Assembly: GCA_017560825.1 (NCBI GenBank)
Contig: JAFZED010000045.1
Coordinates: forward strand, 1-41,937
Source: Bacteroidales bacterium
Lineage (GTDB): Bacteria > Bacteroidota > Bacteroidia > Bacteroidales > UBA932
Reading direction: 5' to 3'
Length of the DNA: 41,937 bases
The stretch's first letter is position 1, and each line of letters opens with the position of its first letter. The notes beneath the pieces were generated by a model. That model had not been told where the DNA came from and made no database searches. It saw only the letters and a program-made list of their open reading frames with translations. Positions 1-41,937 of this stretch are shown here, one piece after another. The position numbers and the translations under genes are program-made.

Positions 1-91
<91 letters not shown>

Positions 92-96
92 TGTTC

Positions 97-140
97 ATAC
101 GAACCCTCGATATCTGACGATATCGGGGGTTTTTCGTATG
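97..140 (+). terminator. rRNA operon terminator hairpin
   Basis: An 11-base arm CCCTCGATATC pairs with GATATCGGGGG across a TGAC loop, followed by TTTTT. The flanks CATACGAA and TTCGTATG are also complementary, extending the hairpin past the T-run. It sits a few bases after the 5S 3' end, so it most likely ends the rRNA transcript. Confidence 0.85.
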
Positions 141-367
141 AAAAAACCTCTCAACCCCTGTCAGCTCCGCTGACATCCCCTTTCAGGGGAATGCCGACCA
201 CTCGCTTTGCTCGGGTCGGGTGCCATCGCTGCTTCGATGTTTTTCAAACATCTCGCTGACGCGAGTGGCACGGCGCTGATGCGCCTTGGTACTGCCTCCG
301 TATTAATATCATCGACGGCTATAAGAATCAGGAAGGAGGTTTTGGCGGGGAATTTGTTTCGGAGCCA
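141..367. repeat. Gene-free spacer with a cluster of short inverted repeats
   Basis: No convincing ORF or RNA gene is seen here. At least five short inverted repeats follow one another: TGTCAG/CTGACA (159-175), TCCCC/GGGGA (176-190), CATCG/CGATG (224-239), CTCGC/GCGAG (252-265) and GGCGC/GCGCC (272-285). A CCGACC/GGGTCGG pair spans 194-219. The pattern resembles dispersed intergenic hairpin repeats of gut bacteria. An AAGGAGGT motif at 333-340 is present but too far from any start to act as a normal ribosome site. Confidence 0.5.
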
Positions 368-376
368 GTGGATTTA

Positions 377-838
377 ATGGATTGTGTTATGTTTTATAAT
401 TTTCTTTTTCCGAAGGCTTTCAAGGGAACTGGTGTTTCTGTTGTCATTCTGATTTTCAGAGTTGTATTTGGTGTGCTTTTTTTGCTGCACGGGGTTGATA
501 AGATGTCTGATTTTCAGGCTCTTTCTGAAAACTATCCCAGTGTGATGGGGTTAGGTAGTTATATGACTCTTATGATTACTATATTTTGTGAGTTTTGTTG
601 CTCTCTTTTTCTTATTGCAGGATTGCTTGTAAGGCTTATGGTCTTGCCGATGATTCTTGCAATGGCTGTAGCTTTTTTCGATGTCCACGACGCTATGATG
701 CCGGAGGGTGAACTATCACTTATATACCTGATTGTATTCATAATTCTTTATCTTGTCGGTCCTGGCCGTTTTTCTTTTGACTATCTGATTGACAGCAGAT
801 TCAGAAAGGACAAGGAAGAAACAAGATTAAGTAAGTAA
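377..838 (+). CDS. DoxX-like integral membrane protein
   Basis: A small membrane protein of about 153 residues with roughly four hydrophobic segments. The first carries the pattern RVVFGVLFLLHGVDKM, typical of the DoxX family (first helix followed by HG.DK). The exact reaction is unknown; DoxX-like proteins are linked to redox or quinone-associated membrane functions in some bacteria. Start choice is uncertain: GTG at 368, ATG at 377 and ATG at 389 are all in frame, and none has a well placed ribosome site. The next gene follows on the same strand after about 70 bp, with its own promoter-like box, so co-transcription is not certain. Confidence 0.7.
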   Translation: MDCVMFYNFLFPKAFKGTGVSVVILIFRVVFGVLFLLHGVDKMSDFQALSENYPSVMGLGSYMTLMITIFCEFCCSLFLIAGLLVRLMVLPMILAMAVAFFDVHDAMMPEGELSLIYLIVFIILYLVGPGRFSFDYLIDSRFRKDKEETRLSK

Positions 839-866
839 ATACGATAGATTATTGAGTCTTTTTCAA

Positions 867-874
867 TATATTTG
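867..874 (+). promoter_or_regulatory. Candidate -7 promoter box for the esterase gene
   Basis: TATATTTG fits the Bacteroidota consensus TAnnTTTG exactly and lies 34 bp before the preferred ATG at 909. No good TTG/TTTG element is seen at the -33 distance, so this rests on one box only. Confidence 0.35.
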
Positions 875-908
875 AGCAGTTTAAGTGGTACTTGGAATGT
901 TTGAATAT

Positions 909-1754
909 ATGAAAAGGATTTTTTTTGTGCTTTTTGCCCTCCTGATTTCTCTGAATCTTGCAGCAAAGGGTAAGATTGTTACTTTTGACATTGACAGTAA
1001 GATTCTCGGCTGTGTCAAGACTACTTCGGTCTATCTTCCTGAAGGCTATGATGAGAATGAAGATGAGTTTTATCCTGTTCTTTATCTGCTTCACGGTCTT
1101 GGAGGTACGCATAACACTTGGAAGGAGTACGGAGTGCTGACGATCAGCGATATGCATTTCGCAGCAGGTCTGGCAAATCCTATGATCATAGTAATGCCAG
1201 ATGCAAGCGGAGTGAATGAGAATCACAGAGGAAGGAACAGCGGTTATGCAAACCGTCCAGGTTGGAGGTACGAGGACTTCTTTTTTGAGGAGTTGATACC
1301 AGCTGTGGAGGAAATGTATCGAACTAAGGTCGGAAAGGAATACAGGGCTGTTGCAGGCCTTTCTATGGGTGGTCACGGAAGTGCATTGTTCGCAATGTCA
1401 AGGCCTGAGTATTTCTCCTCAGCTTATCTTATGAGTGCTCGTCTTTCTGGTGTCCCTGAAATTTCTCCTGACCGTACAGAGGATTATGTCGAGATGCTCA
1501 GGGAGTACGAGTTCACAAGGATATTCCCCGAGATGACAGCTGAGGAAATCGCTGAAATCTCGCAGGTGAGATGGTTCCTGGACTGCGGTGACGATGATTA
1601 TCTTCTAGATGGCACTCTGACTCTTTTTGCTCAGATGCGTTCTAAAGGGGTCCCTGTGGAGCTGAGAGTCCGTAACGGTGCTCATAACAAGTATTATTGG
1701 ATAGAGAGCTTGCCGATGGCATTGACCTTTGTTTCGGTCGGTTTTGAGAAGTAG
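909..1754 (+). CDS. Secreted alpha/beta-hydrolase, esterase D / CE1-like
   Basis: A putative serine esterase of the PF00756 type (esterase D, feruloyl-esterase-like). The start at 909 (MKRIFFVLFAL...) gives a clean signal peptide ending near AAKG; an in-frame GTG at 885 would add eight residues before it. Numbered from 909, the nucleophile Ser152 lies in AGLSMGGHG, an oxyanion HGLGG motif sits near residues 62-66, an acidic CGDDD cluster lies around 226-230, and the likely catalytic His259 is in NGAHNKY. Probably periplasmic. The substrate cannot be read from sequence; relatives include carbohydrate acyl esterases and S-formylglutathione hydrolase-like enzymes. It is not part of the distant PUL. 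Confidence 0.85.
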   Translation: MKRIFFVLFALLISLNLAAKGKIVTFDIDSKILGCVKTTSVYLPEGYDENEDEFYPVLYLLHGLGGTHNTWKEYGVLTISDMHFAAGLANPMIIVMPDASGVNENHRGRNSGYANRPGWRYEDFFFEELIPAVEEMYRTKVGKEYRAVAGLSMGGHGSALFAMSRPEYFSSAYLMSARLSGVPEISPDRTEDYVEMLREYEFTRIFPEMTAEEIAEISQVRWFLDCGDDDYLLDGTLTLFAQMRSKGVPVELRVRNGAHNKYYWIESLPMALTFVSVGFEK

Positions 1755-1758
1755 ATAT

Positions 1759-1803
1759 AAATATAAAAGGTGTGACTTTTTGTGAGTCACACCTTTTATA
1801 TTT
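1759..1803. terminator. Bidirectional terminator shared by the esterase and DUF1015 genes
   Basis: A perfect 19-bp stem (1759-1777 with 1785-1803) around a 7-nt loop, with A/T-rich outer ends giving a T-run on either strand. It lies between convergent genes, and its right arm overlaps the minus-strand stop codon at 1802-1804. Confidence 0.88.
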
Positions 1804-3040
1804 ATGATAACTTGTGGATTGCAAGTCCTGAGCGGAGCTTAGGCTCGAACCAGGTTGTCTTTGGAGGCATAATGTTGCCGCTGTCTGCGATGTCGACAAG
1901 CTGCTTCATAGACACTGGGTAAAGTGCGAATGCAACTGCCATCTCGCCGCTGTCCACTCTGCGTGAAAGCTCGCCGAGTCCGCGGATACCGCCTACAAAG
2001 TCGATTCTCTTGTCTGTGCGGAGGTCCTTGATGCCAAGAATCTTATCAAGAACAAGGTTTGAGAGGATAGTCACGTCGAGGACACCGATAGGGTCATTGT
2101 CGTCATAACGGCCTTCCTTAGCTACAAGAGAATACCATTTTCCTTCGAGATACATTGAGAACTCGTGGAGCTTGCCAGGGGTGTAGATCTCTGCACCTTC
2201 TTCCTTCACCTCAAAGTCCTCTCCGATTGCTGCAATAAGCTGCTCTGCTGTAAGTCCGTTAAGATCCTTCACTACGCGGTTGTAGTCGATGATCTTGAGG
2301 TGGCTCTCAGGGAAGGCAACGGTCATAAACCAGTTGTACTCTTCCTGTCCAGTATGATCAGGATTGCCTTCTCTCTTTTCTGCACCGACACGTGCTGCTG
2401 CAGCTGTTCTGTGGTGGCCGTCAGCAACGTAGAATGCAGGGATTCCAGCAAAAATCTCGGTTATGCGGTCGATGTCATTCTGATCATCGATTACCCAGAA
2501 GTGGTGACCGAAGCCGTCTGCTGCAACGAAGTCATACTCAGGTTCTCCAACGATATACTTATTTACAATAGTGTTGATTTCATCGTTGTCCGGGTAAGAG
2601 AAGAACACAGGCTCTATGTTGGCATCCTGGATGCGTACGTGAATCATACGGTCGTCCTCTTTGTCTTTACGGGTGAGCTCGTGTTTCTTGATCTTTCCTT
2701 CTGCGTAGTCATCAGTGTGGGCGCACACTACCAGGCCGTACTGGGTCCTGCCGTCCATTGTCTGTGCATAGACGTAGTAGTAAGGCTTCTCATCCTGTAC
2801 AAGCCAGCCTTTCTCCTGCCACTCCTTGAAGTTTTCTACAGCCTTGTCGTACGCAGGCTGACTGTGCTCGTCAATGATAGGGTCGAAGTCGATTTCAGGC
2901 TTTGTGATGTGAAGGAGGGATTTCTCTCCAGCCTCAGCCTTTGCTTCAACCGAGTTGAGTACGTCGTAAGGTCTTGCTGCAACCTCTTCAACATACTGCT
3001 TTGGCGGGCGTACCGCCGCAAATGGTCTTACTTTTACCAT
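1802..3040 (-). CDS. DUF1015 family protein in the serine-biosynthesis cluster
   Basis: About 412 residues from the ATG at 3040 (MVKVRPFAAVRPP). A longer in-frame start at 3112 would overlap serA and is unlikely. The sequence matches DUF1015: the N-terminal VRPFAAVRPP, the ARPYDVL element, and a central ADGHHRTAAAARVG motif. The function is not established. GHHR followed by an alanine-rich helix is reminiscent of the ParB/sulfiredoxin fold, which includes free-serine kinases, but this is my inference. It starts 4 bp after serA ends and is the last gene of serC-serA-DUF1015. No serB phosphatase is visible nearby, so a role in serine or phosphoserine metabolism is plausible. Confidence 0.85.
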   Translation of the reverse strand: MVKVRPFAAVRPPKQYVEEVAARPYDVLNSVEAKAEAGEKSLLHITKPEIDFDPIIDEHSQPAYDKAVENFKEWQEKGWLVQDEKPYYYVYAQTMDGRTQYGLVVCAHTDDYAEGKIKKHELTRKDKEDDRMIHVRIQDANIEPVFFSYPDNDEINTIVNKYIVGEPEYDFVAADGFGHHFWVIDDQNDIDRITEIFAGIPAFYVADGHHRTAAAARVGAEKREGNPDHTGQEEYNWFMTVAFPESHLKIIDYNRVVKDLNGLTAEQLIAAIGEDFEVKEEGAEIYTPGKLHEFSMYLEGKWYSLVAKEGRYDDNDPIGVLDVTILSNLVLDKILGIKDLRTDKRIDFVGGIRGLGELSRRVDSGEMAVAFALYPVSMKQLVDIADSGNIMPPKTTWFEPKLRSGLAIHKLS

Positions 3041-3044
3041 AGGA

Positions 3045-3956
3045 CTATTTGTTAACCTGGAATTTTGTGCAACCTGTAGCGAAGTAGCCGACAATCTGGT
3101 TTGCGGCTGCAAGTCCTGCGTTCATATTTGCCTCGGCAGTCTCAGCTCCCTGTTTCTTTGGAGTAGCGAAGATCTGCTTGCCGTACTTCTCCTTAAGCTC
3201 TGCATAAGCGGCAGGGGCAATGTCTGTAGCGTACTTGAGGTCAGGTCTTTCTGCGAGAGCCTTGTCCAGGCCGGCTTCATCAACAATCTCCTTGCGGGCT
3301 GTGTTGATGAGGCAGCCGCCCTTAGGCATCTTTGAAAGAAGCTCATAGCCGAGCATACCCTTTGTCTCCGGCTTTGCAGGGATGTTTACAGACACGTAGT
3401 GGCAGGTGCTGTAAAGCTCTTCGAGAGTCTCTACAGTGTTCCAGCCCTCGTGCTTCTCCGAACGCTGTGCAGCGAAGATCACAACCTCCATTCCGAGAGC
3501 CTGTGCCTTCTTGGCAACGAGCTGTCCGATGTTGCCGAAGCCCTGGATACCCATCTTCTTGCCGAGGAGTTCGGAACCTGTGCCAGGGTTGAACTGGTTG
3601 CGTGCCATATAGATCATAAGACCCAGTGCAAGCTCAGCAACCGCGTTTGAGTTCTGTCCCGGTGTGTTCATCGCAACGATGCCGCGCTCTGTGCAAGACG
3701 GGAGATCGAGGTTGTCATAACCTGCTCCTGCGCGTACTACGATCTTAAGGTTCTTTGCTGCCGCAACTACGTCTGCAGTTACCTTGTCAGAACGTACGAT
3801 GAGTGCGTCTGCATCAGCTACAGCCTCAAGAAGCTGCTCTTTCTCAGTGTATTTCTCCAGAAGTGCAAGCTCGTGTCCTGCTCCCTCTACGATTTCTCTG
3901 ATACCGTTCACAGCTGCTGCTGCGAACGGTTTTTCTGTTGCTACTAAAATCTTCAT
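3045..3956 (-). CDS. serA: D-3-phosphoglycerate dehydrogenase, short form
   Basis: First step of phosphorylated serine synthesis: 3-phosphoglycerate to 3-phosphohydroxypyruvate with NAD. It has 303 residues, so it is the short type without C-terminal ACT or ASB regulatory domains. Seen: the NAD-binding GIQGFGNIG (137-144), the conserved RAGAGYDN near 75-82, and substrate-binding Arg221 in INTARKEIVD. The usual catalytic His of the TPH.G motif is absent; the equivalent segment reads ATPKKQGAETAEA, putting Lys267 there. A Lys at this place is also reported for the Entamoeba histolytica enzyme, which groups with Bacteroidales forms. It starts 12 bp after serC, so the two are almost surely co-transcribed. 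Confidence 0.92.
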   Translation of the reverse strand: MKILVATEKPFAAAAVNGIREIVEGAGHELALLEKYTEKEQLLEAVADADALIVRSDKVTADVVAAAKNLKIVVRAGAGYDNLDLPSCTERGIVAMNTPGQNSNAVAELALGLMIYMARNQFNPGTGSELLGKKMGIQGFGNIGQLVAKKAQALGMEVVIFAAQRSEKHEGWNTVETLEELYSTCHYVSVNIPAKPETKGMLGYELLSKMPKGGCLINTARKEIVDEAGLDKALAERPDLKYATDIAPAAYAELKEKYGKQIFATPKKQGAETAEANMNAGLAAANQIVGYFATGCTKFQVNK

Positions 3957-3968
3957 ATCCCCGAGGTC

Positions 3969-5042
3969 TTATTTCTTTGACTCCTCAAACTCCTGCATAC
4001 AAGCTACGAGAGCCTTTACGCTTTCTACTGGGCAGGCGTTGTAGATGGAAGCACGGAAACCACCTACAGATCTGTGGCCCTTGATTCCAACCATTCCTCT
4101 TTCCTTTGCGAAAGTCATAAACTCGTCCTGGAGAGCCTCATAGCCAGGTGCCATAACGAAGCATACGTTCATTATAGAACGGTCTTCCTTGGCTGCTGTA
4201 CCTACGAAATAAGGGTTGCGGTCGATCTCTGCGTAAAGCATAGCCGCCTTCTCCTCGTTGATCTTCTGGATAGCCTCGAGGCCGCCCATTTCCTTGACCC
4301 ACTTCAATGTCTCGTTCATAACGAAGATAGAGAACACCGGAGGAGTGTTGAACATAGACTTTCCGTCGATATGAGTGCGGTAGTCGAGCATTGTAGGGAT
4401 ATAACGGCTCACCTTTCCGAGAGCGTCCTTCTTCACGATAGCGAAAGTCACACCTGCAGGGCCCACGTTCTTCTGTGCACCACCGTAGATGAGTGTATAT
4501 TTGCTTACGTCTACAGGACGGCTCATAATGTCAGACGACATATCTGCGATGAGCGGAACCGGGCAGTCGATGTCGTACTTGATCTCAGTACCGTAGATTG
4601 TGTTGTTTGTTGTGATGTGGAAGTAGTCGAGATCAGCAGGAATCTCGTATCCCTTAGGGATGTAGTTGAATGTTGTGTCTGCTGAAGAAGCTACTGCGTA
4701 AGCGTTACCGAGAGCCTTAGCCTCCTTGAGGGCCTTCTTTGCCCAAACACCTGTCTCGAGGTAGCCTGCCTTGTTCTCAAGGAAGTTCATAGCTACGAGA
4801 AGGAACTCAAGGCTTGCTCCGCCACCGAGGAAGAGAACCTCGTGAGTGTCAGGGATGTTGAGAAGCTCTTTCCAAAGGCCGCGGCATTCGTCCATTACCT
4901 CGTCCCACTCTTTGCATCTGTGAGAAACTTCGATAACTGACATTCCTGTACCCTTGAAGTCCTTGAGAGCTTCGATTGCCTTTTCTACTGCCTGTCTAGG
5001 AAGTACGCAAGGTCCTGCGTTGAAGTTATGTGCTACTTTCAT
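3969..5042 (-). CDS. serC: Phosphoserine aminotransferase
   Basis: Transfers the amino group from glutamate to 3-phosphohydroxypyruvate to make O-phosphoserine; PLP-dependent and cytosolic. The 357-residue length fits the family. It begins with the characteristic [11 protein letters not shown], has SVIEVSHR near 35-42, and the PLP lysine is Lys191 in [12 protein letters not shown]. The C-terminal [11 protein letters not shown] is also typical. First gene of serC-serA-DUF1015; 63 bp separate it from pyrI upstream. I saw no clear terminator or TAnnTTTG box in that gap, so transcription could start there or run on from the pyr genes. Confidence 0.95.
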
Positions 5043-5105
5043 TTCAGTGTTTGTTATGTGATTTATAAATTGTAATCTAACTGGCGATAAAAATAAAAAA
5101 TATTT

Positions 5106-5558
5106 TTAGAAAAGCCCCTTTGAATCGGTGGTTTTTTCGCAAAAATGACATAAAAGTGAAATTTTGTCACCTTTTTTGGCGGTAGAGAAGCGTGTTTCTA
5201 TCGGCTGGTGGTTCGTCACGCACTTCGGATTCATACATCTGCCGATTCCTCGTATTTCCTTCGGAATCTCGAGTTTCTTCTTCTCTACAACCTTGAAGTC
5301 CCTGATGACGTTGACAGTTGCGTCAGGGGCGATGAGGGAGAGTTTGTTGAGCTCATCGTCCTCGAAGAACTTGTCTGCAATCTTGATGATTCCCTTCTTG
5401 CCGTGCTGCTTGCTGACAAGGTTGATTCCTATTGTGATCTGGCTTTCGATGTCTTTGAGATCAAGGATCTCGAGGGCCTTGTAGACATTTTCAGCTGGTA
5501 TGTGGTCGAGCACTGTTCCGTTTTCCAATGCGCTGACTTTCAATTCTTTCTGACTCAT
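5106..5558 (-). CDS. pyrI: Aspartate carbamoyltransferase regulatory chain
   Basis: Regulatory subunit that binds nucleotide effectors and holds the catalytic trimers of aspartate transcarbamoylase together. The 150-residue length and a four-cysteine zinc site (Cys108, Cys113, Cys137, Cys140; CMNPKC and CHFC) match the E. coli chain almost position for position. It starts 18 bp after the pyrB stop, giving the pyrB-pyrI order known in enterobacteria. Presence of pyrI implies an allosteric class B-type holoenzyme. Confidence 0.96.
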   Translation of the reverse strand: MSQKELKVSALENGTVLDHIPAENVYKALEILDLKDIESQITIGINLVSKQHGKKGIIKIADKFFEDDELNKLSLIAPDATVNVIRDFKVVEKKKLEIPKEIRGIGRCMNPKCVTNHQPIETRFSTAKKGDKISLLCHFCEKTTDSKGLF

Positions 5559-5576
5559 AATGTGTACCTTTAAATG

Positions 5577-6491
5577 TTAACGCAACGGTCTGTGTCCGAG
5601 CAGGTATGAAATGATGGCCATTCTCACGTAAAGTCCGTTTTCGGCCTGTTTGAAATAGTAGGCATATGGAGTCTCGTCCACATCCTGCGAGATCTCGTTC
5701 ACTCGTGGAAGCGGATGGAGGATCTTCATATTGTCCTTTACGTTTGCGAGCATCTCAGCGTCAAGACTGTAGCAGTCCTTCACTCTTTCGTATTCGATAG
5801 GGTCGGTGAAACGCTCCTGCTGCACTCGGGTCATATAGAGGATGTCGCAGTTGTTCAGGTGCTCCTCAAGCGAGGCTGTCTCGATGTATTCGATTCCCTT
5901 GCTGTCGAGGAATTCCTTGTACTCCTTAGGCATCTTGAGCTCGTCTGGCGCTGTGAAGACGAACTTGGTCTTGAAATGTGACATTGCCTGAAGAAGGGAG
6001 TGGGTGGTGCGTCCGTATTTGAGGTCACCTACCATATTGATGGTGAGTCCGTCGAGGGTTCCCTGTGTCTGGAGGATGGAGTAGAGGTCAAGGAGAGTCT
6101 GTGAAGGGTGCTGGTTTGCACCGTCTCCTGCATTTACAACCGGAACATCGGCCACTTCGGAAGCATAGCGTGAACTTCCTTCAAGAGGGTGGCGCATAAT
6201 GATCATATCCACATAGTTGTTCACCATCTTGATGGTGTCCTTGAGGGTCTCTCCTTTGCTCTGGCTTGTGTTGGAAGCATCGGAAAAACCGATTACGCGC
6301 GCTCCAAGACGGTTTACTGCTGTCTCAAAACTTAGTCTTGTGCGGGTTGATGGTTCGAAGAACAGGCTGGCTATGACCTTGCCTGTGAGGAAGTCCTGAA
6401 CAGGATTCTGCTCGAATTCCTTGGCTGTTTCAAGGATGTGGAGAATTTCCTCTTTTGTGAAATCTCTGATTGAAATCAAACTTTTCTTCAT
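5577..6491 (-). CDS. pyrB: Aspartate carbamoyltransferase catalytic chain
   Basis: Joins carbamoyl phosphate and aspartate to N-carbamoyl-aspartate, the committed step of pyrimidine synthesis. 304 residues. Carbamoyl-phosphate motif [12 protein letters not shown] spans 45-56, and the C-terminal HPLPRVNEI motif is present, as are [10 protein letters not shown] and the [15 protein letters not shown] segment. It lies 15 bp after yigZ and 18 bp before pyrI, so the three genes probably form one transcript. No leader-peptide attenuator is visible in the very short upstream gap. Confidence 0.97.
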
Positions 6492-6506
6492 AGTGTCTTT
6501 TATATG

Positions 6507-7121
6507 TTATATTTCTTCTACTCTGCATCCTTCGACGTCTGCCATCCTTTCCAGGAAGGTGTCCACCAGCGACAGACGCACGCTCGTGTCCATACTGCAT
6601 TCCATATCGAAGCTCTGGTTCTTCTGCACCAGGTCCATATCCTTGAATACCTTCATAACTGAGTTCATATTCATATATCCGAAATGTACCCTGTACAGTT
6701 TTGACGCGATCTTTTCGACGATTTCCGCGTTCGCCAAGGCGTCTGCGGTCGATGTCTTGTAGGCCCTGATGAGTCCGGGAATGCCGAGCTTGATGCCTCC
6801 GAAGTACCTCACGACCACCACGAGGATGTCGCTCAGTCCGCAGGAGTCGATCTGTCCCAGCACCGGCCTTCCTGACGAGCCCGACGGTTCTCCGTCGTCA
6901 TTTGCCCTGAACTTGTCACCCATATATCCGAGCCTGTAGGCATATACGTGATGCCTCGCGTCGTAGTACTCTTTCTTGAGCGCTGCGACGATCTCTTTTA
7001 CTTCTTCTTCTGTTTCAACGGGATAGGCGTGGGCAATGAAACGACTTCCATTGTCCTTGAAGAGCCCTCTTGACTCAGAGGATATGCTCTTATAGGAATC
7101 TTTAATATGATTATCCGCCAT
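6507..7121 (-). CDS. yigZ: YigZ/IMPACT family protein
   Basis: About 204 residues from the ATG at 7121; an in-frame start at 7142 would add seven residues but leaves less upstream room. The UPF0029/IMPACT N-terminal domain is recognised by FIAHAYPVETEEEVKE followed by DARHHVYAYR, then DDGEPSGSSGRPVL and VVVRYFGGIKLG. A C-terminal YigZ-like domain follows. The family is conserved, its biochemical role is unsettled (relatives act in translation regulation or possibly as peptidase-like factors). First gene of the yigZ-pyrB-pyrI cluster. A minus-strand TATTTTTG box (7138-7131) lies directly before the start, implying a very short leader if used. Confidence 0.9.
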   Translation of the reverse strand: MADNHIKDSYKSISSESRGLFKDNGSRFIAHAYPVETEEEVKEIVAALKKEYYDARHHVYAYRLGYMGDKFRANDDGEPSGSSGRPVLGQIDSCGLSDILVVVVRYFGGIKLGIPGLIRAYKTSTADALANAEIVEKIASKLYRVHFGYMNMNSVMKVFKDMDLVQKNQSFDMECSMDTSVRLSLVDTFLERMADVEGCRVEEI

Positions 7122-7216
7122 ACTAAACTCCAAAAATAGCAAAAAATCCGACTATTTAGAAATTTTACAGGACAAATATTTGCACTTCTGCTTTTTGATG
7201 TTTTTCTGAAAATTTT

Positions 7217-7249
7217 TTGTGCTCTCTGAAAGAAAAATTATTAACTTTG
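7217..7249 (+). promoter_or_regulatory. Promoter of the acidic-tailed protein and miaA
   Basis: TAACTTTG at 7242-7249 is an exact TAnnTTTG -7 box, and TTG at 7217-7219 sits about 22 bp upstream at the expected -33 distance. The predicted start point is near 7255, about 50 bp before the ATG at 7307. Confidence 0.55.
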
Positions 7250-7253
7250 ACTT

Positions 7254-7283
7254 CGCTTCTGCGCGTTGCAGAGGCGTTTTTTT
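7254..7283 (+). terminator. Hairpin plus T7 at the very start of the leader
   Basis: A 9-bp stem (7254-7262 with 7268-7276, one G-U pair) with a 5-nt loop and seven Ts. It has the form of an intrinsic terminator but lies right after the predicted transcription start and before the gene. No upstream plus-strand gene needs it, so it may be a 5'-end hairpin or an attenuator. Confidence 0.5.
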
Positions 7284-7306
7284 ACGCAATTCAATTCTAA
7301 CTGTCT

Positions 7307-7846
7307 ATGATACTGAAATATAGAGTTTCACTCCCGAATATAAAGGGATTTGCAAGAATTTACGAGGTGAAGGACACCGGCTCCCTCTACGGCCTGCATA
7401 AGCAGATGAGGGCCGATATGGACTTCCCGCAGGACCAGCTTGTGCTTTTCAAGGCTTTTGATGCAATCGGTGAGGTGTCTGCAAGATATGGAATCTTTGA
7501 TCTTGGATCAGGAACAATTGATGAGGTGACTTTCGCTGACTGTCGCAAGAAAGGTGAGAACAAGTTCATATATTTCTATGACACGACCAACGTCAAGAGC
7601 GTCATCGTGACTTTCGAGGGCGAAGGTGAGCAGAACCGCAAGAATGCACTTTATCCGCTTCTCGTGGAGGCAAAGGGACCTAACCCGATAGAGTTTGAGA
7701 ACGGATATGTGGCGTTCGAGGACCTTCCTGATGACAAGAAGAAGGATCCGGATGATGACGACTTCGATGATGATGACGACATCGACATCGAGGAGGATGA
7801 TGACGACGACGAGACTGAAGAACTTTACGGAGAAGATGAGGACTAA
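7307..7846 (+). CDS. Plasmid pRiA4b ORF-3-like protein with acidic tail
   Basis: 179 residues. The N-terminal ~135 residues, starting MILKYRVSLPNIKGFARIYEV and with DLHK-like and LGDF-like equivalents degenerate, resemble the pRiA4b ORF-3 / IS1096 passenger family, often placed beside miaA in Bacteroidota. Function is unknown. The last ~35 residues are almost only Asp and Glu, coded by GAT/GAC/GAG repeats. No signal peptide or membrane segment is visible, so it is probably cytosolic. Its stop codon overlaps the start of miaA, which implies translational coupling. It is not accompanied by transposase genes, so the old mobile-element label should not be taken as evidence of mobility. Confidence 0.7.
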   Translation: MILKYRVSLPNIKGFARIYEVKDTGSLYGLHKQMRADMDFPQDQLVLFKAFDAIGEVSARYGIFDLGSGTIDEVTFADCRKKGENKFIYFYDTTNVKSVIVTFEGEGEQNRKNALYPLLVEAKGPNPIEFENGYVAFEDLPDDKKKDPDDDDFDDDDDIDIEEDDDDDETEELYGEDED

Positions 7847-8756
7847 GAGACTGAAGATCATATTGGGGCCGACCGCTGTAGGCAAGACCGACTACAGCAT
7901 TGAGGCTGCGCTCAAATATGAATCTCCGGTGATTTCCTGTGATTCTCGTCAGATATATAAGGAAATGTCCATAGGGACAGCCGTACCTGATGCTTCGCAG
8001 CTTGCAGCTGTGAAGCATTATTTCATTCATTCCCATACGGTTACAGAGTTATATACGGCTGGAAAATATGAAATTGAGGCCCTTGAACTTATAAACAGGC
8101 TTTTTGACGAGGGACACGACACCCTTGTGATGGCAGGTGGTTCCGGCTTCTATGTGGATGCCCTTGTCAACGGATTGGATGATTTTCCTGCGGCAGACCA
8201 GGAACTTCGTAGCGAACTGATGGCCAGACTGAAGGCAGAGGGTGTCGAATCACTGAGGCTTGAGCTTAAGGCTCTGGATCCCGAGAGTTATGCGACGATA
8301 GATGTTGCAAATGGCCAGAGGGTGGTAAGGGCTCTTGAGGTGTGCCTGATGACAGGAAAGCCATTCTCATCCTTCAAGACTTCTGCAGTCAAGAAACGCG
8401 ATTTTGAAATAGAGAAGATCGGCCTTACAAGGCCGCGTGACGTGCTTTATGACAGGATAAACCGCCGTGTCATAAATATGATTGACGACGGTCTTGTGGA
8501 TGAGGTCCGTTCTGTGATGCAGTACCGCGACCTGGCAGCCCTTCAGACTGTAGGTTATAAGGAAATATTCGACTGGTTTGACTTCCTGGACGGAAAGGTG
8601 TCGACGGAAGGCTGGGGGCCGACAACTCCAGGTGACGGACCGGTGACATCACTGGACCGCGCGATAGAGCTGATTCAGCGCAACACACGACGTTACGCCA
8701 AACGCCAACTTTCGTACTGGGGACGTGACAAAGAGATCAAATGGCTGGAAATCTGA
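7836..8756 (+). CDS. miaA: tRNA dimethylallyltransferase
   Basis: Adds a dimethylallyl group to N6 of adenosine 37 in tRNAs reading codons that start with U. 306 residues from the ATG at 7836, which overlaps the end of the previous gene by 11 bp; the frame stays open further left (an ATG at 7695) but that part only shadows the neighbouring acidic gene. Seen: P-loop GPTAVGKT (11-18), SCDSRQIYKEM, MAGGSGFY, LQTVGYKEIF and the C-terminal RNTRRYAKRQLSYWGR. All are standard MiaA motifs. The stop codon lies inside the convergent terminator shared with recQ. Confidence 0.95.
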   Translation: MRTKRLKIILGPTAVGKTDYSIEAALKYESPVISCDSRQIYKEMSIGTAVPDASQLAAVKHYFIHSHTVTELYTAGKYEIEALELINRLFDEGHDTLVMAGGSGFYVDALVNGLDDFPAADQELRSELMARLKAEGVESLRLELKALDPESYATIDVANGQRVVRALEVCLMTGKPFSSFKTSAVKKRDFEIEKIGLTRPRDVLYDRINRRVINMIDDGLVDEVRSVMQYRDLAALQTVGYKEIFDWFDFLDGKVSTEGWGPTTPGDGPVTSLDRAIELIQRNTRRYAKRQLSYWGRDKEIKWLEI

Positions 8757-8771
8757 TGATTTCCAGCTTTT
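8744..8771. terminator. Convergent terminator between miaA and recQ
   Basis: A 10-bp perfect stem (8744-8753 with 8758-8767) with a TGAT loop and TTTT after it on the plus strand. The loop contains the miaA stop codon TGA, and the T-run touches the recQ stop at 8770-8772. On the minus strand the T-run is lacking, so it mainly serves miaA. Confidence 0.7.
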
Positions 8772-10971
8772 AATTTGCCACTTCGCAGAGGAATTTCAGA
8801 CGAACAAGGCGCACTTCCATCTCGTCATAATCAGAGCTGAGGTCTTCCATTGCTGCTGCAAGGGAGTCTGACTCGGCTTCGTCGTGGAAATAGTCATATA
8901 TTTCTTCCACAACGTCGTCGTCGAGGGTCTGTTCGATGTAGTAGTCGAGGTTCAGCTTGGTACCGGATGACACGATGGCTTCAATCTCGTCCATCAGCGT
9001 CTCCATATCCATACCTTTTGCGTCAGCTATGTCCTCAAATGGCAGCTTTCTGTCTACGCTCTGGATGATGAAGACCTTGTTTACGGATTTGTTCATAATG
9101 GACTTCATCACAAAGTCGTCCGGACGTTCGATCTCGTTTTCTTCGACATATTTTGCGATGAGTTCGATGAACTCCTTTCCGAACTTGCGTGCCTTTCCTT
9201 CACCTACTCCCTGGCAGTTCTTCAGTTCGTCATAGGTCATAGGGTACATTATGGACATATCTTCAAGTGAAGGGTCACCGAAGATCACCCAAGGCTGGAG
9301 GCCTTTCTTCTTTGCGACATCTTTGCGCAGGTCTTTCAGCATAGCAAGCAGCTGAGCGTCGCCGCCGCCTCCTTTCGCCGCCGCTGCTGTTGCTGCAACA
9401 TCGTCGTCATCGTCCTCACCCTCAACGAATTCCCTGTCTTCGGTAAGCATAAGGGTGTACGGCTTTTCATAGAATTCCTGTCCTTGCTCTGTGACTGAGA
9501 GAAGACCGTAAGATTCGATGTCCTTATAAAGGAGCTTGAGGACGAGTCCCTGGTGGATGACGGCATTCCAGAATTTTGCGGAATGCTCCTTTCCTGCTCC
9601 AAAGAGCTCAAGCTTGTCGTGTCTGTATGACTTTATGATGGAATTCACCTCTCCTGCAAGGATGTTTGCGATGTGCTCCATCTTGAATCTTTCAGGAAGC
9701 GAACTGATCAGTTCGATGACCATACTCATCTCCTCCCTGCCGTCAAACTGCTTCTTCGGGTGCAGGCAGTTGTCACAGGCTCCGCAGTTTTCTACCTCAT
9801 AAGTCTCTCCGAAGTAGTTCAGGAGGAGTTTTCTGCGGCAGGAGTTGGATTCGGCGTAAGCTACTGTCTCTACAAGGAGCTGTCTTCCGATCTCCTGCTC
9901 TGCTACAGGCTTGCCCTGCATAAATTTTTCGAGCTTCTGGATGTCCTTGTAGCTGTAGAATGTTATGCACTGGCCTTCGCGTCCGTCTCTTCCGGCGCGT
10001 CCGGTCTCCTGATAGTAGCCCTCGATGCTCTTAGGAATGTCATAATGGATCACGAAACGCACGTCCGGCTTGTCGATACCCATACCGAAGGCGATGGTCG
10101 CCACGATGACGTCCACATCTTCCATAAGGAATTTGTCCTGATTCTCTGCACGGGTCTTTGCGTCCAGACCGGCGTGGTATGGCGCTGCCTTTATGCCGTT
10201 GATGTTCAGGAGTTCTGCAAGCTCCTCCACCTTCTTTCTGCTGAGGCAGTAGATGATGCCGGACTTGCCCGGGTTCTGTCTTATATATTTGATGATGTCC
10301 CTTTTCGGATCTGACTTGTCCCTTATCTCATAATAAAGGTTAGGGCGGTTGAATGACGACTTGAAGACCGTGGCGTCGCTGATGCCCAGGTTCTTCATAA
10401 TGTCGCTCTGGACTTTAGGGGTTGCTGTCGCTGTAAGGGCAATTACCGGAGCGGCTCCGATTTCCTCTATGATCGAGCGTATGCGTCGGTACTCCGGTCT
10501 GAAGTCGTGTCCCCATTCCGAGATACAGTGCGCCTCGTCCACGGCGTAGAACGAAATCTTGATTTCCTTGAGCATCGCCACATTTTCGGCTTTTGTGAGC
10601 GACTCGGGAGCTACATAAAGAAGTTTTGTCGCACCTGACATAAGGTCATTGCGTACTTCCGTGATCTGAGCCTTGTTAAGGGATGAATTCAGGAAGTGGG
10701 CGATGCCGTCGTTGCCGGACACGAATCCGCGTATGGCATCCACCTGATTCTTCATAAGTGCGATAAGTGGGGATATGACGATGGCTGTGCCTTCCATTAC
10801 CAGAGCCGGCAGCTGGTAGCACATAGACTTGCCACCACCCGTAGGCATCAGCACAAAGGCATTTTTGCCGCTGGTGAGGTGTCGGATGATTCTTTCCTGG
10901 TCTGCCTTGAATGAGTCAAATCCAAAAAACTCCTTCAATTTGGCGTGGAGCATAGCGGAGTCAGTTTCCAT
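8770..10971 (-). CDS. recQ: ATP-dependent DNA helicase RecQ
   Basis: 3'-5' helicase of recombination and replication-fork repair. 733 residues from the ATG at 10971 (METDSAML); the frame is open to 11046 but those extra residues are not typical. Seen: Walker A MPTGGGKS (42-49), DEAH (145-148), ATATP, QETGRAGRDG, and a four-Cys zinc site ending in CGACDNC, then an RQC-like region. A Gly/Ala/Asp-rich linker (EGEDDDDDVAATAAAAKGGGG) precedes the HRDC domain. A C-terminal helical extension of ~110 residues with acidic stretches follows, as in other Bacteroidota RecQ proteins. Single gene, divergent from the FKBP gene. Confidence 0.95.
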   Translation of the reverse strand: METDSAMLHAKLKEFFGFDSFKADQERIIRHLTSGKNAFVLMPTGGGKSMCYQLPALVMEGTAIVISPLIALMKNQVDAIRGFVSGNDGIAHFLNSSLNKAQITEVRNDLMSGATKLLYVAPESLTKAENVAMLKEIKISFYAVDEAHCISEWGHDFRPEYRRIRSIIEEIGAAPVIALTATATPKVQSDIMKNLGISDATVFKSSFNRPNLYYEIRDKSDPKRDIIKYIRQNPGKSGIIYCLSRKKVEELAELLNINGIKAAPYHAGLDAKTRAENQDKFLMEDVDVIVATIAFGMGIDKPDVRFVIHYDIPKSIEGYYQETGRAGRDGREGQCITFYSYKDIQKLEKFMQGKPVAEQEIGRQLLVETVAYAESNSCRRKLLLNYFGETYEVENCGACDNCLHPKKQFDGREEMSMVIELISSLPERFKMEHIANILAGEVNSIIKSYRHDKLELFGAGKEHSAKFWNAVIHQGLVLKLLYKDIESYGLLSVTEQGQEFYEKPYTLMLTEDREFVEGEDDDDDVAATAAAAKGGGGDAQLLAMLKDLRKDVAKKKGLQPWVIFGDPSLEDMSIMYPMTYDELKNCQGVGEGKARKFGKEFIELIAKYVEENEIERPDDFVMKSIMNKSVNKVFIIQSVDRKLPFEDIADAKGMDMETLMDEIEAIVSSGTKLNLDYYIEQTLDDDVVEEIYDYFHDEAESDSLAAAMEDLSSDYDEMEVRLVRLKFLCEVAN

Positions 10972-11077
10972 AAGCCGAAAATTTTGGATTACTAAATTAA
11001 GGATTATTTTCTGAAACCTCAAACACTTTTGTTCGATTTTTCTCAAAACGAGAAAATATCAATCAGTTCTACTGCTT

Positions 11078-11085
11078 CAAAAATA
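11078..11085 (-). promoter_or_regulatory. Candidate -7 box for recQ
   Basis: On the minus strand this reads TATTTTTG, matching TAnnTTTG. It would give a leader of about 100 nt before the recQ ATG at 10971. No convincing -33 element is seen. Confidence 0.3.
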
Positions 11086-11105
11086 TATGATATTCAAAAA
11101 AATGC

Positions 11106-11113
11106 TATATTTG
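11106..11113 (+). promoter_or_regulatory. Candidate -7 box for the FKBP gene
   Basis: TATATTTG matches TAnnTTTG exactly and lies 45 bp before the ATG at 11159. It is only 20 bp from the opposing recQ box, so the two promoters would be back to back. Confidence 0.45.
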
Positions 11114-11158
11114 CGGGATGTATTGAAAATTATTAACAATTAACAATATCTAAACACA

Positions 11159-11899
11159 ATGAAAGCAATCAAATTTCTGGCAACAGCAGCGTGCGCAGCT
11201 GCTCTTGCAATCTCTTGCAACACTGCAGAGAATGTAAAGGTTGATGTTGAGCTTCCTACAACTGCAGAGGTTGACTCAGTAAGCTACCTTATCGGTGTAA
11301 ACTTCGGTTCATTCCTCAAGGGCAACAACTTCGCAGAGGACCTCAGCGAGATCAATATGGCTGAGCTCAAGAAGGGTATGGTAGATTTCCTCAAGGCAGA
11401 GGGCACTCCATATGATCCTGACTTCGGCGATCAGTTCAAGGTAAACCCTAACGATATGCAGAGAATCCTCAACGGTTTCATCACTAAGAAGCAGACTTAC
11501 AATGCTGCCCTCAACCTTGCAAAGGAGAAGGCATTCCTTGCTAAGAACGCTCTTAAGGAGAACGTAGACACAACTGCAAGCGGCCTCCAGTACACTATCA
11601 TCGCAGAGGGTGCTGCTGAGAAGATCGCTCCTCAGGACACTGTATGGGTAAACTACAAGGGTACTCTTATTGATGGTACTGTATTCGATGAGAACGACTC
11701 TACTCAGTTCATCGCTAACCGCGTGATCAAGGGTTGGACAGAGGGTCTCGGCCTCCTCGGTGAGGGTGGAAAGGCTACTCTCTATATCCCTGCAAAGCTC
11801 GGATACGGTGAGAGAGGAAACCGCAGCATCGCTCCTAACTCAACTCTTATCTTTGATGTTGAGGTTCTCAAGGTAGGTAAGTACGCTCCTAAGAACTAA
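11159..11899 (+). CDS. FKBP-type peptidyl-prolyl isomerase lipoprotein
   Basis: Speeds cis-trans isomerisation of prolyl bonds, here in the cell envelope. 246 residues. The N-terminus is a signal peptide with a lipobox ending in Cys20 (ALAISC), so it should be lipid-anchored. Residues ~30-130 resemble the FKBP_N dimerisation region (VSYLIGVNFG...), and ~141-243 form the FKBP domain, with VWVNYKGTLIDGTVFD, VIKGWTEGL and LGYGERG motifs. It is followed with a 1-bp stop/start overlap (TAATG) by the DUF3127 gene, so both are translated from one message. FkpA/Mip-like relatives are outer-membrane chaperones. Confidence 0.93.
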   Translation: MKAIKFLATAACAAALAISCNTAENVKVDVELPTTAEVDSVSYLIGVNFGSFLKGNNFAEDLSEINMAELKKGMVDFLKAEGTPYDPDFGDQFKVNPNDMQRILNGFITKKQTYNAALNLAKEKAFLAKNALKENVDTTASGLQYTIIAEGAAEKIAPQDTVWVNYKGTLIDGTVFDENDSTQFIANRVIKGWTEGLGLLGEGGKATLYIPAKLGYGERGNRSIAPNSTLIFDVEVLKVGKYAPKN

Positions 11900-12300
11900 T
11901 GGCACTGGAACTTGAGGGCAGAATAGCCCGTAAGCTTGGTGTCCAGACAGGAACATCGGCAAGAGGAACCTGGTCAAAGCAGGAGTTCATCTTTGAGTAC
12001 CAGGAGGGTAATTTCCCTTCTCAGGTGTGTATGAACGTCTGGGGCGAGGACAAGGTCAGAGAACTGGACAAGTTCCAGGTCGGAGACAAGGTGAAGGTGT
12101 CCTTCAATCTCAGCAGCCGTGAGTACAACGGACGCTGGTACACAGACATCAGAGCCTGGAGAATAGAGCCGGCGGCGGCAGCCCAGCAGGGCGGTTACGC
12201 TCCGCAGCCTGAGTATCCGGCACCTGCAGCACCTTCGGCACCGCTCCCTACAGCAGATGATATGTCATCGCCGCTGTCAGACGACGACCTGCCGTTCTAA
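11899..12300 (+). CDS. DUF3127 protein, SSB-like OB fold with SSB-type C-terminal tip
   Basis: 133 residues. The first ~95 residues match DUF3127: EGRIARKLGVQTG, FIFEYQEGNFPSQ, MNVWGEDKV and YNGRWYTDIRAWRIEP, a pattern like the OB fold of single-stranded DNA-binding proteins. A Pro/Ala-rich linker follows, then the end SPLSDDDLPF. E. coli SSB ends in DDDIPF, the tip that recruits replication and repair partners, so this protein probably binds nucleic acid or the same partners. That role is inferred, not established. It overlaps the FKBP stop codon by one base. Confidence 0.85.
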   Translation: MALELEGRIARKLGVQTGTSARGTWSKQEFIFEYQEGNFPSQVCMNVWGEDKVRELDKFQVGDKVKVSFNLSSREYNGRWYTDIRAWRIEPAAAAQQGGYAPQPEYPAPAAPSAPLPTADDMSSPLSDDDLPF

Positions 12301-12335
12301 GACTGTCAGGGCAACAGAGCATCAGTAATATATGT

Positions 12336-12372
12336 ATATCGGGACACCCATCGGGCGTCCCGATATTTTTTA
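12336..12372 (+). terminator. Terminator after the FKBP-DUF3127 operon
   Basis: A 10-bp stem (12336-12345 with 12357-12366, ATATCGGGAC/GTCCCGATAT), with an inner CCC/GGG pair, followed by a T-run. It lies 36 bp after the DUF3127 stop. Confidence 0.85.
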
Positions 12373-12396
12373 TATCCATAAATGCTAAAAATTTTC

Positions 12397-12404
12397 TATT
12401 TTTG
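12397..12404 (+). promoter_or_regulatory. Candidate -7 box for the DUF308-dnaG operon
   Basis: TATTTTTG fits TAnnTTTG. The start point would be near 12411, giving an ~80-nt leader that can fold into a nested hairpin (GCGT..TTCC at 12419-12427 with GGAA..ACGC at 12451-12460, and AAGAG/CTCTT inside). Confidence 0.4.
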
Positions 12405-12491
12405 CATTTTATGTGCAGGCGTGTTCCCTGAAGAGGTGTCATCTCTTTGAGGAAGGACGCTCCCAAGTAGAAATATTTAATTGATTGACAA

Positions 12492-13127
12492 ATGATTACA
12501 TTTGGTTATAAAAGCAGATTGACAGGCCCGCTCAAGGCTTTGGCAGCTCTGATTATCGGCATTGTGATGGTAGTAAATCCGGACAATGCCTTCGCTTCTG
12601 TAGTGAAACTTATCGCTGTGTTCCTGCTTGCTTCGGGACTCGTGTCGCTTTTCGTCGGTCTGAAGGACAAGGAGAACAGCGCTCTTCCGCTGATGATGTT
12701 CAATGCGGCGGTCAATATATCCATAGGCCTTCTCCTGTTCATATTTCCGGGATTTGTGGCGAGCTTCATCATATACCTTATCGGTTTCGCCCTGCTTGTC
12801 TTCGGAATTATGCAGCTTGTGACGCTTTTCAGCGCGAGAGGCGTGGTGGCTATGGGAGTATTTCCCTATGTGCTGCCTGCGTTGGTGACAATGCTGGGAG
12901 CCTTTATGCTTTTCAATCCTTTTGCAGAGTCTGTTATGAGTACGATGGCAGGTGTTGCCCTTATAGTTTACGGAGCGTCGGAACTGCTTTCGTCCTGGAA
13001 GATGAAGCAGGCCGTGGATGAATATGAAATTCATATGGAACAGGAGCATAAGCAGCAGACCGTGTCAGAGGATATGAGTGGGGTGGATGTAAAGGATGTG
13101 GACTACGAAAAAGTGGATGAACAGTAA
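12492..13127 (+). CDS. DUF308 (HdeD-like) integral membrane protein
   Basis: 211 residues with about six hydrophobic segments between ~15 and ~175, arranged as repeated helix pairs, as in DUF308/HdeD proteins. The pattern GIVMVVNPDNAF followed by VKLIAVFLLASGLVSL is typical. A charged C-terminal tail (~176-211) rich in Glu, Asp and Lys should face the cytosol. HdeD is tied to acid resistance in E. coli, but most DUF308 proteins have no known role. It ends 3 bp before dnaG, so both share a transcript. Confidence 0.75.
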   Translation: MITFGYKSRLTGPLKALAALIIGIVMVVNPDNAFASVVKLIAVFLLASGLVSLFVGLKDKENSALPLMMFNAAVNISIGLLLFIFPGFVASFIIYLIGFALLVFGIMQLVTLFSARGVVAMGVFPYVLPALVTMLGAFMLFNPFAESVMSTMAGVALIVYGASELLSSWKMKQAVDEYEIHMEQEHKQQTVSEDMSGVDVKDVDYEKVDEQ

Positions 13128-13130
13128 TCT

Positions 13131-15161
13131 ATGATCCCTCAGGAGACGGTAAACAGGATATTGGATGTCGCTCAGATCGAGGATGTCGTCGGTGATTTCG
13201 TGACCCTTAAGAGGGCCGGAGCCACCTATAAGGCCTGTTGTCCGTTCCACAATGAGAAGACTCCTTCCTTTGTGGTGTCTCCTTCGAAGGGTATATTCAA
13301 GTGTTTCGGCTGCGGCAAGTCAGGTACGGCTGTAGGTTTTGTGATGGAGCACGAGAGCCTGTCTTATGTCGAGGCTCTGAAGTATCTGGCAAAGAAGTAC
13401 CACATCGAGGTGGTGGAAAAGGAGGAGACAGCTGAGGACATCGCTAACAGGCAGCGCAACGAAAGCCTTATGCTGGTTTCCGAGTATGCGGGAAAGTTCT
13501 TTGTAGATAATATGCAGACGCCTGATGGTCAGGTGATTGCATATCAGTATTTCAAGAGCCGCGGGCTCGAGGACGAGACCATCAGGAAGTACGGACTCGG
13601 CTGGGCTCCGGTTGACAGGTCGGCCTTTGTCCAGAAGGCCAGGGCAGCCGGCTATAAGGAGGAGTACCTTCTTGATACGGGACTGTGCAAGAAGTTCGAT
13701 GACGGAAGGGTGGTGGACACCTTCTATGACAGGGTCATATTCCCGATTCATTCGGTCCAGGGCCGCGTCATCGCCTTCGGAGGAAGGACGCTCAAGTCGG
13801 ACAAGACCATTCCGAAGTACGTCAACTCGAAGGAGACGGAGATATATGTAAAGAGCAAGTCTCTGTACGGAATCTATTTCGCCAAGAACGAGATTTCCCG
13901 TCAGGACAAATGTATCCTTGTCGAGGGCTATCTGGACGTGCTGTCGATGCACCAGCTCGGCATCACCAATGTGGTGGCCTCGAGCGGAACATCGCTTACA
14001 GTAGAGCAGATAAGGCTCATCAAGAAGTTCACGGATAACATTACCATTATATATGACGGCGACAGTGCCGGCATCAAGGCCGCCCTCAGGGGTACCGACC
14101 TTGTCCTGAAGGAGGGAATGAAGGTGAAGGTCATCCTTCTCCCGGACGGCCAGGATCCGGACGATTTCGCAAAGAAGCACACTCTTGAAGAGGTAAAGGA
14201 ATATATTGAACGCAACGAGAAGGATTTCATAGGTTTCAAGACGGATGTGCTTCTGGATGAAGCAGGAAACGATCCTATGAAGCGTGCTACCCTGATCAAT
14301 GATGTGGCTGACACGATTGCCCTTATCCCGGATGCCGTTATGAGGTCTGTCTATGTGCAGGCTTCCTCGTCGAGGTTTGACATAGATGACCGTATCCTGC
14401 TTGAGAGGGTAAGCAAGACCAGGTCTGAGATGCTGATTGCAGGACAGAAAGAGCAGGAGAGGGCGCGTATGAGAGAGGAGGCGAGAGCGGGTGCTGATGT
14501 GCCTCCGCCGCCGGTAGAGGACTACAATATGCCGGACCCTCAGGAGTTTATGCCGTACGACGTGCCTGTGGTTCAGACAGCGCCGGTTCAGGCAGGTCCT
14601 GTTGTGCTGAACGAACCGTATCTGGCTCCGTGCGAGAAGGACCTTCTGAGATTCGTCCTTGAAGACGGATGCTCTGAACTGAAGTTCGATATGGATTCAA
14701 GGTACTATATCGAAGGTGACCAGGTCAATGTGGCGGAGTTTATCGACGGTATCCTTGCGGATGATGATGCGGAGTTTGCAAATCAGTCATACAGAAAGGT
14801 TTACAATGCCTACTTCGAACTTTATGACGAGGGTCTGAGCCAGCTGCAGATCCAGACCAGGCTGATGAACAGCACTGATGAGGAGATCGCCGCTGTCGCA
14901 AAGGAACTGCTGATAGAGAAGTATCAGATAACCGTGAAGAATTACGAGCAGTCGCTGACGGCTGCCTCTACAATATTGGTACAGTACGTACCTAAGACCC
15001 TCCTTGTGTACCAGTGCAAGAAGGTCGAGCTTCTGATGAAGCAGCTGACAAAGGAACTGGCCGGCGAGACCGACCCTGAGCGACAGGTGGAGCTGCTTGC
15101 AAAGATAAGCGACTATACCAGAGCACGCGCAAGGCTTCACAACGAGCTGGGAAGAGTGTAA
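13131..15161 (+). CDS. dnaG: DNA primase
   Basis: Makes RNA primers for chromosome replication. 676 residues, normal size. The N-terminal CHC2 zinc domain has Cys37, His40, Cys58 and Cys61 (CCPFH, CFGCG). The catalytic core follows, with EGYLDVLSMHQ of the TOPRIM domain and the DGDSAGIKAALRG metal-binding segment. A Pro/Val/Gln linker near residues 455-490 leads to the C-terminal helicase-interaction region. Start ATG at 13131 lies just after the DUF308 stop. Unlike E. coli, it is not next to rpsU or rpoD here. Confidence 0.96.
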   Translation: MIPQETVNRILDVAQIEDVVGDFVTLKRAGATYKACCPFHNEKTPSFVVSPSKGIFKCFGCGKSGTAVGFVMEHESLSYVEALKYLAKKYHIEVVEKEETAEDIANRQRNESLMLVSEYAGKFFVDNMQTPDGQVIAYQYFKSRGLEDETIRKYGLGWAPVDRSAFVQKARAAGYKEEYLLDTGLCKKFDDGRVVDTFYDRVIFPIHSVQGRVIAFGGRTLKSDKTIPKYVNSKETEIYVKSKSLYGIYFAKNEISRQDKCILVEGYLDVLSMHQLGITNVVASSGTSLTVEQIRLIKKFTDNITIIYDGDSAGIKAALRGTDLVLKEGMKVKVILLPDGQDPDDFAKKHTLEEVKEYIERNEKDFIGFKTDVLLDEAGNDPMKRATLINDVADTIALIPDAVMRSVYVQASSSRFDIDDRILLERVSKTRSEMLIAGQKEQERARMREEARAGADVPPPPVEDYNMPDPQEFMPYDVPVVQTAPVQAGPVVLNEPYLAPCEKDLLRFVLEDGCSELKFDMDSRYYIEGDQVNVAEFIDGILADDDAEFANQSYRKVYNAYFELYDEGLSQLQIQTRLMNSTDEEIAAVAKELLIEKYQITVKNYEQSLTAASTILVQYVPKTLLVYQCKKVELLMKQLTKELAGETDPERQVELLAKISDYTRARARLHNELGRV

Positions 15162-15246
15162 CCAACTCATCCCGACCTCGGCTCCGTCATCCCAGACTCG
15201 ATCGGGGAACTGATGAACAGAAAAATAAATATATAAACGACATAAT
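15162..15246. repeat. Short imperfect direct repeat between dnaG and metG
   Basis: TCATCCCGACCTCG (15167-15180) recurs as TCATCCCAGACTCG (15187-15200), 20 bp apart. CCCGA (15171-15175) can also pair with TCGGG (15202-15206). Sequences of this TCATCCCGAC type are common dispersed intergenic repeats. It might affect termination after dnaG, but there is no T-run. Confidence 0.4.
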
Positions 15247-17412
15247 ATGACCAAGAAATTCAACAGAACACTCGTGACCTGTGCGCTTCCATATGCGAAC
15301 GGTCCGGTGCACATCGGCCATCTTGCCGGTGTCTATGTACCTGCAGACATCTATGTCAGGTACTTGAGAATGAGAGGCGAAGACGTCCTCTACGTCTGCG
15401 GATCGGATGAGCACGGTGTGCCTATCACCATCAAGGCGCAGAAGGAGGGATGTACCCCTCAGGACATCGTGGACAGATACCACAAGATCATTAAGGATTC
15501 ATTCACAGGTCTCGGAATCAACTTCGACATATATTCAAGAACCTCTTCAAAGACTCATCACAAGAATGCGGCTGATTATTTCCGCAAGCTCTACGATGAG
15601 GGCAAATTCATCGAGAAGGTGAGCGAACAGTACTATGATGAGGAGACAAAGACCTTCCTTGCAGACCGTTATATCACCGGTACCTGCCCTCGCTGCGGTG
15701 CTGACGGCGCCTATGGCGACCAGTGCGAGAAGTGCGGCGCGACCCTCAGTCCGGATGAGCTCATCAACCCTAAGTCTGCTCTCAGCGGCGGTGAACTTGT
15801 GAAGAAGGAGACCAAGCATTGGTACCTTCCGCTCGACCAGTATGAGAAATGGCTTTCGGAGTGGATTCTCGACGGACACAAGGAGTGGAGAAGCAACGTA
15901 TATGGTCAGTGCAAGAGCTGGATTGACGGCGGTCTTCAGCCACGTGCGGTGAGCCGTGACTTGAACTGGGGTGTCCCTGTGCCAGTAGAGGGCTCGGACG
16001 GCAAGGTCCTTTATGTGTGGTTCGATGCTCCTATCGGATATATTTCAAACACTCAGGAACTTCTTCCTCAGTCTTGGGAGAAATGGTGGAAGTCGGAGGA
16101 TACAAAGCTTGTCCACTTCATCGGAAAGGACAACATCGTTTTCCACTGTATCGTGTTCCCTTCTATGCTGAAGGCCGACGGCAGCTATATCCTGCCTGAC
16201 AATGTGCCTGCAAACGAGTTCCTTAACCTTGAGGGAGACAAGATCTCGACTTCGCGCGGCTGGGCTGTATGGCTCCACGAGTACCTCGAGCAGTTCCCTG
16301 GACAGGAGGACGTTCTCCGTTATGTGCTCACGGCAAATGCACCTGAGACAAAGGACAATGACTTCTCTTGGAAGGATTTCCAGGCACGCAACAACAGCGA
16401 GCTTGTGGCTATTCTCGGTAACTTCGTGAACCGTGCTGTGGTTCTTACACATAAGTATTTTGAAGGTAAGGTCCCTGCAGACCTTAAGCCGGAGGCTGTG
16501 GATGCAGAGACTCTCGCTCAGATCAAGCCGCTTCGCGAGGCTATGGAGAAGTATCTCGAAGGATACAAGTTCCGTGAGGCCCTCAAGGAGGCTATGAACA
16601 TCGCCCGTCTTGGTAATAAGTATCTTACCGACACTGAGCCTTGGAAGGTAGCAAAGACAGATATGGACAGAACAGCTTCTATCCTTAATGTCTCTCTCCA
16701 GATCTGCGCTTCCCTTGCAATTGCATTTGAGCCTTTCCTTCCTTTCTCTGCTGAGAAGCTCCGCAGCATCCTCAATGTTGGAATCGTAGCAGGTGCAGAC
16801 CACCGTGCCGGTGAGGAAGGTGCTGTAAGCGAGAACATATACACAGCTGCTGAAGGTGCAGCCCTTCATACAGGTGTCGCATACGAAGGCCTTTCACTCT
16901 CGTGGGAGGATCTCGGAAACGCTTCACCTCTCCCTGCAGGTCATCAGCTCAATCAGGCTACTCTCCTTTTCGGAAAGATCGAGGATGAGGTGGTCGATGC
17001 TCAGATCGCCCGTCTTGAGGCTATCCGCGCAGAGCGCGAGGCCGCTGCAAAGGCAGCTGAGGCAGCAGTGGTGACTCCACAGAAGGAGGAGTGTACATTT
17101 GATGATTTCGGCAAGATGGACATCCGTACGGCTACAGTCCTTGAGGCAGAGCGTGTGCCTAAGACAGACAAGCTTCTCAAGCTGACCATCGACACCGGAA
17201 TCGACAAGAGAGTGATTGTTTCCGGCATTGCAGAGCAGTACTCTCCTGAGGAGATGGTGGGCAAGCAGATCTGTATCCTTGCAAACCTTGCTCCTCGCAA
17301 GATCCGTGGCATCGAGTCCAAGGGTATGATTCTGATGGCTCGTCAGAATGACGGCAAGATGAGATTCATCACTCCGCAGGAGACTCTCTGCAACGGAGCG
17401 GAAATCGGTTAA
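15247..17412 (+). CDS. metG: Methionyl-tRNA synthetase with C-terminal tRNA-binding domain
   Basis: Charges tRNA-Met. 721 residues. HIGH motif at 22-25 ([10 protein letters not shown]); zinc knuckle Cys147, Cys150, Cys160, Cys163 ([13 protein letters not shown]); KMSKS-equivalent GDKISTSRG. The C-terminal ~110 residues ([20 protein letters not shown] to the end) are the EMAP/Trbp111-like tRNA-binding domain, joined by an Ala-rich linker. A normal class I enzyme of the dimeric type. The DKNYY gene follows after 18 bp. Confidence 0.97.
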
Positions 17413-17430
17413 TCAATAATTTATGTCAAG

Positions 17431-18390
17431 ATGAAGAAGATCGCCATTGCATTGTTTGCATTGATTCTTGCTGCGGCTGTCAGTGCATCTGCGCAGAATC
17501 TCGGAAAATACGAGAAGACTGCGGGGAAGGTCTATTATGATGGACTTGAGATGCGTTATGCTGATCCGGGTACATTTAAGGATCTTGGATATGGCTACGC
17601 CAAGGACAGCGGACACGTCTACTATAGGGGGCAGGTACTTCCTTATGTGGCGCCTTCTGATTTCAAGACAGATGAGAGATATGGCCTGGACAGAAATGAC
17701 AGGCCAAACTCTGAAAAACCGGAAGCCGGCAAGCCGGGTAATGGCAAGCCGGAGGTTCATAAGGTTGACAGACATTCTTCTCCATATGCGCCTGGTCATA
17801 AGTTTACATTCGGCAGCTATCTCGTGAAAGGGAATGTCGTGTATTATGAAGGACGTGCCTTGCCTGCAGCGCGTGCATCAAGTTTTAAGGACTATGGCAA
17901 CGGATATGGCGCCGACTCATTCGATGTCTATTTCTGTGGCGTACAGATGGAAGATGTAAGCGCGACAAGGTTCGAAAGTCTCAGGGATGGATATGCCAAG
18001 AACGCCTTTTCTGTATATTTCCTTGGTAAGGAGATCGAAGATGCAAGACCTTCTTCTTTTGAAATACTTTCCAACGGTTACAGCAAGGACAGTTTTGATG
18101 TGTTCTTTATGGGAGAGACCATTGAAGGTGCATCCTCATCAAGTTTCACTATTCTCTCGGACGGCTACAGCAAGGACAATTTCAGTATATTTTATCTGAC
18201 AGAGGAAATCGAAGGGGCAAGTCTGTCTTCCTTCTCTATTCTTCCTGAGGGGTATTCTAAAGACAGGTATAATGTCTACTATCTTGGAGTCGCCATTGAA
18301 GATGCCGATCCTTCATCATTCAGAGTGATAGGGAATGGTATGGCCGAAGATGGCAGGCGCAGATACAGATATGGTGAGATTGTAAGATAA
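17431..18390 (+). CDS. Secreted DKNYY-family repeat protein
   Basis: 319 residues with a signal peptide (cleavage near ASAQ, residue 22), so exported. From residue 158 to about 303 it holds five consecutive repeats of exactly 29 residues, each beginning with GYxxDxF/Y (at 158, 187, 216, 245, 274) and containing a VYF.G..IE.A..SSF core. A sixth degenerate unit lies near residue 55. The unit fits the DKNYY family (KDxxxVYY), thought to form beta-rich repeat folds; function unknown. A Pro/Lys/Gly-rich segment at ~90-115 separates the first unit from the rest. It sits between metG and murB, 5 bp before the latter. Confidence 0.75.
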   Translation: MKKIAIALFALILAAAVSASAQNLGKYEKTAGKVYYDGLEMRYADPGTFKDLGYGYAKDSGHVYYRGQVLPYVAPSDFKTDERYGLDRNDRPNSEKPEAGKPGNGKPEVHKVDRHSSPYAPGHKFTFGSYLVKGNVVYYEGRALPAARASSFKDYGNGYGADSFDVYFCGVQMEDVSATRFESLRDGYAKNAFSVYFLGKEIEDARPSSFEILSNGYSKDSFDVFFMGETIEGASSSSFTILSDGYSKDNFSIFYLTEEIEGASLSSFSILPEGYSKDRYNVYYLGVAIEDADPSSFRVIGNGMAEDGRRRYRYGEIVR

Positions 18391-18395
18391 GATAT

Positions 18396-19436
18396 ATGAT
18401 TAAAACTACCTATTATCAGGATATGACGCGTCTTAACACTTTCGGGATGAAGGTGAAGGCTCGTTGTTTTGTTGAGTATGATTCGGTGGCTGATCTCGTG
18501 GACATCGAATTTGAGGAGCTTGCAAGGCCGGTACTGCACATCGGCGGCGGCAGCAATCTGCTGTTTACCGATGATTTCAAAGGTACAATTCTCCATTCCA
18601 AAATCAACTTCATCGAAATTCTGGAGGAATCTTCGGATTGTCCTTCTCCAGTTCTGGTCTCTGTCGGCGCCGGAGTAGTCTTCGACGATTTCTGCGCCTG
18701 GGCAGCCAAGGAAGGCCTTTGGGGCGTTGAGAACCTTTCGTATATTCCTGGAGAGGTGGGCGCGTCAGCTGTCCAGAATATCGGTGCATACGGTGTCGAA
18801 GTGAAGGATGTAATCAGGACGGTATATTGCTATGACACCGTTGAGGAGGAGTTTGTGAACTTCGATGTGGAGGATCTGGGATATGGCTACCGCGATTCGG
18901 CCTTCAAGGATCCTGAGATCAAGGGTCGTTACATCGTCACCCACGTAGTCTTTGCGCTTAGCCGTACGCCTCAGCCTAAACTTGATTACGGGCACTTGAA
19001 GGCTGCAGTTGAACCGAATGGAGTTACGCCAGAGGCTATCAGGAAAGCTATCATCAAGATCAGGAAGGAGAAGTTGCCGGAGACTTCTGTAATGGGTAGT
19101 GCCGGAAGCTTTTTCAAGAATCCTGTCATTGGGGCTGAACACTTTGAACGTATTGAGTCAGCGGCAAAGGCTGAGCTCGGTCAGGACTATAAAGTGCCTC
19201 ATTATGACCTTCCGGACGGACTGGTCAAGGTGCCTGCCGCCTGGATGATCGAGCAGTGCGGCTGGAAGGGCCGTCGCAGCGGCGGTGCCGCTGTCTGGGA
19301 GAAGCAGCCTCTGGTCATTGTAAACTACACTGGAGAGGCATTTCCGGAGGAAATCATCGGCCTGGAACGCCGTATTGTGGCTTCTGTGAAGGCTAAGTTT
19401 GATATTGAGCTACACCCTGAGGTTGAGCATATCTGA
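18396..19436 (+). CDS. murB: UDP-N-acetylenolpyruvoylglucosamine reductase
   Basis: NADPH- and FAD-dependent reduction that yields UDP-MurNAc for peptidoglycan. 346 residues. Seen: FAD-binding HIGGGSNLLF (48-57), SYIPGEVGASAVQNIGAYG (115-132), Arg166 in YGYRDSAF, and proton donor Ser238 in MGSAGSFFKNP. The YRDSxFK loop marks it as type I, as in E. coli. The final catalytic Glu is in the C-terminal PEVEHI. It begins 5 bp after the DKNYY gene. Confidence 0.96.
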   Translation: MIKTTYYQDMTRLNTFGMKVKARCFVEYDSVADLVDIEFEELARPVLHIGGGSNLLFTDDFKGTILHSKINFIEILEESSDCPSPVLVSVGAGVVFDDFCAWAAKEGLWGVENLSYIPGEVGASAVQNIGAYGVEVKDVIRTVYCYDTVEEEFVNFDVEDLGYGYRDSAFKDPEIKGRYIVTHVVFALSRTPQPKLDYGHLKAAVEPNGVTPEAIRKAIIKIRKEKLPETSVMGSAGSFFKNPVIGAEHFERIESAAKAELGQDYKVPHYDLPDGLVKVPAAWMIEQCGWKGRRSGGAAVWEKQPLVIVNYTGEAFPEEIIGLERRIVASVKAKFDIELHPEVEHI

Positions 19437-19442
19437 CACTAA

Positions 19443-19474
19443 TCCGTTCACACCTGTATTTCTCCCAATCACAC
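19443..19474 (+). promoter_or_regulatory. Direct repeat, candidate operator of the PUL regulator
   Basis: TCCGTTCACAC (19443-19453) is echoed by CCCAATCACAC (19464-19474), exactly 21 bp apart, with CC and TCACAC shared. It lies about 45-75 bp before the predicted susC promoter. Two direct repeats two helical turns apart is the layout bound by LytTR-domain regulators. The first copy only partly fits their known consensus. Confidence 0.35.
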
Positions 19475-19516
19475 ACAAAAGAGAACACTTTACATATTAG
19501 GTGCGCGTGTATTCCG

Positions 19517-19524
19517 TAACTTTA
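19517..19524 (+). promoter_or_regulatory. Candidate -7 box of the susC promoter
   Basis: TAACTTTA, one mismatch from TAnnTTTG, 33 bp before the susC ATG at 19557. No clear -33 element, which suits an activator-dependent promoter. Confidence 0.35.
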
Positions 19525-19556
19525 TCGAAAACACACTAAACTAATATAAGTAATCC

Positions 19557-22517
19557 ATGAAAAAAACAGTGTTCTTGACTGGTATCATCTTCTTTCTTGT
19601 AAGTTTGATGCCTGTTTTCACATTCGCTCAGAGCGGATATGAGGTTAAGGGAGTTGTTTACGATCAGGTGGGACCTGTCGCAGGTGCGACTGTCCTTGAA
19701 AAAGGCACTACCAACGGTACTGCTACAGGACTTGACGGAGACTTTATCCTTCGTGTCTCAAGCCCGAATGCAACAGTAGAGATCAGTTGCATCGGTTACA
19801 AGACTTTATTATTCACTGCAAATGCTGTTCCGGCTACAATCACCCTCGCAGAGGATTCAGAGATGCTGGAAGAGACAGTTGTTGTCGGATATGGTTCTCT
19901 CAGCAAAAAAGAGATTTCATCATCTGTTGTCAGCGTAAAGGCTGAAGACTTCAACAAGGCAGCTTCAGGTGACCCTATGCAGCTCCTCGTGGGTAAGGTA
20001 GCAGGTCTCAACATCGACATGTCGGCTGATGGTAACAGCACATCTTTCCAGATCCGTGGTGCTACTTCGATCAACGGTGGCAACTCTCCACTCGTCGTTA
20101 TCGACGGTGTAGCAGGAGCTTCACTCAGCGACATCTCGACTCAGGACATCGAGTCTATCTCAGTGCTCAAGGACGGTGCATCAGCAGCAATCTACGGTAC
20201 ACGTGGTGCGAACGGTGTCGTTCTCGTGACTACACGCAGAGGTTCAGGCGAGGCTGGAAAGCTCAGAGTGACTTATGACTCTTACTATGCTATCCAGGCT
20301 CTTCACGATATGCCTGACGTCTACAACCTTGAGGAGTGGCTCGAGCTCAACAAGACCCGTGGTAAAGCTGACTACGGCGGACGTATCGACAAGGCTTACT
20401 GGAATGCTCTCCGCAACGACAAGCCTACTTACGACCTCAACCAGTACATCTCATTCGCAGGATCTACTTCAAAGAGCAACTACAACGTTTCATTCAACTA
20501 CACAGACAGAAACCAGCTCTACAAGAACAACGATGTACAGACATACAACCTCAGGTTCCTCTTGGGCCAGAAGATGTTGAATGACGTCATCGAGACTACT
20601 ACAATCGCAAGCCTCCGTGCTTATGTAAGCCACGGTAACGGCGGTAGCCTCACCGGTACTGTATTTATGAACCCTACTCAGCCGGTTTATGATGCAACAA
20701 CTCCTACAGGTTACTATTGGCCGACAAGCTCTACAGGTGCAACAAACCCTGTCGAGAACAATCAGGTTCCTACAAACCAGAGTCACAGTACTACTCTCAA
20801 TGTACAGCAGGATGTGAAGGCGACCCTCATCAAGAATGACAATCACCTCCTCACAATCAACGCAAACGCTGCTTTCGGTTACTATTCAACATACGGCCAC
20901 AGCTACACTCCATCTACAATGCAGACTTGCCAGATGTGGAATAACTACGCTGGTTCTGCAAGCTTGGACAGCAGCAATAATCTTACAAGCAACTTCGAGG
21001 CAATGGTCAACTACAACCTCTCGATGGACAAGCACTCTCTCAAGGCTGTTGCAGGTTATTCATACCGTCAGTATATGGGCGAGAGTATGAATATGACCAA
21101 CAGAAACTTCCAGTACGACCAGTTCTTGTGGTACAACATCGGTTCAGGTACTTACCTTGACGAGGGTCTCGCAAGTATGGGATCAAGCAAGTCATTCAAC
21201 AAGCTCGCCGGTGTATTCGGTCGTGTAACATATTCTTGGAATGACCTCCTTACAGTGACAGGATCAGCTCGTTACGAGGGTAGCTCTAAGTTCGGTAAGG
21301 ACAAGAAGTACGGTTTCTTCCCTTCAGTTTCAGCAGCTTGGACAATCTCTAATATGGGATTTATGGAAGGCACAGAGGGTTGGCTTGACGAACTCCGCGT
21401 CCGCGCTTCTTACGGTGTGACAGGACGTAACGCAGGTGGTGACTATGCTTCACTCTCTACTTACAACTCAAAGGGCAGCAACTATTATATGGATGGTCAG
21501 TGGGTACCAGGCTACGGTATCTCACGTAACCCTAACCCGAACCTCGGATGGGAGACTGCAGTAGTTTACAACTATGGTGTTGACTTCGAACTCCTCGACC
21601 GCAGATTGACAGGTAGCATCGAGTATTTCGACCGCCGTTCGGAGAACCTCCTCTATACATATACAGCTCCACAGCCACCATATGTATTTAGCTCAATCCA
21701 GCTCAACCTCGGTTCTACTCAGAACACCGGTGTTGAACTTGCCCTCAACTACCAGCAGCGTCTTGCAAAGAATCTCACTCTCAGCGTAGGCGGTACATAC
21801 TCTTACAGCACAGCGATCCTCAAGAGCATCGGTAACGACGTTTACTCAGCTAACTTCGTAGACCTCTACAGCACAGGTGGACTCGGATCAAGCGACTACT
21901 TCTTCCGTCTCTATGAGGGTACTCAGATCGGTAGCCTCCGTGGTTTCGAGTATGCAGGTTACACTGAGGATGGTCAGCTCCTCCACAAGACAGCTGACGG
22001 CGGCACAGCAACAAAGACTGGTGTACAGGACAGCGACAAGGTTGTTATCGGTAACACCCTTCCTGAGCACGCATTCTCACTCAACGTTACACTTAAGTAT
22101 AAGAACTGGGATCTCAGCATCAATGGTCGTGGACTCGCAGGACACGATATCTGGAACTCACAGCTCCAGAGCTTCGGTTATCCGGGTGTTGCAGCAGAGA
22201 ACCTTCTCAAGAGTGCATACGAGAAATATCCTCACCTCACAGCGGACAACAACTACCTCAACTCATTCTTCCTTGAGGATGGTGACTGGTTCAAGATCGA
22301 GAAGGTATCTCTCGGTAGAAACTTCAAGTTCAAGAGCAATAAGGCAGGTTTCGAGAGCACATATGTTTACCTCGCTGCAACAAACCTCTTGACTCTCACT
22401 AAGTTCTCTGGAGTTGACCCATCGACTGTATCATCAGTTGGTCTTACCCCTGGTATCGCAGGTTCGACTTCACTTTATACTACCAAGATCACTCTTGGAA
22501 TTTCAGCTAAGTTCTAA
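19557..22517 (+). CDS. SusC-like TonB-dependent outer-membrane transporter
   Basis: Imports oligosaccharides across the outer membrane using TonB energy, working with SusD. 986 residues. Signal peptide ends near FTFAQ (residue 25). A carboxypeptidase-regulatory-like domain follows (VKGVVYDQVGPVAGATVLEKG, ~28-100), then the SusC-type TonB-box region EETVVVGYGSLSKKEIS (~110-126). The plug domain runs to about residue 230 (QIRGATSINGGNSPLVVIDG, ISVLKDGASAAIYGTRGANG). The rest is beta-barrel. The length is standard for SusC. It starts the PUL; susD follows after 28 bp. Substrate is inferred to be alpha-glucan from the downstream enzymes. Confidence 0.95.
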   Translation: MKKTVFLTGIIFFLVSLMPVFTFAQSGYEVKGVVYDQVGPVAGATVLEKGTTNGTATGLDGDFILRVSSPNATVEISCIGYKTLLFTANAVPATITLAEDSEMLEETVVVGYGSLSKKEISSSVVSVKAEDFNKAASGDPMQLLVGKVAGLNIDMSADGNSTSFQIRGATSINGGNSPLVVIDGVAGASLSDISTQDIESISVLKDGASAAIYGTRGANGVVLVTTRRGSGEAGKLRVTYDSYYAIQALHDMPDVYNLEEWLELNKTRGKADYGGRIDKAYWNALRNDKPTYDLNQYISFAGSTSKSNYNVSFNYTDRNQLYKNNDVQTYNLRFLLGQKMLNDVIETTTIASLRAYVSHGNGGSLTGTVFMNPTQPVYDATTPTGYYWPTSSTGATNPVENNQVPTNQSHSTTLNVQQDVKATLIKNDNHLLTINANAAFGYYSTYGHSYTPSTMQTCQMWNNYAGSASLDSSNNLTSNFEAMVNYNLSMDKHSLKAVAGYSYRQYMGESMNMTNRNFQYDQFLWYNIGSGTYLDEGLASMGSSKSFNKLAGVFGRVTYSWNDLLTVTGSARYEGSSKFGKDKKYGFFPSVSAAWTISNMGFMEGTEGWLDELRVRASYGVTGRNAGGDYASLSTYNSKGSNYYMDGQWVPGYGISRNPNPNLGWETAVVYNYGVDFELLDRRLTGSIEYFDRRSENLLYTYTAPQPPYVFSSIQLNLGSTQNTGVELALNYQQRLAKNLTLSVGGTYSYSTAILKSIGNDVYSANFVDLYSTGGLGSSDYFFRLYEGTQIGSLRGFEYAGYTEDGQLLHKTADGGTATKTGVQDSDKVVIGNTLPEHAFSLNVTLKYKNWDLSINGRGLAGHDIWNSQLQSFGYPGVAAENLLKSAYEKYPHLTADNNYLNSFFLEDGDWFKIEKVSLGRNFKFKSNKAGFESTYVYLAATNLLTLTKFSGVDPSTVSSVGLTPGIAGSTSLYTTKITLGISAKF

Positions 22518-22545
22518 TCTCAACGTGTAAAAAGGAAACATCAAT

Positions 22546-24438
22546 ATGAATGCTATAAAGAAAGTTTTATTGACTATCGCATCAGGACTTGCCCTCACCG
22601 GCTGTTTTGATATGACTGAGCATCCTTACACATTGCTTGATGCGTCTAACTATTTCACAGATGAGAATTCAGTCAAGCAGGTAATCGCACATATCTATGC
22701 TCAGGAGCAGAGCGACCTCTCAGAGTTGTACTGGTACGCTCAGGAGTTGTCAGCTGACCAGATCACCTGGCGTTCTTGGAACGGCGGATCTTGGGGTTGG
22801 GACTCAGGTGACAAGTTCGTGCTCTCTACACACACTTGGAATCCATCTTCAAACTATGTGAACAGAATCTGGAACGGTGCTTGGACTGCTATCGGACTCT
22901 GTAATAACTTCATCACTGACCTTTCAGGCATCAACGCTTCAGCTCTCGGCCTTTCAGAGGAGCAGAAGCAGGCTTACATCGACGAGGTACGTACATTCCG
23001 TGTGTATTGCTACTACAACGTATTCGAGGTGTTCGGTTCAGTTATTCCGTTGACAACATCTACTGACACATCAGTACTTCCTGTCAGCGCAATGGACGGT
23101 ATCACATTCGAGGAAGGTAACGCTAAGATCTGTGACTGGATGATCCAGGAGCTTGACGAGACTCTTCCTTCACTCGATGCAAACGGCTCAGTAAACCGTT
23201 GTAACCAGGCTATGAACCGTATGATCAAGATGCGTATCCTCCTCAACTCTGAGGTGTTCACAGGACAGCCACGTTTCGATGAGTGTAAACTTCTTGCAAA
23301 GGACATCATCGACGGTAAGTTCGGTTCATACGCAATCGCTGATGACTACAAGGCTATCTACTCTGCAAACAACAACACTGAGTGCAAGGAGATCGTGTTC
23401 GCATTCTCAAGCGACGTAGTTTACAACAAGAGATCTACCAATATGCGTAACGGTCCGTTTATGAGCTACGTGTTCTCAGCTTACTTCAACACTAAGGAAG
23501 AGCACGCTGGTTGGAACTGCTGCTGCGTAACCCCTTCATTCGACAACTCAAACAACTTCTACAACCAGTGCGTTGAATTCGACGCTAACGGTACAGCAAG
23601 TGTTGTGAAGGATATGTACGACAAGGAACTTGCAGTATGCTTCCTTGATGAGCAGTATGGTGACAAGCTCGGAGCAGTTATGGAGCGTTATGACCCACGT
23701 GACATCCGTCTCGTTGCACCTTACAATGATGCAGCTGGAAACTGGGGCGGTCACTTTATGAAGGGCGTTATCCGCGCTGACTTCGGTAAGGGTGAGCTTC
23801 AGATGGCAGATGCAGACCGTGACGGACAGCCGCTTGTATACGTTGACCAGGTCGGTAACTTCCAGGGCAAGGGTGAGCACCCTCTCCAGGTAGTCGAGAA
23901 CCCACGTTGGGGTGAGACTAACTCTGGTATCAGAGCTGCAAAATATCCTTACTACAACATCGACTCTCCTTTCAATTTCTGCGATCCAGACGTTGTTGAG
24001 TTCCGTCTTGCTGAGGTATACTACACTTATGCAGAGTGTCTCCTCCGTGAGGGTAACGCAAATGAGGCTAAGTCTTGGGTGAACCAGGTTCGTAAGAGAT
24101 ACTTCTCAGCTTCTGACTGGACAAACGGTTCAACAGTTGACGGAAGATCACTTGTAGGTGCACAGGATCAGGCTCCAAGAGGCTTCTCAGCAGAGTTCGA
24201 TGAAGACAGAATGCTCAGCGAGTGGGGACTCGAGTTCTTTGACGAGGGACACCGTCGTCGTACAGACCTCCGTCGTTTCGACAAGTTCACTCAGGGCCAG
24301 TGGTGGTTCTTCGGTAGAGCTACTGAGGTTGGATATGACCTCCCTGCACAGCGTGACCGCAAGTACGAGTGGTTCCCAGTTCCAGACAGAGCATTGGCTG
24401 CTAACCCTGGTCTGACACAGAATCCAAGCTATATGTAA
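22546..24438 (+). CDS. SusD/RagB-like outer-membrane glycan-binding lipoprotein
   Basis: Surface lipoprotein that binds the glycan and closes the SusC channel. 630 residues. Lipobox ends in Cys20 (ALTGCFDMTEHP). The SusD N-terminal pattern is seen in DASNYFTDENSVKQVIAHIY and the RagB/SusD C-terminal pattern in EFRLAEVYYTYAECLLREGNANEAKSWVNQVRKR (abridged: VEFRLAEVYYTYAE). The ending with GLEFFDEGHRRRTDLRRFDKF-like WGLEFFDEGHRR is also typical. It pairs with the SusC gene directly upstream. A hairpin lies after its stop codon, before the regulator genes. Confidence 0.94.
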   Translation: MNAIKKVLLTIASGLALTGCFDMTEHPYTLLDASNYFTDENSVKQVIAHIYAQEQSDLSELYWYAQELSADQITWRSWNGGSWGWDSGDKFVLSTHTWNPSSNYVNRIWNGAWTAIGLCNNFITDLSGINASALGLSEEQKQAYIDEVRTFRVYCYYNVFEVFGSVIPLTTSTDTSVLPVSAMDGITFEEGNAKICDWMIQELDETLPSLDANGSVNRCNQAMNRMIKMRILLNSEVFTGQPRFDECKLLAKDIIDGKFGSYAIADDYKAIYSANNNTECKEIVFAFSSDVVYNKRSTNMRNGPFMSYVFSAYFNTKEEHAGWNCCCVTPSFDNSNNFYNQCVEFDANGTASVVKDMYDKELAVCFLDEQYGDKLGAVMERYDPRDIRLVAPYNDAAGNWGGHFMKGVIRADFGKGELQMADADRDGQPLVYVDQVGNFQGKGEHPLQVVENPRWGETNSGIRAAKYPYYNIDSPFNFCDPDVVEFRLAEVYYTYAECLLREGNANEAKSWVNQVRKRYFSASDWTNGSTVDGRSLVGAQDQAPRGFSAEFDEDRMLSEWGLEFFDEGHRRRTDLRRFDKFTQGQWWFFGRATEVGYDLPAQRDRKYEWFPVPDRALAANPGLTQNPSYM

Positions 24439-24451
24439 TTTAGCAATGTAT

Positions 24452-24491
24452 AAAGAATGGTGGTGGGGGCTGAAATCCTCCACCACTCTTT
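24452..24491 (+). terminator. Hairpin between susD and the histidine-kinase gene
   Basis: A 15-bp stem with two mismatches (24452-24466 with 24477-24491) around a 10-nt loop. Only three Ts follow, so it is more likely a partial terminator or mRNA stabiliser than a full stop. The kinase ATG is 22 bp later, leaving no room for a separate promoter after it. Confidence 0.6.
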
Positions 24492-24512
24492 AAATACAGA
24501 CATTCAATCCGT

Positions 24513-25655
24513 ATGAAATCACTAGGCAAGGGAGTAGCCGTCATCCTGTCATTCGCCCTTATGCACGCGATTGTGACTGTTCTTTCGCGATGGCTGGGGC
24601 TGTCAGACGCCTTGTCCCTCACTACGCTTACTATGCTTATGGCAGTGACGCTCTGCCAGCTTGAAAAGACGCCTGTAGTGACTATGATCATAGCATTGGT
24701 CATAGTGAATTTCGGAGGATTTTACCTTGGTAAACTGATTGGAAAACTGCTCCATCTCTTTATCGAAAATACCTACATAAGAGGTGGTATTACCACTTTT
24801 ACTGCTACTGTCCTGTTAGGTTTCTTTGTGCTCCTGATCATATCACTGCTCAAGCGAAGCAAAAGCAGATTTATCGTGATGGAGATAAATACGTATTGGA
24901 TCCTACTCGTATTTACTGTCATCATTGTGGCCAGACAGAGCCTGGTGATGATCACTTCCCAAGCAAACTATGCAGGGACTACCACATTGAGCGTCATTAT
25001 AGACTACACCTTCTGCTCGGTAGCATTGTGCTATCTTGCAATCAATGCCGTGAATGAGACAAGAAAGGCTCAAAAGGCCAACGAGATGTCCAACATCACT
25101 AATTACAGCTATATACGTCTCCAGCAGCAGGTGAAGCCGCACTTTATGTTCAATAACCTGAACATACTTAACAGTCTTGTGATAGAGAACAAGAACCAGG
25201 AAGCCTCATCGTTCATATATAAACTTGCCTATCTGTATAGGTATATGATTGAGAATGAGGAAGAAAGTCTGGTTACAATCCGCGAAGAACTGGATTTTGT
25301 AAACGAATATACGGACTTGATGAAGGTCAGGTTCGGATCATCCTTCGATGTGGTGAATGAAATTGATGAGGAAATTCTTCCTAATTTTGTTGTGCCTTGT
25401 TCCATTCAGCTTCTCATAGAGAACGCGATAAAGCACAACGGAGGTACGACGCAGACGCCGTTGAACATACGTATGTATAACACGGCTACCCACATAGTGA
25501 TATGGAACAACAGGTTGAAGAAGAACACCTGTGAACCGACAACACACATCGGCCTTAATTATATACAGAAGTTGTACAGCGACTTAAGTCCCAAGGAACT
25601 GACAGTTGAATCAACAGAAGAAGAATTTATAGTAAGACTGCCGATAATAAGATAA
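24513..25655 (+). CDS. LytS/YehU-type sensor histidine kinase
   Basis: Inner-membrane sensor that should phosphorylate the next gene's product. 380 residues. The N-terminal ~185 residues carry about six hydrophobic segments with short loops and no large periplasmic domain. The His_kinase domain (PF06580) follows: phospho-acceptor His210 in VKPHFMFNNLNILNSL, then an ATPase region with IQLLIENAIKHN (N box) and a GLNYIQKLYS segment. The G boxes are weak, as usual for this family. The next gene starts 18 bp later. With no extracellular sugar-binding domain, it may sense the ligand within the membrane or through a partner. Confidence 0.9.
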   Translation: MKSLGKGVAVILSFALMHAIVTVLSRWLGLSDALSLTTLTMLMAVTLCQLEKTPVVTMIIALVIVNFGGFYLGKLIGKLLHLFIENTYIRGGITTFTATVLLGFFVLLIISLLKRSKSRFIVMEINTYWILLVFTVIIVARQSLVMITSQANYAGTTTLSVIIDYTFCSVALCYLAINAVNETRKAQKANEMSNITNYSYIRLQQQVKPHFMFNNLNILNSLVIENKNQEASSFIYKLAYLYRYMIENEEESLVTIREELDFVNEYTDLMKVRFGSSFDVVNEIDEEILPNFVVPCSIQLLIENAIKHNGGTTQTPLNIRMYNTATHIVIWNNRLKKNTCEPTTHIGLNYIQKLYSDLSPKELTVESTEEEFIVRLPIIR

Positions 25656-25673
25656 CCTAACCGGTAACCAGAT

Positions 25674-26444
25674 ATGAATATATTTATAGTTGAAGATGAG
25701 GTTGTAACCCAGATGGCTCTGGCAAGAATGCTGAACTCGACTTTCCCGGATGTGAAAGTCGTTGGAACAGCAAGGACAGTAAGAGAATCCGTAGATTTCC
25801 TGCGTTCGTGCGAAAGCGGGCAGCCTGATCTTATATTTATGGATGTGGAGCTTCAGGACGGTAACTGTTTCGATATATTCAGGCAGGTTGACATCACTTC
25901 AAATGTGGTGTTGACCACCGCATATCATAAATATGCAGTTGAAGCCTTCAGGGTAGGTTGTATAGATTACCTGCTCAAACCTATCGAACCTCAGGCCCTT
26001 TGTGGTGCAGTCGAAAGGTGCAGGAGAAATATGAATATAGTAAGCTCGAAAAGTCTTCTGACCTCGTTTGACGAATTTATGAAGAACAAGCCTATGGCTG
26101 ACAGGAAGATCAAGAAGAGATTCATCATCAAACTCGGTGATAATTTCGTTCTTGTACCTGTGTCTGACATAGCATATTTCTACACAGAAGACAATGCAAC
26201 ATATATAGTTACCAAAGAGGGAGTGAATTACATCATCAACTTCCCTCTGGACGTGATAATCACTCAGATAGACCTCAGTGAATTCTTCAGGATCTCAAGA
26301 TACTGCATTATTGCTCTTTCTGAGATAAGGGGAGTGGTCAAGATAAAGGGAGGTCGTCTTAAAGTAGTTACGGATTTTGAACCTAAATGTGAAATGACTG
26401 TTTCCAGGGCAAGAGTCGATGAGTTCCTGGAATGGCTTGCTTAA
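25674..26444 (+). CDS. LytTR-family response regulator
   Basis: DNA-binding regulator paired with the kinase upstream. 256 residues. The receiver domain has the acidic pair in IVEDEV (6-9), phospho-acceptor Asp57 in LIFMDVELQDG, and Lys in DYLLKPIEP near 107. The C-terminal ~110 residues form a LytTR domain (KRFIIKLGDNFVLVPVSDIAYFYTEDN, abridged: DIAYFYTEDNATYIV, then FFRISRYCIIAL). LytTR proteins bind short direct repeats. It lies within the PUL operon, 21 bp before the first GH13 gene, so it is the prime candidate to control the locus and itself. Confidence 0.92.
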   Translation: MNIFIVEDEVVTQMALARMLNSTFPDVKVVGTARTVRESVDFLRSCESGQPDLIFMDVELQDGNCFDIFRQVDITSNVVLTTAYHKYAVEAFRVGCIDYLLKPIEPQALCGAVERCRRNMNIVSSKSLLTSFDEFMKNKPMADRKIKKRFIIKLGDNFVLVPVSDIAYFYTEDNATYIVTKEGVNYIINFPLDVIITQIDLSEFFRISRYCIIALSEIRGVVKIKGGRLKVVTDFEPKCEMTVSRARVDEFLEWLA

Positions 26445-26465
26445 TACTAAAAAACAATCATAATT

Positions 26466-27824
26466 ATGAAGAATCTTTTTTCTGCCATCGCGATGGCATT
26501 GCTCGTTGTAGCTTGTACTGCGCCTGCACAGGTAGATCTGAAGGTCCCAGCACCTGAAGATGTGGTTATGTATCAGGTAAATCCGAGAAATTTTGCACCT
26601 GAGAATTCTTTCAATGCAGTCGTTTCTCACCTGGATTCAATCAAGACAATGGGCGCTAACGTGCTTTGGTTTATGCCTATTTATGAGATCGGTTCACTCA
26701 AGAGTGTAAACTCGCCTTACTCTATCAGAGACTACAGATCTGTAAACCCGGAGTTCGGTACAGTTGAGGATTTCAAGAATCTTGTTGCCGAGAGCCACAA
26801 GAGAGGTATGATCGTGATCATTGACTGGGTTGCAAACCACACATCGTGGGACAGCCAGTGGATCTACGACCATCCTGAGTGGTACACTCACGATGAGAAT
26901 GGAGAGATCATTCCACCTGCAGGAACAGGCTGGAACGATGTTGCTGACCTTGACTTCAGCAAGCCTGATATGTGTCAGGAGATGATCGACGCGATGAAGT
27001 TCTGGGTAGAGGAAGTCGGAGTGGACGGTTTCCGTTGCGACGCTGCGGATTTCGTGCCGTATGAGTTCTGGCAGGACTGTCTCCAGCAGCTTAGAGCAAT
27101 CGAGGGCAAGGAGCTCCTTATGCTTGCTGAGGGTGAGAGAAAGGATCATTTCGAGGCAGGATTTGATATGAACTATGCCTGGGGCTGGCTTGCAGCGCTC
27201 AGAAGAGTCTACAATGGCAACACATTCAACAGACAGCCTGGTCAGGGAAGAAGAGCTGGCGGTCCTGTGCCTGTAAGCTCACTCTTTACAGCAGACTCTC
27301 TTGAGTATGCCGGCCTTCCTGAGGGCAAGGTGAAGCTCCGCTTTACAACCAACCACGACGAGTGCGTGAAGATGTCTCCTGTACGCGAGTTCTTCGGCAC
27401 AGAGGGCTCTATGGCTGCATTTGTGGCTACTGCATACATCCACGGTGGTATCCTCGTGTATGGTTCTCAGGAGGTAGGTTATCCTGGAAAGATCAACTTC
27501 TTCAATTACGTTGACATTGACTGGGAGGCAAATCCTCATATGTACAAAGAGTACTGCGACCTCATCGCTGCATACAACGCAGAACCTGCCCTCAGAATGG
27601 GATCTCTTGTTCCGTATCCGGACAACAATGTCCTGATGTTCGAGAGAGTATATGGTGAGGATAAGATCCTTGTAGTCATCAATATGAGAGACACTCAGCA
27701 TCATATCGAACTTCCTCAGCAGTGGAAGGGACGCACTTGCACTGACGTCGTTTCAGGCGAGACTGTGACACTTCCTTCGGGAACTGAGCTCCTCAGACCT
27801 TTCGAATATTACGTAGTGAAATAA
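26466..27824 (+). CDS. GH13 alpha-amylase-family lipoprotein
   Basis: Cleaves alpha-glucosidic bonds by the retaining GH13 mechanism. 452 residues; a signal peptide with lipobox ends in Cys17 (LLVVAC), so it is membrane-anchored. Catalytic set: nucleophile Asp192 (GFRCDAADF), acid/base Glu222 (MLAEGERKD), transition-state Asp298 (TTNHDE); the region I motif is DWVANHT. It has no N-terminal cyclomaltodextrinase-type domain, so it is a compact amylase resembling the enzyme at 39678-41018. A loop near 250-266 is rich in Arg, Gln and Gly (RQPGQGRRAGG). Exact product pattern cannot be told. Confidence 0.9.
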   Translation: MKNLFSAIAMALLVVACTAPAQVDLKVPAPEDVVMYQVNPRNFAPENSFNAVVSHLDSIKTMGANVLWFMPIYEIGSLKSVNSPYSIRDYRSVNPEFGTVEDFKNLVAESHKRGMIVIIDWVANHTSWDSQWIYDHPEWYTHDENGEIIPPAGTGWNDVADLDFSKPDMCQEMIDAMKFWVEEVGVDGFRCDAADFVPYEFWQDCLQQLRAIEGKELLMLAEGERKDHFEAGFDMNYAWGWLAALRRVYNGNTFNRQPGQGRRAGGPVPVSSLFTADSLEYAGLPEGKVKLRFTTNHDECVKMSPVREFFGTEGSMAAFVATAYIHGGILVYGSQEVGYPGKINFFNYVDIDWEANPHMYKEYCDLIAAYNAEPALRMGSLVPYPDNNVLMFERVYGEDKILVVINMRDTQHHIELPQQWKGRTCTDVVSGETVTLPSGTELLRPFEYYVVK

Positions 27825-27835
27825 TACCTTAAACT

Positions 27836-29854
27836 ATGAAAAAGTTTGTCAGCATTTTCTTGCTCGCGATCTGTTGCGTGTCAGCGCACGCAACAGACAT
27901 CCAGCGAGTAGATCCTCCTTTCTGGTATGCCGGAATGAAAAACACCGAGCTTCAGATTATGTTCTATGGTCAGAAGATCGCAGAATCTTCCTTCTCTATG
28001 GAGAAATATGAAGGAGTGACCGTCAAGGAGGTCTGTCAGGTGGAGAATCCTAACTACCTGTTCGTCTATCTCGATGTCACCGCAAAGGCAAAGCCTGGTA
28101 ACCTTACTTTCCAGTTCAAGGAAGACAGGAAGGTGACAAAGCGTGAGTTTGAGCTCCGTCCGAGGAATGAAAAGCAGGGTGCGATGGGATTTACTCCTGC
28201 AGATGTGCTCTACCTTATTATGCCGGACCGTTTCGCGAATGGAAATCCTGACAACGACAATCTCGACGGTTACATCGCAAACCGTCAGGGCGGAGGACGT
28301 CACGGTGGTGATCTTCAGGGAATTATGGATCACCTCGATTATATCGATGACCTTGGTGTGACAGCTGTGTGGCTCAATCCTATCCAGTTCAACAAAGGAA
28401 ACAATTCCCACGGTTATTCGATCTCAGACTATTATCTCGTGGAGCCTCGCCTTGGATCAAACGAAGAGTATTGCGCAATGATTGATGCTGCTCACGCAAA
28501 GGGCATCAAGGTGGTTATGGATATGATCTTCAACCACAGCGGAAGCTCGCACTGGTGGATTACCGACGTACCTACTTCAGACTGGTTCAATCAGAATGAC
28601 CAGGCTGTGAAGACAGGTGAGAGGATAAAGGAGCAGGAAGCTAATCGTGGAAAGCAGCAACAGCAGCAGCGCCAGTTCAGCGGTTATCGCAGGCAGCAGG
28701 TACAGATGCCTGCGACTGTAGCTGAGTTCGAGGCGCTTCCACAGGAGCAGAAAGATGCGCTTATCAGACAGCACACCCACAATGAGGATGCATTGGTGAC
28801 CACAACGCATTACAAGTGGACCCTTCTTGATCCGCACGCACCTCAGACAGAAAAAGACATCCTTGTACAGGGATGGTTCTCAGGTGGAATGCCTGACTTG
28901 AATCAGAAAAACCGTCACCTCGGCACTTACCTCATCCAGAACAGTATCTGGTGGATCGAGTACTCGAGAATCGACGGTATCAGAATGGACACCTATCCTT
29001 ACGCAGACTTTGACTTTATGGCAAGATGGTGCGAGGAGATCAACAACGAGTATCCGGACTTCAACATCGTAGGTGAGGGATGGTATCCGCGTAACTCGGC
29101 CGCAGGTTGGTGGCAGGGTGGTTCTACCGTACACAATTCGGACTCAAAGCTCAAGACCGTTATGGACTTTGACCTTACCTTCACGACTCAGAATGAGATC
29201 CTTAAGGAGAGCAACACAAGCGAAGGCTCAGAGGCAGGACTCTTCAAGATGTATGAGTGCGTGACACAGGACTTCCTGATCCCGGATCCGAACTATGTGC
29301 TCACTTTCCTTGACAACCACGACATCGCAAGATTTATGAAGCCTGGCGATCCGATCTGGAAGTTCAAGCAGGGACTCGCTTTCCTCCTTACCACAAGAGG
29401 AATCCCACAGATCTATTATGGAACTGAAATTATGATGGGAGTGACCGGCACAGACCAGCTGCGTGCTGACTTCCCAGGAGGATGGGCAGAGGACGAGAAG
29501 TCGGCCTTTACTGCAGAAGGCAGAACTCCGGAGCAGAATGAGAGCTGGAACTTTGCAAGTACCCTTCTCAACTGGAGAAGGACTTCAAAGGCGGTGGCAG
29601 AGGGTAAGCTCATCCATTATACACCGGACAACAGGACAAAGTGCTACGTCTATGCCCGTACAAACGGTGAGGAGACCGTTTTGGTGATTCTTAACGGCAG
29701 CGACACAATGAGACTCGTGGATATGCACAGATTCTCAGAGGTCGTAAAGGACAACACAAAGGGTAAGGATGTTGTGACAGGAGAGGTTGTAGACCTTACT
29801 TCTCTTGTGAAGATCGAGCCAAGAGGCGTGTATGTACTTGAACTAAGCAAATAA
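27836..29854 (+). CDS. SusA-like GH13 neopullulanase/cyclomaltodextrinase, periplasmic
   Basis: 672 residues with a signal peptide (CVSAHA, residue ~19), so likely periplasmic. The N-terminal ~100 residues are a Cyc-maltodextrinase N-domain (VDPPFWYAGMKNTELQIM), then the GH13 barrel and a C-terminal beta domain. Catalytic set: Asp385 (GIRMDTYPYA), Glu414 (IVGEGWY), Asp496 (LDNHDIARF). SusA of Bacteroides thetaiotaomicron, of the same type, degrades imported maltooligosaccharides. Residues ~257-320 form an extra Gln/Arg-rich stretch (KQQQQQRQ) absent from the paralogues downstream. Starts 11 bp after the previous gene. Confidence 0.9.
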   Translation: MKKFVSIFLLAICCVSAHATDIQRVDPPFWYAGMKNTELQIMFYGQKIAESSFSMEKYEGVTVKEVCQVENPNYLFVYLDVTAKAKPGNLTFQFKEDRKVTKREFELRPRNEKQGAMGFTPADVLYLIMPDRFANGNPDNDNLDGYIANRQGGGRHGGDLQGIMDHLDYIDDLGVTAVWLNPIQFNKGNNSHGYSISDYYLVEPRLGSNEEYCAMIDAAHAKGIKVVMDMIFNHSGSSHWWITDVPTSDWFNQNDQAVKTGERIKEQEANRGKQQQQQRQFSGYRRQQVQMPATVAEFEALPQEQKDALIRQHTHNEDALVTTTHYKWTLLDPHAPQTEKDILVQGWFSGGMPDLNQKNRHLGTYLIQNSIWWIEYSRIDGIRMDTYPYADFDFMARWCEEINNEYPDFNIVGEGWYPRNSAAGWWQGGSTVHNSDSKLKTVMDFDLTFTTQNEILKESNTSEGSEAGLFKMYECVTQDFLIPDPNYVLTFLDNHDIARFMKPGDPIWKFKQGLAFLLTTRGIPQIYYGTEIMMGVTGTDQLRADFPGGWAEDEKSAFTAEGRTPEQNESWNFASTLLNWRRTSKAVAEGKLIHYTPDNRTKCYVYARTNGEETVLVILNGSDTMRLVDMHRFSEVVKDNTKGKDVVTGEVVDLTSLVKIEPRGVYVLELSK

Positions 29855-29863
29855 CACTGAAAT

Positions 29864-32800
29864 ATGAAGAACATAAGATTGGCATTGGTGGCGGCTATGC
29901 TGCTTCTCTTTGCCGGATTCAAAGCTGAAGCAGCTGAAATCCAGCATCTCGATCCTCCTTGCTGGTGGGTCGGAATGAAGAATACAGAACTCCAGATTAT
30001 GGTTCACGGACCGGAGATCTCAAAGTCAAAAGTGGAGATCAAGTATCCGGGAGTGACCATCAAGGAAGTGGTCAAGACAGAGAACCCTAACTATCTCTTC
30101 ATCTATCTGAACATCGCTCCTAAGACCAAGCCGGGCAAGATGGACATCGTCTTCAAGGAAGGCAAGGAGAAGACTGTCTATGAGTACGAACTTCTTCCAA
30201 GAAGCAAGAAGGAGGGAGCCGCAGGATTCACTTCTGCCGACGTCCTCTACCTTATCACTCCAGACCGTTTCGCAAACGGTGATCCTTCAAACGACACCAT
30301 CGGTGGCGCGAGAATGAGCCGTGAGAGATCCGGTGCAAGACACGGTGGAGACATCAAGGGTGTGACAGACAACCTCGATTACATCAAGGACCTTGGCGTG
30401 ACAGCCATCTGGCTCAACCCTGTACAGGAAAACAATGCCAACACCTATCACGGCTACGCGATCACAGACTTCTACGACGTTGACCCTCGTTTCGGTACAA
30501 TGGCGGAGTACATCGAGATGATCGACAAGGCACACGAGAAGGGTCTCAAGGTGGTTATGGATATGATCTTCAACCACTGCGGAAGCTCACACTGGTGGAT
30601 GAACGACCTTCCTACAGGTGACTGGCTCAACTTCAACAATACATATGTGCCTACAAGCCATCAGAAGTGGACTCAGGTGGACCCTCACGCCGCACCGTCA
30701 GAGAGAAAGCTCTTCACAGACGGTTGGTTCAACGCCGGAATGCCTGACCTGAACCAGAAGAACCCTCTCGTTAGCGACTATCTTATCCAGACATCTACCT
30801 GGTGGATCGAGTACGCAAGAATTGACGGTATCCGACAGGATACACATCCTTATATGGATGCTGAATTTGCTGCAAAGTGGTGCAAGGCTACAATGGACGA
30901 GTATCCTGAATTCAACATCACAGGTGAGACCTGGTACCCTGTGGGCAGCGGTTTCCCAGCTTGGTGGCAGAAGAATTCGAAATTCAGCCCTATCAACAGC
31001 AACCTTACTTCGGTAATGGACTTCAACCTTGCGTTCATCGTTCCGACTGCGTTTACAGACACAAACATTCCGGACGACGGAAAGGCTCAGGGTCTGTTCA
31101 ATATCTACGTTTCGATGGCGAACGACTTCCTTTATCCGGATCCGAACAGCGTCCTCATATTCCTTGACAACCACGACCTCGGACGATTCTCGACTACCGA
31201 GGACGTAGGTCTGAACAAGTACAAGCAGGGTGTTGCCTTCATCCTCACTACTCGTGGTATCCCGCAGATCTACTACGGTACTGAGCTTCTCTTTACAGGT
31301 ACAAAGCAGGAAGGTGACGGTGTCATCCGTAAGGATATGCCGGGCGGATGGGAAGGTGATGAAAGGTCTGTCTTTACAGCTGAGGGCAGAACTGCTGAGG
31401 AAAATGAGGCGTGGAACTATATGAGCCGCATCCTCAACTGGCGTCAGAACTCAAAGGCGGTGAAGCACGGCTCGCTGATTCAGTACGCTCCGCTTCACGA
31501 TCACGGAGACTGCTATGTATATGCAAGAATCAAGGATGACGAGACAGTTCTCGTTGTGCTCAACGGCTCTGACAACGATGTGACCATCGATATGTCGAGA
31601 TATGACGACGTGATGAAGAACTTCACCGCAGGTGTGGACGTGATCACAGGCGAGAACTTCGACCTCACAGGTACCCTCGATGTGCCGGCAAGAGGTACAT
31701 ATATCTTCGATCTTAAGGAGCTTGCCCCTAAGGCTCCTACATCGGTGAACATTCCTGCTCCTGAGTACGCACAGTTCTCGGAGGGTCTCATCGACAACAT
31801 TACAGCTCAGGGCTGGCTCAAGGAGATCCTTGTACGCCAGCAGGAAGGCCTCACAGGTCATCCTGAAGCTATGGCCTATCCTTACAACTCTTGCCTGTGG
31901 GCAGGAGAACTTGAGAGAGACTCAGAGTCTCGTGGCGCTGACTGGTGGAGATTCGAGCAGACTGCATACTATCTTGACGGAATGACCAGACTCGGTTATC
32001 TCCTCGATGACGAGAAGTTCCTCAAGATCTGGCAGGAGAACATTGACTATGTGCTCGCACATCCGCTTCCAGCAAAGAAGGGTATCGACATCGAGACCCA
32101 GAAGAAGATGGAGCAGGAACGCAGAGCTCAGAGGGGAGGACAGCGTGGCAATTTCGATGCTCAGGTGTCTGCGGATCCACGTCTTCGCCAGAGAATGGCC
32201 GCTCAGCAGGCCCGTCGCGAGAAGCAGATGAGGATCAATGCTATAGACCGTCCTGAAGGACGCCTCGGCCCTGAGACCAGTTCTATGGCCTGGCCGTTTG
32301 CTGTGTTCTTCAGAGCAGTGCAGGCTTATTATGAGGTTACAGGTGATCCACGCATTCCGGAGGCACTTGAGAAGAACTACCTCTCATATCCTGTTGAGGA
32401 ACTTGGAATGGACCGTTTCGTGGTCAATGTAGAAGGCATCCTCTGGACATATTCGATCACTAAGAATCCGGCTCTTCTTGACCTTGCCATCAAGGCTTGG
32501 GATGAGGACGCTTCAAACCTTACGCAGGAGACTTGTCTTGACGATTCAGAGTTCCATATGCACGGTGTGACTATGAACGAGCTGATGAAGATCCCTATGA
32601 TCCTCTATGCACACACCGGCAAGGAGGAGTACCTCCAGGCAGCTCTCAAGGCTGATTACAAGATGGAGACCCCTAATATGCTCATCGACGGAATCAATTC
32701 CAGTACAGAGGCTCTTGCTGGCAATGATCCGCTTGCAAGCCACGAGACTTGTGACGTGACAGACTACACCTGGACTATGGGCTACTACCTTATGACTACA

Positions 32801-33781
32801 GGAGATGCGCAGTGGGCTGACAGGATAGAGAAAGGTATCTTCAACGGCGGACTCGGATCAATCACAAAGGATTTCCGTTCGATGCAGTATTTCTCTTGCC
32901 CTAACCAGTTCATCGCGACAGGTAATTCCAACCACAACGGCTTCAAGTACGGTCTGACCTGGATGGCTTACCGTCCTATCCACGAGACAGAGTGCTGCAT
33001 CGGCAACCTTCACAGATATATGCCTAACTATGTAGCCAGAATGTGGCTGAAGGATAAGAAAGGCCACCCTGTAGCTGCGCTTTACGGCCCTTCATCAGTG
33101 GTTTACGATCTTGGAGAAGGTGTCACTGTGAAGATCGACGAGATCACTGAGTACCCGTTCGAGGAGCAAGTCAAGTTCAAGTTTACATTCTTCAAAGATG
33201 GAAAGAGATCTAACGAGTCTCACGCAATGGATTTCACTTACAGAATTCCTGGCTGGTGCAAGGCTGCCGAGACAGGTTTCCATACCGAGAGCAAGGAGTG
33301 GAAGAGCGGTGACGTTTTCACTGTAAGACTCCCGATGCAGATCGAGGTTGTGGACAATCCTGTTCAGGGAAAGTGCATTCAGAGAGGCCCTATCGTGTAC
33401 TCTTACGCTATCCCTGCAAACTGGGTTGAGGACAACAAGATCTATGACAACCTTGCAGGAAAGGTGTCTGCAAACCCTGACTTCAAGAGCTGGGAGCTTA
33501 CTCCTGCCGGAAAGTGGAACTACGGACTTGTAAATAGCATGCTCAGAGGTCTCAGAGTACAGAGAACCGGCAGCAAGGGTTTCCCATTCGATCCGGAGTC
33601 AGTGCCTGTTAAGATCAGAGTACCTGTAAAGGCTGTCAAGGGCTGGACTCTCAAGGAGGACAGATTCACCCCAGCGCTTCCGGAGATTGTAGAGGCTGAA
33701 AGTGACGAAGTCGAGTTCATCGAACTTGTTCCGTACGGCAGTACAACACTCCGACTCACTACCTTCCCGGTGTTTGAGTAA
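29864..33781 (+). CDS. Fusion enzyme: SusA-like GH13 plus GH127-type (DUF1680) domain
   Basis: 1305 residues with a signal peptide (AEA, residue ~23). Residues 24-630 are a complete SusA-like GH13: N-domain (LDPPCWWVGMKNTELQIM), Asp326 (GIRQDTHPY), Glu355 (ITGETWY), Asp438 (LDNHDLGRF), C-domain. Residues ~650-1305 match DUF1680/GH127: helical barrel, then Glu961 and Cys963 (HETCDVTDY) and Cys1044-Cys1045 (ETECCIGNLHRYMPNY). These equal the zinc ligands and Cys nucleophile of beta-L-arabinofuranosidase HypBA1; spacing of 81 versus 77 residues agrees. Glu949 could be the acid. Residues ~740-800 are an Arg/Gln-rich insertion. No frameshift or internal start explains the join, so this is a real fusion. 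The second substrate is unknown. Confidence 0.88.
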   Translation: MKNIRLALVAAMLLLFAGFKAEAAEIQHLDPPCWWVGMKNTELQIMVHGPEISKSKVEIKYPGVTIKEVVKTENPNYLFIYLNIAPKTKPGKMDIVFKEGKEKTVYEYELLPRSKKEGAAGFTSADVLYLITPDRFANGDPSNDTIGGARMSRERSGARHGGDIKGVTDNLDYIKDLGVTAIWLNPVQENNANTYHGYAITDFYDVDPRFGTMAEYIEMIDKAHEKGLKVVMDMIFNHCGSSHWWMNDLPTGDWLNFNNTYVPTSHQKWTQVDPHAAPSERKLFTDGWFNAGMPDLNQKNPLVSDYLIQTSTWWIEYARIDGIRQDTHPYMDAEFAAKWCKATMDEYPEFNITGETWYPVGSGFPAWWQKNSKFSPINSNLTSVMDFNLAFIVPTAFTDTNIPDDGKAQGLFNIYVSMANDFLYPDPNSVLIFLDNHDLGRFSTTEDVGLNKYKQGVAFILTTRGIPQIYYGTELLFTGTKQEGDGVIRKDMPGGWEGDERSVFTAEGRTAEENEAWNYMSRILNWRQNSKAVKHGSLIQYAPLHDHGDCYVYARIKDDETVLVVLNGSDNDVTIDMSRYDDVMKNFTAGVDVITGENFDLTGTLDVPARGTYIFDLKELAPKAPTSVNIPAPEYAQFSEGLIDNITAQGWLKEILVRQQEGLTGHPEAMAYPYNSCLWAGELERDSESRGADWWRFEQTAYYLDGMTRLGYLLDDEKFLKIWQENIDYVLAHPLPAKKGIDIETQKKMEQERRAQRGGQRGNFDAQVSADPRLRQRMAAQQARREKQMRINAIDRPEGRLGPETSSMAWPFAVFFRAVQAYYEVTGDPRIPEALEKNYLSYPVEELGMDRFVVNVEGILWTYSITKNPALLDLAIKAWDEDASNLTQETCLDDSEFHMHGVTMNELMKIPMILYAHTGKEEYLQAALKADYKMETPNMLIDGINSSTEALAGNDPLASHETCDVTDYTWTMGYYLMTTGDAQWADRIEKGIFNGGLGSITKDFRSMQYFSCPNQFIATGNSNHNGFKYGLTWMAYRPIHETECCIGNLHRYMPNYVARMWLKDKKGHPVAALYGPSSVVYDLGEGVTVKIDEITEYPFEEQVKFKFTFFKDGKRSNESHAMDFTYRIPGWCKAAETGFHTESKEWKSGDVFTVRLPMQIEVVDNPVQGKCIQRGPIVYSYAIPANWVEDNKIYDNLAGKVSANPDFKSWELTPAGKWNYGLVNSMLRGLRVQRTGSKGFPFDPESVPVKIRVPVKAVKGWTLKEDRFTPALPEIVEAESDEVEFIELVPYGSTTLRLTTFPVFE

Positions 33782-33816
33782 AAAATACGTAATTACATAA
33801 CACTAAAGCTATTATA

Positions 33817-36219
33817 ATGAAAGTTAAGAGATTTTTAGCAGCCTTTTTTGCAGGTCTGCTTGCCCTTACCAGTGCCTTTGCAGTCGAAAATGACCCTGTT
33901 GCCAATCCGAAAGCACAGGTTGTAGCAGGCAACGCAAGATTCACTGTACTCACAGACAGACTCATCAGAATGGAGTGGGCTGAGAACGGAAAGTTCGAGG
34001 ACAATGCCACACTCGCGATAATCAACAGAAACCTTCCAGTACCTGCTTTCACTACAACAAAGACTGGCGAAGGCGTACAGATCAAGACAGGCGCATTGAC
34101 TTTGAAATATAATGGAAAAGGTAAGTTTGACCAGAGCAACCTTTCTGTAACATTCAAACTCAACGGCAAGACAGTGACTTGGTATCCTGGAAAAGAGGAC
34201 ACAGGCAACCTTATGGGAACTGCCCGTACTCTCGACGGATGTATGGGACCTGAAAAGATCAACAACAACGACCCGATGGAGCTCGGTATCGTTTCACGCG
34301 ACGGTTGGGCGATCGTTGACGAGAGCCAGCGCCATATCTTCGTGAAGGATGACTCTGATTGGGGAGAATGGGTGCAGGCGCGACCTGAGGGTGATGTGCA
34401 GGACCTCTATATCTTCGCATATGGCCACGACTACACCGCAGCCCTTGCTGACTTTACAAAGGTGGCAGGAAAGATTCCTCTTCCTCCTAAGTACGTGTTC
34501 GGTTACTGGTGGAGCCGCTATAAGGCATATTCGGCTGACGAACTCATCGACCTTGGCAAGGAGTTCCGTACCAGAAACATCCCTATGGACGTGATGATCA
34601 TCGATATGGACTGGCACGAGACCTGGCAGAGAAGCTCACGCACTCACCGCAGGGACGAGTTCGGCCAGAGCATAGGTTGGACAGGCTATTCTTGGAACAG
34701 GGACCTCTTCCCTGACACCAAGGGTTTCCTTGCAGAGCTCCACGATATGGGCTTCAAGACAGCTCTCAACCTCCATCCTGCATCAGGTATCAGCGTGAGA
34801 GAGGACAGCTATGAGGATTTTGTGGCTGACTATCTTTCAAGAACAGATGACTACGATGGTCCTGAGGGTTACATCTACAAGGGTGGCGATAAGATCACCG
34901 ACAAGAGAACTGCAGTAAAGGGTTACCGAGCTACAGTGCCTTTCAGAATGTCGCAGCAGGAGTGGGCTGACGCTTACTTCAATTCTGTGATCCATCCGCT
35001 TGAGGCAGAAGGAATCGACTTCTGGTGGCTTGACTGGCAGCAGTGGAAGCTCAGCAAGTATGTTGACAACCTCAGCAATACATTCTGGCTCAACTACACC
35101 TTCTTCAACGACAAGGTAAGACGCAACCGCGACAAGTCTGCTGAAGAGAGCGAGAGACCTATGACATACCACCGTTGGGGTGGTCTCGGAAGCCACCGCT
35201 ATCAGCTCGGCTTCTCGGGTGACACACACATTCTTTGGGATGTGCTCGGCTATCTTCCATATTTTACAGCTACAGCCTCTAACGTGGGTTACGGCTATTG
35301 GGGCCACGACCTCGGCGGACATATGCAGAGAGGCCAGATTCCTACAGATCCTGAACTCTACACAAGATGGCTCCAGTACGGAGTCTTCTCGCCACTCTTC
35401 AAGACTCACTGTACAAGCTCGGAGATCATCGAGAGACGTATCTGGACATTTGAGAACCATTATGAGCATATGAAGGACGCATTCGAGCTCCGCTATGCAC
35501 TCACTCCATATATCTACGATGCCGCAAGACAGACCTACGACACAGGTGTATCACTCTGCCGCCCTATGTACTACTCTAACCCTGAGAAGGCTGAGGCTTA
35601 CGACTACAAGGAGCAGTATATGTTCGGAGACAACATCCTCGTGGCTACAGTATGTCAGCCTGTGGACACTCTCACAGGTGTTGCAAAGAGAGATGTATGG
35701 TTCCCTGCAGGCAATGACTGGTACGATATGGCTCATCTCCAGATGATCAAGGGCGGAAGCAAGAAGACCCTTGAGTACACTATCGCAGAAAACTGCTGGT
35801 TCGTGAAGGCCGGTGCGATCATCCCAATGGCTCACGAGGGCATCCAGAACCTCCAGGACAAGACAAATGCCCTCCGCATCTATGTGGCTCCGGGCAAGGG
35901 CAAGTCTACATACAGACATTATGAGGATGACGGCGTAAGCCAGGCATACGAGACAGACTATGCTACAACCGACATCACCAAGAATGCCACATCGTCATCT
36001 TGCACAGTGACAATCGGAGCACGCAAGGGCTCTTACAAGGGTATCGACGCTCAGAGGGACCTTACAATCGTTCTCGGCGGTCTCAGCAAGAAGCCTGCTT
36101 CAGCTAAGATCGGTGCAGAGAACCTTGAGGTAACCTACGACGCAGCTTCCAAGGAGGCAAGCGTGAAGCTTCCTGTCCTCCAGGCAGATTCACCTGTAAC
36201 AGTTGTCATCAAGTACTAA
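33817..36219 (+). CDS. GH31 family alpha-glucosidase-like enzyme
   Basis: Exo-acting retaining alpha-glycosidase, expected to release glucose from non-reducing ends. 800 residues; signal peptide ends near SAFA (residue 22), periplasmic. N-terminal beta-sandwich, then the barrel with IIDMDWHETW (271-280), nucleophile Asp406 in DFWWLDWQQW, and acid/base Asp469 in GFSGDTH; HRWGGLGSHR also fits. C-terminal beta domains follow. It may fill the role that GH97 SusB has in the classic Sus system; no GH97 is seen here. Could also be an alpha-1,6- or alpha-1,3-acting member. 35 bp after the fusion gene, a larger gap than its neighbours. Confidence 0.9.
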   Translation: MKVKRFLAAFFAGLLALTSAFAVENDPVANPKAQVVAGNARFTVLTDRLIRMEWAENGKFEDNATLAIINRNLPVPAFTTTKTGEGVQIKTGALTLKYNGKGKFDQSNLSVTFKLNGKTVTWYPGKEDTGNLMGTARTLDGCMGPEKINNNDPMELGIVSRDGWAIVDESQRHIFVKDDSDWGEWVQARPEGDVQDLYIFAYGHDYTAALADFTKVAGKIPLPPKYVFGYWWSRYKAYSADELIDLGKEFRTRNIPMDVMIIDMDWHETWQRSSRTHRRDEFGQSIGWTGYSWNRDLFPDTKGFLAELHDMGFKTALNLHPASGISVREDSYEDFVADYLSRTDDYDGPEGYIYKGGDKITDKRTAVKGYRATVPFRMSQQEWADAYFNSVIHPLEAEGIDFWWLDWQQWKLSKYVDNLSNTFWLNYTFFNDKVRRNRDKSAEESERPMTYHRWGGLGSHRYQLGFSGDTHILWDVLGYLPYFTATASNVGYGYWGHDLGGHMQRGQIPTDPELYTRWLQYGVFSPLFKTHCTSSEIIERRIWTFENHYEHMKDAFELRYALTPYIYDAARQTYDTGVSLCRPMYYSNPEKAEAYDYKEQYMFGDNILVATVCQPVDTLTGVAKRDVWFPAGNDWYDMAHLQMIKGGSKKTLEYTIAENCWFVKAGAIIPMAHEGIQNLQDKTNALRIYVAPGKGKSTYRHYEDDGVSQAYETDYATTDITKNATSSSCTVTIGARKGSYKGIDAQRDLTIVLGGLSKKPASAKIGAENLEVTYDAASKEASVKLPVLQADSPVTVVIKY

Positions 36220-36225
36220 GGCTAT

Positions 36226-38157
36226 ATGAAAAGATTTTTCTACTTATCAATATTGCTCGTAGCAGCTGCTTGTGCAGGGCCGAAATTCGACCCTGCCAAG
36301 GTGGCTGATGCAGATGCGACCCAGGTTGCTCACGTTGAACCGCTGTCCTGGTGGACAGGAATGAAGACACCTCTCCAGCTTCTTGTCAATGGAGAGAACA
36401 TCTCGGCGTACGACCTGACAATAGAAGGTGGCAGGGGAGTCTCTGTAAAGGAGATCCACAAGGCAGACAGCCCTAACTACGTCTTTGTAGATGTTGAGGT
36501 AAATGCCAATGCAGCCCCCGGAACCTACTACCTTGTATTCAGCAAGGACGGTCAGTCATTCAAGTGGCCGTACGAGATCGCTGCACGTGAGGCGGGCTCG
36601 GCAGAGCGCGCAAGCTTCACAACTGCGGATATGGTCTATCTCATTATGCCGGACCGCTTTGCCAACGGTGACCCGGGCAATGACTCTACAGATGACACAG
36701 CTGAGGACGCAGACAGAACAAGACTCGGCGGTCGTCACGGAGGTGACATCCAGGGTGTGATCGACCATCTCGATTATATCGCTGAGCTCGGAGCGACAGC
36801 AATATGGGCAACTCCGTTCCTCCTCGATGACGCAAGAAGAGGGTCGTACCACGGCTATGCAGCTTCGGATTATTACAAGATTGACCCTCGTTTCGGAACA
36901 AACGACCTTTATAAGGAATATGTGGACAAGGCTCACGAGAAGGGCATCAAGATCCTTATGGACATCGTGACTAACCACTGCGGAAGCGAGCACTGGTGGA
37001 TGAAGGACCTTCCTTTCCAGGACTGGGTGCACCAGTTCCCTTCATACACAGGAACAAACGGCAAGTTCTCTACTCATATGGACCCTAATGCCTCTGAGAG
37101 AGACCTGAACTACCACGAAAGCGGATGGTTCTCACGCGCAATGCCGGATATGAACCTTGACAATCCTTACGTGCTGAAGTATTTCCAGCAGTGGGGTATC
37201 TGGTGGATCGAGTTCTCAGGCCTGGACGGCTTCAGAGTGGACACTTATCCTTACAACGAGAAGCAGCCTATGGCTGACTGGTGTGCGGCTATCGTCAACG
37301 AGTACCCGAACTTCAATATAGTAGGTGAGTGCTGGACCGGAAACATCCCTCAGCTTGCATACTGGCAGGGTGGAAACGCCAACAACGACGGTTTCAACTC
37401 GAACCTCCCGTCAATTATGGACTTCCCGCTTCACGATGCCATCCGTTCAGGTCTGGCACCGGCTCAGCAGGGCAGAAACTCAAGAGGCGGAAGCATATCC
37501 AGAGTCTATGACATCCTTGCAAATGACTTCATCTATCACGATCTTTCGAAGATGCTCATCTTCCCTGGCAACCACGACACAGACCGTATCGGAGATGTTG
37601 TCGGAAAGTCAGCTTCAAAGCAGAAGATTGCAATGGCTATGATGGCTACAATGCGTGGTATCCCGCAGATCTTTGCCGGTGACGAGATGATGTTCGTGTC
37701 AAAGGATCCTCGTTCGGGACATCCTGGTCTGAGAGTTGACTTTCCGGGCGGTTGGCCGGGAGACGAACTTGACTGGTTTACAGAGGCAGGAAGAAAGGAG
37801 ATGACAGTAAATACTGCAGGTGATGAGGTCGAGAAAGGCCAGGCTGCAGACCTGTTTGACTATGTCAGCCACCTCTTCCAGTGGAGAAAGACCAAGGAAG
37901 TGATCCACAGCGGCAAGACCCTTCATTTTATGTCAAGAGGCAACAACTACGGCTACTTCCGTTACAATGACACAGATGCTGTGTTTGTCTTCGTAAATGC
38001 TTCAGCAGAGCCAGTAAATGTCCCTTGGTCGACATATGCAGAGATCGGCGAAAGCCTCAAGGACGGCAAGGATGTGATCACAGGAGAGTCGGTAGCTATA
38101 ACTGACGAGACTGTAGTTGCGCCTGAAACAGCCCTCATCGTTGAATTCAAAAGATAG
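36226..38157 (+). CDS. SusA-like GH13 enzyme, lipoprotein
   Basis: 643 residues. Third copy of the cyclomaltodextrinase-type architecture in this operon but, unlike the other two, lipid-anchored: lipobox ends in Cys16 (LLVAAAC). N-domain (VEPLSWWTGMKTPLQLLVNG), then GH13 with Asp339 (GFRVDTYPYN), Glu368 (IVGECWT) and Asp451 (PGNHDTDR). The barrel has ATPFLLDDA where the others have LNPVQ/LNPIQ, so the subsite differs. A short Gln/Arg/Gly/Ser-rich loop (PAQQGRNSRGGS) lies near 412-423. Starts 6 bp after the GH31 gene. Confidence 0.9.
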   Translation: MKRFFYLSILLVAAACAGPKFDPAKVADADATQVAHVEPLSWWTGMKTPLQLLVNGENISAYDLTIEGGRGVSVKEIHKADSPNYVFVDVEVNANAAPGTYYLVFSKDGQSFKWPYEIAAREAGSAERASFTTADMVYLIMPDRFANGDPGNDSTDDTAEDADRTRLGGRHGGDIQGVIDHLDYIAELGATAIWATPFLLDDARRGSYHGYAASDYYKIDPRFGTNDLYKEYVDKAHEKGIKILMDIVTNHCGSEHWWMKDLPFQDWVHQFPSYTGTNGKFSTHMDPNASERDLNYHESGWFSRAMPDMNLDNPYVLKYFQQWGIWWIEFSGLDGFRVDTYPYNEKQPMADWCAAIVNEYPNFNIVGECWTGNIPQLAYWQGGNANNDGFNSNLPSIMDFPLHDAIRSGLAPAQQGRNSRGGSISRVYDILANDFIYHDLSKMLIFPGNHDTDRIGDVVGKSASKQKIAMAMMATMRGIPQIFAGDEMMFVSKDPRSGHPGLRVDFPGGWPGDELDWFTEAGRKEMTVNTAGDEVEKGQAADLFDYVSHLFQWRKTKEVIHSGKTLHFMSRGNNYGYFRYNDTDAVFVFVNASAEPVNVPWSTYAEIGESLKDGKDVITGESVAITDETVVAPETALIVEFKR

Positions 38158-38162
38158 ATTCT

Positions 38163-39581
38163 ATGTTTAGGAATATATTGACAATAGTCGCCGTATCTCT
38201 CGGCCTTGCACACGCAGCGGCCGCTGAGACGGTCCTGTACCCGGCAGTGCCGGGTATGAGGACGAGCGAGGTGTATTCCATCGCTGTCAACGGTGAAAAT
38301 GCCTGGGTTGAGGCAGTTGGTCCGGGTGGAATGGAAGACCTTCACACCCTGAACTTCTCTGCGGAAGGCAAGCAGACTATCGTCATCTCAGTAAATGAGG
38401 ACATAGAAAGCTACACAATCCAGCCCAAGAGCTATGGAATAAAGGGAGAGACCGACGGCAAGACCCTTACCGTCAGCATTGACGAGCCGATGAAACTTTA
38501 TATCAGGATCAACAACCTCCCTTATCTTGCAGTCTTCGCCAACCCTCTTGAAAAGAAAGCGCCTTCAAAAAAGGACAAGAATGTGGATTATTATGGCCCA
38601 GGCAACCACGATGTTGGAGAAATCAACGTCCGTGACGGCCAGACCATATATATAGCAGGAGGTGCGAACGTGAACGGACGCCTCGTCGGCACGGCGAAGA
38701 ACGTCACAATCTGCGGACGCGGCTCATTTACGGGCAACGCAAGACTCAACGATTGCGAAAACCTTGTGGTCGATGGCATATATATGAGGAATACCCGCGG
38801 ATGGGCGAACACCATCACCATCAGCGTCAACACGACATATCACAATGTAAAGATATTCAGCCACACAGGTGTGTGGGGTCTTGACGGCATCAATCCGGTG
38901 TCCTGCAAGGGCTTTGATATCGATGACTGCTTCATCCGTACAAGAGACGACTGTATTGCCATCAAGTCCAACGGCGATCCAGAGAAATTTGACCTCAGCT
39001 CCCGTGATATAACCATCCGTAACAGCACAATGGTCGGTTGGGACCACGCGGACGGTGTCACTCTTGGCTTTGAGCTCAATGGCGGTGTGGTAGAGAACAT
39101 CAAAGTCTATAACTGCGACATCTTGTCTGCAAGAGGTTCGGGAAGAACCGGCGGTCACGCTGCTTTCAGCATAGTCTGCGACGGAGCATCAGAGGTGAAG
39201 AACATCTTCTTTGAAGACATCCGTGTGGAGGCTGCAATCGAATACAAGAACCTGGAGATCATCCTTACAGAGGCTGAACGCTACGGAAACGGTAGAATGG
39301 GTTCCATTTCCGGTGTCTATCTCAAGAACATCTCCTGGGAGAATGCCTTCAAGCCATTCACTATCGTAGGACATCCTACAAAGTATGTGGAGAACGTAGT
39401 GTTCACCAACTGCTATGTCGGCGGCAAGCTCCTGACAGGAGTGGAAGATGCCGATTTCCAGATGGAATTCACCAGAGACATCGTATTTGTTCCTGGTGGA
39501 AAAGTAAAATATGAAAGATATCCTGAACAGGACGGAGAAATCAAGTCAAGAGTTTCCGGTCAGAGAAGGATACAGAGATAA
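38163..39581 (+). CDS. Right-handed beta-helix glycosidase, GH28/GH49-like, atypical
   Basis: 472 residues, signal peptide (AHAAAA, residue ~21). Residues ~25-135 look like a beta-sandwich; ~150-440 form a right-handed beta-helix with many V/I-x-N-x-x-I rungs. Three Asp line up with GH28: Asp241 (GLDGINP) and Asp262-Asp263 (RDDCIAIKS), spaced by 21 residues as Asp180/201/202 of polygalacturonase II. The GHG His motif is replaced by HADGVTLG (295-302) and the RIK motif is missing. GH49 dextranases (same clan GH-N) share an N-terminal sandwich plus DD. In an alpha-glucan operon a GH49-like activity is plausible; polygalacturonase is unlikely. Last gene of the plus-strand operon. Confidence 0.75.
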   Translation: MFRNILTIVAVSLGLAHAAAAETVLYPAVPGMRTSEVYSIAVNGENAWVEAVGPGGMEDLHTLNFSAEGKQTIVISVNEDIESYTIQPKSYGIKGETDGKTLTVSIDEPMKLYIRINNLPYLAVFANPLEKKAPSKKDKNVDYYGPGNHDVGEINVRDGQTIYIAGGANVNGRLVGTAKNVTICGRGSFTGNARLNDCENLVVDGIYMRNTRGWANTITISVNTTYHNVKIFSHTGVWGLDGINPVSCKGFDIDDCFIRTRDDCIAIKSNGDPEKFDLSSRDITIRNSTMVGWDHADGVTLGFELNGGVVENIKVYNCDILSARGSGRTGGHAAFSIVCDGASEVKNIFFEDIRVEAAIEYKNLEIILTEAERYGNGRMGSISGVYLKNISWENAFKPFTIVGHPTKYVENVVFTNCYVGGKLLTGVEDADFQMEFTRDIVFVPGGKVKYERYPEQDGEIKSRVSGQRRIQR

Positions 39582-39585
39582 ACCA

Positions 39586-39652
39586 TTAATGCATTTTGTT
39601 GGTTAGTAATGCATTAAAAATGCCGGCCTGGTTGTGAAATCAGACCGGCATT
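39586..39652. terminator. Two hairpins between the convergent PUL arms
   Basis: A 10-bp inverted repeat TTAATGCATT/AATGCATTAA (39586-39595 with 39608-39617) is followed by a 12-bp stem with one mismatch (39619-39630 with 39641-39652, AATGCCGG...). Both lie between stop codons of opposing operons, so this is probably a two-way terminator. Confidence 0.75.
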
Positions 39653-39677
39653 ACCTTATTATTACGGTAAGAACTTA

Positions 39678-41018
39678 TTACTTTCTTAAGATATAGTACT
39701 GATAAGGCTCCATTGCCATCTCCATAGTCGGCACGATAGTCTCACCGGTCATAAGATCAGTAACTTCCTTTCCGATGAAATCAAGCGGAACCCTTACAGT
39801 AGCTGCTTCGTTCTTGGTGTTTACCATCACAGTAAGCATTTCGCCCTTTGAATTCTTGTAAGTCATCTTGGCGACATTGCCTGTGTTTGCAAAGACAGGG
39901 TCAGCAACGCGAACGTCTCTTGTGCTGTTGAATGCCTGCATTACCTTGATGTACTCTTCGGTGTAGGCCTTGTTTGAGTCCCACTTCATCACATTGTTAG
40001 AGAAGAATGACAATGACTTGCTGTAACCGATCTCCTGTGAACTGTAGATGAGAGGGCAACCCTCAAGCATAGTTGCAGTCACGAAAGCCGCCATAGCGCC
40101 TCTTTCGCCGCCATAACGTGAAATTGGGGACTTCTCTGATGCAGTGTCGTGGTTGATGATGTATCTCATTCTTGTCTTTCCTTCAGGCACGTTCGACATA
40201 TCCTTGTTGAACGCCTCGAAGAGAGTGGATGCACCACCCTTTCCTCCGAATACATTCTCGAGAGTACCAGGGAAACTCCACGCATACATTACGTCAAAAC
40301 CGACCTCATAGATCCAGCTCTTGTCGCCTTCGGCGAGGAGGATGATGTCTGAATCGAGTGTTCTGAGGTATGCAAGAGCCTCTGTCCAGAAATCCTGAGG
40401 AACACCCTCTGCATAGTCACAACGGAAACCGTCTACTCCTGCCTCTGTCACCCAAAAAGCCATAGCGTCCTTCATAGCCTGGCGCATCTCTGCATTGCCG
40501 AAGTTCAGGTCAGCTACGTCTGTCCAGTTGAAGCCTGGAGGGGAGATGATGTTTCCTGATGCGTCGGTTGAATGCCATCCTTTGTTCTTTGTCCAAGGAT
40601 TGTCCCACGATGTGTGGTTGGCAATCCAGTCAAGTATGACCTTCATACCGAGATCGTGAGCCTTCTTTACAAGGTTCTTGAGGTCATCGAGGGTACCATA
40701 CTGAGGATGAACCTTTGTGAAGTCCTTGATGCAGTAAGGAGAGCCGATGGCCTTCTCCTTGCCCTGCTCGCAGATAGGCATAAGCCAGATCACGTCTACG
40801 CCGAGATCCTGGATGTTCTCAAGACGTGCGGTAATCGCGTTAAGCTGGTTGGTTGTAGCAAAAACGCGTGGGTTAGCTTCATAGAAGACATAGGAAGCAT
40901 CCGGCTTTTCGTTAGGGTCACCGACCGGTTTCTGCTCCTGAGGCTTCTCAGAACAACTGACTGCGCCCATAAAGAACGCAGCCAGTATATAGAGTAATGA
41001 TAAATTCTTGAAATTCAT
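39678..41018 (-). CDS. GH13 alpha-amylase-family lipoprotein (SusG-like role)
   Basis: 446 residues; lipobox ends in Cys22 (MGAVSC), followed by a Glu/Pro/Lys-rich linker, as in surface lipoproteins. Catalytic set: Asp201 (GFRCDYAEG), Glu230 (LLAEGDKSW), Asp291 (INHDTASEK). Related to the compact GH13 at 26466-27824, but on the other strand. It starts 5 bp after the SusE/F-like gene, so it is the second gene of a minus-strand unit. Its place beside a starch-binding protein suggests the surface amylase role of SusG, though it lacks the SusG CBM58 insertion. Confidence 0.9.
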   Translation of the reverse strand: MNFKNLSLLYILAAFFMGAVSCSEKPQEQKPVGDPNEKPDASYVFYEANPRVFATTNQLNAITARLENIQDLGVDVIWLMPICEQGKEKAIGSPYCIKDFTKVHPQYGTLDDLKNLVKKAHDLGMKVILDWIANHTSWDNPWTKNKGWHSTDASGNIISPPGFNWTDVADLNFGNAEMRQAMKDAMAFWVTEAGVDGFRCDYAEGVPQDFWTEALAYLRTLDSDIILLAEGDKSWIYEVGFDVMYAWSFPGTLENVFGGKGGASTLFEAFNKDMSNVPEGKTRMRYIINHDTASEKSPISRYGGERGAMAAFVTATMLEGCPLIYSSQEIGYSKSLSFFSNNVMKWDSNKAYTEEYIKVMQAFNSTRDVRVADPVFANTGNVAKMTYKNSKGEMLTVMVNTKNEAATVRVPLDFIGKEVTDLMTGETIVPTMEMAMEPYQYYILRK

Positions 41019-41023
41019 ATGAA

Positions 41024-41937
41024 TTATTCAATAGGTGTAACGCCTTCAGCAGTAACTGTGAGGAAGTAGTCACGGTCAGCTCTTACGTTGTAGTCAGAAA
41101 GCTGTGTACCGCCACCATTGTTGTTGAAGATGAGGTTGCAAGAGCCACCGAAGTTAGCTGCAGGAACTGTGAACACCTTGTACTCCTTGCTATTTACAGT
41201 CTCTGTAGCGTATGTTCCGCCTGGCCATCCGCCGAATGCCTCGCCGTCGCCCCAAGAGTAAAGTGTGATTGCCTCCCAACCTGTCTGGTCGTCAACGTAG
41301 ATCTTTACATCAGGAGCTGCTCCGAGCTCAGCTGCAGTCTCACCTGCGATGATGAAGTTGTATCTTGCGCTAGTCACTGCAGGGCAGTCGTACTGAGTAC
41401 CGTTGTTGTCATTCATAATAGGGTTGTAACCCAATTCGTAAGCGTCAGCAGTTACATCGATACGTGCGTAAGGAACGCCACCGAGAGTTACATAGTTCTC
41501 GAGCTGAGTACCAGGCCAGCTGCCGAATACCTCAGATGCACCCCAAGCGTAAATGTATGTAGCTGCATAACCAGTGTTGTTCTGGATGAAGAAAGTAACT
41601 GCTACAGGCTCAGCTGGAGTCTCTGGCTCCTCTGGTGTTTCAGGCTCCTCTGGAGTCTCTGGAGTTTCAGGCTCTTCTGGAGTCTGACCTGGAGTTGTAC
41701 GGTTGAATGGATCTTCAATTGCCTCGCAATCCTTCTCGTTGTAGATTACAAAGAAGAGGTCAACTACCTCAGCGCTGAATGTTACAGGTACATCGTCTGT
41801 CTGAGTGCCGCCACCGTTGTTGTTGAAGATGAGGTTCTGCGCCTTGCCCTCAACGTCAGCGATTGCATACTCGAAGTAAGTGTACTCAACGTCAGCGATG
41901 ATCTCAGTACCTGTAGGCTGTGCGCCTGGCCAGCCGC
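41024..41937 (-). CDS. SusE/SusF-like starch-binding protein, partial
   Basis: An open frame from its stop at 41024 to the window edge (about 304 residues; the N-terminus lies outside). An apparent start at 41434 (TTG) is inside the frame and should be ignored. Three tandem modules of ~90 residues are visible: one cut by the edge, then two full ones with matching YIYAWGASEVFGSWPGT and LYSWGDGEAFGGWPGG signatures and IFNNNGGGTQ ends. The WPG signature fits CBM26-like starch-binding modules. A Pro/Glu/Thr-rich linker (codons 41609-41697) joins the first and second modules. It probably binds starch on the cell surface. Confidence 0.85.
   Translation of the reverse strand, partial: GWPGAQPTGTEIIADVEYTYFEYAIADVEGKAQNLIFNNNGGGTQTDDVPVTFSAEVVDLFFVIYNEKDCEAIEDPFNRTTPGQTPEEPETPETPEEPETPEEPETPAEPVAVTFFIQNNTGYAATYIYAWGASEVFGSWPGTQLENYVTLGGVPYARIDVTADAYELGYNPIMNDNNGTQYDCPAVTSARYNFIIAGETAAELGAAPDVKIYVDDQTGWEAITLYSWGDGEAFGGWPGGTYATETVNSKEYKVFTVPAANFGGSCNLIFNNNGGGTQLSDYNVRADRDYFLTVTAEGVTPIE

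Follow-up and report, generated by a model that had tools for sequence, protein, structure and literature searches.

Why does one gene in this locus carry a SusA-type amylase together with a domain of the kind known from beta-L-arabinofuranosidases, and what might the second half contribute? In the window—the whole 41,937-nucleotide stretch of a Bacteroidales contig (JAFZED010000045.1, assembly GCA_017560825.1) that was analysed here—one open frame on the plus strand (29864–33781) starts with ATG and encodes 1,305 residues with zero internal stops, and Pfam places a SusA-type GH13 first and a PF07944 (DUF1680/GH127) domain after it. The single uninterrupted GH13–GH127-type frame that a first-pass annotation had described is thus confirmed by the frame itself and by the domain search it had proposed, in which GH13 and DUF1680 matches both lay above their cut-offs. 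The GH13 half contains Cyc-maltodext_N (residues 29 to 113, 2.7e-33), Alpha-amylase (residues 131 to 488, 1.5e-53), and Cyc-maltodext_C (residues 538 to 615, 7e-22) domains; since PF09087, PF00128, and PF10438 all exceed their cut-offs, this half has a three-domain, cyclomaltodextrinase-like architecture. It is a candidate member of CAZy subfamily GH13_46, and its closest solved relative is the neopullulanase SusA (PDB 9fyz, E 9.6e-190), with which D326 (in GIRQD), E355 (in GETW), and D438 (in DNHD) align as the Asp-Glu-Asp catalytic triad, at the positions named by the first reading. The C-terminal half, which we call C127 together with its relatives, matches Beta-AFase-like_GH127_cat over residues 855 to 1055 (1.1e-13; 51.4 bits compared to a cut-off of 24.9) and Glyco_hydro127M over residues 1072 to 1137 (9.4e-07).

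SusC, SusD, four other GH13 genes, and a GH31 accompany the fused gene in the locus (Table 1). The GH31 product matches LlGH31_u1 (PDB 7wj9) at E 5.1e-125, compared to 1.8e-43 for the next different protein; LlGH31_u1 is an alpha-1,3-glucosidase of group GH31_u1 (PMC9061262). Arabinan families were matched by none of the 11 scanned genes of the locus.

Table 1. Features of the locus and of the fused gene, in window coordinates
Feature	Coordinates	Strand	Basis
SusC and SusD genes	19557..24438	+	
Histidine kinase and LytTR response regulator	24513..26444	+	
GH13a, GH13b (two further GH13 genes)	26466..29854	+	
Signal peptide (residues 1-23), without visible lipobox cysteine	29864..29932	+	By-eye reading
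SusA-type GH13 half (residues 25-617): N-domain, catalytic barrel, C-domain	29936..31714	+	Pfam; SusA 9fyz
GH13 triad D326 (30839), E355 (30926), D438 (31175)	30839..31177	+	SusA alignment
Junction (residues 618-633)	31715..31762	+	Compared with split L003, L004
C127 half (residues 634-1305), divergent PF07944/DUF1680 domain	31763..33778	+	Pfam; relatives; alignment; profile comparison
Charged insertion in C127 (about residues 737-795)	32072..32248	+	Alignment
H900 (HGVT motif), matches GHAVR histidine of GH127	32561..32563	+	Profile alignment; 41/41 invariant
E949, putative acid/base (E322 of HypBA1)	32708..32710	+	Alignment; 41/41 invariant
E961 and C963 (HETC), putative zinc ligands (E338, C340 of HypBA1)	32744..32752	+	Alignment; 41/41 invariant
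C1044, putative nucleophile (C417 of HypBA1), and C1045, putative zinc ligand (ECC)	32993..32998	+	Alignment; 41/41 invariant
GH31, nearest solved relative GH31_u1 alpha-1,3-glucosidase	33817..36219	+	PDB match
GH13d, SusA-type	36226..38157	+	Pfam
GH28-like gene	38163..39581	+	
GH13-e, end of locus	39678..41018	-	Pfam

The zinc tetrad E961, C963, C1044, and C1045, which the first-pass annotation had placed correctly, aligns with GH127 chains and, together with the acid/base glutamate E949 that we add to it, is invariant in all 41 aligned C127 domains (the window domain plus L002 to L033 and L040 to L047, without L001 and L035, a partial sequence (L034), near-copies (L036 to L039), and the distant L048 to L054). 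A charged insertion in C127 is missing from all ten more distant aligned sequences. In a profile comparison, C127 aligned with 18 canonical GH127 proteins over 485 columns (probability 99.7, E 1.6e-25); in that alignment it shares 22% identity with a canonical GH127. The zinc-thiolate residues of the GH127-type domain stood up, whereas its assignment as a GH127 enzyme proper did not: (i) the PF07944 match is confined to profile positions 181 to 373 of 376; (ii) the 41-domain profile scored GH127 chains at 46 to 82 bits, compared to 484 to 1,163 bits for a canonical profile; and (iii) the N-terminal barrel motifs of GH127—SHExYxxGH, GHxxxE, DGYL, and GHAVR, carried by 16, 18, 18, and 17 of the 18 canonical proteins, respectively—were each found in 0 of 41 C127 domains. 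Because the N-terminal half aligns only weakly with GH127, the apparent loss of substrate-binding residues is read from these missing motifs. Matches to C127 at E<=1e-60 were confined to the window's genus among the sampled genomes. By these comparisons C127 is a divergent branch of DUF1680 that falls outside GH127 proper. The label arabinofuranosidase is unwarranted for it, and with the N-terminal motifs absent we rejected ordinary GH127 as its name while retaining it as a functional rival.

A search for the same architecture elsewhere, also suggested by the first reading, found the fused frame again in 11 of 33 other loci, down to 63% identity, and fusion could not be judged in four (L015, L021, L033, and L034), where the frame leaves the contig. 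Among the matches listed, a hand count gave 12 of 300 same-genus genomes with the fused frame, the window's own included; the two sets overlap, as several contigs of equal length indicate. This recurrence excludes chance. In the close relatives L003 and L004, the two genes are separate neighbours within a locus of the same type, and judging by their coordinates and N-termini the region of the junction there contains a stop codon and a short gap, followed by a signal peptide for the second gene. An unfused GH13c orthologue occurs in five genomes of the genus, all of which also have C127 (among the matches listed). Fusion and splitting account for two changes on the C127 tree and five on the GH13 tree, at least four of the latter forced by supported branches. 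The C127 tree and a first GH13 tree were quick searches; the GH13 tree that gave the five changes is a second one, which left out copies (L001, L097 to L100, L106, L108, and L116) and hits below 600 bits or 450 residues. As reconstructed here, the trees show that the two genes were joined or split repeatedly, and a single fusion event is unsupported by the GH13 tree, where the fused halves fall into two paralogue clades. It is possible that one fusion was followed by recombination between tandem GH13b and GH13c-C127 genes, plus several splits. In two checked proteins, a SusA-type GH13 is fused to another GH13, so fusion between neighbours may be cheap here. That the two parts are sometimes joined and sometimes apart in relatives hints at joint work on an alpha-glucan.

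Both halves are under purifying selection: dN/dS was 0.014 to 0.160 for the GH13 half (seven pairs, after one with saturated dS was dropped) and 0.011 to 0.112 for the C127 half (eight pairs), several of the remaining pairs having dS >1. All 12 of the 12 fused proteins retain the catalytic residues of the GH13 and C127 halves alike.

Our best explanation, toward which we lean with modest confidence, is that the fused gene, part of a SusC/D alpha-glucan locus, encodes a periplasmic glycosidase whose two domains carry out two steps; we infer the periplasmic site from signal peptides read by eye and from the likeness to SusA. Like SusA, the GH13 half would cut alpha-1,4-linked oligosaccharides after their import. 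C127 would act as a retaining exo-glycosidase, with C1044, bound to zinc, as the nucleophile at the anomeric carbon and E949 as acid/base, and would take off a single terminal sugar that stops the GH13 and the neighbouring GH31 enzymes. Fusion would keep both activities, which follow one another, together in the same compartment and in equal amounts. In GH127 the N-terminal half of the barrel holds a histidine that binds substrate; this half seems rebuilt in C127, so beta-L-arabinofuranose is probably not the sugar that it takes off. The specificity of C127 is probably new, and the first-pass proposal of a new specificity can fairly be inferred. That proposal had taken the known GH127 substrates to be arabinofuranosides, which is incomplete, as GH127 enzymes that release alpha-1,3-linked 3,6-anhydro-D-galactose are also described (PMC5698469), a precedent for an alpha-linked D-sugar. 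Our best guess for the sugar is an alpha-D-configured terminal unit of an alpha-glucan that also has alpha-1,3 links.

Several other readings bear on the same evidence. An assembly or sequencing error that joined two genes, to which their separation in L003 and L004 might point, is ruled out by the recurrence of the fused frame across loci and genomes and is almost certainly wrong. Very improbable, too, is a C127 that has lost catalysis and now only binds carbohydrate or plays a structural part: its similarity to characterised enzymes is weak, but the invariant catalytic centre and the low dN/dS disfavour such a role. We also consider it unlikely, though with more in its favour, that C127 is an ordinary beta-L-arabinofuranosidase trimming plant or glycoprotein sugars, the amylase fusion being a side effect of gene order. 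The zinc-thiolate centre and acid/base are as in GH127, the relatives come from herbivore guts according to record titles, a GH28-like, pectin-type gene lies in the window locus, a pectate lyase adjoins C127 in L032, and SusA-type GH13 is known in other fusions; against this stand the missing N-terminal motifs, the position of the fused gene among alpha-glucan genes, with no arabinan family matched by the 11 genes scanned, and the joining of C127 to two GH13 paralogues.

A narrower form of the two-step explanation, to be counted within its probability and not on top of it, is that C127 is a zinc-thiolate alpha-glucan enzyme acting on glucosyl links of the glucan itself, such as alpha-1,3 bonds or other units in side chains; we regard this as possible but doubtful. 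In neighbourhood surveys, one of which excluded L001 and also L035, which is the window's own gene, a GH31 homologue with 66 to 96% identity lay beside or near the fused or split GH13/C127 pair in ten loci (the window, L002, L003, L004, L016, L017, L019, L025, L030, and L109), and L101, of the same locus type, had neither C127 nor GH31 within the 19 kb covered. These observations favour glucosyl links, as does the anhydro-galactose precedent (PMC5698469). However, such a GH31 was not seen around L005, L006, L007, L014 (which has one at 26% identity), L105, or L107, and C127 is also found away from glucan genes: it is unfused, with the frame start in view, in 18 of 33 loci, only two of which adjoin a GH13 (some loci being short), its neighbours when alone include GH123, GH20, GH3, GH2, an M48 peptidase, A2M, and pectate lyase, and GH3 is the fusion partner of one C127. 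That C127 occurs away from alpha-glucan genes, that L101 lacks it, and that SusA-type GH13 also fuses to another GH13 speak against the two-step explanation as well. Genes and strands in these surveys are longest-frame picks, and a reverse frame masked the fused gene of L023 and that of L105, which other searches showed.

If the two-step explanation is true, a mechanism known from arabinofuranoside trimming would serve alpha-glucan breakdown, the fused enzyme would be a sign that herbivore guts contain an alpha-glucan with decorations or mixed linkages, and a DUF1680 branch in which no characterised member was found would gain a substrate handle. More tentatively, and with a probability that we place somewhat short of even, C127 may be a new zinc-thiolate (cysteine) glycosidase group, so far of one gut-associated Bacteroidales genus, that strips alpha-glucan of a terminal sugar or side linkage not yet described and has repeatedly been joined to a SusA amylase; herbivore guts would then be implied to hold a form of decorated alpha-glucan new to starch biology. 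The first reading knew of no described enzyme pairing GH13 with a GH127-type domain, and the open-licence titles and abstracts searched did not contradict this.

Compared to known systems, the GH13 half matches SusA (9fyz) over residues 19 to 615 with an identical catalytic triad, but the SusA chain of 610 residues has no C-terminal glycosidase domain, unlike the fused protein. The zinc tetrad (Glu-Cys-Cys-Cys) and acid/base Glu of the GH127 beta-L-arabinofuranosidases HypBA1 (3wkw) and 4qjy align with those of C127, yet the spacing from acid/base to zinc Glu is 12 residues (37 of 41 domains) or 13 (4 of 41), compared to 16 in HypBA1 numbering, and the position two before the CC pair is, unlike in these enzymes, never cysteine (T in 38 of 41, V in 3 of 41). 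The sole NCBIfam match of the C127 half, over its residues 325 to 548, is the aceric acid hydrolase model NF049879, at 61.4 bits and far under the curated cut-off of 950; aceric acid hydrolase is also classed in GH127. GH146 (5opj) matches the C127 profile at 39.8 bits, under the GH127 chains of the same search, and a GH146 identity was rejected on this ground. The GH127 alpha-1,3-(3,6-anhydro)-D-galactosidases (DagA) of Zobellia act on an alpha-linked derivative of a D-hexose (PMC5698469) and belong to a carrageenan locus, compared to the alpha-glucan locus here.

The SusA-like GH13 enzyme and the GH127-type domain that the first-pass annotation had placed in one uninterrupted frame do share a single stop-free frame of 1305 residues, and Pfam matched both: three domains in the GH13 half and, in the C-terminal half (C127, a divergent DUF1680 domain), the GH127 catalytic and middle domains. 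Neopullulanase SusA is the top solved-structure match of the first half, and the best solved-structure matches of C127 are GH127 enzymes, at weak scores (best E 1.5e-4); a profile of 41 C127 domains scored 81.8 bits against 4qjy (GH127), 70 against 6ex6, 67.5 against 5mqo, 46.3 against 3wkw (HypBA1, GH127) and 39.8 against 5opj (GH146). C127 also carries a charged insertion; in alignment A3 it is missing from all ten of the more distant sequences. Among the open-licence papers listed by literature searches (25 of 29 for DUF1680), none described a GH13 and GH127/DUF1680 pairing in its title or the start of its abstract, and no paper came up for DUF1680 with alpha-amylase.

Coordinates of features in the window and in relative loci
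Feature	Sequence	Position	Strand	Detail
Fused frame	window	29864-33781	+	1305 residues
GH13 SusA-type enzyme	fused protein	residues 29-615		three Pfam domains
GH127 catalytic domain	fused protein	residues 855-1055		PF07944
GH127 middle domain	fused protein	residues 1072-1137		
Charged insertion in C127	window	32072-32248		
GH28-like gene	window	38163-39581		
Alkaline phosphatase gene	L003	12017-13516		PF00245
GH13c fragments	L110	6845-7340		
C127 fused to GH3	L055	4764-8987	-	1408 aa
SusA-type GH13 behind another GH13 domain	L117	2396-5401	-	1002 residues
SusA-type GH13 behind another GH13 domain	L118	2099-5125	-	1009 residues

The GH13-C127 fusion is natural. In a scan of genome contigs the C127 half matched 33 loci, and the architecture, which had been proposed as worth seeking in other Bacteroidales, recurs as one frame in 11 of them; C127 is unfused with a visible frame start in 18, twice (L003 and L004) directly after a separate gene for GH13c, the GH13 type fused in the window, and in the remaining 4 the frame leaves the contig. 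The record titles are mostly of Bacteroidales or Bacteroidia metagenome-assembled genomes, many naming rumen, omasum, cecum or faeces; uncultured Bacteroides stands in two titles, Porphyromonadaceae in one and Cryptobacteroides in two. Among the matches listed for 300 same-genus genomes, a set overlapping the 33 loci, 12 genomes, the window's included, hold a frame covering both halves. No C127 match at E<=1e-60 turned up in 294 other genomes sampled across the class; a family search of 299 genomes gave such matches in 12 others, all of the window's genus. Weaker relatives (mostly about 24-37% identity) range wider in the latter search, and the ExC and CC motifs are common to the ones that were aligned. 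Within the order PF07944 is frequent, with matches in 65 of 149 genomes, and the window's copy, at 54 bits, stands near the bottom among the matches listed (best 457).

The GH13-fused state requires two changes on the C127 tree and five on the GH13 tree, at least four of them forced by supported branches, and the fused GH13 halves fall into two paralogue clades, GH13c (window) and GH13b (L014, L019, L105, L107 and L109). C127 in L003 and L004 starts 11-12 bases after the GH13 stop, with its own lipoprotein-like signal; at the window junction this stop and second signal are missing and the frame continues, the signals being assigned by eye. In L110, fragments of GH13c directly precede an intact stand-alone C127. 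Among the matches listed for the 300 genomes, an unfused GH13c orthologue (65-88% identity) occurs in G647, G096, G474, G568 and G524, all five of which also carry C127 at 61-90%, compared with 31 of 300 carrying C127 at >=60% identity, a co-occurrence weakened as statistics by shared ancestry.

Both halves of the fused protein look active, to judge from sequence conservation. All 12 fused proteins, from the window and 11 loci, agree in the GH13 triad (D326, E355, D438) and at the positions that align with the GH127 centre. Nei-Gojobori dN/dS is 0.014-0.160 in the GH13 half (7 pairs) and 0.011-0.112 in the C127 half (8 pairs); several of the pairs have dS above 1. Invariant across the 41 aligned C127 domains are E949, E961, C963, C1044, C1045, H900, E989, N1048 and R1051 (alignment numbers shifted by 633 to full-protein numbering).

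The window locus runs SusC, SusD, a two-component pair, GH13a, GH13b, the fusion, GH31, GH13d and a GH28-like gene, with one more GH13 on the opposite strand, and fits a mixed-linkage or decorated alpha-glucan, without naming the sugar. Its GH31 is nearest to LlGH31_u1, with the DWQQ and GHD-GGH stretches aligning by eye; PMC9061262 reports a preference of that enzyme for nigerose. L002, L003, L004, L016, L017, L019, L025, L030 and L109 each carry a homologue of this GH31 (66-96% identity) along with their fused or adjacent pair; none was found near L005, L006, L007, L105 or L107 or on the short contig of L023, L014 has one at 26%, and the related locus L101 has neither C127 nor GH31 in the 19 kb covered, its genome carrying C127 elsewhere. 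An alkaline phosphatase gene, searched for and absent in the window, comes right after the pair in L003, L004, L017, L025 and L030 and lies further off in L016. The GH28-like gene, whose nearest solved relative is an exo-polygalacturonosidase, lies within the alpha-glucan locus and is also present in several relatives.

Against an alpha-glucan role stand the neighbours of stand-alone C127 (M48 peptidase, A2M, GH123 with GH20, GH3, GH2, carboxylesterase and pectate lyase) and a second C127 fusion, to GH3, adjoining a GH123 gene. Fused copies L005-L007 likewise adjoin GH123-type genes and no other GH13 genes, and L014 and L107 adjoin GH97. Moreover, both proteins checked for it join a SusA-type GH13 to a further GH13, so fusions of neighbouring genes may be common here. 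More long frames of about 1002-1009 residues occur among the matches listed for the 300 same-genus genomes.

In a profile comparison with 18 canonical GH127 proteins, C127 aligns over 485 columns with 22% identity (probability 99.7, E 1.6e-25). The zinc-thiolate site previously ascribed to this domain is borne out by the alignment, with ETC on ETC, CC on CC and E949 on the catalytic Glu. In HypBA1, C340 and C418 are zinc ligands, and H194, H270 and E366 have functional roles. PMC10728902 gives E322, E338, the nucleophile C417, H142 binding O5 and a non-conserved C415; numbering was counted from that source and from the 3wkw/7exu alignment, where chain 7exu has Gln at the 3wkw catalytic Glu. 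None of the 41 C127 domains has a cysteine two positions before the CC pair, and 37 of them place the zinc Glu 12 residues after the acid/base, the other 4 placing it 13 after. The GH127 motifs SHExYxxGH, GHxxxE, DGYL and GHAVR, present in 16, 18, 18 and 17 of the 18 canonical proteins, occur in 0 of 41 C127 domains, which instead carry HGVT (41/41), CCxGNxHR (41/41) and DWWRxEQxAYYxDG (37/41), H900 of HGVT aligning with the GHAVR histidine. Because the centre residues align with GH127 while the N-terminal motifs differ, the GH127 chemistry seems kept in C127 and, on an N-terminal alignment that is poor, its sugar-binding side seems rebuilt.
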